Positions 1 to 49,850 of a stretch of DNA of 49,850 nucleotides are shown here, one piece after another (within the stretch, counting starts at the first letter, position 1; every line of letters begins with the position of its first letter). The DNA is from an uncultured Roseburia sp. (GTDB lineage: Bacteria > Bacillota_A > Clostridia > Lachnospirales > Lachnospiraceae), in the NCBI GenBank assembly GCA_900557275.1, contig USRX01000012.1:1-49850 (forward strand), given 5' to 3'. Made by a program: the position numbers and the translations under genes. The notes beneath the pieces were generated by a model that worked only from the letters and a program-made list of their open reading frames with translations, did no database searches and had not been told where the DNA came from.

Positions 1-2
1 AA

Positions 3-83
3 CCTGAATTTACTTCTGTAAAACAGTGTACACAGGGCGCATCCGTAATGCTGAATGCAGTATTGAAATGTGATGCAAAATAA
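3..83 (+). CDS. C-terminal end of an unidentified protein (partial)
   Basis: An open frame enters from the left edge and runs 26 codons to a TAA at 81-83. The other two forward frames stop within the first 21 bases, so this is the only frame that could be the tail of an upstream gene. The visible residues end in LNAVLKCDAK. That is too little to assign a family; a LacI-type or periplasmic-binding-type tail is conceivable but is only a guess. Confidence 0.4.
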   Translation, partial: PEFTSVKQCTQGASVMLNAVLKCDAK

Positions 84-460
84 TTCAGAAAACGATTTGA
101 AATAAGGAGTTTGTGTCAAAATCTCTGGCAGAGATGAAGTATATGAACTTAGCATTTCAGACAGAAGACAGCATGATGTGCTTTTTATAAAAAATTGTAA
201 ACTCAATATTTTATATCAAACCCATCATGTGGTAAGCGTAACTTGTAGACAAGTAAGTAACATAATAACATAACGTGAAATAAAATATCATTATCCCCAA
301 AAAATAGAAAAATAAAATTTACTAGATAACATTATCCTCTATAGCATAAGTGCCTATAACCATCGTAGTGGTGGCTATAGGCCTTTTGCTCTAAGAAAAG
401 TTATTTTGAAAGTAAGATAACAGAAAAAAGCAGCTTTTATAAGAAACAGGAGAAGTAAAA
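84..460. other. Intergenic region upstream of the CoA-transferase
   Basis: No convincing gene lies here. An AAGGAG followed by a GTG at 113 opens a 25-codon frame (113-190) with no recognisable content. The stretch 190-340 is very AT-rich and includes a short palindrome, CTTGTAGACAAG, near 242. A hairpin at 352-382 precedes the CoA-transferase ribosome site. I could not place a clear promoter. Confidence 0.5.
352..382 (+). terminator. Hairpin in the CoA-transferase leader (possible terminator or attenuator)
   Basis: GCCTATA at 352-358 pairs with TATAGGC at 376-382, and an inner CCA pairs with TGG. The stem is followed by CTTTT, which is only a weak U-tract. It could terminate an upstream transcript or fold in the leader of the next gene. 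Confidence 0.35.
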
Positions 461-1804
461 ATGGATGTACAGGCATTGTATCAGCAAAAGAAGACGACTG
501 CAGATGAAGCAGTAAAATGTGTAAGATCCGGAGACTGGATTGATTATGGATTTGGCGTAAATCAGCCGGTGGCACTGGATGAAGCTATTGCAAAGAGATT
601 ACCGGAACTGGAAGATGTGAACTTCAGAGGTGCAGTATTACTTCACAGACCGGCAATTTTTGATATCCCGGATCCGACAGCTCATATGACATGGAATTCC
701 TGGTATATGACTGGGGTGGACAGAAAAGCGATTAATGAAGGATTTGCTTATTATAGTCCGCTTCGTTATTCCGAACTTCCAAAATATTATTATGAAATGG
801 AATGCAAACCGGACGTGGCAATGTTTCAGGTAACGCCAATGGACGAGCATGGTTATTTTAATTTTGGACCGAGTTTATCCCATATGCGTGCCGTATGTGA
901 TACTGCGAAAACAATCATACTGGAAGTAAATGAAAATATGCCCCGCTGTTTTGGAAATACAAAAGAAGTTATCCATATTTCAGAAGTAGATATGGTAGTG
1001 GAGGGAAACAATCCGCTGATGGGAGAATTGCATAACCCGGCATCTACAGAGATTGATAATGCAGTGGCAAAGCTGATCGTAGAAGAAATCACAGACGGTG
1101 CCTGCCTGCAGCTTGGTATTGGCGCTATGGCAAGTGCAGTAGGAAGAATGATCGCAGAGTCGGATCTGAAAGATCTTGGAGTGCATACAGAAATGTACGT
1201 AGATTCTTTTGTAGATATTGCAGAAGCAGGAAAGATTACAGGAGCAAAGAAAAATATTGATCCTTACAAACAGGTCTATGCATTTGCAGCAGGAAGTAAA
1301 CGGTTATATGATTATCTGAATAATAATCCGTCATGTATGTCAGCTCCGGTAGATTATACCAATGCAGCAGCTGTAATTGGTGCACTGGATAATTTTGTAT
1401 CTATTAACAATGCCGTAGATTTTGATCTGTATGGACAGATCAATGCAGAGTCTGCAGGCATCCGCCATATCAGTGGCTCCGGCGGACAGCAGGATTTCGT
1501 CCTTGGCGCATATCTGTCAAAAGGTGGTAAGAGTTTTGTATGTGCTTCTTCTACTTTTAAAACAAAAGATGGACAGGTACATTCCAGAATCCGTCCGACA
1601 CTTCAGACTGGAAGCACTGTTACAGATACCAAGACGAATGCTCATTATCTTGTAACGGAATATGGAAAAGCAAATCTGAAAGGAATGAGTTCCTGGCAGA
1701 GAGCTGAGGCGATCATCGGGCTTGCACATCCTGATTTCCGAGATGAACTGATCAAAGAAGCAGAGAAAATGCGCATCTGGAGAAAAAGCAACAAGATTTC
1801 CTGA
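461..1804 (+). CDS. Butyryl-CoA:acetate CoA-transferase-type enzyme (acetyl-CoA hydrolase/transferase family)
   Basis: This 447-residue cytoplasmic enzyme belongs to the 4-hydroxybutyrate/butyryl-CoA CoA-transferase family, whose Lachnospiraceae members are about 448 residues. Family motifs are present: [17 protein letters not shown] with the predicted catalytic glutamate at residue 244, and the glycine-rich SGSGGQQDF. The expected reaction moves CoA from butyryl-CoA to acetate, giving butyrate and acetyl-CoA at the end of fermentation. Propionyl-CoA or 4-hydroxybutyryl-CoA remain possible donors, because substrate range cannot be read from the motifs alone. The start follows GGAGAAG by about 7 bases. 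It appears monocistronic, with a hairpin just after the stop, and no other butyrate-pathway gene is in the window. Confidence 0.85.
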
Positions 1805-1820
1805 TAAAGTGTGTAGCCTG

Positions 1821-1868
1821 TATGCCCGTGAGTCGGAAACGGAACAAACATATCCGGCTCGCGGCATA
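1821..1868 (+). terminator. GC-rich hairpin after the CoA-transferase gene
   Basis: A long stem pairs TATGCC-GTGAG-TCGGA (from 1821) with TCCGG-CTCGC-GGCATA (ending 1868), allowing one bulged C and two G-U pairs. It starts 16 bases past the stop codon. A-residues rather than T-residues follow on the plus strand, so it is not a textbook intrinsic terminator; it may stabilise the 3' end instead. Confidence 0.45.
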
Positions 1869-1926
1869 AAAAAATATCCGGGAAACAGTATAGAAAGTGT
1901 GAAGACGCAGAAAGGAGAAATGCGGC

Positions 1927-2487
1927 ATGAAGGTATTGCTGATAAATGGAAGCCCTCACAGAGAAGGCAGTACACATCGTGTGTTGTCCGTTCTGGAACA
2001 GCAGTTTAAAAAAAATAATGTGGAGGTCAACTGGTTTGAGCTTGGAACAGTGCCAGTGCATGGATGTATCGACTGTCAGAGCTGTAAAGATACACATCGA
2101 TGCGCATTTTCAGAGGATCAGTGTAATAGCCTGATAGAAGCCATGTTGGATGCAGATGGCATCATTATAGGAAGTCCGGTCTACTTTGCCGGTGCAAATG
2201 GAGCCTTATGTGCATTGTTGGACAGAGCCTTTTATGCGGCAGGCACCTTTGGGCAGCTTTATAAAGGAAAATGCGCAGCGGCGGTAGTCTGTCGATATCG
2301 GTCAGGCGGATCCGCAGCATTGGATCGGTTAAACAAATATATTACTACAAGTCAGATGAATCTGATCGGAAGCATTGATTACATGGAATTTCACTCTGAT
2401 TTTTCAGAAGAAACAGGCAGATTTGATACAAAGGTTCTGAAAAAATTAGCAGATCAGATGGTACAGGCATTGTCTGTTCAAGAATAA
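1927..2487 (+). CDS. Flavodoxin/NADPH-dependent FMN reductase family protein
   Basis: This 186-residue protein has a flavodoxin-like fold. The N-terminus VLLINGSPHREGST is the FMN phosphate-binding loop, and IIIGSPVYF near residue 80 is the second flavin-contact segment. A cysteine-rich stretch at about residues 46-62 (GCIDCQSCKDTHRC) resembles that of iron-sulfur flavoproteins and related WrbA-like reductases, so an Fe-S cluster or redox-active thiols are possible. AAGGAG lies 9 bases before the ATG. The gene follows the CoA-transferase by 122 bases with a hairpin between, so co-transcription is uncertain. The specific substrate cannot be assigned. Confidence 0.8.
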   Translation: MKVLLINGSPHREGSTHRVLSVLEQQFKKNNVEVNWFELGTVPVHGCIDCQSCKDTHRCAFSEDQCNSLIEAMLDADGIIIGSPVYFAGANGALCALLDRAFYAAGTFGQLYKGKCAAAVVCRYRSGGSAALDRLNKYITTSQMNLIGSIDYMEFHSDFSEETGRFDTKVLKKLADQMVQALSVQE

Positions 2488-2606
2488 CTGTATAAAAAAT
2501 TAGAAATTGTGGATAAATGAAGACGTGTCATGTAATATAAGAGTATAAAGAAAAAACAGCCGTAAAAATAGGAAAATAACAGTAGTACAAGATGCACGGA
2601 GGAATT

Positions 2607-3368
2607 ATGAGCAGGGAACTTGACGCAACAAGAAAATATTTACAGACAGTAATAGATATTGGTTCCCAGATGCTTTCTGTAGGCGCAGAGGTGGAACGTG
2701 TGGAGGACAGCATTACCCGTATGTGTTATGCATATGGAGCGCAGAAAGTGGAAGCTTTTGCCATTAATTATGTGATTATTGTAACAATCAGCGCAGAAGG
2801 TGGTATCAGCCTTACAGAATCCAGAAGGATCCATCGATATGGCAGAGATCTTGAGAAACTTACGTTATTAAATGATCTGTCCAGAACCATTTGTGAGAAA
2901 CATCTGACAGCAGAAGAAGCAAAAGGGCGACTGGAAGAGATACGGAATACGAAACGTTATAATATGTTTTTTTTGTTGCTGATCTATGCCGTGATATCTG
3001 TATCTTTTACGCTGTTTTTTGGTGGGAATGCCAGGGATGCGGTAGTATCCGCTGTCGTAGGCTGTACTGTTGCTCCAGTGGATCGTATGCTGGAAAAAGC
3101 AGGAATCAACCGTTTTGTCAGTCTGTGTATCTGCTCTATCTGGATGGGAGCGCTGGCAACATTAGGAGTTCGGATTGGAATTGGCTGTTCTGTGGCAAAG
3201 ATTAGTATCGGCAATATCATGATCTTTATACCGGGCTTGCTGTTTACGAATTCCATACAGGAGATTTTTTCTGATAATATGATGACCGGACTGGTTCGTA
3301 TGGTAGAAGCAGCAGTCGTCAGCATCGTGATCGCAAGTGGTTTTGTTCTGGTTGATATACTGATATAG
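2607..3368 (+). CDS. Threonine/serine exporter-type protein, N-terminal half (ThrE, DUF1212 family)
   Basis: This protein of about 253 residues has a soluble N-terminal region (GAEVERVEDSITRM, then NYVIIVTISAEGG) followed by roughly five hydrophobic segments from residue 115, including a glycine-rich FIPGLLFTNSIQEI loop. This is the layout of the ThrE N-terminal domain (PF06738). In Corynebacterium one polypeptide carries both halves of the exporter; here the second half is the next gene. I place the start at 2607 because GGAGG at 2598-2602 precedes it. An in-frame ATG at 2592 has no ribosome site. The expected role is export of threonine, serine or similar small solutes, but the substrate is inferred. 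Confidence 0.82.
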   Translation: MSRELDATRKYLQTVIDIGSQMLSVGAEVERVEDSITRMCYAYGAQKVEAFAINYVIIVTISAEGGISLTESRRIHRYGRDLEKLTLLNDLSRTICEKHLTAEEAKGRLEEIRNTKRYNMFFLLLIYAVISVSFTLFFGGNARDAVVSAVVGCTVAPVDRMLEKAGINRFVSLCICSIWMGALATLGVRIGIGCSVAKISIGNIMIFIPGLLFTNSIQEIFSDNMMTGLVRMVEAAVVSIVIASGFVLVDILI

Positions 3369-3419
3369 CATTGAGCGGCATTGCGTAGTAGAGAAACTAA
3401 AAGAAAGGCAGGAAAAATA

Positions 3420-3866
3420 ATGAACTGGATGCAGCTGATTACCGGATTTACCGGATCGATAGGTTTTGCGATGCTGTTTAACCTGCATGGAAAGAAAATA
3501 TTATGGACAGCGCTGGGTGGTTTGATTGCATGGTTTGCATACCTTCTGTTCGGACTTGCATATCCGGTCTATGGCGTACAGTTCCTGGTGGCGGGATTTG
3601 TACTGGGATGCTACTGTGAGATTATGGCGATCCTTACGAAGATGCCACGAACTGCCTATATCGCTGTAGGGATCATTCCACTGATTCCGGGAGCAGCACT
3701 GTATTACACGATGTATTATGCCTTCCGAAAAGATATCGAAGTAAGCTTTTCCCATGCCAGTGAGGCAATCATTACCTCTCTTGGAATAGCAGTGGGACTT
3801 CTGATTTCCATGACACTGTGGGGCATTTGGCGTCAGGCTCGTAACCGACATAAAAAATCAGTATAA
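3420..3866 (+). CDS. Threonine/serine exporter-type protein, C-terminal half (DUF3815 family)
   Basis: This 148-residue, strongly hydrophobic protein has about five membrane segments and a conserved IIPLIPGAALYYTMYY segment matching the PF12821 half of ThrE. It follows the N-terminal half by 51 bases, so the two probably form one split transporter in the membrane. The start at 3420 (MNWMQL) is preferred over an upstream ATG at 3381, because AAGAAAGGCAGG sits just before it and the extra residues would be charged and unlike the family. The short soluble tail ends in basic residues. Confidence 0.82.
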   Translation: MNWMQLITGFTGSIGFAMLFNLHGKKILWTALGGLIAWFAYLLFGLAYPVYGVQFLVAGFVLGCYCEIMAILTKMPRTAYIAVGIIPLIPGAALYYTMYYAFRKDIEVSFSHASEAIITSLGIAVGLLISMTLWGIWRQARNRHKKSV

Positions 3867-4073
3867 AAATCTCCAATGTTAGTATATTAATATTGAGAGT
3901 ATAATGAGCGTAAGAGAGTCAACATGCTCGCATGATTGACGAACGGCGAATGCTGATCATAAGCTGATTTTGCTTATGATATAACGATTTTTGTGGTTTA
4001 AAATTACCGAGAGAGATCTATTGAGGTAAAGGAAAGCTGAAGGGAAGGAAAACAGAAAATCAGTTGAATACGG
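3867..4073. other. Intergenic region between the exporter genes and the ileS promoter
   Basis: No gene is visible. The region holds a small imperfect hairpin around 3919-3939 and a perfect 9-bp hairpin at 3956-3980. It runs up to the consensus promoter at 4074. Confidence 0.5.
3956..3980 (+). terminator. Likely terminator of the exporter pair
   Basis: ATCATAAGC (3956-3964) and GCTTATGAT (3972-3980) form a perfect 9-bp stem with a 7-base loop. A short ATTTTTG tract follows at about 3986. It lies about 90 bases past the second exporter gene. Confidence 0.5.
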
Positions 4074-4102
4074 TTGACAAACGGAAACCAGATACTTATA
4101 AT
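4074..4102 (+). promoter_or_regulatory. Promoter of the ileS T-box transcript
   Basis: TTGACA (4074-4079) and TATAAT (4097-4102) are separated by 17 bases, a full consensus sigma-A promoter. A 9-bp inverted repeat, ATTCACTAT (4101-4109) with ATAGTGAAT (4122-4130), spans the end of the -10 box and the expected start site near 4109. It could act as an operator or as the first hairpin of the RNA. Confidence 0.85.
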
Positions 4103-4134
4103 TCACTATGTGTAGTTTTATATAGTGAATGACT

Positions 4135-4463
4135 AAGACGAAGACAGTAAGTAAAAATGGAACGCCACAGAGAGCCGGAGATGGTGCGAACCGGTGCAAG
4201 TAGATTTTTATGGAAGATCACTTCAGAGTTTCAGCCTGAAATGACAGGAAGCAGAAAGTAATAGATTGATTAGGTTCATTTTTCGATAAACAGGATATTT
4301 TATATATTCAGTTTACACGAATGGAATCCTTGCTTTCAGAGTAGGCGCTGACGTAATTCCCACGTTACAGGGAAACAGTATACGGTTTTGCACTGTGTAC
4401 GGGGAAAACAGGTGGTTAACGATGATGAGCTGTCGTCCTTTTTTCGGGACGTCAGCTTTTTTT
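4135..4463 (+). promoter_or_regulatory. T-box riboswitch (isoleucine specifier) upstream of ileS
   Basis: The leader opens with GACGAAGACAGTAAGTA and contains the Stem I elements AGAGAGCCGG and GGTGCGAACCGGTGC. An ATC triplet followed by A lies at 4217-4219 in the 3' side of Stem I, as expected for an isoleucine specifier. A T-box-like GGTGGTTAACG at 4411-4421 precedes a terminator. In this family, uncharged tRNA pairs with the specifier and T-box bulge and favours the antiterminator, so the downstream gene is expressed when charged tRNA-Ile is scarce. The specifier fits the IleRS encoded directly downstream. Confidence 0.88.
4428..4463 (+). terminator. T-box regulated terminator
   Basis: AGCTG-CGTCC pairs with GGGACG-CAGCT across a T-rich loop, and seven T residues follow. 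It overlaps the 3' side of the T-box antiterminator element, so the two folds should be mutually exclusive. Confidence 0.85.
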
Positions 4464-4504
4464 GTCTATATTCACACATGAGATGATGGAAAGGAGATCG
4501 CTGT

Positions 4505-7500
4505 ATGTATAACAAAGTATCCACAAATCTGGATTTTGTTGAACGCGAGAAAAAAACGGAAGCATTCTGGAACGAGAATGACATCTTCCGTAAAAGCATG
4601 AAAAACAGAGAAGGCGGGGAAGTATATACTTTTTATGACGGACCGCCAACTGCAAATGGCAAACCACATATCGGTCATGTACTGACCCGTGTTATCAAAG
4701 ATATGATTCCGAGATACCAGACCATGAAGGGCAAAATGGTTCCTCGAAAAGCAGGGTGGGATACTCACGGACTGCCGGTAGAGCTGGAAGTAGAAAAACT
4801 TCTCGGACTGGACGGAAAAGAGCAGATTGAACAGTATGGTCTGGATCCGTTTATCAAAAAATGTAAAGAATCTGTATGGAAATACAAAGGAATGTGGGAG
4901 GATTTCTCCGGCACTGTAGGTTTCTGGGCAGATATGGAAGATCCATATGTTACCTATGATAACAACTTTATCGAGTCCGAGTGGTGGGCATTAAAAGAGA
5001 TTTGGAACAAAGGTCTTCTTTACAAAGGATTCAAGATTGTTCCTTACTGTCCGCGTTGCGGCACCCCGCTTTCTTCCCATGAGGTAGCACAGGGATACAA
5101 AGACGTCAAAGAACGTTCTGCCGTTGTAAGATTCAAAGTAAAAGATGAGGATGCATATTTCCTTGCATGGACCACCACACCGTGGACACTGCCATCCAAT
5201 GTTGCACTTTGTGTAAACCCGGAAGAAGTGTATGCAAAAGTAAAAGCAGCTGACGGATACACTTACTATATGGCAAAAGCGCTGTTGGATACCGTTCTCG
5301 GCAAACTGGCAGATGAAGAGTCTGGAAAACCGGCATACGAGATCATCGATACTTATACCGGCAAAAATCTGGAATACAAAGAGTATGAGCCGTTATTTGA
5401 CTGTGCTGTAGATATCTGTGAGAAACAGCATAAAAAAGGTTATTATGTAACATGTGCAGACTATGTTACATTGACAGACGGTACAGGAGTAGTTCATATC
5501 GCACCGGCATTTGGTGAAGATGATGCCCAGGTAGGACGCAGATATGATCTCCCGTTCGTACAGTTGGTAAACGGCAAAGGCGAGATGACAGAAGAGACTC
5601 CATATGCCGGCGTATTTGTGAAAAAAGCAGATCCGATGGTATTAAAGGATCTGGAAGAGAAAGAACTGCTGTTTGATGCACCAAAATTCGAGCACAGCTA
5701 TCCGCATTGCTGGAGATGCGACACACCGCTGATTTACTATGCAAGAGAATCCTGGTTCATCAAGATGACAGAAGTTAAAGATGATCTGGTAAGAAATAAC
5801 AATACTGTAAACTGGATTCCGGAATCTATCGGAAAAGGACGTTTCGGAGACTGGCTGGAGCATATTCAGGACTGGGGTATTTCCAGAAACCGTTACTGGG
5901 GTACTCCACTGAACATCTGGGTATGTGATGACTGTGGACATATGGAATCTGTAGGAAGCCGTGCAGAGCTTGCAGAACTCAGTGGAGATCCGAAGGCAGC
6001 AGAAGTAGAGCTTCACAGACCGTATATCGATCAGGTTACATTCAAATGCCCGCATTGTGGCAAGACTATGCACCGTGTACCGGAAGTTATCGACTGCTGG
6101 TTTGATTCCGGAGCAATGCCGTTTGCACAGCATCATTATCCGTTTGAAAATAAAGACAAATTTGAACAGCAGTTCCCGGCAAAATTTATCTCCGAGGCGG
6201 TAGACCAGACCCGTGGATGGTTCTACTCCCTGATGGCAGAGTCCACCCTGTTATTTAACAAAGCTCCGTATGAAAACGTAATCGTACTGGGTCATGTTCA
6301 GGATGAAAACGGTCAGAAGATGAGTAAATCCAAAGGAAATGCAGTTGATCCGTTTGATGCGCTGAAAACTTATGGCGCAGATGCGATCCGCTGGTATTTC
6401 TACATCAATTCCGCACCATGGCTGCCGAACCGTTTCCATGGCAAAGCCGTACAGGAAGGACAGCGGAAGTTCATGGGAACCCTGTGGAATACGTATGCAT
6501 TCTTTGTACTTTATGCAAATATTGATGAGTTTGATGCTACAAAATACACACTGGATTATGAGCAGCTTTCTGTTATGGACAAATGGTTGCTGTCAAAATT
6601 AAATTCTACCGTAAAAGCAGTGGATGAAAATCTTGGCTCATATAAGATTCCGGAGGCAGCAAGAGCACTTCAGGAGTTCGTAGACGATATGAGTAACTGG
6701 TATGTAAGACGCAGCCGTGAACGTTTCTGGGCAAAAGGCATGGAGCAGGATAAGATCAATGCATATATGACACTGTATACTGCACTGGTAACGATCTGCA
6801 AGACTGCAGCTCCGATGATCCCGTTCATGACAGAGGATATCTACCAGAATCTGGTAAGAAGTATTGATAAGGATGCTCCTGAAAGTATCCATCTCTGTGA
6901 CTTCCCGACAGTGGATGCATCCATGATCGATCCGGAACTGGAGAAAAACATGGATGAGGTTCTGAAAGTCGTAGTTATGGGAAGAGCCTGCAGAAATACC
7001 GCAAATATCAAAAACCGTCAGCCAATCGGAAACATGTATGTAAAAGCTCCGATGGAAGTGCCGGAATACTTTATCGAGATCATTGAAGATGAGCTGAATG
7101 TGAAGAAAGTGGCATTTACCGATGATGTAAGCGCTTATACAACCTATACGTTCAAACCGCAGCTTCGTACCGTAGGACCGAAATATGGTAAATTCCTCGG
7201 CAAGATCAAACAGGCTTTGGCAGAGGTAGATGGTCATGCTGCCATGGCAGAGCTGAAACAGAACGGCGTTCTGAGACTGGATATTCCGGATGCAGATGTT
7301 GAACTGACAGAGGATGATCTGCTGATCGATATGGTACAGACCGAAGGTTATGTGACAGAGGGCGACAATGAGATTACAGTTGTTCTGGATACAAACCTGA
7401 CACCGGAGCTTCTGGAAGAAGGTTTCGTCCGTGAGATCATCAGTAAAGTACAGACCATGCGTAAAGAGGCCGGTTTTGAAGTCATGGATAAGATCCTGCT

Positions 7501-10132
7501 TACCTATAAGGGAAATGACAAGATCAGTGGCATTATCGAAGCAAACCGTGCACAGATTCAGCATGACGTACTGGCTGTAGATATTCAGAGCGGCGAACTG
7601 AAAGGCTACAAGAAAGAATGGAATATTAATGGCCTTCAGGTGGAGCTGGGCGTGGAAAAGCAGAAAGAGAATTCTGCATTCGATAAAGAGGTTTTTCTTA
7701 AAACCGTAAAAGATAACGTGAAATCTATGTTTCGCAAAAAGCTGCGGGACGCTTCAAAGCAGGAAGTATTCCAGGCAGTATCTTTTGCGGTGAAAGACGT
7801 GATCATTGATCAGTGGCTTGCAACCCAGCATACTTTCGACAGCGAAGATCCAAAAATGGTATATTATATGTCCATGGAATTTCTGATGGGTCGTGCGCTG
7901 GGCAACAACCTGATCAATCTGACTGCTTATGATGAAGTAAAAGACGCTCTTGCAGAGATTGGTTTTGATCTGAACTGTATCGAAGATGAAGAACCGGATC
8001 CGGCACTTGGAAACGGTGGTCTTGGACGTCTGGCAGCCTGCTTCATGGAGTCGCTGGCAACTTTAGGATATCCGGCATATGGTTGTGGCATCCGTTACCG
8101 TTATGGCATGTTCAAACAGAAGATTGAGAATGGTTTCCAGGTAGAAGTACCGGATAACTGGCTGAAAAACGGATATCCGTTTGAACTTCGCAGACCGGAG
8201 CATACTTTTGAAGTAAAATTTGGCGGTTATGTACAGGCAGAGCAGCACAACGGACGTACTAAATTTGTTCAGAAAGACTACCAGTCTGTGCGCGCCGTTC
8301 CATACGATATGCCAATCATAGGTTACAATAACAACATGGTAAATACCCTGATGATCTGGGATGCAGAGCCGATCGAGTGCTTTGAGCTGGATTCCTTTGA
8401 CAAAGGCGATTACCGCAAGGCTGTAGAGCAGGAGAATCTTGCAAAGAACCTGGTAGACGTCCTTTATCCGAACGACAACCATGTATCCGGTAAAGAGCTG
8501 CGTCTGAAACAGCAGTACTTCTTTGTATCCGCCAGCGTACAGCGTGCCGTTGCCCGTTATAAAAAGTCACATCCAGATATCCGCAAGCTTTATGAAAAAG
8601 TGACCATTCAGATGAACGATACCCATCCGACCGTTGCAGTTGCGGAACTGATGCGTATACTTCTAGATGAGGAAGAGCTGGAGTGGGATGAGGCATGGGA
8701 AGTTACCACAAAAACCTGTGCATACACGAACCATACCATCATGTCTGAAGCACTGGAAAAATGGCCGATCGAGATCTTCTCACGGCTGCTTCCGAGAATC
8801 TATCAGATCGTTGAGGAAATTAACCGTCGGTTCCTGCTCAGCGTAGAAGAAAAATTTCCGGGTAACCAGTACAAGAAAGATAAGATGGCAATCCTGTTCA
8901 ACGGACAGGTAAGAATGGCGCACCTCGCCATCGTTGCCGGTTATTCTGTCAATGGTGTGGCAAGACTGCATACAGAGATCCTGAAAAATCAGGAATTAAA
9001 AGATTTCTACGAGATGTATCCGTGGAAATTTAATAACAAGACCAACGGTATTACTCAGAGAAGGTTTCTGTATCATGCAAATCCGCTGCTTTCCCAGTGG
9101 ATCAATGACAAGATCGGAGATGGATGGGTAACAGATCTGCCGCAGATGGAGAAACTGTTGCCGTATGTGGATGATGAACAGGCACAGAAAGAATTCATGG
9201 AGATCAAATACCAGAATAAAGTGCGTCTGGCAAAATATATCCAGAAACACAATGGCATCGAGGTAGATCCGGGTTCCATTTTCGATGTACAGGTAAAACG
9301 TCTGCATGAGTACAAACGTCAGCTGCTGAATATTCTTCATGTTATGTATCTGTATAACCGGATTAAAGAAAATCCGAATATGGACTTCCATCCGAGAACC
9401 TTTATCTTTGGCGCAAAAGCGGCAGCAGGTTACCGGATCGCAAAACTGACCATCAAGCTGATCAATTCTGTCGCAGATGTGATCAACAATGACAGCAGCA
9501 TTAATGGCAAGCTGAAAGTTGTATTTATCGAGGATTATAAAGTATCCAATGCAGAACTGATCTTTGCGGCAGCAGACGTCAGCGAGCAGATCTCTACCGC
9601 AAGTAAAGAGGCATCCGGTACAGGTAATATGAAATTCATGCTGAACGGTGCAGTTACCATCGGTACGATGGACGGTGCCAATGTGGAGATGGTAGAAGAA
9701 GTTGGAAATGAAAACATGTTCATCTTCGGTATGAACGCTGATGAAGTCATTGCCCATGAGAAGAACCGTGATTACAATCCGATGGACATCTACAACCATG
9801 ACGGACAGATACGTCAGGTACTGGATCAGCTGGTAGATGGAACTTATGCAAACGGAGACCGTGAGCTGTTCCGTGATCTGTATAATTCACTGCTGAATAC
9901 ACAGTGTACGCAGTTTGCAGATACCTACTTTAACCTGAAAGATTTCCGTTCCTATGCAGAAGCACAGGCGCGTGTGGGAGAAGCTTACAAAGACGAGAAA
10001 GGCTGGGCTAAGATGGCGATGCTGAATACTGCACATGTAGGCAAATTCTCATCCGACAGAACCATTCAGGAATATGTGGATGATATCTGGCATCTGGATA
10101 AGATCAAAGTAGAACTTAATGAAGAGCAGTAA
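4505..10132 (+). CDS. ileS-glgP: Isoleucyl-tRNA synthetase fused in frame to glycogen phosphorylase
   Basis: One 1875-codon frame contains two complete enzymes. Residues 1 to about 1053 are an IleS2-type isoleucyl-tRNA synthetase: HIGH at 55-58, an editing-domain TTPWTLPSN, KMSKS at 605-609, then the anticodon-binding and C-terminal domains. Residues from about 1059 to 1875 (817 residues, full family length) are an alpha-glucan phosphorylase: EPDPALGNGGLGRLAACF, MNDTHPTVAVAEL and GTGNMKF, with the predicted pyridoxal-phosphate lysine at 1710. The first half charges tRNA-Ile; the second releases glucose-1-phosphate from glycogen. In families known to me these are separate proteins. No linker, stop or obvious start codon separates them, although an internal GTG initiation site is possible. 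AAAGGAG precedes the ATG at 4505. The gene is controlled by the isoleucine T-box. Domain identities are very secure. Whether one polypeptide is made is uncertain, and a sequence error at the junction is a live alternative. Confidence 0.93.
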   Translation: MYNKVSTNLDFVEREKKTEAFWNENDIFRKSMKNREGGEVYTFYDGPPTANGKPHIGHVLTRVIKDMIPRYQTMKGKMVPRKAGWDTHGLPVELEVEKLLGLDGKEQIEQYGLDPFIKKCKESVWKYKGMWEDFSGTVGFWADMEDPYVTYDNNFIESEWWALKEIWNKGLLYKGFKIVPYCPRCGTPLSSHEVAQGYKDVKERSAVVRFKVKDEDAYFLAWTTTPWTLPSNVALCVNPEEVYAKVKAADGYTYYMAKALLDTVLGKLADEESGKPAYEIIDTYTGKNLEYKEYEPLFDCAVDICEKQHKKGYYVTCADYVTLTDGTGVVHIAPAFGEDDAQVGRRYDLPFVQLVNGKGEMTEETPYAGVFVKKADPMVLKDLEEKELLFDAPKFEHSYPHCWRCDTPLIYYARESWFIKMTEVKDDLVRNNNTVNWIPESIGKGRFGDWLEHIQDWGISRNRYWGTPLNIWVCDDCGHMESVGSRAELAELSGDPKAAEVELHRPYIDQVTFKCPHCGKTMHRVPEVIDCWFDSGAMPFAQHHYPFENKDKFEQQFPAKFISEAVDQTRGWFYSLMAESTLLFNKAPYENVIVLGHVQDENGQKMSKSKGNAVDPFDALKTYGADAIRWYFYINSAPWLPNRFHGKAVQEGQRKFMGTLWNTYAFFVLYANIDEFDATKYTLDYEQLSVMDKWLLSKLNSTVKAVDENLGSYKIPEAARALQEFVDDMSNWYVRRSRERFWAKGMEQDKINAYMTLYTALVTICKTAAPMIPFMTEDIYQNLVRSIDKDAPESIHLCDFPTVDASMIDPELEKNMDEVLKVVVMGRACRNTANIKNRQPIGNMYVKAPMEVPEYFIEIIEDELNVKKVAFTDDVSAYTTYTFKPQLRTVGPKYGKFLGKIKQALAEVDGHAAMAELKQNGVLRLDIPDADVELTEDDLLIDMVQTEGYVTEGDNEITVVLDTNLTPELLEEGFVREIISKVQTMRKEAGFEVMDKILLTYKGNDKISGIIEANRAQIQHDVLAVDIQSGELKGYKKEWNINGLQVELGVEKQKENSAFDKEVFLKTVKDNVKSMFRKKLRDASKQEVFQAVSFAVKDVIIDQWLATQHTFDSEDPKMVYYMSMEFLMGRALGNNLINLTAYDEVKDALAEIGFDLNCIEDEEPDPALGNGGLGRLAACFMESLATLGYPAYGCGIRYRYGMFKQKIENGFQVEVPDNWLKNGYPFELRRPEHTFEVKFGGYVQAEQHNGRTKFVQKDYQSVRAVPYDMPIIGYNNNMVNTLMIWDAEPIECFELDSFDKGDYRKAVEQENLAKNLVDVLYPNDNHVSGKELRLKQQYFFVSASVQRAVARYKKSHPDIRKLYEKVTIQMNDTHPTVAVAELMRILLDEEELEWDEAWEVTTKTCAYTNHTIMSEALEKWPIEIFSRLLPRIYQIVEEINRRFLLSVEEKFPGNQYKKDKMAILFNGQVRMAHLAIVAGYSVNGVARLHTEILKNQELKDFYEMYPWKFNNKTNGITQRRFLYHANPLLSQWINDKIGDGWVTDLPQMEKLLPYVDDEQAQKEFMEIKYQNKVRLAKYIQKHNGIEVDPGSIFDVQVKRLHEYKRQLLNILHVMYLYNRIKENPNMDFHPRTFIFGAKAAAGYRIAKLTIKLINSVADVINNDSSINGKLKVVFIEDYKVSNAELIFAAADVSEQISTASKEASGTGNMKFMLNGAVTIGTMDGANVEMVEEVGNENMFIFGMNADEVIAHEKNRDYNPMDIYNHDGQIRQVLDQLVDGTYANGDRELFRDLYNSLLNTQCTQFADTYFNLKDFRSYAEAQARVGEAYKDEKGWAKMAMLNTAHVGKFSSDRTIQEYVDDIWHLDKIKVELNEEQ
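7638..7681 (+). other. IleRS-phosphorylase junction with a possible internal GTG start
   Basis: AGGTGGAG (7638-7645) lies 6 bases before an in-frame GTG at 7652, which would begin a phosphorylase with VEKQKENSAFDK at its N-terminus. The IleRS C-terminus appears to end at the KQ encoded by 7658-7663. The next codon is AAA (7664), one base from TAA. The following AAAGAGAATTCTGCATTC looks like a decayed ribosome site followed by a lost ATG just before the conserved FDKE of the phosphorylase. That history is inference. Confidence 0.4.
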
Positions 10133-10203
10133 AAAAGGCATGCTAAAATCTGTGAATATTTTGTATGGAAATGTTCTGGAAATAAAGATTTTAGATGACA
10201 GAA

Positions 10204-10244
10204 AAAGGGACTGTTGCACGAAGTGTTCGTGCAACAGTCCCTTT
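10204..10244. terminator. Bidirectional terminator between the ileS-glgP gene and the CPBP protease
   Basis: A perfect 19-bp inverted repeat with a 3-base loop starts with AAAGGGACTGTTGCAC and ends with the complementary CAACAGTCCCTTT. A/T tracts at both ends suit termination in either direction between these converging genes. Confidence 0.85.
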
Positions 10245-10261
10245 CTATAATATAAAGCTGT

Positions 10262-11143
10262 TTAGTTGTCTGCTTCAACGTTTGTCCGTTCCACCTGTTT
10301 CCGCACCCGCTTATTTTGCAAGGTAAATTCCCGTTTTATCAGGATCAGGCCAAATACGGTAAGTACGATGCCTGCGATATAAAAAGCTTTATCATTCAGT
10401 CCAAGGGTTACTTCAAAGAAGTTGGAAAATACGCTGCCAAGGATATTGAATATGACATGCAACAGGATGGAGTATTTAATACCGTGTCCGTTTTTGCATA
10501 CCCATCCGAGGAACAGTCCAAGGACAAATGCATAGATGCCCTGGATCATGTTCATATGGATTACACCAAAAAGCAGTGCCTGCAGAATGTTTGCGCCCCA
10601 GAAAGGAAGAGCTTTTCTGGCAAAACGGTAAGTCAGTCCACGGAAAGTCAGTTCTTCAGCAATCGGCGCCAGCAGGATGATATACAGGTATGTCAGTCCG
10701 GTGGGATTTGAAAAGCCTGACTGATCCATAAGATTCGTGTATGAAAACATCCATGATGGGAAGAAATCTCCGGCAATTCCGGATACCAGCCGGGCTACAT
10801 ATTGCATTCCAAAAGCCAGAAAAATCATGGCAAAGATTAACTGTACAGAAAAACCAGCCCAGTATTTTCTTGGTTTGCTCCGCAGAGGACGGATAAAGAC
10901 ACGGCGGTACCAGATACTAAAAAACCAGAAGATCAGCAAAGCAAACGCAATGGACAATACCTGCTGAAAGAACGAATCCGTCGGCAGTCCTGTCAGATAG
11001 GTAAGAATGTCTCCACCATCATTTGCTTTGGCAAAATGATAAATGCCGAATACGACCATCAGGGCAACGGTTGCCACGATCTGTAACAATATAAAAAGAA
11101 TAAAAGGTAATAAGCTTTTAAAAAAATATCCGATTCGATTCAT
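10262..11143 (-). CDS. CPBP-family intramembrane glutamic endopeptidase (CAAX protease/Abi family)
   Basis: This membrane protein of about 293 residues has seven or eight hydrophobic segments and the three CPBP signatures: EELTFRG (EExxxR, residues 163-168), FGVIHMN with histidine 196, and HVIFN (HxxxN, 229-233). The family includes eukaryotic CAAX prenyl proteases; in bacteria many members act in peptide maturation, bacteriocin self-immunity or signalling, and the substrate here is unknown. I place the start at 11143 (MNRIGYFF) because a GAGG ribosome site lies just upstream on the minus strand. An ATG 21 bases further out lacks one. It is a single gene, convergent with ileS-glgP and divergent from dnaE, and has a short basic cytoplasmic tail. 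Confidence 0.85.
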   Translation of the reverse strand: MNRIGYFFKSLLPFILFILLQIVATVALMVVFGIYHFAKANDGGDILTYLTGLPTDSFFQQVLSIAFALLIFWFFSIWYRRVFIRPLRSKPRKYWAGFSVQLIFAMIFLAFGMQYVARLVSGIAGDFFPSWMFSYTNLMDQSGFSNPTGLTYLYIILLAPIAEELTFRGLTYRFARKALPFWGANILQALLFGVIHMNMIQGIYAFVLGLFLGWVCKNGHGIKYSILLHVIFNILGSVFSNFFEVTLGLNDKAFYIAGIVLTVFGLILIKREFTLQNKRVRKQVERTNVEADN

Positions 11144-11298
11144 TATTTTTTCCTCGTATAACATTATGATCTTGTGCTTGTTATAAGATAATGAAATGGT
11201 TAAGTATATTTATTGTTCCGCCACACAAAAGATATAAAAGTATCTGCATACATTGATTTGACAAAATAAAAAATATAGAAAGGGTCTGTTCATAATTG

Positions 11299-11323
11299 TT
11301 TCATAAAAAGATATTTTATGAAA
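11299..11323. repeat. Inverted repeat in the divergent region
   Basis: TTTCATAAAA and TTTTATGAAA form perfect 10-bp arms around AGATA, flanked at a distance by AGGGT and ACCCT. It may be an operator or an RNA hairpin. No matching regulator is identifiable. Confidence 0.5.
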
Positions 11324-11440
11324 AACCCTGAAATCTTATATCAAGGTTCTTCTTACTATACATCACATTATTGCCGGATACAATAAGATATTTCTTAAAC
11401 CTCACAGAAAATTTACAAATGGAAAATATGTTCGATATGG

Positions 11441-11469
11441 TTTACATTTTTCTGATGCTCCTCTATACT
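11441..11469 (+). promoter_or_regulatory. Promoter of dnaE
   Basis: TTTACA (11441-11446) and TATACT (11464-11469) are separated by 17 bases, one mismatch from consensus in each box. Transcription should start near 11476. Confidence 0.75.
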
Positions 11470-11678
11470 AGATATCAGACTGAAAAAATAAAAATATGAA
11501 ATAAATTATAATGAAAAAGAATTGTTTCACTAAAGATAGTAAGTTACGATAATAATCATCAAATTTTACTGTTGTAAATAAGCATAAGAAGGAAATATTG
11601 ATGTTTTACTATCTTGGACAGTACCATAAATTGCACAGATATAAGATTTTAACTGTGCAGATATGAGCGTTGAGAGAC

Positions 11679-11705
11679 ATAACAGTATTGAGGGAATACT
11701 GTTAT
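11679..11705 (+). promoter_or_regulatory. Leader hairpin just upstream of the dnaE ribosome site
   Basis: ATAACAGTATT and AATACTGTTAT form a perfect 11-bp stem with a 5-base loop, ending about 8 bases before the AGAAAGGATAAAGAGG ribosome-site region. There is no U-tract, so a terminator is unlikely. Translational control or mRNA protection is conceivable. Confidence 0.45.
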
Positions 11706-11730
11706 CCGTTATAGAAAGGATAAAGAGGCT

Positions 11731-14700
11731 ATGGCATTTACACATCTTCACGTCCATACAGAATACAGTCTGTTGGACGGTTCCAATAAGATAAAAGAAT
11801 ATGTTGCCCGGGTAAAAGAGCTGGGCATGAACAGTGCTGCAATTACCGATCACGGGGCGATGTACGGTGTGATCGAATTTTACCGTGCGGCAAAGGAGAC
11901 GGGGATCAATCCGATCCTTGGATGTGAAGTGTATGTTGCACCGGGGTCTCGGTTTGACCGTGAAAATGTCCATGGGGAAGACCGATACTATCATCTGGTG
12001 CTTCTTGCAGAAAATAATACCGGTTACAGTAACCTGATGAAGATCGTATCCAGGGGATATACGGAAGGATATTATTACCGGCCGCGTGTGGATATGGAAG
12101 TGTTGCAGCAGTATCATGAGGGAATCATTGCCCTGAGCGCCTGCCTGGCCGGAGAAGTACAGAGAGCGCTTGTCCGTGATCAGTACGAGGAAGCAAAAAA
12201 GATCGCACTGCGTTATCAGGAGTGCTTTGGGGAGGGAAACTTTTTTCTGGAATTGCAGGATCACGGCATCCCGGAGCAGGCAAAGGTAAATCCCCAGCTA
12301 CTCCGCATGAGCCGAGAGACCGGCATTGAGCTTGTGGCTACGAATGATGTGCATTATACCTATGAAGATGATGTGGAGCCTCATGATATCCTGTTATGCA
12401 TCCAGACCGGAAAAAAACGGGATGACGAGAACCGTATGCGCTATGAAGGCGGTCAATATTATGTAAAATCCGAAGAGGAAATGCGAAATTTGTTTCCATA
12501 TGCCCAGGGTGCTATTGACAATACACAGAAGATTGCAGACCGATGTCATGTGGAAATCGAATTTGGTGTAACAAAGCTGCCAAAATACGATGTGCCGGAT
12601 GGGTATACTTCCTGGGAATATCTGAATAAACTCTGTTTTGAAGGGTTAGAAGAGCGCTATCCGAAAGAGAGACTGGAGGAACTGAAATCCAAGCTGGAAT
12701 ATGAGCTTTCTATTATCCGGAAAATGGGATATGTGGATTATTTTCTGATCGTGTGGGATTTTATCCATTATGCAAGAGAGCACGATATCATAGTCGGTCC
12801 GGGACGAGGCAGTGCAGCGGGAAGTCTGGTTTCCTATACGTTAGGTATCACAAAGCTGGATCCGGTACGTTACAGTCTGCTGTTTGAAAGATTCCTGAAC
12901 CCGGAGCGAGTATCCATGCCGGATATTGACGTTGATTTTTGTTTTGAACGGCGGCAGGAAGTCATAGATTATGTTGTGCGAAAATATGGAAAAGACAGGG
13001 TGGTACAGATCGTTACCTTTGGTACGTTTGCAGCCCGTGGCGTTGTCCGTGATGTGGGACGTGTCATGGATCTGCCCTATGCCCTGTGTGATTCCATAGC
13101 AAAAATGATTCCAAATGAGAATGGCATTACGATAGATAAAGCATTGCAGATGAACCGGGAACTTCACAGCCTGTACGAATCCGATCCGCAGGTAAAAGAG
13201 CTGATCGATCTCTCCAGACGTCTGGAGGGATTGCCAAGACATACTTCCATGCATGCGGCGGGTGTTGTCATCAGTCAGAAGAATGTGGATGAGTATGTGC
13301 CTCTTTCCCGTGGGTCTGATGGAACGATAACAACTCAGTTTGTGGCTACGACACTGGAAGAGCTTGGTTTGCTGAAAATGGATTTTCTGGGTCTGCGTAC
13401 ATTGACGGTTATTCAAAATGCCGTACGTATGGCAGAAAAATGCAGCGGAGTATCCATTGATATCGATCAGATCGATTATAATGATAAAAAAGTGCTGGCG
13501 TCCCTTGGAACAGGAAAGACGGAAGGTGTGTTCCAGCTTGAAAGTACCGGAATGAAGAACTTCATCAAAGAATTGAAACCGGAAAGCCTGGAAGACGTGA
13601 TTGCCGGAATCTCCCTGTACCGTCCGGGTCCGATGGATTTTATCCCTGCCTATATCAAAGGAAAAAATCATCCGGAGACCATTACCTATGACTGTCCGCA
13701 GCTGGAGCCGATTCTGGCACCGACTTACGGATGCATCGTTTATCAGGAGCAGGTTATGCAGATTGTACGGGATCTGGCAGGCTATACGCTTGGTCGAAGC
13801 GATCTGGTGCGCCGTGCCATGTCAAAGAAAAAAGCTTCTGTCATGGAAAAAGAACGTCAGAATTTCGTCTATGGAAATGAAGCAGAAGGTGTTCCTGGTT
13901 GTCTGCAAAACGGAATTTCAGAAGAAGTGGCAAATAAGATCTATGATGAGATGATCGATTTTGCGAAATATGCTTTTAATAAATCCCATGCTGCAGCATA
14001 TGCTTATGTGGCTTATCAGACTGCGTGGCTGAAATACTATTATCCGGTGGCATTCATGGCTGCCCTGATGACTTCTGTGATGGATAATACGGTAAAAGTG
14101 TCTGAATATATCATGACCTGCCGTCAGATGGGTATCCGCGTCCTGCCGCCGGATATTAACGAAGGAGAAGGCGGATTTTCTGTCTCCGGCAACGATATTC
14201 GATATGGTCTGTCTGCTATCAAAGGCGTGGGGCGTCCTGTGATTGAGGCGATTGTTCAGGAACGGTCAGAACGTGGCCCATTTGTGAACCTGCAGGATTT
14301 CATCAAACGGATGAATGGCAGAGAGGTTAATAAGCGGGCAGTAGAGAACTTTATCAAAGCCGGAGCTATGGATGGACTTGGCGGTACGAGAAAGCAGTTC
14401 ATGCAGGTGTATGCAGCAATTATGGATTCTGTAACAAAAGAGAAAAAGACATCTATGGCAGGTCAGATGTCTCTGTTTGATCTTGTCTCTGAAGAAGAGC
14501 GGCAGGAATATGAAGTCCATCTGCCCAATGTAGGCGAGTTTGAACGGGAAGAATTTCTTGCCATGGAAAAAGAAGTCCTTGGCGTGTACATCAGTGGACA
14601 TCCGCTGGAAGCATATGAAGAGCGCTGGAAGAAAAATATTACCAATAAAACGTCTGATTTTCTTACCGATGAAGAGACCGGACTTTCCAGGGTGACTGAT

Positions 14701-15222
14701 GGCGCCTATGTAACGGTGGGCGGAATGATCACGGATAAAACCGTAAAATATACAAAGAATAATAAGACTATGGCATTTATCACACTGGAAGACCTTCTGG
14801 GAACAGTGGAGATCATCGTATTCCCACAGGATTACGAAAAATACCATCATCTGCTGGAAATGGACAGCAAAGTGTTTGTCAGTGGCAAAGTTTCAGCGGA
14901 AGAAGAGAAAGACAGTAAGCTGATCTGTGAGCAGATTATTTCTTTTGATGATGTAAAGCGCGAATTGTGGCTGCAGTTTGAGACAAAGGAAACTTACGAA
15001 GAACAGATTAACGACATCTGGGAACTGTTGAAAGCATCCGATGGATCTGATGAAGTAGTTTTATATATTTCATCCATGAAAGCCATCAAACGGATGGGCG
15101 CTGCATTTACTGTTCATATTGATGATACGCTATTGTCTGCTTTAAAAGAAAAACTTAGTGAAAAAAATGTCAAAGTTTTGGAAAAGTCCATTGAAAAAAG
15201 CAGGAGAAAAGGGTATTATTAA
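11731..15222 (+). CDS. dnaE: DNA polymerase III alpha subunit, DnaE type
   Basis: This 1163-residue protein has the DnaE domain order. The N-terminal PHP domain shows FTHLHVHTEYSLLDG, ITDHGAMYG, SACLAGE and TNDVHYT, with its metal-ligand residues apparently intact. The polymerase palm follows, with GPGRGSAAGSLVSY and the catalytic aspartate motif PDIDVDF at 397-403. Next come the thumb and fingers with GVFQLES and SLYRPGPMDF, then a helix-hairpin-helix region and an OB fold near residue 1000 (VTVGGMITDKTVKYT). In Firmicutes DnaE usually works beside PolC, extending primers at the fork. No PolC gene is in the window. It has its own promoter and pfkA follows 188 bases later. Confidence 0.95.
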   Translation: MAFTHLHVHTEYSLLDGSNKIKEYVARVKELGMNSAAITDHGAMYGVIEFYRAAKETGINPILGCEVYVAPGSRFDRENVHGEDRYYHLVLLAENNTGYSNLMKIVSRGYTEGYYYRPRVDMEVLQQYHEGIIALSACLAGEVQRALVRDQYEEAKKIALRYQECFGEGNFFLELQDHGIPEQAKVNPQLLRMSRETGIELVATNDVHYTYEDDVEPHDILLCIQTGKKRDDENRMRYEGGQYYVKSEEEMRNLFPYAQGAIDNTQKIADRCHVEIEFGVTKLPKYDVPDGYTSWEYLNKLCFEGLEERYPKERLEELKSKLEYELSIIRKMGYVDYFLIVWDFIHYAREHDIIVGPGRGSAAGSLVSYTLGITKLDPVRYSLLFERFLNPERVSMPDIDVDFCFERRQEVIDYVVRKYGKDRVVQIVTFGTFAARGVVRDVGRVMDLPYALCDSIAKMIPNENGITIDKALQMNRELHSLYESDPQVKELIDLSRRLEGLPRHTSMHAAGVVISQKNVDEYVPLSRGSDGTITTQFVATTLEELGLLKMDFLGLRTLTVIQNAVRMAEKCSGVSIDIDQIDYNDKKVLASLGTGKTEGVFQLESTGMKNFIKELKPESLEDVIAGISLYRPGPMDFIPAYIKGKNHPETITYDCPQLEPILAPTYGCIVYQEQVMQIVRDLAGYTLGRSDLVRRAMSKKKASVMEKERQNFVYGNEAEGVPGCLQNGISEEVANKIYDEMIDFAKYAFNKSHAAAYAYVAYQTAWLKYYYPVAFMAALMTSVMDNTVKVSEYIMTCRQMGIRVLPPDINEGEGGFSVSGNDIRYGLSAIKGVGRPVIEAIVQERSERGPFVNLQDFIKRMNGREVNKRAVENFIKAGAMDGLGGTRKQFMQVYAAIMDSVTKEKKTSMAGQMSLFDLVSEEERQEYEVHLPNVGEFEREEFLAMEKEVLGVYISGHPLEAYEERWKKNITNKTSDFLTDEETGLSRVTDGAYVTVGGMITDKTVKYTKNNKTMAFITLEDLLGTVEIIVFPQDYEKYHHLLEMDSKVFVSGKVSAEEEKDSKLICEQIISFDDVKRELWLQFETKETYEEQINDIWELLKASDGSDEVVLYISSMKAIKRMGAAFTVHIDDTLLSALKEKLSEKNVKVLEKSIEKSRRKGYY

Positions 15223-15410
15223 CATGTATGGATAAAAATATCCTGTGGGGATTACAGGACAGAGGTTTTGTAAAAATGCCGATGCTTTTTCGGAAAGAGA
15301 ATGCTGTTTTCTTATGAAAAAGAAATACATGAAAAGATGAAAAAGAACGGCAATTTCTGCAGGGTTTACAGAATGAAACTGTGTTACATGAGAAAACAGG
15401 AGGAATTGTC

Positions 15411-16385
15411 ATGGGAAAAGAGATCGAGACAATCGGCGTATTAACAAGTGGAGGAGATGCACCGGGAATGAACGCTGCCATCCGTGCAGTTGTTCGTCAG
15501 GCAATTTCAAAGGGGAAAAAAGTTAAGGGGATTAAACGTGGATATGCAGGGCTTCTGGCAGAGGAAATCGTGGATATGCAGGCATGGAATGTATCTGATA
15601 TTATTCAACGGGGTGGCACGATCCTTCAGACTGCCAGATGTCCGGAGTTCAAACATCTGGAAGTACAGAAAAAAGCAGCAGAGATTTGCAGAAAACATAA
15701 GATTGACGGTATTGTTATCATTGGCGGTGACGGTTCTTTCCGCGGTGCACAGGCACTGGCTGCCCAGGGCATCAATACGATCGGCGTTCCTGGAACGATT
15801 GATCTTGACATCGTATGCACAGATTACACCATCGGCTTTGATACTGCGGTAAATACTGCCATGGAAGCCATCGATAAGATCCGTGATACTTCTACTTCTC
15901 ATGAACGCTGCAGCATTATAGAAGTAATGGGAAGAAGCGCAGGCTATATTGCGTTATGGTGTGGCCTTGCAAATGGCGCAGAGCGCATCCTTCTTCCGGA
16001 AAAATATAATTATGATGAGCAGGCAATTGTAGACAATATCATCCAGAACAGAAAGCTGGGAAAACAGCATTATATCATTATTAATGCGGAAGGTATTGGT
16101 CATTCTACCAGTCTTGCCAGAAGAATCGAGGCAGCTACCGGAATGGAGACCCGTGCCACGATTCTTGGTCATATGCAGCGAGGTGGAAGCCCGACCTGTA
16201 AAGACCGTGTCTATGCATCTACCATGGGTGCATACGCAGTGGATATCCTTTGTGATGGAAAATCCAAACGAATCGTAAGCTACAGGAATGGTCAGTTCTG
16301 CGATGATGATATCGATGAAGCACTGGCAATGACAAAGAGCATTCCGGAATATCAGTACCAGATTGCTAAAAATCTTTCTATATAG
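15411..16385 (+). CDS. pfkA: ATP-dependent 6-phosphofructokinase
   Basis: This 324-residue cytoplasmic glycolytic enzyme phosphorylates fructose 6-phosphate to the 1,6-bisphosphate. GVLTSGGDAPGMNA begins the nucleotide site. GGDGS at 105-109, with glycine rather than aspartate after GGD, points to ATP rather than pyrophosphate as donor. The catalytic segment reads PGTIDLD: the base aspartate (131) and second aspartate (133) are present, but the residue between them is leucine where E. coli PfkA has asparagine. MGRSAGYIA and the C-terminal GHMQRGGSPT segments are normal. AGGAGG lies 7 bases before the ATG at 15411; an upstream ATG at 15381 has no ribosome site. It follows dnaE, as in many Clostridia. 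Confidence 0.95.
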   Translation: MGKEIETIGVLTSGGDAPGMNAAIRAVVRQAISKGKKVKGIKRGYAGLLAEEIVDMQAWNVSDIIQRGGTILQTARCPEFKHLEVQKKAAEICRKHKIDGIVIIGGDGSFRGAQALAAQGINTIGVPGTIDLDIVCTDYTIGFDTAVNTAMEAIDKIRDTSTSHERCSIIEVMGRSAGYIALWCGLANGAERILLPEKYNYDEQAIVDNIIQNRKLGKQHYIIINAEGIGHSTSLARRIEAATGMETRATILGHMQRGGSPTCKDRVYASTMGAYAVDILCDGKSKRIVSYRNGQFCDDDIDEALAMTKSIPEYQYQIAKNLSI

Positions 16386-16492
16386 TAAATACAGATTATA
16401 AAAATGTGAATGAAAAAGAGACTGGAAAATATGATCTATATTGAAATGCTATTTCTGTTATCTTGTAAATAAAATACAGAGCTTATATGTAA

Positions 16493-16540
16493 AATGTACT
16501 CTCAGAAATCTTCATTTTAAGAAACTTCCGAGAGTACATT
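16493..16540 (+). promoter_or_regulatory. Hairpin between pfkA and the RNA methyltransferase gene
   Basis: AATGTACTCTC (16493-16503) and GAGAGTACATT (16530-16540) form a perfect 11-bp stem, extended inward by GAA/TTC. It ends 10 bases before the AGGAGG of the next gene and lacks a U-tract. It may be a weak terminator or a leader structure. Confidence 0.5.
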
Positions 16541-16562
16541 AAAGTCAACAGGAGGAATCAAC

Positions 16563-17330
16563 TTGATCACAAGTACATCCAACAAACAGATGAAAAATCT
16601 CATACAGCTTCAGAAAAAAGCAAAATGCCGCCGGGAGCAGGATGTTTTTGTTGTTGAGGGAATTCGTATGTTCCGGGAAGCGCCGGAGGACTGGATACAG
16701 GCAATCTATGCATCCGAAAGTTTCTGTAAAGAACATGAAGAGGTTCTGCAGGGAAAAGCGTATGAGGTACTGGCAGATGCTGTGTTTGCCCATGTATCAG
16801 ATACGAAGACCCCACAGGGCATTCTGTGCGTGTTAAAACAGCCGCATTATAAAAAAGAAGATCTGTACGGAAAGATGCCTCTGCTTCTGACACTGGAAGG
16901 TATTCAGGATCCGGGCAATCTGGGAACCATGTTCCGAAGTGGCGAGGGCGCCGGTGTGACGGGGATTCTCATGGATGCCCAGACGGCAGACCTTTTTAAT
17001 CCAAAGACAATCCGTTCTACCATGGGCAGCATTTACCGGGTGCCCTTTCTGATCGTTTCGGAGCTGAAAGAGAGTATTTTACAGATGCAGACCGATGGAA
17101 TATCGGTATATGCAGCGCATCTGGAAGGCTCTGTCTGCTATGATGAGCCGGATTACAGGGATCCGTCAGCATTTCTCATTGGAAATGAGGGCAACGGTCT
17201 GACAAATGCGACAGCAGCACTGGCAGATCAGTATATCCGCATCCCGATGGAAGGACAGCTGGAGTCATTGAATGCAGCTGTTGCGGCATCCCTGCTGATG
17301 TATGAGACGAACCGTCAGAGACGGGGTTGA
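16563..17330 (+). CDS. RNA 2'-O-methyltransferase, TrmH/SpoU family
   Basis: This 255-residue SPOUT-class methyltransferase uses S-adenosylmethionine to methylate ribose in rRNA or tRNA. The three knot motifs are clear: LEGIQDPGNLGTMFRSGEGAG, AFLIGNEGNGL, and IPMEGQLESLNAAVAASLL. The N-terminal ~90 residues form the RNA-binding substrate domain (KCRREQDVFVVEGIRM), the layout of the RlmB/YsgA-like group. The start is a TTG, supported by AGGAGG (16550-16555) with 7 bases of spacing; no suitable ATG lies nearby. The exact target nucleotide cannot be told from sequence. Confidence 0.88.
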   Translation: MITSTSNKQMKNLIQLQKKAKCRREQDVFVVEGIRMFREAPEDWIQAIYASESFCKEHEEVLQGKAYEVLADAVFAHVSDTKTPQGILCVLKQPHYKKEDLYGKMPLLLTLEGIQDPGNLGTMFRSGEGAGVTGILMDAQTADLFNPKTIRSTMGSIYRVPFLIVSELKESILQMQTDGISVYAAHLEGSVCYDEPDYRDPSAFLIGNEGNGLTNATAALADQYIRIPMEGQLESLNAAVAASLLMYETNRQRRG

Positions 17331-17440
17331 TATTGTGATGATGCAATCTGTCTCAGATAATTCATAGATCATTAGAAAAAGTTTGAACAACCATGATTAA
17401 CAGAAAATAATCTTTTAAGCATGAGCAGAGGAGAAGAACC

Positions 17441-17707
17441 ATGCAGTTGTGGGCAAAAATATTTAAAGATAACCGGATGCTGAAAGATACCACCATTTCC
17501 GATTACAGTCAGGAGACCAGAACCCATAAGATTTTCAATGCATTGGACGAAGTCTGCTATGAATTTGACCTTGGGAAACCGATCTGGCTGGAAAATACGG
17601 TAAATGAGTTTAAACGGCATGCAAAGACCCGGTTCTATCAGGATAATTTTGTAGAAGAAATTCCATTTGATTACCTTGAGATACAGGTGCTAGAAGAGGA
17701 CTATTAA
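17441..17707 (+). CDS. Conserved small protein of unknown function (88 aa)
   Basis: I do not recognise a family by name. The protein is acidic and soluble, with no signal peptide, membrane segment or cysteine pair. It contains DYSQETRTHKIFNALDEVCYEFD and a C-terminal EEIPFDYLEIQVLEEDY, and looks like a compact alpha/beta protein. GAGGAGAAG lies about 8 bases before the ATG, a strong ribosome site. It lies between the RNA methyltransferase and the alarmone synthetase, 110 and 284 bases away. Its codon use looks like that of its neighbours, so I treat it as a real gene. Confidence 0.75.
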   Translation: MQLWAKIFKDNRMLKDTTISDYSQETRTHKIFNALDEVCYEFDLGKPIWLENTVNEFKRHAKTRFYQDNFVEEIPFDYLEIQVLEEDY

Positions 17708-17991
17708 AAAAAGTGAAAGCGTGTGAAAAAGGTTACAGTTTATTTTTGATTATTTGTTCTATGTATGCCACAAAAATATAATTGTAAAATTTTTGTTAAT
17801 TTTGACAAAAAACGACCAACAATCCATGATATTCTGTTAAAATAGTATAGTTGTGTATCGAATATGTCACATTGTATTCAGATTAAGAGGAAGGATTGCT
17901 CCTTCTGGGGATACAGTGACCAGCAGGAAGTATCTGCTTCGATGGTTATGCAGACATTTGAAGATGCACAGAATAATGGAGGGAGTTTTTT
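17708..17991. other. Intergenic region upstream of the alarmone synthetase
   Basis: It is AT-rich with no supported gene. TTGACA at about 17799 and TAAAAT at about 17839 are present but not at ideal spacing, so I do not assign a promoter. The spaces in between contain only short frames without ribosome sites. Confidence 0.4.
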
Positions 17992-18630
17992 ATGCAGACA
18001 CAGGGTATCCGAGAGGACGTAGACAGCTGGCAAAATGCCATGTTCTTATATCGTTCCGCGATCAAAGAAGTTTGTACCAAACTGGAAATTCTCAATGATG
18101 AATTTCAAAACATACATAATTATAATCCGATTGAATATATCAAATCCCGATTGAAGACGCCGGAGAGTATTGTAAAAAAATTAAAACGAAACGGACATGA
18201 CACGACGATTGAAAACATGCTTCAGTATGTAAATGATATCGCCGGAGTCCGGGTGGTGTGTTCTTTTACATCCGATATTTACCGGTTGGCAGAGATGATC
18301 GGCAAACAGAAACAGTTCACGATCCTTTCCGTCAAAGATTATCTGAAACATCCAAAAGAAAGCGGTTACCGCAGCTATCATATGCTGATAACCGTACCGA
18401 TCTACACCAGCACAGAAGTGGTGCAGACGAAAGTTGAGATTCAGATCCGGACCATCGCCATGGATTTCTGGGCAAGTCTGGAACACAAGATCTATTATAA
18501 ATTTGAAGGCAGCGCGCCGGACTATATCAGCCGTGATCTGCAGGAATGTGCGGGCATCGTATCAAAGCTGGATGAAAAGATGCTGTCGCTGAATGAAGCA
18601 ATTCTGGAAGCCAAGGCGGAACAGCGATAG
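17992..18630 (+). CDS. Small alarmone synthetase, RelQ/YjbM type
   Basis: This 212-residue protein consists of the RelA/SpoT nucleotidyltransferase domain alone, the length expected for RelQ-like enzymes. It transfers pyrophosphate from ATP to GTP or GDP to make (p)ppGpp. Visible motifs are IKSRLKTPESIVKKL (ATP-binding basic segment), NDIAGVRVVC, HPKESGYRSYHML and EIQIRTIAMDFWASLEHK. The long HD hydrolase and TGS/ACT regulatory domains of RelA are absent, so it cannot degrade alarmone by itself. GGAGGGAG precedes the ATG. A terminator separates it from the converging Rex-like gene. RelQ and RelP cannot be separated with certainty, but the length and the C-terminal helix favour RelQ. Confidence 0.88.
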   Translation: MQTQGIREDVDSWQNAMFLYRSAIKEVCTKLEILNDEFQNIHNYNPIEYIKSRLKTPESIVKKLKRNGHDTTIENMLQYVNDIAGVRVVCSFTSDIYRLAEMIGKQKQFTILSVKDYLKHPKESGYRSYHMLITVPIYTSTEVVQTKVEIQIRTIAMDFWASLEHKIYYKFEGSAPDYISRDLQECAGIVSKLDEKMLSLNEAILEAKAEQR

Positions 18631-18691
18631 ATTTGTTTTGGTGTGGAAAGCAAGAGATAACTTAAATGAAGAAGTAATAAAATATGGATAT

Positions 18692-18758
18692 AAAAAAGGA
18701 TTTCTGCATTTTAAACGATAGGTGTTTTATTTGTTTAAAATGCTGGAAATCCTTTTTT
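18692..18758. terminator. Bidirectional terminator between the alarmone synthetase and the Rex-like gene
   Basis: AAAAAGGATTTC-GCATTTTAAAC pairs with GTTTAAAATGC-GAAATCCTTTTT, with a small internal mismatch. A/T tracts flank both sides. Confidence 0.85.
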
Positions 18759-18765
18759 GCTTGTC

Positions 18766-19392
18766 TTATTTATCTAATTCGTGTTCTACCCGGCCGGAAA
18801 GCATCAACAGGGAATCTGCGATGTTTTCATTCTGAAGGATCACGTTCTCCGGAACAGATAATTTGACCGGTGCGAAGTTCCAGATGGCGCGGATGCCGCT
18901 GGCTACCATTTCATCACAGACTTTCTGTGCTTCATGAGCCGGTACGGATAAGATGCCGATGACAACGTTCAGGCGTTTACACAGATCCGGCATGTCCTGA
19001 ATATCAAGAACCTGATTTCCGTTAATTGCAGTGCCAATCACCTCCGGATCACGGTCAAAGGCAGCAGCGATGTTGATGCCATAATCCTGAAATCCCTGAT
19101 AGGAAAGGATTGCGGAACCCATATTGCCAACACCGACTAGTATAGCGCTGCAGGTGTCTTCATAGCCAAGATAATGTTCAATCAATGCAATCAGGGAAGA
19201 AGTAGCAAAAGTTGCTACGTCAGTTCCTGCAATTTGTCTGAGATCTTCTGCTACGGAAGAAATCTCAATGTGTGTTGCTGTGGAAATATCTTTCAGAGCA
19301 ACCGTAGATATGTTTTCACTGCGGGCTGCTTTTAGATAACGGAGATATTCCGCACTGTTTGTAATTGTCTGTAAAGATTTTGATGTGTTCAT
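18766..19392 (-). CDS. Rex-like redox-sensing regulator with a divergent winged-helix domain
   Basis: This 208-residue protein has a C-terminal Rossmann domain matching the NAD(H)-sensing domain of Rex: ILVGVGNMGSA (GxGxxG, residues 87-92), AAFDRDPEVIG, and the late segment IRAIWNFAPVKLSVPENV. The N-terminal ~70 residues align in outline with the Rex winged helix (YLRYLKAARSENISTVALKDIS) but lack the conserved recognition segment QIRxDL-FGxFGxxGxGY. It may bind a different operator, or respond to NADH/NAD+ ratio in another way. GGGGGTG lies just before the ATG at 19392. The long hydrophobic in-frame extension upstream lies across its own promoter and is not translated in my reading. The position beside nadA, nadB, nadC and niaR suggests a link to NAD homeostasis. 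Confidence 0.8.
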   Translation of the reverse strand: MNTSKSLQTITNSAEYLRYLKAARSENISTVALKDISTATHIEISSVAEDLRQIAGTDVATFATSSLIALIEHYLGYEDTCSAILVGVGNMGSAILSYQGFQDYGINIAAAFDRDPEVIGTAINGNQVLDIQDMPDLCKRLNVVIGILSVPAHEAQKVCDEMVASGIRAIWNFAPVKLSVPENVILQNENIADSLLMLSGRVEHELDK

Positions 19393-19431
19393 AATTACAC
19401 CCCCATAGTATTTTATGATACTGCATAGGTA

Positions 19432-19450
19432 GAATTGTGTCGAACAATTC
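19432..19450. promoter_or_regulatory. Candidate operator at the Rex-like gene's promoter
   Basis: GAATTGT and ACAATTC form 7-bp inverted arms around 5 bases, lying just downstream of the predicted start site. It does not match the usual Rex box TTGTTAA-N4-TTAACAA. Autoregulation is an inference. Confidence 0.4.
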
Positions 19451-19465
19451 CTGTATACAATAAAT

Positions 19466-19494
19466 AGTATACAATAAATTGATAAAAAAATCAA
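19466..19494 (-). promoter_or_regulatory. Promoter of the Rex-like gene
   Basis: On the minus strand TTGATT (19489-19494) and TATACT (19466-19471) are 17 bases apart. The direct repeat GTATACAATAAAT occurs twice in a row here (19452-19479) and overlaps the -10 region. Confidence 0.65.
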
Positions 19495-19592
19495 TTTACA
19501 CATATTATATTGTGAGAAAATAAAAGAAAAAAATATTTTCTGACAGATATCGTAAAAGTATATAAGAAAAAAGGATATATGGGGCAAAAAAG

Positions 19593-19652
19593 AAAAACCT
19601 TCTGCTAAAACGGAGCGTATCAGAGATACCTCCATTTTGACAGAAGGTTTTT
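19593..19652 (-). terminator. Terminator of nadA
   Basis: AAAAACCTTCTG pairs with CAGAAGGTTTTT, with an inner GGAG/CTCC and AAA/TTT stem. It lies about 40 bases past the nadA stop on the minus strand and ends in a T-tract in that direction. Confidence 0.75.
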
Positions 19653-19693
19653 GAATTGGCGAAACAGTGAAATGTCAATGCTTCATATAGGTT

Positions 19694-20614
19694 CTAGTTG
19701 CCGAGTTCCAGCATACGGTCCAGACAATTTTTCGCACGCACACGAACCTCATCAGTAAGTTCGATCTCTTCACCGCCAATGCCTGCAACGCAGTTGTACA
19801 CATCAGCCAGCGTCGTCAGCTTCATATTGTGACAGACGCAATCTTTTGAAAGGGCATAGAACTGCTTGTCTGGACATGCAAACTGCAGATGCTGTACGAT
19901 GCTGTTTTCTGTACCGATGATAAATTCTTTCGCTTCGCTTTTTTTCGCAAAATCCATAATACCGGTGGTGCTTCCTACATAATCAGCTGCTTCAGATACT
20001 TCCGGCAGACATTCCGGATGAACTAAAAGAAGTGCTTCCGGATGCAGGGCTCTTGCTTTTTTTACATCCTTTTCGGTAATACGGACATGGGTCGGGCATC
20101 CACCGTGAACCAGTTTGATGTTTTTCTCAGGGATCTGGTCAGCCACCCATTTTCCAAGATTGCAGTCCGGTACAAATAAGATGTCTTTGCTGTCCAGATT
20201 ACGGATGACTTTTACTGCGGAAGAAGAAGTCACACAGACATCACAGACAGTTTTCAACTCAGCTGTAGTATTAATATAAGCGGCTACCATATAGCCTGGA
20301 TTCTGCGCTTTTAATGCCTGGATCAGATCAACATCCATCTGTGTTGCCATAGGACATCCGGCTTCCGGGTGGGAAAGGATGACTTTCTTTTCTGGGGAAA
20401 GGATCTTGACCGTTTCTGCCATAAAGCGGACACCGCACATCAGCACCGTTTTTGCTTCGGATTTGGCAGCCTGTACGCTCAGTCCGTAAGAATCGCCTAC
20501 ATAATCAGCGATTTCCCAGATATCATGGCTCTGATAAGCGTGAGCCAGAATACAGACATCATTTTCTTTTTTTAGTTTCAGGATCTCATCCTGCAATTCT
20601 CTTGTTGTATACAT
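19694..20614 (-). CDS. nadA: Quinolinate synthase A
   Basis: This 306-residue iron-sulfur enzyme condenses iminoaspartate from NadB with dihydroxyacetone phosphate to quinolinate. It shows the three-fold repeated NadA layout with ILAHAYQSHDIWEIADYVGDS near the N-terminus. The expected 4Fe-4S cysteine ligands are visible in EAGCPMA (Cys87), VHPEC (Cys202) and the late CHNMKLTTL (Cys261). The length fits the family. GGAG precedes the ATG on the minus strand. It diverges from nadB, with a perfect consensus promoter, and the partner genes nadB and nadC lie across the shared regulatory region. Confidence 0.94.
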   Translation of the reverse strand: MYTTRELQDEILKLKKENDVCILAHAYQSHDIWEIADYVGDSYGLSVQAAKSEAKTVLMCGVRFMAETVKILSPEKKVILSHPEAGCPMATQMDVDLIQALKAQNPGYMVAAYINTTAELKTVCDVCVTSSSAVKVIRNLDSKDILFVPDCNLGKWVADQIPEKNIKLVHGGCPTHVRITEKDVKKARALHPEALLLVHPECLPEVSEAADYVGSTTGIMDFAKKSEAKEFIIGTENSIVQHLQFACPDKQFYALSKDCVCHNMKLTTLADVYNCVAGIGGEEIELTDEVRVRAKNCLDRMLELGN

Positions 20615-20643
20615 AATCTTAATCTCCAGATAATTTTTTTGAC

Positions 20644-20672
20644 ATTATACAAAAAGAATGTAAAGCTGTCAA
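20644..20672 (-). promoter_or_regulatory. Promoter of nadA
   Basis: On the minus strand TTGACA (20667-20672) and TATAAT (20644-20649) are exactly 17 bases apart, a full consensus promoter. Confidence 0.88.
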
Positions 20673-20682
20673 CTCATATGTA

Positions 20683-20705
20683 AATATAGGTGTCTTGTCA
20701 TGTTA
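20683..20705. promoter_or_regulatory. Candidate NiaR operator between nadA and nadB
   Basis: ATAGGTGTCTTGTCATG lies between the two divergent -35 boxes and overlaps the nadB -35 hexamer. Its core TGTCTTGTCA is a partial palindrome (TG-C--G-CA). The repressor NiaR is encoded in the same transcription unit. Assignment to NiaR rests on position and gene content and not on a checked motif model. Confidence 0.5.
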
Positions 20706-20723
20706 AAAACTTTGTGTTATAAT
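20695..20723 (+). promoter_or_regulatory. Promoter of nadB-nadC-niaR
   Basis: TTGTCA (20695-20700) and TATAAT (20718-20723) are separated by 17 bases. The leader to the nadB start is about 210 bases and contains a stem at 20826-20866. Confidence 0.82.
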
Positions 20724-20825
20724 AACAAAACGTTGGGCTTGAAAGGCTCATTTTGTATCGAAAGAATTCTGACAGAAAACGGTTTTGGGTAATCGTTATG
20801 TCATTGTGGAATGTAAAGTAATCTT

Positions 20826-20866
20826 CCTGTCAGGAAAGTCCTATCTTAGATATGATTGCTGACAGG
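20826..20866 (+). promoter_or_regulatory. Leader hairpin upstream of nadB
   Basis: CCTGTCAG and CTGACAGG form a perfect 8-bp stem across a 25-base loop in the nadB leader. A related TCTGACAG copy lies about 60 bases further upstream. No U-tract follows, and it matches no riboswitch I know. Confidence 0.4.
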
Positions 20867-20942
20867 ACGTTATTAATAATAAGGCAGTAAGTCAGAATGA
20901 AAACCCGGGAATACCAGGAAAAGAGAAAGTCAGGTAAAGAAA

Positions 20943-22262
20943 ATGAAGACAGATATTTTGATCATAGGAAGCGGCTGCTCAGGTCTGTACTGCGCTCTGC
21001 ACCTTGATTCGGAGAAAAAGATCACGATGCTTTCCAAAGGAAGTCTTGATAAGAGTGATTCCTATCTTGCACAGGGCGGCATGTGCATGTTGAAAAACGA
21101 GGAAGATTACGACAGTTATTTTGAAGATACTATGCGTGCCGGTCATTATGAAAATGATAAGACATCCGTAGACATCATGATCCGTTCTTCTCAGGATGTA
21201 GTAAAAGACCTTTTAAGTTATGACGTGGATTTTCAGAGGGAAGAAGATGGAACTCTGGCATTTACGAGAGAAGGTGCACACTCTGATAAGAGAATCCTGT
21301 TCCACGAAGATATTACGGGAAAAGAAATTACAACCAAACTGCTGGCACAGGTACAGCAGAAAGAAAACGTGACCATATTGGAGTATACTGCGATGGTAGA
21401 CCTCATTTCTCAGGGAAATACCTGTCGCGGCGCAGTGATTCGTCATCCGGATGGAACTGTGGAAGAGGTAGAGGCGCAATATGTAGTCCTTGCCTGTGGC
21501 GGTATCGGCGGTCTGTATCAGCATTCCACAAATTTTCATTTACTGACCGGAGATGGCCTGGCAGCAGCGATTCGTCATGGCGTGGCATTAAAAGATATCA
21601 ATTACATCCAGATCCACCCAACCACATTATATTCTGAACAGGATGAGGAAAAAAGTTTCCTTATTTCTGAGTCTGTCCGTGGAGAAGGTGCAAAACTGTA
21701 TGATAAAAATGGAAAACGTTTTGTAAATGAGCTGCTTCCAAGAGATGTGCTGACTGGCGAGATCCATAAACAGATGGAAAAAGACGGAACTAAATTTGTA
21801 TGGGAAGATCTTCGCACCATTCCGTCAGAAGAGCTGAAAACACATTTTCCGAATATTGTTGAGCATTGTCGTAAAATGGGATATGATGTTATGAAAGAGT
21901 GCATCCCGGTCGTTCCTGCACAGCACTATTTTATGGGAGGCATCCGTGTCAACCATGTGAGCAAGACTACGATGGACAGACTGTATGCAGTAGGAGAGAC
22001 GGCATGCAACGGTGTTCACGGAAGGAACCGGCTGGCAAGCAATTCCCTTTTGGAGAGTCTGGTATTTGCAAAGCGTGCGGCAAAAGATATTAATGCCACC
22101 TATCATCCGACCGAGCAGAAAATGCCAAATATAGATCTTACATCTGAAAAATATACAGATGCTGAAAAGATTGCCAGTGAAAACAGAGCCCTTGTATTGG
22201 AAGAAATCCGACGGGCAGAAGAAAATATGATGGAAAGTCAGAGGAATGTAGCGAATGTTTGA
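20943..22262 (+). CDS. nadB: L-aspartate oxidase
   Basis: This 439-residue flavoprotein oxidises L-aspartate to iminoaspartate, the first step of de novo NAD synthesis. The N-terminal FAD site is ILIIGSGCSGLYCAL. The succinate dehydrogenase-like core shows SYLAQGGM, ISESVRGEGAKLYD, VPAQHYFMGGIRV and GETACNGVHGRNRLASNSLLE. It is shorter than the E. coli enzyme (about 540), because most of the C-terminal helical domain is missing, as in many Clostridia. It overlaps nadC by 8 bases, implying translational coupling, and niaR follows. Repression by niacin through NiaR is expected. Confidence 0.93.
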   Translation: MKTDILIIGSGCSGLYCALHLDSEKKITMLSKGSLDKSDSYLAQGGMCMLKNEEDYDSYFEDTMRAGHYENDKTSVDIMIRSSQDVVKDLLSYDVDFQREEDGTLAFTREGAHSDKRILFHEDITGKEITTKLLAQVQQKENVTILEYTAMVDLISQGNTCRGAVIRHPDGTVEEVEAQYVVLACGGIGGLYQHSTNFHLLTGDGLAAAIRHGVALKDINYIQIHPTTLYSEQDEEKSFLISESVRGEGAKLYDKNGKRFVNELLPRDVLTGEIHKQMEKDGTKFVWEDLRTIPSEELKTHFPNIVEHCRKMGYDVMKECIPVVPAQHYFMGGIRVNHVSKTTMDRLYAVGETACNGVHGRNRLASNSLLESLVFAKRAAKDINATYHPTEQKMPNIDLTSEKYTDAEKIASENRALVLEEIRRAEENMMESQRNVANV

Positions 22263-23112
22263 TCCGATTACAATGAAATTAAATGTAGAACCGCTGATCG
22301 AGAGCGCTCTGCGGGAAGATATTACCAATGAAGATGTTTCTACTAACAGTGTTATGCCGGAAGCAAAAAAAGGAGAGGCAGATCTGCTTTGTAAACAGGA
22401 TGGAATCATCTGTGGACTGCAGATTTTTACAAGAGTTTTTACGCTGCTTGATCCGGATACGGAAGTAGAGCTGTATGTAAAAGATGGAGAGGCAGTGAAA
22501 AACGGTCAGCTCATGGCAAAGGTCAGAGGCGATATGCGCGTCATCCTCTGCGGAGAGCGTACTGCACTGAATTATCTGCAGCGAATGAGCGGTGTGGCAA
22601 CTATGGCAAGAGAGATGTCCGACAGTCTGGAAGGCACAGGAATCAAACTGCTGGATACGAGAAAGACCACGCCGAACAACCGTATTTTTGAAAAATATGC
22701 GGTAAAGACAGGTGGCGGTAACAATCACAGATTAAATCTTTCCGATGGCGTCATGTTGAAAGATAACCACATCGGAGCAGCAGGCGGCGTGGCAAAAGCA
22801 GTAAAAATGGCGAAAGAGTATGCGCCATTTGTACGTAAGATTGAAGTAGAGACAGAAAATATTGACATGGTCAGAGAAGCTGTGGAAGCAGGGGCAGATA
22901 TCATCATGCTTGACAATATGGATCATGACCAGATGAAAGAGGCAGTGGAACTCATTGCCGGAAGAGCTGAGATTGAGATTTCCGGAAATGTGACCAAAGA
23001 GAAGATCGCACAGATCGCAGATCTTGGTGTCGACTATATTTCCAGTGGCGCATTAACTCATTCTGCACCAATCCTTGACATTTCTCTGAAAAACCTGCAT
23101 CCTATAGATTAG
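22255..23112 (+). CDS. nadC: Nicotinate-nucleotide diphosphorylase (quinolinate phosphoribosyltransferase)
   Basis: This 285-residue enzyme converts quinolinate and PRPP to nicotinate mononucleotide with release of CO2. Family motifs are the N-terminal ALREDITNEDVSTN, the core LDTRKTTPNNRIFEKYAVKTGGGNNHR with its phosphate- and quinolinate-binding arginine and lysine residues, LSDGVMLKDNH, and the barrel strands ADIIMLDNM and EISGNVT. It starts inside the last codons of nadB and is followed by niaR after 53 bases. An alternative ATG at 22273 is possible but lacks a better ribosome site. Confidence 0.94.
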   Translation: MFDPITMKLNVEPLIESALREDITNEDVSTNSVMPEAKKGEADLLCKQDGIICGLQIFTRVFTLLDPDTEVELYVKDGEAVKNGQLMAKVRGDMRVILCGERTALNYLQRMSGVATMAREMSDSLEGTGIKLLDTRKTTPNNRIFEKYAVKTGGGNNHRLNLSDGVMLKDNHIGAAGGVAKAVKMAKEYAPFVRKIEVETENIDMVREAVEAGADIIMLDNMDHDQMKEAVELIAGRAEIEISGNVTKEKIAQIADLGVDYISSGALTHSAPILDISLKNLHPID

Positions 23113-23165
23113 AAAGTTTCCATATAGTTATATTTTTAAAATAGGAATAAAGGAGTATCTTAGAA

Positions 23166-23717
23166 ATGAGCGGAAGTGAAAGAAGAAAAGAAATCATAAA
23201 GATCCTTTCTTCGGAAGGAAAGGCAGTGTCGGGAAAGGCGCTGGCAAACTGGTTGGAAGTGAGCCGCCAGGTCATTGTACAGGATATTGCTTTACTACGG
23301 GCTAACGGAACCTCAATTCTCTCTACCAATAATGGATATGTGATTCCAAAACAGAAAGAGATCAGCAGAGTATTCAAGATGCATCATACCGATGAACAGG
23401 TGGAAGATGAGATGCAGACCATCGTAGATTATGGTGGAAGCATGGTGGATGTATTCGTATATCATAAAGTCTATGGCATCTTAAAAGCACCGATGAACAT
23501 CCATTCCAGACTGGATATTGAGGCATTTGTAGAAGAACTGAAGACTGGAAAATCCAGTCTTTTGAAAAATATCACATCAGATTATCATTATCATACCGTG
23601 TCAGCGAGAAGTGAGCAGATGCTGGATGTGATTCAGGAAAAGCTTCAGGAAAAGGGGTTTTTAGCACAGCTGCGAGATTATGAGCCTATCAATTTCTGGG
23701 AGAGGGAGACGTCTTGA
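23166..23717 (+). CDS. niaR: Niacin-responsive transcriptional repressor NiaR (YrxA; HTH-3H domain)
   Basis: This 183-residue protein has an N-terminal helix-turn-helix of the biotin-repressor type (GKALANWLEVSRQVIVQDIALLR). A 3H domain with the three characteristic histidine segments follows: VFVYHKVYG, MNIHSRLD and YHYHTVS. In Bacillus and Clostridium relatives this protein binds nicotinic acid through the metal-holding 3H domain and represses NAD synthesis genes. It is the last gene of nadB-nadC-niaR, so it likely controls its own transcript and nadA through the site at 20683-20705. Confidence 0.92.
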   Translation: MSGSERRKEIIKILSSEGKAVSGKALANWLEVSRQVIVQDIALLRANGTSILSTNNGYVIPKQKEISRVFKMHHTDEQVEDEMQTIVDYGGSMVDVFVYHKVYGILKAPMNIHSRLDIEAFVEELKTGKSSLLKNITSDYHYHTVSARSEQMLDVIQEKLQEKGFLAQLRDYEPINFWERETS

Positions 23718-23848
23718 TTCCAAGTATCACAGAGGGATGATTCATTTTATTAGGGCATTGTAAATGCTTTTTTCAGGCGAGAATGAACCGAGGATTTTTG
23801 TGATAGTATTGTAGTGTAAATAATATGTTTTTTTAGAAGTATATAGAG

Positions 23849-23902
23849 ACAGTAATGATAGAGTTTGATGAATATTTAGAAAACATATCATTACTGTTTT
23901 TT
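23849..23902 (+). terminator. Terminator of nadB-nadC-niaR
   Basis: ACAGTAATGATA and TATCATTACTGT form a perfect 12-bp stem and are followed by TTTTTCTTT. Confidence 0.82.
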
Positions 23903-23971
23903 CTTTATCTAAAAGGATGAATTTGTAATTTTATAAAAATATCTGGTGGAATAATCATTTAGATAAAAATA

Positions 23972-24025
23972 CAGTCAAAAGTGCTGTAATGAATTGAGTT
24001 CAGAGTATTTTAGCACTTTTGACTG
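23972..24025 (-). terminator. Terminator of ahcY
   Basis: CAGTCAAAAGTGCT and AGCACTTTTGACTG form a perfect 14-bp stem. On the minus strand it is followed by TATTTTTATC. Confidence 0.8.
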
Positions 24026-24072
24026 CAAAAAAGTAATACATTCAGTTTTATTAAGATTTACAGAAACACATT

Positions 24073-25323
24073 TTAGCACTCAATATTAGAAGAATTGAGA
24101 TACGTCTCCTGCTCCGGTGTCAGGGCATCAATTTCCAGTCCGAGGAATTTCAGTTTTCTCTGAGCGACTTCCAGATCAACTTCTCTCGGAACATTGATGA
24201 GTTTTTCGTTCAGGTTTTTTGCATTTTCTACGAGATATTTTGCGCTGAGCGCCTGGATGGCAAAGCTCATATCCATGATCTCAGCAGGATGTCCGTCTCC
24301 GGCAGCCAGGTTGACTAGACGTCCTTCTGCAAGGACATAGATCCAGCGGTCTTCGGAAATCTGGTATCCGATGATGTTTTTGCGCTGGTCGATGGTATCC
24401 AGTGCGATCTCCCGGAGACGTTTCATGTCGATCTCCACATCAAAATGTCCGGCATTGCAGAGGATTGCGCCATTTTTCATTTCACGGAAATCTTCCTCGT
24501 CAATGACGCCTGCGCATCCGGTAACGGTAATGAAGAAATCTCCGATGACAGCAGCCTGTTTCATCGGCATAACTTCAAATCCATCCATAACAGCTTCGAT
24601 AGCCTTGATCGGGTCTACTTCGGTAACGATGACTTTTGCACCGAGCCCTTTTGCACGCATGGCAACACCTTTTCCACACCATCCATATCCTGCTACAACC
24701 ACATATTTTCCTGCAACGATCAGGTTTGTTGTGCGGTTGATGCCGTCAAATACAGACTGACCGGTACCGTAACGGTTATCAAAGAGATGTTTGCAGTCCG
24801 CATTGTTTACCAGAACCATCGGGAACTTCAGTTCATCATTTTTTGCCATGGCGATCAGACGGATGATGCCTGTGGTAGTCTCTTCGCATCCGCCGATGAC
24901 ATACTGGATCTTCTCCGGCATTTTCGTGTGGAGCATGTGTACCAGATCGCCGCCGTCATCAATGATGATGTTGCAGTTGTTTTCCAGAACACAGGTAATG
25001 TGATGCTCGTACTCTTCCGGCGTGGAGTTGTACCATGCAAATACGTTCAGACCATCAGCGACCAGGGCAGCAGCCACATCGTCCTGTGTGGACAGCGGGT
25101 TGCTTCCGGTAATGAACATTTCAGCGCCGCCGGCAGCCAGTACCTTACATAAGTAAGCGGTTTTTGCCTCCAGATGAATGGAAAGGGCGATGCGGATGCC
25201 TTTGAATGGCTGGTCACGGGTAAAATCATCCTCCAGACTGCGCAGCAGCGGACAGTTCTTTCTTACCCAGTCAATTTTATGCGCACCGGATGGTGCAAGT
25301 GAAATATCTTTGATCTCGCTCAT
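24073..25323 (-). CDS. ahcY: Adenosylhomocysteinase
   Basis: This 416-residue cytoplasmic enzyme reversibly hydrolyses S-adenosylhomocysteine to adenosine and homocysteine, relieving product inhibition of methyltransferases. Motifs include GCEETTTGI, NNADCKHLFDNRYGTGQS and the NAD-binding GKYVVVAGYGWCGKGVA, followed by GHFDVEIDM and LAAGDGHPAEIMD. It lacks the longer C-terminal tail seen in eukaryotic enzymes and matches the shorter bacterial form. AGGAGG precedes the ATG on the minus strand. It is monocistronic, with a promoter at 25386-25414 and a terminator after its 3' end. Confidence 0.94.
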   Translation of the reverse strand: MSEIKDISLAPSGAHKIDWVRKNCPLLRSLEDDFTRDQPFKGIRIALSIHLEAKTAYLCKVLAAGGAEMFITGSNPLSTQDDVAAALVADGLNVFAWYNSTPEEYEHHITCVLENNCNIIIDDGGDLVHMLHTKMPEKIQYVIGGCEETTTGIIRLIAMAKNDELKFPMVLVNNADCKHLFDNRYGTGQSVFDGINRTTNLIVAGKYVVVAGYGWCGKGVAMRAKGLGAKVIVTEVDPIKAIEAVMDGFEVMPMKQAAVIGDFFITVTGCAGVIDEEDFREMKNGAILCNAGHFDVEIDMKRLREIALDTIDQRKNIIGYQISEDRWIYVLAEGRLVNLAAGDGHPAEIMDMSFAIQALSAKYLVENAKNLNEKLINVPREVDLEVAQRKLKFLGLEIDALTPEQETYLNSSNIEC

Positions 25324-25385
25324 AGGGAGCCTCCTTTTCTAAAATCTTTTATACAGAACCTGATTTGCACATAAAAACCAGTCTC

Positions 25386-25414
25386 AGTATATCGGAAACT
25401 GGACATTGAATCAA
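25386..25414 (-). promoter_or_regulatory. Promoter of ahcY
   Basis: On the minus strand TTGATT (25409-25414) and TATACT (25386-25391) are separated by 17 bases. The leader is about 55 bases, too short for a SAM or SAH riboswitch. Confidence 0.72.
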
Positions 25415-25468
25415 GAAAAAGTATGTTTTACGGATAAATTACAGAAAAAATCTGGAAAACCTTCGGTT

Positions 25469-25488
25469 AGATGATTTTTCAATCATCT
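25469..25488. repeat. Inverted repeat between the ahcY and lipoprotein promoters
   Basis: AGATGATT and AATCATCT form perfect 8-bp arms around four bases. It lies upstream of both divergent promoters and has no T-tract of its own. An operator role is possible. Confidence 0.35.
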
Positions 25489-25557
25489 GATATTTAAAAA
25501 AATTTTCAGAGATCAGTTTCAGATAAAATCTATCCGTCTGATATGCAGATTTTATGC

Positions 25558-25563
25558 TATACT
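25558..25563 (+). promoter_or_regulatory. Extended -10 promoter element of the TPR lipoprotein gene
   Basis: TGCTATACT forms an extended -10 box about 60 bases before the start codon. I see no good -35 hexamer, which is common for extended -10 promoters. Confidence 0.5.
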
Positions 25564-25625
25564 ATAAAGATGATTCGTGGTAAAATGAGCCGGAAGTTAA
25601 AAGGCAGCGGAATGGAGTTTATTAT

Positions 25626-26741
25626 ATGAAGAAACGGATAATTGCATTATTTTTAGCATGTATGCTTGCGGTGCCGGTGCTCGGCGGATGTTCAAGAACG
25701 GACCGGGAAGCGCAGGAAGCGTATCGTCAGAAAGGCATTCAGAATATGCAGGAGGGCGATTATAAAGCCGCAGAGGAAAATTTTCAGAAAGCGCTGGATG
25801 AGTCCCTGGGCGAGATCGGAGATGTGGAAAAAGACATCTGCTATTATAAAGCGCTGGCACAGTTTAAAAACGGGGATGTGGAGGATGCCATCGACACCTA
25901 CAATTCCCTGATCAAATACGACGATGAGAATGCGGAGCTTTATTATCTCCGTGGCAGCGTGTATCTGGCACAGGATGATAAAGAAAATGGCATCAAAGAT
26001 TATAAAAAAGCCATTTCTCTGAGTAAAACCGATTATGAGCTGTATGCAGGGATTTATGAGAACCTTGCATATTATGGTTACGAGGACGAAGGAAAACAGT
26101 GGCTGGAGGATGCATTAAAGCAGGAGCCGAAGGAAGCGGCAGATTACTGCGGACAGGGATACCTTCAGTATCTGCTGGGCGAAAATGAAAAAGCAGACAA
26201 GCTGCTGGATACCGCAGTGGAGAAAGGCAGCAGTGATGCATTGCTGTATCAGGCGAGAGTGAAAAAAGCACTGAATGATGCAGACAGTGCGGACAAGCTT
26301 CTGAAAAAATATGTGGATAAGCAGAAAGAAAATAAAGATGCATTGGAAAAAGCCGGAAAAGTGGCACTGGATTTGGAACTGAATGACACCGCAGTGTCCA
26401 TATTTGAACAGGCAGCGGCTCTGGATAAAGATGGCAAAGATACAGAATTACAGTTGAATCTGATCTATGCTTATGAGTACAGCGGTAATTTTAAGACTGC
26501 ATACGAAAAAATGCAGGCCTATGTCAAAGATCATGAGGATGATAAGACGGCGCAGCGTGAACTGACATTTCTGGAGACCCGTGTAAAATCAGTGGATAGC
26601 ACCGGAACGGATGCAAATGCTGCTGGAACAGATGCTTCTGGTACCGATGCACAGAGTACGGATGCTTCAGGTAACACGGCACAGAGTACAAACAGTACAG
26701 AGGCAGGAAACCAGAGTACGAATGCTGCCGATGCGAATTAA
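25626..26741 (+). CDS. TPR-repeat lipoprotein
   Basis: This 371-residue surface protein has a lipoprotein signal peptide: KKR, a hydrophobic stretch, then a VLGGCS lipobox with the acylated cysteine at residue 22. From about residue 30 to 310 it is built of tetratricopeptide repeats, for example QKGIQNMQEGDYKAAEENF and ELYYLRGSVYLAQDDKENG, which normally form a helical scaffold for protein binding. The last 45 residues are a low-complexity tail of serine, threonine, glycine, alanine and asparagine with GTDA and STDA repeats, probably unstructured. It sits alone between ahcY and a cobalamin/heme gene set. The partner protein is unknown. Confidence 0.87.
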   Translation: MKKRIIALFLACMLAVPVLGGCSRTDREAQEAYRQKGIQNMQEGDYKAAEENFQKALDESLGEIGDVEKDICYYKALAQFKNGDVEDAIDTYNSLIKYDDENAELYYLRGSVYLAQDDKENGIKDYKKAISLSKTDYELYAGIYENLAYYGYEDEGKQWLEDALKQEPKEAADYCGQGYLQYLLGENEKADKLLDTAVEKGSSDALLYQARVKKALNDADSADKLLKKYVDKQKENKDALEKAGKVALDLELNDTAVSIFEQAAALDKDGKDTELQLNLIYAYEYSGNFKTAYEKMQAYVKDHEDDKTAQRELTFLETRVKSVDSTGTDANAAGTDASGTDAQSTDASGNTAQSTNSTEAGNQSTNAADAN

Positions 26742-26756
26742 GAATATTATGGAGTC

Positions 26757-26783
26757 CTGTTGAAAAAATATATTTTTCAACAG
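26757..26783 (+). terminator. Hairpin after the lipoprotein gene
   Basis: CTGTTGAAAAA and TTTTTCAACAG form a perfect 11-bp stem with a 5-base loop, 16 bases past the stop. The T-run lies inside the 3' arm rather than after it. Confidence 0.55.
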
Positions 26784-26938
26784 CGCATATACGTTATGAA
26801 AGCTTGAAATAAAAGGAATTTATATATGTTTGAAATGGGATTTATAGAAATCTGGATAAACAGACATATATAGAACAGTGTTTATAAAAGATTAATAATA
26901 AACAGTAGTGATATGATACAGGAAAACAGGAGAATCAT

Positions 26939-27466
26939 ATGCAACAGGGACTGATTCACATATACGAAGGAAACGGAAAAGGGAAAACCACTGCCGGGGT
27001 TGGTCTGGCGCTGCGTTGCGCAGGACATGGCTTTCCTGTGGTTTACAGCCAGTTTTTAAAGGATGGATCGTCAGGAGAGATCGGTCTGCTTCGCCAGATT
27101 CCGCAGATCACGGTTATGGTCAATGAAAAATCCTTTGGTTTTACGTTCCGGATGAATGAGGAACAGAAGAAAGAGGCTACAGGCAGTTATGAAACGCTTC
27201 TGGAAAGCGTGATCCGGCAGACGGTTTCCGGCGGATGTCGTCTGCTGGTGCTGGATGAAGTGCTGGATGCCTGCAACTGCGGCATGGTTTCCACAGAACG
27301 TCTGGTGGATTTCCTGAAACAGAAGCCGGAGGAACTGGAAGTGGTCATGACCGGACGGAATCCGGCGCAGGAGCTGGTGGAGCTGGCAGATTACATTACA
27401 TATATGAAAAAAATAAAGCATCCATTTGACCGCGGCATATATGCCCGGGAGGGAATCGAGCACTAG
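26939..27466 (+). CDS. cobO: Corrinoid (cob(I)yrinic acid a,c-diamide) adenosyltransferase, CobA/CobO type
   Basis: This 175-residue ATP-dependent enzyme attaches the 5'-deoxyadenosyl group to reduced cobalt in corrinoids. It has the P-loop GNGKGKTT at residues 12-19, the Walker B-like RLLVLDEVLDAC, and the characteristic VVMTGRNPAQEL. The C-terminus ending KKIKHPFDRGIYAREGIE matches the CobA/BtuR family's AFKAGVKAQKGIEF-type ending. AGGAG precedes the ATG. It is followed after 45 bases by hemB and hemL, which make the tetrapyrrole precursor, so the cluster supplies and finishes cobalamin-type cofactors. Confidence 0.9.
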   Translation: MQQGLIHIYEGNGKGKTTAGVGLALRCAGHGFPVVYSQFLKDGSSGEIGLLRQIPQITVMVNEKSFGFTFRMNEEQKKEATGSYETLLESVIRQTVSGGCRLLVLDEVLDACNCGMVSTERLVDFLKQKPEELEVVMTGRNPAQELVELADYITYMKKIKHPFDRGIYAREGIEH

Positions 27467-27511
27467 TATAGTTTTATATAGAAAAATAACAACAAAAACA
27501 GGAGAATAAAA

Positions 27512-28495
27512 ATGGATATGGCCAATCGTCCGAGAAGATTACGGACAAGCAGTAGATTAAGAAAAATCGTAAGAGAGACCAGAATGGACAAATCCTCTCT
27601 GGTGTATCCGATGTTTATCGTAGAAGGAAATAATATCAAAGAAGAGATCCCTTCCATGTACGGACAGTACCGTTACAGCGTGGACCGTATGGAAGAGAAG
27701 CTGATCGAGCTCGCAGATGCAGGTGTTGGAAGCGTCATGCTTTTTGGAATCCCGGATTTGAAAGATGAAGTGGGAAGTCAGGCATATGCAGAGGACGGCA
27801 TTGTGCAGAAAGGCTTCCGTAAGGCAAAAGAAGTATGCCCGGATCTCTATTACATCGGAGACGTGTGCATGTGTGAGTATACATCCCATGGACATTGCGG
27901 CGTGCTTTGCGGACATGATGTGGACAATGATAAGACGCTGGAATTGTTGGCAAAGACGGCAGTATCCCAGGCGCAGGCAGGCGCCGACATGGTAGCACCA
28001 TCTGATATGATGGACGGTCGTGTGGGTTACATCCGTCAGGCATTGGATGCCAACGGTCTGATCAATACACCGATCATGGCATATTCAGCCAAATTTGCTT
28101 CTGCATTTTACGGTCCGTTCCGTGATGCGGCAGATTCTGCACCGGCATTTGGAGACCGCAAGACCTATCAGATGGATTTTCATAACCGCAGAGAAGCGCT
28201 GAAAGAAGTGCTGATGGATGTGGAAGAAGGTGCAGACATCGTTATGGTAAAACCGGCGATGGCTTATGGCGATCTGATCCGTGAAACGAGAGATATGGTG
28301 GATCTTCCGGTGGCAGCTTATAGCGTCAGCGGTGAATATGCCATGATCAAGACCACAGCGAAAGCAGGATTTATCGATGAGACTTCCATCATGTGCGAGG
28401 TAGCCACAAGCGCATACCGTGCAGGTACAGATATCTATATTACATATTTTGCAAAAGAACTGGCAAAATGCATGGATGAAGGGAGAATTGGTTAA
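27512..28495 (+). CDS. hemB: Porphobilinogen synthase (delta-aminolevulinate dehydratase), first copy
   Basis: This 327-residue enzyme condenses two molecules of 5-aminolevulinate to porphobilinogen, the first common tetrapyrrole. The two active-site lysines are in AKFAS (Lys194) and MVKPAMAY (Lys247). A zinc-binding cysteine set is present as [11 protein letters not shown] (Cys119, 121, 129), indicating the zinc-dependent form. AGGAG precedes the ATG at 27512. Its stop codon abuts the ATG of hemL with no gap. A second hemB lies at 49184. Confidence 0.95.
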   Translation: MDMANRPRRLRTSSRLRKIVRETRMDKSSLVYPMFIVEGNNIKEEIPSMYGQYRYSVDRMEEKLIELADAGVGSVMLFGIPDLKDEVGSQAYAEDGIVQKGFRKAKEVCPDLYYIGDVCMCEYTSHGHCGVLCGHDVDNDKTLELLAKTAVSQAQAGADMVAPSDMMDGRVGYIRQALDANGLINTPIMAYSAKFASAFYGPFRDAADSAPAFGDRKTYQMDFHNRREALKEVLMDVEEGADIVMVKPAMAYGDLIRETRDMVDLPVAAYSVSGEYAMIKTTAKAGFIDETSIMCEVATSAYRAGTDIYITYFAKELAKCMDEGRIG

Positions 28496-29800
28496 ATGGC
28501 AGCACATGTGACAGATGCGATCGCGCGTTCCGAACAGCTTTTCAGAGAGGCGGAAAAATATATTCCCGGCGGTGTGAATTCTCCGGTCAGAGCTTTTGGT
28601 TCTATCGGTTCTGTACCGCGTTTTATCACAAAAGCCGATATGGCAAATATCTGGGATGAAGATGGAAACGAATACATTGATTATATTGGCTCCTGGGGTC
28701 CGATGATCCTGGGACACAATCATCCGGCGGTCTTAAAAGCTGTGACCGAGCAGGCAAAATACGGTCTGAGCTACGGCGCAGCCACTGCCATTGAAGTGGA
28801 AATGGCAAAACTTATGTGCAATATGGTACCGTCACTGGAAATGGTTCGCATGGTCAATTCCGGAACGGAAGCGGTAATGAGCGCGATCCGTGTGGCGAGA
28901 GGCTATACCCGCAGAGATAAGATCATCAAATTTATGGGCTGTTATCACGGGCATTCCGATGGACTGCTTGTAAAAGCCGGCTCCGGCGTTATGACAGCAG
29001 GAGTTCCGGACAGTCTCGGAGTGCCGGCCGGTTGTACACAGGATACACTGAGTGCAGTCTATAATGATCTGGACAGTGTCCGTGCCCATTTTGAACGTTG
29101 TGGCGAGGAAATTGCAGCGATCATTGTAGAGCCGGTGGGTGCAAATATGGGAACCGTTTTGCCAAAAGAAGGATTTTTGCAGGGTCTTCGGGATATCTGT
29201 GACCAGTATGGCACATTGCTTATCTTTGATGAAGTCATTACCGGATTCCGTCTGCAGGCAGATGGCGCGCAGGGACGGTTTGGTGTGCGGCCGGATCTGA
29301 CGACGTATGGCAAGATCATCGGCGCAGGAATGCCGGTAGGCGCATATGGCGGACGCAGGGATGTCATGGAAATGGTATCTCCGGTGGGCGCTGTATATCA
29401 GGCAGGCACGTTAAGCGGCAATCCGGTGGCTATGGCAGCCGGACTGGCCCAGCTGACGATTTTAAACAGCGATCCGATGTATTATGAGAAATTAAATGAA
29501 AAAGGCGACTGGTTCTTCGAGGAGTTACAGAAGATCGTGAAAAATGCAGGACTGCCCTATCAGGTTAACCATATCGGTTCTCTTGGAAGCTTGTTTTTTA
29601 CCGATCAGGAAGTCGTAGACTATGAGAGTGCCAAGACCTCTGATACAAAAGCCTATGCAGCGTATTGTAATTACATGCTGAATCATGGTATTTACCTTGC
29701 ACCGGCGCAGTTCGAGGCAATGTTTATTTCCATGGCACACACATCAGCCCAGTTGGAAGAGACACTGGAAGTGGCAGCAGATTATTTCCAGGGCAGATAA
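28496..29800 (+). CDS. hemL: Glutamate-1-semialdehyde 2,1-aminomutase
   Basis: This 434-residue PLP enzyme converts glutamate-1-semialdehyde to 5-aminolevulinate, the substrate of HemB, showing that the organism uses the C5 pathway. Motifs: YIPGGVNSPVRAFG, VNSGTEAVMSAIRVARG, KFMGCYHGHSDGLLVKAGSG, LLIFDEVITGFR, and the cofactor lysine 273 in TTYGKIIGAG. Translation is coupled to hemB with zero spacing, and the ribosome site GGGAG is inside hemB. hemA, which makes its substrate from glutamyl-tRNA, is not in the window. Confidence 0.95.
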   Translation: MAAHVTDAIARSEQLFREAEKYIPGGVNSPVRAFGSIGSVPRFITKADMANIWDEDGNEYIDYIGSWGPMILGHNHPAVLKAVTEQAKYGLSYGAATAIEVEMAKLMCNMVPSLEMVRMVNSGTEAVMSAIRVARGYTRRDKIIKFMGCYHGHSDGLLVKAGSGVMTAGVPDSLGVPAGCTQDTLSAVYNDLDSVRAHFERCGEEIAAIIVEPVGANMGTVLPKEGFLQGLRDICDQYGTLLIFDEVITGFRLQADGAQGRFGVRPDLTTYGKIIGAGMPVGAYGGRRDVMEMVSPVGAVYQAGTLSGNPVAMAAGLAQLTILNSDPMYYEKLNEKGDWFFEELQKIVKNAGLPYQVNHIGSLGSLFFTDQEVVDYESAKTSDTKAYAAYCNYMLNHGIYLAPAQFEAMFISMAHTSAQLEETLEVAADYFQGR

Positions 29801-29810
29801 AGAAGCATTC

Positions 29811-30590
29811 ATGAAAAGCAAAGGAAAAAGCAGCCGGTCGTTATCCGGCAGAAAACGTACAAATAAGAGTTATTCTTCCAAAAGAACAGGTCATGTTTCC
29901 AGAAACAGAACCAGCTATAGAAACAGAACTGGATACAGAAGAAACTCCGGCTACAGAAAAAGATCCGGGAGAAGATATCCATGGTTCCGCTATCTGATCC
30001 TGCTGGGAATAGTGGTCATTTGTGTGATCGGCATATCAAATTGTGCCGGAAAGCGCCGTGCAGCGGCGATACAGCAGCAGGGTAAGGATAATCGTCCTGC
30101 CATGGATGTAGAACTCTTAACGGTCAATTCCTATTCCAGACCGGGGATCGAATTAAAAAAAGTCAATGGTATTGTAGTCCATTATACGGCGAACCCCGGA
30201 AGCACGGCGAGACAGAACCGGGATTATTTTGAAGGACTGAAAGATACTCATACGACGAAAGCAAGTGCGCATTTTGTTATCGGGCTGGATGGCGAGATCG
30301 TGCAATGTATCCCGACATCAGAGATGGCATACGCTTCCAACAATCGAAATTCCGATACCATAGCCATCGAATGCTGTCATCCGGATGCGGATGGAAAATT
30401 TACACAGGAAACCTATGATTCGCTGGTGGAGCTGACGGCATGGCTGTGTCAGAAATTCGGACTGGATGCAGATGATGTGATACGGCATTATGATGTGACA
30501 GGAAAGCTATGCCCGTTGTATTTTGTGGATCATGAGGATGCATGGAAACAATTCAAAAAAGATGTGGATGCAGCGATACAGGCACTTTGA
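29811..30590 (+). CDS. Membrane-anchored N-acetylmuramoyl-L-alanine amidase (amidase_2 fold)
   Basis: This 259-residue protein has three parts. Residues 1 to about 58 are extremely basic and rich in Arg, Ser, Gly and Tyr (RNRTSYRNRTGYRRNSGYRK). Residues 60-80 are one membrane helix, and the rest is an extracellular amidase_2/PGRP domain. The zinc-ligand segments GIVVHYTAN and VIRHYDVTGKLCP are visible, with SAHFVIGLDGEIVQCIP between them. Such enzymes cut the lactyl-amide bond between muramic acid and the stem peptide in the cell wall. I use the ATG at 29811 with a weak AAAGAAG ribosome site; it lies 10 bases after hemL, suggesting coupling. An upstream in-frame ATG at 29685 lies inside hemL and is unlikely. 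Confidence 0.85.
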   Translation: MKSKGKSSRSLSGRKRTNKSYSSKRTGHVSRNRTSYRNRTGYRRNSGYRKRSGRRYPWFRYLILLGIVVICVIGISNCAGKRRAAAIQQQGKDNRPAMDVELLTVNSYSRPGIELKKVNGIVVHYTANPGSTARQNRDYFEGLKDTHTTKASAHFVIGLDGEIVQCIPTSEMAYASNNRNSDTIAIECCHPDADGKFTQETYDSLVELTAWLCQKFGLDADDVIRHYDVTGKLCPLYFVDHEDAWKQFKKDVDAAIQAL

Positions 30591-30674
30591 TTGATGTATG
30601 TACAGATGTTTTGATATGTCTGAAAGTATATAATGAACAGACATGGAACAGAAAATGGGGAGAGGAACGAACGC

Positions 30675-32168
30675 ATGATACAGGAAATCTATCAGGCTAT
30701 TAAGATAAAAGAAAATCTCAGAGAAAATCTGACAAAATTAAAACAATTGTTGAAAACTCCGGAATACAGAGAGCGCTTTGTGAAGATTACAGGGAAAAAT
30801 TATGATTTTCTCATGAAGCTTCTGGTAGAGGACGATCCAAAAGTCCGGAAAAATGCGGCAGGCGTTCTGGGCGACCTCCATTGTCAGGATGCGCTGGATC
30901 TGCTGCTGGATGCTTATGAAGAGGAAGAAACACTCTTCATTCGGGCAGATTATATCAAAGCCATGGCAAATCTGGACTGCAGGGAATATCTGGATGTGCT
31001 GGAAAGCCACCTGGAGGAACTGACAGCACGGGAAGAAATCCCGGAAAATGAGAAGAAACATGTACAGGAAGAGATCCGTCAGCTGCAGCTTCTCATACTT
31101 GCACAGGGCGAACGCAAACCGCGTATCTTTAACGGTTATACACAGTTGAATGATGTGATTCTGGTAACGAGAAAAGCATTTTATGATGTGACGCAGGCAC
31201 AGATCCGTGATGCAAAAGTTGCAAGAACCGGACTGGGGCTTCGGGTGCAGACAGCAAATCTGGATCAGCTTCTGGAGATTCGTACCTACAAAGAATTATT
31301 ATTTGTCCTGCATGGAGCAGACCGGATACCTTCTTCCCCGCAGGAAGCAGCAAAAGCACTGGCAGATACGGATCTGTTGGAATTGTTGGAGAAAAATCAT
31401 GCGCAGGGAGATTTCTTTTGTTTCCGGGTAACGATCTCAGGGCCGATGTCTCTGGAGCAGCGGAGCATGTTTATCCGAAAGCTGTCCATGGAACTGGAAG
31501 AACTTACTGACCGTAGGCTGATCAATACCCCATCCAACTATGAGATTGAGATTCGTCTCATTCAGATGAAAGACGGCAGTTTCTATCCGGTATTAAAATT
31601 CTATACATTGAAAGATAATCGTTTTGCATATCGTCGCTACACGATCTCCGCAGGAATGCAGCCATTTCTGGCAGCAGGGATGTTGAAGCTTGTGGAAGAG
31701 GAGATGACAGAGCATGCACAGGTGTTAGATCCATTCTGTGGAACTGGAACCATGCTGATCGAGCGTAATTATCTCATGGCGGCAAGAGACAGCTATGGTC
31801 TGGATATCTTTGGCGAGGGCATTGATAAAGCAAGAGTCAACACGAAGATCGCCCGTATGAACATCAATTATATTCACAGGGATTTTGGCGATTTCAGACA
31901 TGATTATCTCTTTGACGAGATACTGACCGATATGCCGGAGCAAGGAAATATGTCCAGAGAGGAACTGGATAAAATCTATCAGATGCTCTTTGACAGGGGC
32001 ATGGAATTGTTAAAACCGGGCGGAAAGATGTTTGTCTATGCGTCAGAGATGGGCATGCTGAAAAAACAGATCCGTCTTCATGGAAATGCTTATATTCTGA
32101 AACGGGAATACTGCATCAGCGAGAAACAGAAAAAATATCTGTATGTGATTCAGTTTGTAAATAAATAA
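30675..32168 (+). CDS. HEAT-repeat plus RNA methyltransferase-like protein (Trm11/RlmKL-related)
   Basis: This 497-residue protein combines an N-terminal alpha-helical region with two HEAT-like repeats (LLVEDDPKVRKNAAGVLGDL, then FIRADYIKAMANLDC) and a C-terminal Rossmann methyltransferase of the N2-guanine group. The middle region (about 150-320) resembles a THUMP-type RNA-binding module. The SAM motif is VLDPFCGTGTMLIERN around residue 352. The catalytic motif IV, normally NPPY or DPPY, reads DMPEQ at 419-423, so catalytic competence is uncertain. GAGAGGAA lies 6 bases before the ATG at 30675; an upstream ATG at 30633 has no ribosome site. Its RNA target is unknown. Confidence 0.75.
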   Translation: MIQEIYQAIKIKENLRENLTKLKQLLKTPEYRERFVKITGKNYDFLMKLLVEDDPKVRKNAAGVLGDLHCQDALDLLLDAYEEEETLFIRADYIKAMANLDCREYLDVLESHLEELTAREEIPENEKKHVQEEIRQLQLLILAQGERKPRIFNGYTQLNDVILVTRKAFYDVTQAQIRDAKVARTGLGLRVQTANLDQLLEIRTYKELLFVLHGADRIPSSPQEAAKALADTDLLELLEKNHAQGDFFCFRVTISGPMSLEQRSMFIRKLSMELEELTDRRLINTPSNYEIEIRLIQMKDGSFYPVLKFYTLKDNRFAYRRYTISAGMQPFLAAGMLKLVEEEMTEHAQVLDPFCGTGTMLIERNYLMAARDSYGLDIFGEGIDKARVNTKIARMNINYIHRDFGDFRHDYLFDEILTDMPEQGNMSREELDKIYQMLFDRGMELLKPGGKMFVYASEMGMLKKQIRLHGNAYILKREYCISEKQKKYLYVIQFVNK

Positions 32169-32257
32169 TCCAATCAGAACAAGGGGATTATTTTCTGCTA
32201 TTAAGAAAAAAGGGAGAACTTCATACAAGAGTGATTTTTCTTTGAAATATGAAAAAT

Positions 32258-32343
32258 AAAAGCACTGTAATGATCAGAATCTGCTGAAAACATAAGAAGT
32301 GGCAAATGTTTTCTGAACAGGAATTCTGCATTACAGTGCTTTT
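32258..32343. terminator. Bidirectional terminator between the methyltransferase and endonuclease IV genes
   Basis: AAAAGCACTGTAATG and CATTACAGTGCTTTT form a perfect 15-bp stem with AAAA/TTTT ends, enclosing a long internal loop with a short second hairpin. Confidence 0.82.
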
Positions 32344-32448
32344 GTATTGTTGTTCTTTACAAGAGGATAGAAGCGGGGAACTTCTATGTGAATTGATGGT
32401 TTTAAAATATATCGACTGAAACATTATTGCTATGTGATATACAATATA

Positions 32449-33312
32449 TTACTTGGAAGCAAGCAACCGTGCAATCTCCTCTTTATACGGTGGGTAAGCC
32501 TTCTTCGGATCATCCGGATCCTTGATATAAGGAGTCTCCAGAATTTTCGGAACCTGTATAAAATCAGGATGATGTACAATCTTATACAACGGTTCAAATC
32601 CAATCTCTCCGTCTCCGAGATTTGCATGGCGATCCTTGTGGGCGCCCTGAACATTTTTGCTGTCATTGATGTGGAAGACAGCGATCTGATCCTTTCCGAT
32701 AATGCGGTCAAATTCATCTATTACGCCATCAAAATCATGGGCGATATCATACCCGGCATCATGGGTGTGACAGGTATCAAAACATACCCGGAGTTTTTCA
32801 TTGTGGGTAACACCATCATAGATGCGGGCAAGCTCTTCAAAATTTCGACCAATCTCCGTACCTTTTCCGGCCATCGTCTCCAGTGCGATATTACATGGCG
32901 TATCAGCAGACAGAACCTCGTTCAGTCCCTTTACGATCTGGGCGATACCTGCATCCACACCGGCGCCGACATGCGCACCCGGATGCAGGATCAGCGTAGG
33001 ACTGTGCATGGCAGCACTTCGCTCAATTTCTACGGCAAGGAAATCAACCGCCAGCTGAAATGTTTCCGGTTTCACGGTATTGCCAAGATTGATGATGTAA
33101 GGCGCATGGACAACGATCTCGTCAATGCCATGTTCTTTCATATAGTCCCAGCCCGCATCAATGTTCAGTTCGCTGATCTCTTTGCGTCTGGTATTTTGGG
33201 GCGCACCGGTATACAGCATGAAAACATTCGCTCCATAGCTGGCAGCCTCCTTTGCAGAATTTAAAAACATATCCTTTCCGGACATTCCCACATGGGAACC
33301 TAATTTTATCAT
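32449..33312 (-). CDS. nfo: Endonuclease IV (AP endonuclease, deoxyribonuclease IV)
   Basis: This 287-residue TIM-barrel enzyme cleaves DNA 5' to abasic sites in base-excision repair and needs a three-metal zinc centre. Metal-ligand segments are visible: [54 protein letters not shown] and [10 protein letters not shown] with [22 protein letters not shown] precedes the ATG at 33312. The longer in-frame start at 33348 would add residues outside the family. It is a single gene, convergent with the methyltransferase. Confidence 0.94.
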
Positions 33313-33753
33313 ATCATTCTCCGTCCTGCCGCCAGATTTGGGCGGCATAAATTATGTCATAGTTTTCTTTTGTTACACTGTATTATTATGAGGGATATTC
33401 CATAGACAAAGTGGGTAATTATGGACAATACATATCCTATACAGAGCAGACAATGTTGTTTTCTATATAGAAAAATAGACTACCTGATTGCGCTTGGAAC
33501 ATTCTTGTAAAAAAACAGATACCTAAATTATAGCAGGAGCATATGAAAAAAGAAATCCCGTAAAGACAAAAAAGTACCGTTTTATTGCCGGTTGACAGAC
33601 CGCTGACCCGGGTATAGAATGATATATATTCTTTATAGGTAGTGTTGAAAAAGAATAACAAAAAACAAGAGGGAAGATGGTTTTAAAAGAGATTCAGGAT
33701 GGAAGCATCCGGAGTTTTCACACAGAACAGGCTTGCCCGGAAAGGAATTTGTT
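33313..33753. other. Divergent intergenic region between nfo and the DUF6465 gene
   Basis: No gene is established here. A good plus-strand promoter is at 33592-33620. An upstream frame with a GAGGGA ribosome site starts at 33677 and runs 31 codons, overlapping the first codons of the next gene in another frame; it may be a leader peptide. The rest is AT-rich without clear structure. Confidence 0.5.
33592..33620 (+). promoter_or_regulatory. Promoter of the DUF6465 gene
   Basis: TTGACA (33592-33597) and TAGAAT (33615-33620) are separated by 17 bases. Transcription should start near 33627. Confidence 0.78.
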
Positions 33754-34257
33754 ATGGCAGAAAAAGACGTAAAAACAAAAATCACAGAAACAGTAAAGGA
33801 TTTGAAAGAAGATACAAAAAAAGCAGTATCTGATATTGCGGAGGAAGTAAAGACCGAAGCAAAGGAGAAGGCTGCTGAAGTTAAGGAAGAAGCAAAAGAG
33901 ACGACACAGAAAGCAGCAGACCTGAAAAAAGATGTCAAGGTAGCTGCAAAACGTACCGCAGAAAACGTGAAAAAAGGTGCAGCTAAGACTGCAAAGACAG
34001 CAAAGAAGGCAGCCGGAAAGAGTGCAGAAGGCGCAAAGAAGACAGCAGCAAGAATCCGCAAACCGACTGTAAAATCCTTCGTCCAGTTTGCTGATGTGGA
34101 AGTATCTCAGGAAGAGCTTGCAGATCGTGCCCTTGCAGAGTTCCGTGCAGTACATGACGATGTGATCGCAAAGAAAATGGAACTTTACATCAAACCGGAA
34201 GACCGTGCGGCTTATTATGTGATCAACAGCGAGTATACCGGAAAAGTAGAGTTCTGA
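33754..34257 (+). CDS. Lysine/alanine-rich DUF6465-family protein
   Basis: This 167-residue protein has two parts. The first ~105 residues are highly charged and built of alternating Lys, Ala, Glu and Thr (for example KAAEVKEEAKETTQKAADLK), predicted as a long amphipathic helix or coiled coil that becomes strongly basic (KKGAAKTAKTAKKAAGKS). That pattern resembles phasin-like, LEA-like or histone H1-like tails. The C-terminal ~60 residues (VKSFVQFADVEVSQEELADR to GKVEF) form a compact domain common in Lachnospiraceae as DUF6465. Function is unknown; nucleic-acid binding is a reasonable guess from the charge. AAAGGA precedes the ATG at 33754. A strong promoter suggests high expression. Confidence 0.82.
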   Translation: MAEKDVKTKITETVKDLKEDTKKAVSDIAEEVKTEAKEKAAEVKEEAKETTQKAADLKKDVKVAAKRTAENVKKGAAKTAKTAKKAAGKSAEGAKKTAARIRKPTVKSFVQFADVEVSQEELADRALAEFRAVHDDVIAKKMELYIKPEDRAAYYVINSEYTGKVEF

Positions 34258-34432
34258 TCTGTTGCTGAAAGTAGTGTGTAAAATACTTTTGTAACTATTA
34301 GTGTCGCCAATTGGCAGTTGTGGCATGGCGTTAGTATGAAAAATACATTATATGATCAGAAGGTTTTTGGATGGTAAGATTTACCGAATAGTATATACAT
34401 ATCGATGGAATCGATGTTGGCTATGTTGATGT

Positions 34433-34499
34433 AAAAAAAGACAGCCTGCGATTCATGCAACAGATTGTTAAATTGTGTGAATCACAGGCTGTCTTTTTT
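34433..34499. terminator. Bidirectional terminator between the DUF6465 and phosphoesterase genes
   Basis: AAAAAGACAGCCTG-GATTCA pairs with TGAATC-CAGGCTGTCTTTTT, an almost perfect 20-bp stem with A/T tracts on both sides. Confidence 0.85.
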
Positions 34500-34980
34500 A
34501 TCCCTGTCGGAGGATATAAGTATTTATAAAAATCTGCCCGTTTTCAATGATCAGGATGCCATAAGAATTTTTGCCATAATACCGGGGTTCTCCGATGCTT
34601 CCGGGATTTAGCATGGCCAGCTGACTGGTCTGATCATAAAATACCTGGTGGGTATGTCCGAAGAGGACAATGTCAGCACCTTTTTCCCTAGCGGCATACT
34701 GGAGGTTCAGGTATCCGCTTTTTACACCGTATTCATGTCCGTGGCAGAGCAGGATCTTTTTCCCTTCCACAACGATCATTTTTTCGCTTTCAGAGCGTTC
34801 GGAGTCACAGTTGCCGGAGACCGCATGTAGTGGGATGTCCGGAAATACGCCATGAAGGCTCATGGCATCTTTATAATGGTCTCCAAGGTGGATGATCATA
34901 TCCGGTTTTTCCAATTTTACGGCTTGAACCATAGGGTCAAAATTACGGTGTGAATCAGAAAGTACAAGTATTTTTGTCAT
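34498..34980 (-). CDS. YfcE/MJ0936-type metallophosphoesterase
   Basis: This 160-residue calcineurin-like phosphoesterase carries the metal-binding motifs VLSDSH (DxH), HLGDH (GDxx), VSGNCD (GNxD), CHGHEYG and FGHTHQ. Homologues hydrolyse phosphodiesters and are widespread housekeeping proteins; the natural substrate is unknown. GGAG lies before the ATG at 34980 on the minus strand. An in-frame ATG at 35016 would add 12 residues without a ribosome site. It stands alone and converges on the DUF6465 gene. Confidence 0.88.
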   Translation of the reverse strand: MTKILVLSDSHRNFDPMVQAVKLEKPDMIIHLGDHYKDAMSLHGVFPDIPLHAVSGNCDSERSESEKMIVVEGKKILLCHGHEYGVKSGYLNLQYAAREKGADIVLFGHTHQVFYDQTSQLAMLNPGSIGEPRYYGKNSYGILIIENGQIFINTYILRQG

Positions 34981-35375
34981 AAAATCTCCAATCCGCCATT
35001 GTTTTTTCTGTGGCATAATTAATGATGTATATATTTTAGCGTGAATCCATCAGTGGTCAAAGGTTTTTATTGATGGATTTTGATGTATTGTAAAATGACT
35101 AAAAATAAAAACATGGTCGTATCATGAAAAGTATGATAAATCACATAGAATTTTATTGGCTTTTACCTGAAAATACGATAATATATAAGATACGTGTTTT
35201 TATGTAAGTCTGGTTAATATTCTAACATATTTATGCTATAATACGAAACATTTTATTAAGAATTGGGAAACGTACTTCACATACTATGAAAAAAATGGTA
35301 AAAATGTAATATGCTTTCGGGAACCTCCAAATCAGAAGTACCGGAAGCGTCTTGTAAAGTACGGAGGAAAAATAC
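34981..35375. other. Divergent intergenic region upstream of the small exporter-like gene
   Basis: No gene is present and the first 200 bases are AT-rich. A promoter lies at 35214-35242, and the leader has an 8-bp stem with one G-U pair (GCTTTCGG at 35313 with CCGGAAGC at 35341), ending about 15 bases before the ribosome site. Confidence 0.5.
35214..35242 (+). promoter_or_regulatory. Promoter of the small exporter-like gene
   Basis: TTAATA (35214-35219) and TATAAT (35237-35242) are 17 bases apart, with TGC forming an extended -10. The -35 box is weak, which the extended -10 could offset. Confidence 0.65.
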
Positions 35376-35840
35376 ATGTTTAAGAGAATGATCTGGACAT
35401 TTTTAGTTGCGATGGTTCCGGCAGTAGAAGTAAAGGGCGCGATTCCTTTTGGCATTGCACTGGGATTAAAGCCGGTAATATCATATGTTTCAGCACTGAT
35501 TGGCAGCGGTATTATTGTCTGCTGTCTTGCGTTTATCACAAACTGGTTCTATCGTTTCTGCAAAGAGCGGGGACATCTGAAACGATTTATCGGCTGGATG
35601 GATAAGATCGCAACGAAGAATCATGATAAAATAAAGAAATTTGGTCCATTGGCGATCTTTATTTATGTGGCAATCCCGGTTCCGGGAACGGGAACCTGGA
35701 CAGGCGCGATCATAGCGGGCGTACTGAATATTAAGCCAAAGCATATAATCATAGCCGTTTTCCTGGGAAACATGGTAGCGGGATTTATCATGTGTCTAGC
35801 CAGCATGGGACTGGTATCAGCGCTTGGGTTTCTGAAATAA
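35376..35840 (+). CDS. Small multidrug export-type membrane protein (PF06695 family)
   Basis: This 154-residue integral membrane protein has four or five hydrophobic segments. The N-terminal MVPAVEVKGAIPFGIALGL and the central FIYVAIPVPGTGTWTGAIIAG are signatures of the Sm_multidrug_ex family, which shares features with the DedA superfamily. Despite the family name, drug export is not well established, and lipid or small-solute transport is also possible. GGAGG precedes the ATG by 8 bases. It is monocistronic, upstream of a tRNA pair with its own promoter. Confidence 0.82.
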   Translation: MFKRMIWTFLVAMVPAVEVKGAIPFGIALGLKPVISYVSALIGSGIIVCCLAFITNWFYRFCKERGHLKRFIGWMDKIATKNHDKIKKFGPLAIFIYVAIPVPGTGTWTGAIIAGVLNIKPKHIIIAVFLGNMVAGFIMCLASMGLVSALGFLK

Positions 35841-35911
35841 AAGGTTCCTATCAGGCAACATAAATGTTAATTCAAAAAATTCAAAAAAGATAAAAAATAA
35901 TAGAAAAACTG

Positions 35912-35940
35912 TTGACAGAACAATAAAGTTTTGATATTAT
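35912..35940 (+). promoter_or_regulatory. Promoter of the tRNA-Leu pair
   Basis: TTGACA (35912-35917) and TATTAT (35935-35940) are separated by 17 bases. Transcription should begin near 35947, about 34 bases before the first tRNA. Confidence 0.78.
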
Positions 35941-35980
35941 AATCGAGTTGCGAGATGAGGCAACGAAAAAACAGAGAAAA

Positions 35981-36065
35981 GCGGAAGTGTCGGAACTGGC
36001 AGACGAGCAAGACTAAGGATCTTGTGACTATTGCAGTCGTGTGGGTTCAAGTCCCATCTTCCGCA
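35981..36065 (+). tRNA. tRNA-Leu (anticodon AAG)
   Basis: This is an 85-base class II tRNA. Acceptor stem GCGGAAG pairs with CTTCCGC with discriminator A. The anticodon stem CAAGA/TCTTG encloses CTAAGGA, so the anticodon is AAG at 36015-36017, reading CUU. A long variable arm (GACT/AGTC) and a T arm with GGGTTCAAGTCCC complete the fold. CCA is not encoded. An A at position 34 in a leucine tRNA is uncommon in bacteria and implies either inosine modification or direct A-U reading. Confidence 0.93.
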
Positions 36066-36069
36066 CTAT

Positions 36070-36154
36070 GCAGGAATGGCGGAATTGGCAGACGCGCACG
36101 GTTCAGGTCCGTGTGACTATTGCAGTCATGAGGGTTCAAGTCCCTTTTCCTGCA
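36070..36154 (+). tRNA. tRNA-Leu (anticodon CAG)
   Basis: This is an 85-base class II tRNA four bases after the first. Acceptor GCAGGAA pairs with TTCCTGC and discriminator A follows. The loop TTCAGGT between CACGG and CCGTG gives anticodon CAG (36104-36106), reading CUG. The variable arm is nearly identical to that of the neighbouring tRNA, suggesting tandem duplication and divergence. Confidence 0.95.
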
Positions 36155-36160
36155 TCTCTC

Positions 36161-36193
36161 AAATAGGAAACCAGTTGGTTTCCTATTTTTTTT
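36161..36193 (+). terminator. Terminator of the tRNA-Leu pair
   Basis: AAATAGGAAACC and GGTTTCCTATTT form a perfect 12-bp stem with a 4-base loop and are followed by five T residues. Confidence 0.9.
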
Positions 36194-36229
36194 CCGTATC
36201 AAGTTCTGTGATCTGAGGAGGGTGTCGCA

Positions 36230-36952
36230 TTGAAAAAATGGGTTCTGAATCTGATTCTTATTGTTGCAGCTATTGTCTTCTGTTTCTCTGCATATCAGCT
36301 GTATACGATTTTCCGCAATTATCATGAAAGTGAAAAAGAATATGACAGGATCACAGATGAGAATGTGACGGAATTGTCGGAGGCAGAAGGCGGATTTACG
36401 GTTGATTTTACAAAATTGCAACAGGAAAATCCGGATTGTATCGCCTGGATACGTTTTGACCATCTGGATATCAGTTACCCTGTTATGAAAGGAACGGATA
36501 ATGATTATTATCTGCATCATACCTTTGACGGACAGGAACTGAAAGCAGGAAGCATCTTTATGGATTGTCAGAATACAGCAGATTTTTCAGATATGAATAC
36601 GATCATTTACGGTCATAATATGAAAAATGATACGATGTTTGGTCTGCTTCATGATTTTGAAAACAAAGAAAGTTGGGAGAAAGATCCGTATTTTTATATA
36701 GATACGCCGCAGGGTACCTGGAAATATGCGATTTTTTCCTGCTTTACGGTCAGCGATATCAATTATACGATCTATTATGATCCCAGTGAAGAATATACCG
36801 CATACCTGGAAAGACTGAAAAAAAAGTCGGCATATGATACCGGCGTAGAAGTGTCCGGTCAGGATCATATCGTAACATTGTCCACATGCACATCGGCGGG
36901 AAGTGAATATCGTTATATCGTCAATGGAGTTCTTGTTGAAAAAGTGAAATAA
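36230..36952 (+). CDS. Class B sortase
   Basis: This 240-residue membrane-anchored transpeptidase has an uncleaved N-terminal signal anchor (residues 4-25) and an extracellular sortase barrel. The catalytic triad is visible as His129 in YGHNM, Cys220 in LSTCTS and Arg228 in SEYRYIV. Features such as ENPDCIAWIRFDHLDISYPVMKG are typical of SrtB-like enzymes, which attach surface proteins to peptidoglycan or build pili. The start is a TTG at 36230 supported by AGGAGGG (36216-36222) with 7 bases of spacing. No substrate with a sorting signal lies next to it, so its targets must be encoded elsewhere. Confidence 0.88.
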   Translation: MKKWVLNLILIVAAIVFCFSAYQLYTIFRNYHESEKEYDRITDENVTELSEAEGGFTVDFTKLQQENPDCIAWIRFDHLDISYPVMKGTDNDYYLHHTFDGQELKAGSIFMDCQNTADFSDMNTIIYGHNMKNDTMFGLLHDFENKESWEKDPYFYIDTPQGTWKYAIFSCFTVSDINYTIYYDPSEEYTAYLERLKKKSAYDTGVEVSGQDHIVTLSTCTSAGSEYRYIVNGVLVEKVK

Positions 36953-37114
36953 AGAAAAAGGAAATCCGGATGATATACGGAATATATAAATAGGAAGTAT
37001 CCGAATATTGATTTTATATACGAAAAAAATATTGGACAGGCAACAAAAAAATATTTTTGCATTGCCGTAAACTAAGCAGGAATTAAGTGCAGGATAAAGG
37101 TGGTGGATTCCATA

Positions 37115-38122
37115 GTGACGATACGAGAGCAGATGGAAATGCTGGAACGGACAAGCCTGAGTCCCTTTGCTATGCTCAGTGAAAATTCCAAAGGGCGGGA
37201 ACGACCGGAAGAAGAGTGTGATATTCGTCCTGTTTTTCAGAGAGACAGAGACCGGATCTTACATTGCAAAGCATTTCGGCGATTAAAACATAAAACGCAG
37301 GTTTTCCTGTCTCCACAGGGAGATCATTACCGGACACGTCTGACCCATACTCTGGAGGTCGCACAGACTGCCAGAACGATCGCAAAAGCACTGCGTCTGA
37401 ATGAAGAACTGGCAGAGGCCATCGCTCTGGGGCATGATCTGGGGCATACGCCGTTCGGGCATGCGGGAGAGGCGGTATTGGACAGTCTGTGTGAAGGCGG
37501 TTTCAAACATAATGAACAGAGTGTGCGCATCGTTGAAAAACTGGAGAAAGATGGCGCGGGACTGAACCTTACCTGGGAAGTGAAGGATGGGATATTGAAC
37601 CATCAGACAAGCAATATGCCGTCTACTCTGGAAGGAAAGATTGTCAGACTTTCTGATAAGATCGCTTATATCCATCATGATATTGATGATGCGGTCCGGG
37701 CAAAAGTTATGATGGAGGAAGAAGTTCCTGTGGAATATAGGGAAGTTTTGGGTATGACATCACGGATACGACTGGATACGCTGATTCACGATATTATCAG
37801 TCACAGTATGGGAAAAAATGATATCATGCAGTCTCCGAAAGTCGCAGAAGCCATGATGGGGCTCCGTTCCTTTATGTACCGTCATGTGTATACAAATCCC
37901 CGTGCAAAAGGCGAGGAGACGAAAGCGAAAGAATTGCTGGAACGATTGTTCTATCACTATATGAAGCATGCGAATCTGCTTCCGGTACAGTATCTGAAAA
38001 TGCTGGAGCAGGGAGAAAAACGGGATCGCGTGGTATGTGATTATCTGGCAGGAATGACAGACCAGTATGCGGTAGCAAAGTTTCAGGAATTTTATATGCC
38101 AAAATCCTGGCAGGTGTATTAA
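37115..38122 (+). CDS. Deoxyguanosinetriphosphate triphosphohydrolase-like HD protein
   Basis: This protein of about 335 residues belongs to the dGTPase-like HD superfamily, which hydrolyses dNTPs to nucleoside and triphosphate. The HD core is clear: RRLKHKTQVFLSPQGDHYRTRLTHTLEVAQ and LGHDLGHTPFGHAGE, then LSDKIAYIHHDIDDA. The start is uncertain. GTG at 37115 (MTIREQMEM) follows AAAGG with a usable distance and gives the family's typical N-terminus; GTGs at 37100 and 37103 overlap the ribosome site itself. It lies just upstream of dnaG-rpoD, a common arrangement in Firmicutes, which fits a role in nucleotide-pool control. Confidence 0.9.
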   Translation: MTIREQMEMLERTSLSPFAMLSENSKGRERPEEECDIRPVFQRDRDRILHCKAFRRLKHKTQVFLSPQGDHYRTRLTHTLEVAQTARTIAKALRLNEELAEAIALGHDLGHTPFGHAGEAVLDSLCEGGFKHNEQSVRIVEKLEKDGAGLNLTWEVKDGILNHQTSNMPSTLEGKIVRLSDKIAYIHHDIDDAVRAKVMMEEEVPVEYREVLGMTSRIRLDTLIHDIISHSMGKNDIMQSPKVAEAMMGLRSFMYRHVYTNPRAKGEETKAKELLERLFYHYMKHANLLPVQYLKMLEQGEKRDRVVCDYLAGMTDQYAVAKFQEFYMPKSWQVY

Positions 38123-38315
38123 AAAAGTATCTTTCATGTTTTTAGTTGCATTATATATGCAGAACATCTTGTTAGATATATAAAGATTTGGAAGAAAATT
38201 ATATCTGAAAAGAATGCAGAACCATACATAAAAGTTTTAGCATAAAAAATCATAGAATGATTATTTTTATATAGAAACAAAAACAGAGGATTACATGAGA
38301 GAGGAGGGATGTCAT

Positions 38316-40097
38316 ATGGCTTATTATTCGGATGAGCTGATTGAAGAGGTCAGATCCAGAAATGATATCGTAGATGTGATCTCCGGTTATGTCCGTCTGC
38401 AGAAAAAGGGAAGTACATATTTTGGACTGTGCCCGTTTCACAATGAAAAGACGCCGTCCTTTTCCGTATCTCCGGGAAAACAGATGTATTACTGTTTTGG
38501 ATGCGGCGCCGGTGGAAATGTATTTACGTTTATTATGCAATACGAGAATTATACCTTTCCGGAAGCGATGGAGATGCTGGCAGACCGTGCAGGCATTGAA
38601 TTGCCCAAACAGGAAATGTCAGCAGAGCAGCGTCGTGCCGCAGACCGAAGAGCAAGGATACTGGAGGTCAATAAGCTGGCTGCAAAATATTTCTATATGC
38701 TGCTTCAGAACCCGCAGGGAGAGCTTGCCAGAAAGTATTTTGAAAAACGACAGCTGACCCGGGAGACCATCACACATTTTGGCCTGGGATATTCGGATAA
38801 GTACGGTGACGACCTCTACCGGTATCTGAAAAGGGCAGGCTACGAGGACGACCTTCTCAAAGATAGCGGACTGGTAACCATTGATGAACGGCGGGGCGGA
38901 CGGGATAAGTTCTGGAACCGCGCCATGTTCCCAATCATGGATGCCAATAACAGAGTAATCGGTTTTGGCGGTCGTGTTATGGGAGACGGCGAACCAAAAT
39001 ATCTGAATTCCCCGGAGACCATTATCTTTGATAAGAGCCGGAATCTGTACGGACTGAACTTTGCAAGGCAGTCCAGAAAACCGCAGATCCTGCTTTGTGA
39101 GGGTTATATGGACGTGATCGCATTGCACCAGGCGGGATTTGACAATGCAGTGGCATCTCTCGGAACGGCGTTTACATCAGGGCATGCAAGCCTGTTGAAA
39201 CGTTATACAAAAGAAGTGTACTTGACTTTCGACAGTGACGGCGCCGGTGTGCGGGCTGCGCTTCGTGCGATTCCGATCCTAAAAGAGGCGGGGCTGACGG
39301 CAAAGGTCATCAACATGCAGCCTTACAAAGACCCGGACGAATTTATCAAAGCCCTTGGGGCAGAGGAATATCAGAAGCGGATCGATGAGGCGGAAAACAG
39401 TTTTCTGTTTGAAGTGCGGATCCTGGAGCGGGATTACAACATGCAGGATCCGGAGAGCAAGACCGCCTTTTTCCAGAAAGTGGCAAAGAAGATACTGAAT
39501 TTCCCGGAGGAGCTGGAACGGGAAAATTATATAGAAGCCATTGCTGCAAAATATCAGGTCGGATTTGAACAACTGCGCAGTATGGTAAAACATTTTGGCA
39601 CCCGGGGCGTGCAGACGCCGCAGGAACGTCGGCCGCTGCAAAGTGGCATACAGAAAGAAAAGAAAAAAACAGATGGAAAGAAGCAGCCACAACAGCTGCT
39701 TCTGACCTGGATGATCGAGGATACCCGGCTGTTTTCCGTGATCGAGCCTTATGTGGCTCCGGAAGATTTTACCGAACCTTTGTACCGCGAAGTGGCGCAG
39801 ATGCTTTATGGGCAGTTTCACAGCGGAACGGTAAATCCGGCGGAGATCATCAGCCGTTTTACAGATGAAGAGCAGCAAAAAGAGATCGCTGCCCTGTTTC
39901 ACGCAAGAATTTATCCCATTGAGGAGAAGGCAGAACGGGAAAAGGCGTTGGCAGAGACGATCCTTCGGGTAAAACAGAACAGTCTGGATTATCGCAGCGA
40001 ACATCTGGAACCGACAGACCTTGCGGGATTACAGCAGATCATTAATGACCGCAAAAAGCTGGACGGAATGCGTAATTTGCATATTTCCCTTGATTAA
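38316..40097 (+). CDS. dnaG: DNA primase
   Basis: This 593-residue enzyme synthesises RNA primers at the replication fork. The N-terminal CHC2 zinc finger is FGLCPFHNEKTPSFSVSPGK followed by YYCFGCGAGGN. The catalytic core includes RVIGFGGRVMGDGEPKYLNS and the TOPRIM motifs LLCEGYMDVIALHQAG and YLTFDSDGAG. The C-terminal helicase-binding region starts near residue 450 after a basic linker (KEKKKTDGKKQPQ). AGGAGGG lies before the ATG at 38316; the earlier ATG at 38295 lacks one. rpoD follows 37 bases later. Confidence 0.95.
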   Translation: MAYYSDELIEEVRSRNDIVDVISGYVRLQKKGSTYFGLCPFHNEKTPSFSVSPGKQMYYCFGCGAGGNVFTFIMQYENYTFPEAMEMLADRAGIELPKQEMSAEQRRAADRRARILEVNKLAAKYFYMLLQNPQGELARKYFEKRQLTRETITHFGLGYSDKYGDDLYRYLKRAGYEDDLLKDSGLVTIDERRGGRDKFWNRAMFPIMDANNRVIGFGGRVMGDGEPKYLNSPETIIFDKSRNLYGLNFARQSRKPQILLCEGYMDVIALHQAGFDNAVASLGTAFTSGHASLLKRYTKEVYLTFDSDGAGVRAALRAIPILKEAGLTAKVINMQPYKDPDEFIKALGAEEYQKRIDEAENSFLFEVRILERDYNMQDPESKTAFFQKVAKKILNFPEELERENYIEAIAAKYQVGFEQLRSMVKHFGTRGVQTPQERRPLQSGIQKEKKKTDGKKQPQQLLLTWMIEDTRLFSVIEPYVAPEDFTEPLYREVAQMLYGQFHSGTVNPAEIISRFTDEEQQKEIAALFHARIYPIEEKAEREKALAETILRVKQNSLDYRSEHLEPTDLAGLQQIINDRKKLDGMRNLHISLD

Positions 40098-40134
40098 GGA
40101 TAAAATATAAACAATTCATGGAAGGATGGATAAA

Positions 40135-41262
40135 ATGGCAGAACATATTGACCAGAAGAGTGCAGAAATGGCAGCAAAGTTTTCACAGAAATTACATCAG
40201 CTGTTAGAGCTTGCAAAAAAGAAAAAAAATGTACTGGAATATCAGGAAATCAGTGATCATTTCAAAGATATGCAGCTTGGAGAGGATCAGTTTGAAAAAA
40301 TCCTGGATTACCTTGAACAGAATAATATTGATGTCCTTCGTATCACAGAAGAAGAGGATGACAGTGAGGTACTGATCGATGAAGAGGATGAGATCGAAGT
40401 AGAAAATATTGATCTGTCTGTTCCGGACGGAATTAGCATCGAAGATCCGGTGCGTATGTATCTGAAAGAGATCGGTAAAGTTCCGCTTCTGACTGCGGAA
40501 GAAGAGATTGAGCTTGCACAGCGTATGGAAGAGGGAGATCAGGAAGCAAAGAAACGTCTTGCTGAGGCAAACCTTCGTCTCGTAGTTAGTATTGCAAAAC
40601 GTTATGTTGGACGTGGCATGCTGTTCCTTGATCTGATCCAGGAGGGAAACCTCGGTCTGATCAAAGCAGTAGAGAAGTTTGATTACCGCAAAGGATATAA
40701 ATTCAGTACCTATGCTACATGGTGGATCCGTCAGGCGATCACAAGAGCAATCGCAGATCAGGCAAGAACGATCCGTATCCCGGTTCATATGGTTGAAACG
40801 ATTAATAAACTGATCCGTGTGTCCAGACAGTTATTGCAGGAGCTTGGCCGTGAACCCACTCCGGAAGAGATCGCAGAAGAGATGGACATGCCGGTGGAGC
40901 GTGTGCGTGAGATCCTGAAGATCTCCCAGGAACCGGTTTCCCTGGAGACTCCAATTGGCGAAGAAGAAGACAGCCACCTTGGCGACTTTATTCAGGATGA
41001 CAATGTGCCGGTACCGGCAGAGGCAGCTGCATTTACCCTGTTAAAAGAACAGCTTGTAGAGGTACTTGGAACACTGACAGAGCGTGAGCAGAAAGTGCTG
41101 AGACTTCGATTTGGTCTGGATGACGGTCGTGCCAGAACTCTGGAAGAAGTTGGTAAAGAATTCAGCGTTACCCGTGAGCGTATCCGTCAGATAGAAGCAA
41201 AAGCATTACGTAAACTTCGTCATCCGAGCAGAAGCCGCAAATTAAAAGATTATCTGGACTAA
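40135..41262 (+). CDS. rpoD: Primary sigma factor RpoD (SigA)
   Basis: This 375-residue housekeeping sigma factor directs RNA polymerase to -10/-35 promoters. Region 1.2 begins [17 protein letters not shown], region 2 contains [26 protein letters not shown] and the -10-contacting [17 protein letters not shown], and region 4 ends with the -35 helix-turn-helix [20 protein letters not shown]. The N-terminus is short, as in Gram-positive SigA. GAAGGA lies 8 bases before the ATG at 40135; the ATG at 40126 overlaps that site. It forms the macromolecular synthesis unit with dnaG and is followed by trmK after 4 bases. Confidence 0.96.
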
Positions 41263-41266
41263 GGCT

Positions 41267-41980
41267 ATGATAAAGATATCACAACGCCTACAGATGATCG
41301 CCGGTCTTGTAACAGAAGGAGGTCGGCTGGCAGATGTGGGAACCGATCATGGATATATTCCAATCTGGATGAAACAGAATGGCAGGATAGCATCAGCAAT
41401 CGCAATGGATGTCAATCAGGGACCGCTTGACAGCGCAAAAGAGCATATCCATGCCTGTCAGCTAGATGCTTACATAGAGACCCGTATGTCCGATGGGCTG
41501 GACGCGCTGGGAAAAGAGGATGCAGATACAGTTGTTATCGCCGGTATGGGCGGTGCGCTGACGATCCGCATCCTTCAGCGTGGGCTGGAAAAATTCGGTA
41601 GAAGAGCAGATGGTTCCTGGGACTGGAGTGTCCGGGAACTGATCCTGCAGCCACAGTCTGAGATTGACGAAGTGCGCAGATTTTTGCGTGAGCAGGGCTT
41701 TCGGATTGTGGATGAAGACATGCTGGTGGAAGATGGAAAATATTATACCGCCATGCGGGCTGTTTCGGCAGATGTGGTAACGGAAGATTGTTTTGGACCG
41801 GTATTGCTGGAAAAAAAACATCCGATATTGAAAGAATGGATGCAGAGGGAAATCTGTATACAGGAGAAGATTTTAAACAGTCTTACAAAGGCAGGAGATG
41901 CAGAACGCTCAAAAGAGCGTCGTCAGGAAGTGGAAGAAAGACTCCGCCTTCTTGAACATGCATTAAGGAGAATGGAATAG
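41267..41980 (+). CDS. trmK: tRNA (adenine(22)-N1)-methyltransferase
   Basis: This 237-residue SAM-dependent enzyme belongs to the TrmK/DUF633 family, which methylates N1 of A22 in tRNAs, mainly Ser, Tyr and Leu. SAM motif: RLADVGTDHGYIPIWM. The family's VIAGMGGALTIRIL and LILQPQSEIDEVRRFL segments are present, and the C-terminus is a coiled coil (ERRQEVEERLRLLEHAL). It starts 4 bases after rpoD, so it is co-transcribed with dnaG-rpoD. In many Clostridia a Nif3-like gene follows, but here it is absent. Confidence 0.93.
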   Translation: MIKISQRLQMIAGLVTEGGRLADVGTDHGYIPIWMKQNGRIASAIAMDVNQGPLDSAKEHIHACQLDAYIETRMSDGLDALGKEDADTVVIAGMGGALTIRILQRGLEKFGRRADGSWDWSVRELILQPQSEIDEVRRFLREQGFRIVDEDMLVEDGKYYTAMRAVSADVVTEDCFGPVLLEKKHPILKEWMQREICIQEKILNSLTKAGDAERSKERRQEVEERLRLLEHALRRME

Positions 41981-42107
41981 CTGTAAAAATTTTATGTTTA
42001 GCACAGTAGTGCTATCGAATGAGAACCAAACCCGCCGGGGTAAAGAGACGGTCACTGGCAACTGTATAAAGCAAAAAGCAGGGTAGAAACTGTAAGAGGG
42101 TTTTGAC

Positions 42108-43841
42108 GTGGATAAGATACAGATTGATAATAATAACAATAAGAATTACAGCGGCAATCATACATCTGCAAAAGAACAGAAAGAACTTTGTCGTGTGTTT
42201 CTGAAAGGAGAATCCTACGATTTTTCGGAAGGAACGACATTTCGTGAAATTGCAGATAAAGTGCAGGATCAGTACGAGGATGATATCCTGCTGGCTTATT
42301 TTGACGGGTATCTGATCGAACTGGGGAAAAAACTTCCCTACAGCGGAACGCTGCAATTTCTTACGGCAGTGCAGAAACCGGGCAGGAGTACCTACCGTCG
42401 CAGTGTCACTTTTTTGATGCTGACAGCCATATATCAGCTGTTTCCAGAATACTCTGTCGTAGTGCAGCATTCCATCGGTCAGGGATATTATTGCGAGGTC
42501 AGGGATGCACAGGGAGATCTTTTCATACCAGATCGTGTATTTGTGGAGACGGTGGAAGAACGGATGCATCAGCTGCAGGAAATGGATCTCCCGCTGAAAA
42601 AGACAAGCATCCACACGAGAGATGCCCTGAAATTGTTTGCACGATTTCATATGACAGATAAATATCGTCTGTTCCGTTACCGTCGGAGTTCCAGAATGAA
42701 TATTTACGAACTGGAAGGATTTGTAGAATATTTTTATGGCTCTATGGTGCCGAGTACGGGATATCTGAAGTGTTTTTCCCTTCAGACCTATCAGCATGGC
42801 TTTATGCTGATGTTCCCGGATAAAGATACGAGAAAGGCAGAAGCGTTTCATGCCTCAGATAAACTGTTTCAGATCCTGGAAGACGCATCCGACTGGGGCA
42901 GCAGCCTTGGCGTGGATACGGTAGGCGCTTTGGATGATACGATTGCATCTGGCAAAGTACAGGATCTGATCCTGATCCAGGAAGCGTATATGGAACAGAA
43001 GATCGGAGCGATCGCACAGCAGATTGCACAGCGTCAGGGATGCAAATTTGTTATGATCGCGGGCCCGTCTTCTTCTGGAAAGACGACATTTTCCCATCGG
43101 TTGTCCATACAACTCCGGGCGCAGGGGCTGACCCCGCATCCGGTATCGCTGGATGATTTTTATGTCAACCGGGAAGAGACTCCGAAAGATGAATTTGGCG
43201 AATATGATTTTGAATGTCTGGAAGCCATTGACGTAGAATTATTCAATGAGATCATGGGAGATCTGCTTGTGGGAAAAGAACGGAATATGCCTACCTTTAA
43301 CTTTAAAACGGGTTGTCGGGAATACCGGGGCAACAGTCTGAAGCTGGGAGAGAATGATATTCTGGTTATCGAAGGCATTCATGGGTTGAATGAAAACCTT
43401 TCTTATCAGCTTCCGGAGAACAGTAAGTTTAAGATCTATATCAGTGCGTTGACCCAGTTAAATATCGACAATCACAACAATCTTTCTACCGCAGACGGAA
43501 GGCTGATCCGACGTATGGTACGGGATGCCCGTACAAGGAATACGACAGCCCGTGAGACGCTGGCCCGCTGGGATTCTGTGCGCAGGGGCGAAGAGAAAAA
43601 TATCTTCCCCTATCAGGAAGAAGCAGATGTCATGTTCAATTCGGCATTGATTTATGAACTGTCGGTATTAAAATTGTATGCGGAGCCATTGCTTTTTGGC
43701 GTTCCATCGGATTGCCCAGAGTATCTGGAGGCAAAACGACTGTTAAAATTCCTGGATTATGTTCTGCCGGTACCGAGTGAGACAATCAATCACAACTCTA
43801 TTTTGAGAGAATTTATCGGCGGAAGCTGCTTTAATGTGTAG
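42108..43841 (+). CDS. TGS-domain nucleoside kinase (uridine kinase-like, PRK fold)
   Basis: This 577-residue protein has an N-terminal TGS-like domain (about 28-80) and a ThrRS second-additional-domain-like region with HSIGQGYYCEV near residue 125. The C-terminal phosphoribulokinase/uridine-kinase domain carries the P-loop GPSSSGKTT at 319-327. Also visible are VSLDDFYVNREETP, NFKTGCREYRG and VIEGIHGLNENL. The layout resembles the nucleoside kinases of Thermotoga and Clostridia that borrow the N-terminus of threonyl-tRNA synthetase. The likely reaction is phosphorylation of uridine or another nucleoside. The start is GTG at 42108 with AAGAGGG 7 bases before it. Confidence 0.85.
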   Translation: MDKIQIDNNNNKNYSGNHTSAKEQKELCRVFLKGESYDFSEGTTFREIADKVQDQYEDDILLAYFDGYLIELGKKLPYSGTLQFLTAVQKPGRSTYRRSVTFLMLTAIYQLFPEYSVVVQHSIGQGYYCEVRDAQGDLFIPDRVFVETVEERMHQLQEMDLPLKKTSIHTRDALKLFARFHMTDKYRLFRYRRSSRMNIYELEGFVEYFYGSMVPSTGYLKCFSLQTYQHGFMLMFPDKDTRKAEAFHASDKLFQILEDASDWGSSLGVDTVGALDDTIASGKVQDLILIQEAYMEQKIGAIAQQIAQRQGCKFVMIAGPSSSGKTTFSHRLSIQLRAQGLTPHPVSLDDFYVNREETPKDEFGEYDFECLEAIDVELFNEIMGDLLVGKERNMPTFNFKTGCREYRGNSLKLGENDILVIEGIHGLNENLSYQLPENSKFKIYISALTQLNIDNHNNLSTADGRLIRRMVRDARTRNTTARETLARWDSVRRGEEKNIFPYQEEADVMFNSALIYELSVLKLYAEPLLFGVPSDCPEYLEAKRLLKFLDYVLPVPSETINHNSILREFIGGSCFNV

Positions 43842-43885
43842 TGATTAGATTGGCTGAAAATGTATTAGAAATTCCTGAAAATTTC

Positions 43886-43914
43886 TTGAAAATTAGATAG
43901 GGACATATTATAAT
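43886..43914 (+). promoter_or_regulatory. Promoter upstream of RNase P RNA
   Basis: TTGAAA (43886-43891) and TATAAT (43909-43914) are 17 bases apart. It would start about 130 bases before the mature RNase P RNA, so a 5' leader would have to be removed, or a closer promoter exists. Confidence 0.6.
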
Positions 43915-44051
43915 AATACATTGTGAGATTTCCGACTATTGTTGGATTTCCTTAAAAAAAGAATTGTTTGCAGCAAAGCAGAATTGAAATATCCTGCTTT
44001 TGCATGCAGATTGAATCGAAAGATAAAAAACAAAAAATCGTATATTATAAG

Positions 44052-44407
44052 TAGGACAGGTGATCGCGGCTGCAAGTGTCGAAAGACCGCAGGTGAGGAA
44101 AGTCCGGGCTTCACAGGGCAGGATGCCGGTTAACGGCCGGTGGAGGAAACTCTAAGGAAAGTGCAACAGAAATATACCGCTATAAGAGATGCATCACAGA
44201 TGCACCTCTATAGTAAGGGTGGAATGGCAGTGTAAGAGACTACCGCCTCGCTGGTAACAGAGAGGGCACATGCAAACCCCATTCGAAGCAAGACCGAAAC
44301 AAAGCACTGACGTGGCCCGCCAGCTTTAGGTAGGTCGCTTGAGACGGTTGGCAACAATCGTACTAGATAGATGATCACCCAACGACATAACCCGGCTTAT
44401 CGTCCTT
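44052..44407 (+). ncRNA. rnpB: RNase P RNA (class A)
   Basis: This RNA is about 355 bases long. The conserved 5' core GAGGAAAGTCCGGGCTTC is at about 44095-44112. The matching 3' core AGATAGATGATCACCC at about 44365-44380 and the terminal ACGACATAACCCGGCTTAT are present, with the P4-forming segments in order. AGGAC at 44053 pairs with GTCCT at 44402 to close P1. It is the catalytic RNA that trims tRNA 5' leaders. The ends are set by P1 pairing and may be off by a few bases. Confidence 0.95.
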
Positions 44408-44537
44408 CTTCTTAAGATGTTTTCCGTAAATATCAGCAGTATTCTTTGGAAATTTTCATTTTTCACGTCTATACCATTATAAATTTCCCGGATTTCTAAA
44501 CACTTTATGAAAAGTGTATGAAAAGAAAATACGTTGC

Positions 44538-44567
44538 TTGACGATATGATTTCCCATGATATATAAC
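44538..44567 (+). promoter_or_regulatory. Promoter of the zinc-ribbon/DUF5685/J-domain operon
   Basis: TTGACG (44538-44543) and TATAAC (44562-44567) are separated by 18 bases. A perfect 7-bp inverted repeat, ACACTTT/AAAGTGT (44500-44517), lies 20 bases upstream and could be an operator. Confidence 0.65.
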
Positions 44568-44616
44568 TAATATAAGACACGAAAAATATCGACGAAACAC
44601 AGAAAAGAGGAATTGT

Positions 44617-45012
44617 ATGAGAGACAAATTGTATCGTTTTATGCAGGGAAGAAATGGCATGGATGAACTGGCACGGATGCAGTCCTGGCTTGTTCTGATT
44701 CTTTTGCTTGTCGGTATGTTTACACGCATCGGCCTGTTTTCCTTTGTAGCGCTGATTTTAATGATTTATATGTATTTCCGGGTATTTTCAAGAAATACAT
44801 CCAAACGTTATGAAGAAAACCAGAAGTATTTGAATTTCCGTTATAACCGCACCGTATCGTGGAACCGGTTTAAAAAACGCATGGGACAGGCAAGGGATTA
44901 CCGCTTTTTCAAGTGCCCGATGTGTAAACAGGAAGTCCGTGTGCCGAGGGGACATGGAAAGATAGAGATTACCTGCCCGAAATGCAGGGAAAAATTTATT
45001 CGCAGAACCTAA
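44617..45012 (+). CDS. Zinc-ribbon membrane protein
   Basis: This 131-residue protein has two adjacent membrane segments (about 24-38 and 41-57), then a basic cytoplasmic region and a C-terminal zinc ribbon formed by CPMCKQ and CPKCREK. The N-terminal DKLYRFMQGRNGMDEL is cytoplasmic. No enzyme motif is present. A zinc ribbon on a membrane hairpin suggests a scaffold or adaptor. GAGGA precedes the ATG. It heads a three-gene operon with 12-base spacing to the next gene. The specific role is unknown. Confidence 0.82.
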   Translation: MRDKLYRFMQGRNGMDELARMQSWLVLILLLVGMFTRIGLFSFVALILMIYMYFRVFSRNTSKRYEENQKYLNFRYNRTVSWNRFKKRMGQARDYRFFKCPMCKQEVRVPRGHGKIEITCPKCREKFIRRT

Positions 45013-45024
45013 ATCGGAGGCAGT

Positions 45025-45864
45025 ATGTTCGGATATATTAATGTAAACGGCGCACAGCTGTCGGAAGAAAATAAAAAAATATATCAGTCGTATTATTGTG
45101 GACTTTGCCGGAAATTAAAAGAGTTCTGTGGAAAAAAAGGACAGGCACTTTTGAATTATGATATGACATTTCTGGTCGTTCTGCTGACCGGTCTGTATGA
45201 GCCGGACACGCAGACTGGTGAATTTACCTGTATGATTCATCCGATGAAAAAACGGCAGCTGCGGGAAAACGATATTCAGAGTTATGCGGCACAGATGAAC
45301 GTTCTTCTGGCATATTACAATCTGGTGGATGACTGGAAAGATGACCATAATTACACGAAGAAAACCATTGCCTCAATGTTTGAGAAAGATTATCAGCGGA
45401 TCAAAATAAATTATCCGCGGCAGACCAATGCCATTGAGCAGTATATGGAGAAACTGGCAGCTTATGAGGCGGAAAAACAGACGAATATTGATCTTGTGGC
45501 AGGGCTGACAGGCGAGATGCTCGGAGAAATATTTGCATGGAAGCAGGACGAGTGGTATGATGAATTGAAAACACTTGGATTTTATCTGGGCAAATTTATC
45601 TACCTGATGGATGCCTACGAGGACCGGGATAAAGATGAAAAAAAAGACAGTTACAACCCGCTCCGGTATCTGGATACAGAAGATGAGCAGGAGTATGAGA
45701 CGTTGTGCCGTCTGATGATGACCAGCATGATTTCGGAATGCGCGAAGTCTTTTGAACGCCTGCCGATTCTGCTTCACGCGGATATTCTGCGGAATATTCT
45801 GTATTCCGGTGTATGGTCCAAGTATGAATACATTCAGTTGAAGAAAAAGAGGAAGAAATCATGA
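45025..45864 (+). CDS. DUF5685-family protein with two aspartate-rich motifs
   Basis: This 279-residue, mostly helical soluble protein has the conserved N-terminus [10 protein letters not shown] (residues 23-32), with two cysteines that could bind metal. Two acidic motifs stand out: DDWKDD at 102-107 and DAYEDRDKD at 196-204, the latter followed by SYNPLRYL. Their order and spacing recall the DDxxD pairs of class I isoprenoid/squalene synthase folds, but overall similarity is not obvious and the function is unknown. GGAGG precedes the ATG, and its stop overlaps the start of the J-domain gene by 4 bases (ATGA), so the two are translationally coupled. Confidence 0.78.
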
Positions 45865-46553
45865 CAGATCCATATCAGGTGCTCGGCGTCAGCCGCAGCG
45901 CTTCGGATGAAGAGATAAAGAAAGCATACCGTACATTGAGCCGGAAGTATCATCCAGATGCAAATGTCAACAACCCGAACAAAGATCAGGCGGAAGAACG
46001 TTTCAAACAGGTGCAGCAGGCCTATGATCTGATTATGAAGGAAAAACAGCAGGGAACTTCTGGAAGCTACAGTTATGGTGCAGGCTCTGCAGATGGCAGA
46101 TCGGCAGGCACAGGAAGCTATGGACAGGGGCCGTTTGGAGGGTTCAGCGGACAGTATTATTATGGAAATGGAACCTACCGTTCCCAGAGCCGTGCGACTT
46201 CTCCAAAATTACAGGCGGCACTTAATTATATTCAGAATCAGTGTTATCCGGAAGCACTCAATGTGTTAAGTTCGATTCCATTTTCCGAGCGTGCCGGACA
46301 GTGGTACTATTACAGTGCGGTGGCAAATGAAGGCGTGGGAAACAGTGCAACGGCGATTGAGCATATCCGCCGTGCGGTGGAACTTGAGCCGAGCAATATG
46401 GAGTACCGGCAGTTCCAGCAGCATCTTGAATATGGCGGAACCTGGTATACCAATATGGGGAGCGAGTATGAGCGTCCTTATGGAAATTACAGCAATTTCT
46501 GCATGAGTCTGCTGTGTGCGCAGGCATTGTGTTTCTGCTGTCGCCCATGTTAA
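45861..46553 (+). CDS. J-domain protein with TPR-like middle and cysteine-rich tail
   Basis: This 230-residue protein starts with a complete J domain, including the essential HPD at residues 31-33 (RKYHPDAN), so it should recruit and stimulate a DnaK-type Hsp70. A glycine/serine/tyrosine-rich linker (about 69-112) follows, then TPR-like helices ([35 protein letters not shown]). The end is a cysteine-rich hydrophobic tail ([17 protein letters not shown]) that might be lipidated, metal-bound or membrane-inserted. It lacks the zinc-finger and substrate-binding domains of classical DnaJ, so it is a specialised co-chaperone, perhaps for the two upstream proteins. Confidence 0.85.
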
Positions 46554-46577
46554 TTTTATATAGCTGCTATATTAGCC

Positions 46578-46606
46578 TTGAAAATAGCCGCAGTTTATTA
46601 TATGAT
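46578..46606 (+). promoter_or_regulatory. Promoter of pyrB-pyrI
   Basis: TTGAAA (46578-46583) and TATGAT (46601-46606) are 17 bases apart. The leader is only about 27 bases, leaving no room for a PyrR attenuator. Confidence 0.72.
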
Positions 46607-46639
46607 AGTAAAAATGCGTTAAGCTGAAGGAGGATAAAA

Positions 46640-47560
46640 ATGCGGCATTTAATGAGTCCTTTAGACTTCTCCGTAGAGGAACTGGATCAGCTGTTGGATC
46701 TGGCGAGCGACATTGAGAAGCATCCAAAGAAATATGCACATGCCTGTGATGGCAAAAAATTGGCAACCTGTTTTTATGAACCGAGCACAAGAACACGATT
46801 AAGTTTCGAAGCTGCCATGTTAAACCTCGGTGGTTCTGTTTTAGGTTTCGCGAGTGCTGATTCTTCATCGGCATCCAAAGGCGAGAGCATTTCTGATACG
46901 ATTCGAGTTATTTCCTGTTATGCAGATATCTGTGCAATGCGGCATCCGAAAGAAGGCGCGGCACTCGTTGCATCCCAGAAGTCCCGTATCCCTGTAATCA
47001 ATGCAGGCGACGGTGGACATCAGCATCCAACCCAGACATTAACTGATCTTATGACTATTCGTTCCCTGAAAGGAAGACTGGGGAATATTACGATTGGTCT
47101 GTGCGGGGATCTGAAATTCGGACGAACCGTTCATTCCCTGATCAATGCACTGATCCGTTATGAAAACGTGAAGTTTATCCTGATTTCCCCGGAAGAGTTA
47201 AAGATTCCGGATTACATCCGGGAGGATGTACTTCAGGCAAATCATGTGGAGTTTGAGGAAGTGGAGCGTTTAGAAGATGCCATGAGCCAGCTGGATGTTC
47301 TTTATATGACAAGAGTACAGAGAGAACGTTTCTTCAACGAAGAAGATTATATCCGTCTGAAAGATTTCTACATTCTGACCAAAGAAAAGATGGAACTTGC
47401 GAAGGATGACATGATCGTGCTGCATCCACTGCCTCGTGTCAATGAAATTTCCGTTGAAGTGGATGATGATCCGCGTGCGGCTTATTTTACACAGGTACAG
47501 AATGGTGTATACGTCCGTATGGCACTGATCCTGACATTACTGGGAATCGAGGTGGAGTAA
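46640..47560 (+). CDS. pyrB: Aspartate carbamoyltransferase, catalytic subunit
   Basis: This 306-residue enzyme joins carbamoyl phosphate and aspartate in pyrimidine synthesis. The carbamoyl-phosphate site is [13 protein letters not shown], and other family motifs are [27 protein letters not shown] and [18 protein letters not shown] precedes the ATG by 7 bases. The regulatory subunit follows after 2 bases, so the enzyme is expected to form the E. coli-like holoenzyme with allosteric control. Confidence 0.96.
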
Positions 47561-47562
47561 AG

Positions 47563-48015
47563 ATGCTGAATATTAGTGGAATTCACGAGGGCTTTGTACT
47601 GGATCATATCCAGGCGGGAATGAGTCTTCAGATTTATCATGATCTGAAGCTGGACAAGCTGGATTGTTCCGTTGCCATTATCAAGAATGCAAAAAGTAAT
47701 AAAATGGGCAAGAAAGATATTATCAAAGTGGAATGTCCGATTGAAGCGCTGGATCTGGATATTCTCGGTTTTATCGATCATAATATTACGGTAAACGTGA
47801 TTAAGGGTGACCGGATCGTAGAGAAAAAGGAACTGAAGCTTCCGAAGCAGGTCAAAAATGTCATCAAGTGCAAAAATCCGCGTTGCGTGACATCGATCGA
47901 GCAGGAACTGGATCAGATCTTTATTCTGGCAGATGAGGAAAAAGAAGTGTACCGCTGCAAGTATTGCGAGGAAAAATATACCAATCCGAACCGGCGTCAG
48001 ATAAAAGTAATGTAA
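47563..48015 (+). CDS. pyrI: Aspartate carbamoyltransferase, regulatory subunit
   Basis: This 150-residue protein has an N-terminal nucleotide-binding domain (VLDHIQAGMSLQIYHDLKLD) and a C-terminal zinc domain whose four cysteines are in CKNPRC and CKYC. The E. coli homologue binds CTP, ATP and UTP and tunes PyrB activity. Pairing with pyrB is common in Clostridia, enterobacteria and archaea but not in Bacillus. A terminator follows. Confidence 0.94.
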   Translation: MLNISGIHEGFVLDHIQAGMSLQIYHDLKLDKLDCSVAIIKNAKSNKMGKKDIIKVECPIEALDLDILGFIDHNITVNVIKGDRIVEKKELKLPKQVKNVIKCKNPRCVTSIEQELDQIFILADEEKEVYRCKYCEEKYTNPNRRQIKVM

Positions 48016-48018
48016 GAC

Positions 48019-48055
48019 AAAGGGGCACATCACGAGAGGATGTGCTTCTTTTTTT
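48019..48055 (+). terminator. Terminator of pyrB-pyrI
   Basis: GCACATC and GATGTGC form a 7-bp core extended by G-U pairs with GGG/TTC, followed by seven T residues. It overlaps the 3' end of the converging membrane-protein gene. Confidence 0.8.
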
Positions 48056-48434
48056 GGGAAAGAATATATTCAAAGATCAGCCCGGCGGTGAACCATACAG
48101 GAAAATAATCGAGGCGGACAAGACCAGAAATATTGTAGGGAGTTTTGCTATAATCCCAGGGACAAAGGGAGAAAAGCCGCAGAATACTGCCGCTGATAAA
48201 TTCAACGAGCATGATGCCGGCACCGTAAAAACAGCCGCGCAGAAGCACAGGCCAGTGGCGCAGGCGCACGGAAAGAGGTCCGATGACTGCTGCAAGTCCG
48301 TAGATCGGAAACATCCAGATGGATGTGTGTCCGTTTAAAAGCAGATCTCCCCGCAGCAGTCCGCCCAGCGAGGTGAACAGGATTTCCATGCACCATCCGG
48401 TCAGACCACAGATAAAAAATGTTTTCCAGTTCAT
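48030..48434 (-). CDS. Small membrane protein, putative ABC-transporter type IV (PF06541, DUF1113) family
   Basis: This 134-residue protein has four hydrophobic segments and the family segment FFICGLTGWCMEILFTSLGG with GHTSIWMFPIYGLAAVIGPL. Related proteins are annotated as putative ABC-transporter type IV, but no ATP-binding motif is present and the function is unproven. GGGAGG precedes the ATG at 48434 on the minus strand. A longer frame starting at 48515 would include a poorly supported hydrophobic extension. The stop lies inside the pyrI terminator. Confidence 0.75.
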   Translation of the reverse strand: MNWKTFFICGLTGWCMEILFTSLGGLLRGDLLLNGHTSIWMFPIYGLAAVIGPLSVRLRHWPVLLRGCFYGAGIMLVEFISGSILRLFSLCPWDYSKTPYNISGLVRLDYFPVWFTAGLIFEYILSQKKKHILS

Positions 48435-48533
48435 GAAAAGACCTCCCGCAAAAAATACTATGCATGTAGGATATGCGATTATCCGGCAGATATACTTGAA
48501 AAAAATGCAAAACAATTATAAGATAAGGGTATT

Positions 48534-49163
48534 ATGGCTTATTTTCCAATGTTTATAGATATCGAAAAAAAGAAATGTCTGGTGGCAGGCGGAGGAACTG
48601 TGGCATTGCGCAAAGTCCGGGTGCTTCTGGATTTCGGGGCGCAGATTACGGTGGTGGCACCACAGATTGACCCGCAGATTCTGCAGCTTACAGGAAATGT
48701 ATGTGTAAAGGAACGTACCTTTGAACCGGAGGATCTGAAGGAATGTGTTCTGGTTGTGGCAGCTACTGATGATGTCAGAGAAAATCACAGGATTGCCCGG
48801 ATGGCACAAAAGAAGCATATTCCGGTCAATGCCGTGGATCAGCAGGAGGACTGCAGTTTTATTTTTCCGTCCTATCTGAAACACCGGGATCTGGTGGGGG
48901 CTTTTTCCAGTGCGGGAAACAGTCCGGTGCTCACACAGTATTTAAAAGAATCTCTGAAAGAAATTCTGACGGAAGAACTGGGACAGATTAACGATTATAT
49001 GGGAAGTATCCGTCCAGTGGTAAAAACGCGGATAGAAACAGAAAAACTGCGCAGACAGGTATATCAGACCATTCTTGCCAGGCTGCTTGCAGAGAAAAAA
49101 ACTTCACTGTTACCGGAAGAACTGGAACAGATTCTTATACAGGAAAAGCGTATGAAAGAGTAA
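48534..49163 (+). CDS. Precorrin-2 dehydrogenase/sirohydrochlorin ferrochelatase-type protein
   Basis: This 209-residue protein matches the N-terminal half of CysG and yeast Met8p. It shows an NAD-binding Rossmann segment ([22 protein letters not shown]), [35 protein letters not shown] and [12 protein letters not shown]. It oxidises precorrin-2 to sirohydrochlorin, toward siroheme or cobalamin, and may also insert iron or cobalt. The methyltransferase half of CysG is absent, so it is a stand-alone SirC/Met8-like enzyme. A hemB follows 20 bases later, making this the start of a tetrapyrrole operon that continues past the window. Confidence 0.9.
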
Positions 49164-49183
49164 AAGAAAAGAGGAACAAGGGA

Positions 49184-49850
49184 ATGGATCGAACAAGAAG
49201 ATTAAGACAGACTGCTGTTATGCGAAGTATGGTCAGGGAAAATCACGTGAGGACAGAGGAACTGATCTACCCGCTTTTTGTTATGGAAGGGGAAAATATC
49301 GTACAGCCGGTGGAATCCATGCCGGGCATCTGCCAGTATTCCGTTGACCGCATGAACGAAGAGTTAGACCGTGTGAAAGCATTGCAGATTCCGGCAATTC
49401 TGATTTTTGGAATTCCGGAACATAAGGATGAAGTGGGGAGCGGGGCTTATGATGAGCACGGCATTGTACAGACCGCGATCCGCCGGATCAAAAAGGATTA
49501 CCCGGATCTGCTTGTGATAGCAGATGTATGTCTCTGTGAGTATACTTCGCATGGACATTGTGGCCTGATCAGAGATGGAATTATTTTAAATGATGAGACA
49601 CTGCCGCTTCTGGCACAGACGGCGGTCAGCTATGCGCGTGCGGGGGCAGATATCATTGCGCCGAGCGATATGATGGACAAGCGTGTAGGGGCGATCCGTC
49701 AGGCACTTGATGCGGCCGGATTTACCTATACACCGATTATGGCATATTCCGCAAAATTTGCATCCGGATATTACGGACCGTTTCGTGATGCGGCACATTC
49801 TGCGCCGGGATTCGGGGACCGGAAAACTTATCAGATGGACCCTGCAAACG
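49184..49850 (+). CDS. hemB: Porphobilinogen synthase, second copy (partial, runs off the window)
   Basis: The first 222 codons are present, beginning with [20 protein letters not shown]. They include the cysteine set [11 protein letters not shown] (Cys116, 118, 126) and one active-site lysine in AKFAS (Lys191). The second catalytic lysine lies beyond the edge. It is clearly homologous to the hemB at 27512, with more than half the residues identical by eye, but the N-terminal region and the segment after the cysteines differ. GAGGAA precedes the ATG. It sits 20 bases after the precorrin-2 dehydrogenase gene, so it likely belongs to a siroheme/corrinoid operon. Nothing in the sequence shows decay. 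Confidence 0.93.

Follow-up and report, generated by a model that had tools for sequence, protein, structure and literature searches.

In the window (the whole stretch of DNA that was analysed, 49,850 nucleotides from an uncultured Roseburia sp.), one open reading frame encodes a full isoleucyl-tRNA synthetase (IleRS) followed by a full glycogen phosphorylase (GlgP), as confirmed by its translation and by profile searches with TIGR00392, TIGR02093 and Pfam. We hold with good confidence (a probability of about 0.78) that this frame is a real fusion, specific to its lineage, of ileS with the adjacent glgP; in many Lachnospiraceae the two genes form a pair that follows a T-box-like leader. The product is likely a predicted 216 kDa chain of two enzymes, perhaps accompanied by free GlgP.

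A single frame encodes two complete enzymes

The features of the locus are collected in Table 1. A sequence-only reading of this DNA had proposed a single frame of 1875 codons without a stop, with the catalytic motifs and the full family length present in both halves, and all of this was borne out. In the profile search of the fused frame, TIGR00392 (ileS) matched residues 5-849 with 972.7 bits (cut-off 621.4) and TIGR02093 matched residues 1061-1864 with 1178.2 bits (cut-off 552.9), the latter over model positions 2-804 of 804. Pfam placed tRNA-synt_1 in the IleRS half, Anticodon_1 at residues 692-841, DUF5915 at 858-1052 and the Phosphorylase domain at 1149-1864 (model positions 1-713 of 713). 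HIGH and KMSKS, the signatures of class-I synthetases, are found at residues 55 and 605, and the GlgP motifs ALGNGGLGRLA and GTGNMKFMLNG at residues 1167 and 1705. The lysine of the GTGNMK motif is K1710, which we take to be the PLP lysine of the glycogen phosphorylase family. The GlgP half is intact, and it is probably active. The computed mass of the chain is 215.9 kDa, so that the figure of about 210 kDa given earlier was near the mark but slightly low. With the base composition of the window, 1875 open codons would occur by chance with a probability of about 1e-48; a junction of about 12 codons, on the other hand, stays open by chance about half of the time, and thus it is the relatives, not the openness of the junction alone, that provide the evidence for the fusion.

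Table 1. Positions of the features of the ileS-glgP locus in the window
Feature	Position	Strand	Remarks
Sigma-70-like promoter	4074..4102	+	TTGACA-17-TATAAT, 12/12 matches
T-box-like leader upstream of ileS	4126..4443	+	RF00230, 62.4 bits, E 3.7e-12
Terminator-like hairpin of the leader, then T run	4434..4451	+	
Fused ORF ileS-glgP	4505..10132	+	1875 aa, ATG start, TAA stop; translation without internal stop
IleRS half	4505..7660	+	residues 1-1052; anticodon-binding and DUF5915 C-terminal domains; putatively type 2
Candidate internal Shine-Dalgarno	7638..7645	+	AGGTGGAG; predicted -7.0 kcal/mol, upstream of GTG 7652
Candidate internal GTG start	7652..7654	+	residue 1050; would give an 826-aa GlgP of 95.5 kDa
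Junction, short linker QKENS	7661..7675	+	residues 1053-1057; no stop codon, no ATG
Glycogen phosphorylase half	7673..10129	+	about residues 1057-1875

The top PDB match of the IleRS half is 8c8v (1051.7 bits over residues 11-1024), which is presumably a type-2 bacterial IleRS. No cysteine is present in residues 842-1052. The C-terminal Cys-4 zinc cluster is missing from type-2 IleRS (PMC4861432). By the 8c8v match and the Cys-free C-terminus, the IleRS half looks like the type-2, eukaryote-like (ileS2) form. It was not identified as MupA or MupB, as the scores against NF000257 and NF000258 (1023.1 and 1013 bits) are below the exception-level cut-off of 1900. The protein of the window is thus like a type-2 IleRS in its 8c8v match, its TIGR00392 score and its lack of cysteines at 842-1052, but a type-2 IleRS stops at about residue 1050, whereas this one runs on into a whole second enzyme. 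The second half in turn resembles the glycogen/starch/alpha-glucan phosphorylases of TIGR02093 in its full-length match, its PLP-lysine motif and its modelled structure, but it has no ATG of its own and its N-terminus is joined to IleRS. A synthetase with an unrelated enzyme domain is also described by the name of NF040702 (IleRS with N-acetyltransferase domain); here, however, IleRS is joined to a whole glycogen phosphorylase, and the window scores 344 bits in that family against a cut-off of 1999.

A structure model covering residues 846-1875 (mean pLDDT 79.3, pTM 0.70) shows the IleRS part ending in a strand, followed by a low-confidence linker, with pLDDT below 50 at residues 1054-1057 (209-212 of the model), and then the first helix of GlgP. 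The best 50 structure matches of the model are all GlgPs, with TM-scores (by target) of 0.91-0.94. GlgP domains also occur in further long proteins of the protein collection (P0007, P0008, P0009, P0012 and others); many of those listed join GlgP with PF02446, which we take to be 4-alpha-glucanotransferase. In P0008 and P0009 the GlgP is joined to SecA-like domains, and these two may be chimeras.

The ileS-glgP gene pair and its leader

In a scan of species genomes glgP was found directly 3' of ileS on the same strand in 78 of the 80 loci obtained (the best 80 of 592), the exceptions being L068 and L070. Further loci were then added and duplicates taken out, which gave 165 distinct junctions, picked by similarity to the query and hence not a census: 150 are separate pairs, 11 are fused (the window included) and four have no GlgP within the piece. 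As glgP stands behind ileS in 161 of these 165, the fusion is not a random join. An ATG could be recognised in 138 of the 150 separate pairs; the genes overlap in 23 of the 138, the gap is at most 50 nt in 94 and at most 200 nt in 137, and the median gap is 22 nt. Among the matches listed (E up to 1e-150) for a class-wide sample of 60 genomes, only that of Eubacterium ramulus (G001) has the two genes adjacent. Not every member of the family has the pair, since one genome present in both the class-wide and the family samples (G208) has ileS and glgP on different contigs. Three contigs of a viral collection (L139, L140, L141) encode relatives of the window's IleRS with 63-79% identity; they are possibly misassigned bacterial DNA, and they are uninformative on the neighbouring gene, as L139 and L140, which are two of the four junctions without a GlgP, break off at the stop of ileS and L141 holds residues 1-232 only.

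Upstream of the frame a leader resembles a T-box. Its match covers all positions of the RF00230 model but, at 62.4 bits against a gathering score of 93, misses the curated threshold. By eye, its specifier looks like AUC (Ile). Matches below 93 bits were obtained in seven of seven related loci (L054, L150, L183, L093, L094, L178, L182), and a scan at the gathering threshold gave none in eight loci (L063, L183, L054, L009, L034, L040, L042, L047). We therefore speak of a T-box-like leader, a call which rests on scores that are sub-threshold but significant. The promoter of Table 1 is the sole site with 12/12 matches, although promoter-like sites in the region are not in excess (15 against 14.2 in shuffles), and terminator-like sites are likewise not above chance (4 against 5.1 expected from shuffles).

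The junction in the window and in its nearest relatives

In the tree the rows nearest to the window are L131, L132, E. ramulus L054 and L055, and L208 from the sample of that genus. In this part of the tree, ileS and glgP are separate in 21 of 21 loci examined (L131, L132, L072 and another 18 that come from 20 genomes of the genus of E. ramulus), where they overlap by 1, 4, 8, 11 or 20 nt and have a TTAGGAG-like Shine-Dalgarno within the last ileS codons. One of these, L072, had been considered as a fused locus and was rejected, as its genes are separate with an 8-nt overlap. The matches listed for the genus of E. ramulus (20 genomes) include no fused one, and the smallest well-supported set around the window comprises 22 rows with the window as its sole fused row. 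E. ramulus and its relatives thus have the same two genes in the same order, with a T-box-like leader in L054, but as separate overlapping genes, whereas in the window both the stop and the ATG are gone. Its junction reads GTG GAA AAG CAG AAA GAG AAT TCT GCA TTC, in which TTAGGAG is absent as well. Relative to L054 it is shorter by a net 2 nt and differs by several substitutions; a long homopolymer is absent.

In the ancestor of the species, ileS and glgP probably shared a few bases (TAATG or ATGA), like the genes of its nearest relatives today, so that a ribosome at the end of ileS could have begun again at glgP. Minor alterations of the junction would then have taken away the stop of ileS along with the ATG of glgP and brought both genes into one frame. 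The comparison shows the end states at the junction and not the path between them; this cannot be rebuilt because the relatives are at most 85-88% identical at the protein level, which leaves room for ordinary divergence. The closest matches are 88% identical for genome loci, 85-86% for separate GlgPs and 80% for fused proteins. Ribosomes should now make the 1875-residue chain, with IleRS and GlgP connected through a short flexible linker, and some free GlgP may also arise from the internal GTG. The fusion would most likely keep the stoichiometry and the regulation of the old gene pair, and a new activity is not required.

Fused frames recur in other lineages

As a refutation of the fusion, the sequence-only reading had named relatives that show only two separate proteins. 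Such is the case for the 21 nearest loci but not for the wider family, in which fused frames without a stop were found in 10 further genomes besides the window. In the genus of G365 three of six genomes are fused, namely G365 (L063/L092/L138), G400 (L150) and G401 (partial, L153), and the genes are separate in G052, G399 and G402. In the Hungatella-like genus of G398, seven of 26 genomes are fused (G405, G406, G407, G408, G410, G425 and, partially, G398) and 15 are separate, while G403, G413, G416 and G421 were not judgeable. In addition, the protein clusters P0002-P0006 hold proteins of 1890-1902 aa with IleRS followed by GlgP (20+7+48+154+4 = 233 members, which may overlap the fused genomes).

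A FastTree phylogeny was built from 157 rows, 10 of them fused, with L153 left out as too short. In the subtrees, the Hungatella-like clade, the genus of G365 and the window lie apart from one another. The fusion trait changed at least five times on the tree, and the well-supported branches alone force five changes. With a separate root, the five changes correspond to three gains and two re-splits in the preferred and most parsimonious reading; a history of gains only would take six changes and one of losses only 21, and a reading with five separate gains was rejected. Within the Hungatella-like clade separate L187 and L188+L189 stand among fused rows, and L187, L188 and L189 (G426) look like re-splits beside fused sisters.

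Some details of these junctions may be recorded here. In L188 (G409) the ileS frame passes the glgP ATG in another frame, with a 32-nt overlap. L187 (G404) meets a TGA, and by eye the length of its junction differs from that of L180 by 2 nt. The junctions of L178, L179, L180 and L181 contain a run of 8-9 A in the last ileS codons just before the linker, and by eye one extra A in the L178 run would end IleRS at once. Slippage at the A run in these four loci could toggle between fused and separate products.

One product or two

It is possible that the long frame exists but GlgP is made mainly as a free protein by internal initiation, at GTG 7652 in the window and at an ATG elsewhere, in which case the C-terminal extension of IleRS would be a tolerated by-product of the loss of a stop codon. 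This explanation overlaps with the one preferred here and differs in which product matters. Support comes from the other fused loci. Close to the former start of glgP, nine of nine loci scored have an in-frame ATG with a predicted anti-Shine-Dalgarno pairing of -9.2 to -12.1 kcal/mol, and in the tenth (L153) AGGAGG and ATG are visible by eye. The score ignores spacing, however, and in the Hungatella-like loci the distance from the Shine-Dalgarno to the ATG is long, about 11-12 nt by eye; some of these loci also have other strong in-frame candidates.

L063 and L150, at a dS of about 0.8-1.0, match at 51/51 nt of the junction that holds AGGAGG and ATG, a level which only 7 of 1876 windows along the pair reach. 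L180 and L181 are identical over 60/60 nt (15 of 1878 windows are as high), in this case for a close pair with a dS of about 0.3. Between L178 and L179, in contrast, the junction shows no special conservation, 820 of 1881 windows being as high.

At the window's own junction there is no ATG, and GTG 7652, the best candidate nearby, ranks 5 of 89 in-frame start-like codons by predicted pairing; one of the four that score better is the true start. Its value resembles that at the glgP ATG of the unfused relatives, which is -6.8 to -7.6 kcal/mol in 20 of 21 and -12.9 in the other. It should be noted that ribosomes translating the long frame would make the fusion anyway. Taken together, mainly free GlgP is a serious contender, to which we give somewhat less than even odds. 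The fusions of the G365 genus probably give both the long chain and free GlgP, and the other fused lineages lend some support to free GlgP from an internal start. The split after translation that the sequence-only reading had offered as a possibility gained no support here.

A sequencing or assembly error is unlikely

A local error could have removed a stop or a frameshift from two genes that are truly separate and overlapping, as in E. ramulus. Such an error would agree with the 21 of 21 unfused nearest loci, among which the window is a fused singleton in its sub-clade; in addition, neither an independent copy of its junction nor a second assembly carrying it was found in the protein and genome collections searched. 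On the other hand, a single miscalled base is unlikely to explain the junction, where the stop and the ATG are both absent and several bases differ; the net change of 2 nt comes with several substitutions away from any long homopolymer, though some of these substitutions may be ordinary divergence. Among 30 other window ORFs selected for a scan, 29 have a Pfam match and no gene is obviously broken. The fused frames of the other lineages come from separate assemblies. We consider a local sequencing or assembly error unlikely, and prefer a genuine fusion. An in-frame joining error had earlier been named as the main alternative; it is made unlikely because the two genes are natural neighbours, the junction differs by several bases and the fusion recurs elsewhere. 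An assembly chimera of distant genes was rejected, since ileS and glgP are natural neighbours.

Constraint, gene copies and a possible functional link

Hits over the TIGR00392 cut-off were exactly one per genome in eight of eight genomes tested (their completeness is not given), and in seven of these, G365, G400, G406, G407, G410, G425 and G408, the sole hit lies within the fused frame. A second IleRS that would make the fused copy dispensable was not found in any of the eight. By analogy with these fused relatives, the IleRS activity of the window's protein is probably essential, as it would be the only one. For six pairs of fused loci dN/dS was 0.02-0.05 in the IleRS half and 0.01-0.06 in the GlgP half, rough ratios in that dS exceeds 1 in several pairs, and these low values indicate that both halves are maintained in the fused relatives. 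A pseudogene was accordingly rejected for those relatives by dN/dS (0.01-0.06), and for the window by its intact motifs only.

A second GlgP (41-49% identity) is listed for five of six genomes of the G365 genus and for 23 of the 26 Hungatella-like ones, in some of the latter as fragments. In the E. ramulus genus a second, distant GlgP was found in only three of 20 genomes (G001, G160, G442) among the matches listed, and the ileS-linked GlgP may often be the sole one there. Should the organism of the window resemble the majority of its closer relatives, it may have no GlgP of this family besides the fused one.

The fusion could also have been selected because a single particle would then combine isoleucine charging with the use of glycogen, through allostery, localisation to glycogen or fixed stoichiometry. 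To our knowledge there is no pathway link between isoleucine charging and glycogen breakdown. The frequency of the pair in Lachnospiraceae, the T-box-like leader in the window and at seven other loci at the low threshold, and the three separate fusions of the most parsimonious history speak for selection. But recurrent fusion is to be expected of genes that nearly touch in the same orientation, and the separate L187, L188 and L189 among the fused Hungatella-like rows suggest that a fusion is easily lost. Moreover, with the second GlgP in most genomes of the two fused genera, these bacteria need not depend on the fused copy, although the E. ramulus genus, with its three of 20, stands in contrast. 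A selected link is in our opinion improbable, and slightly less probable still is a selected bifunctional enzyme, in which binding or charging of tRNA-Ile alters GlgP activity or the synthetase is carried to glycogen. If true, the bifunctional enzyme would tie amino-acid supply and the use of a carbon store in one molecule, and it would have arisen three times because the genes already shared a T-box-like leader.

No published IleRS-GlgP fusion was found by titles and abstract openings, most subscription journals being out of reach, and the question why so many Lachnospiraceae have glgP in this place, after ileS and its T-box-like leader, did not come up in the literature searched. The genuine fusion preferred here would be a case of a single-copy synthetase with a full C-terminal metabolic enzyme, apparently gained in three lineages, and it offers a natural experiment on how genes that overlap become fused proteins and revert. 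For annotation it is a warning that fused frames at this locus are not automatically assembly errors.

Other genes of the window

A cluster for NAD synthesis lies at 19694-23717, with NadA on the minus strand, followed on the plus strand by an FAD-binding protein, quinolinate phosphoribosyl transferase and an HTH-3H protein. At 26939-29800 a corrinoid adenosyltransferase, a delta-aminolevulinic acid dehydratase and a class-III aminotransferase adjoin, and at 38295-41980 DNA primase, a sigma-70 factor and a TrmK-type tRNA methyltransferase stand in a row.
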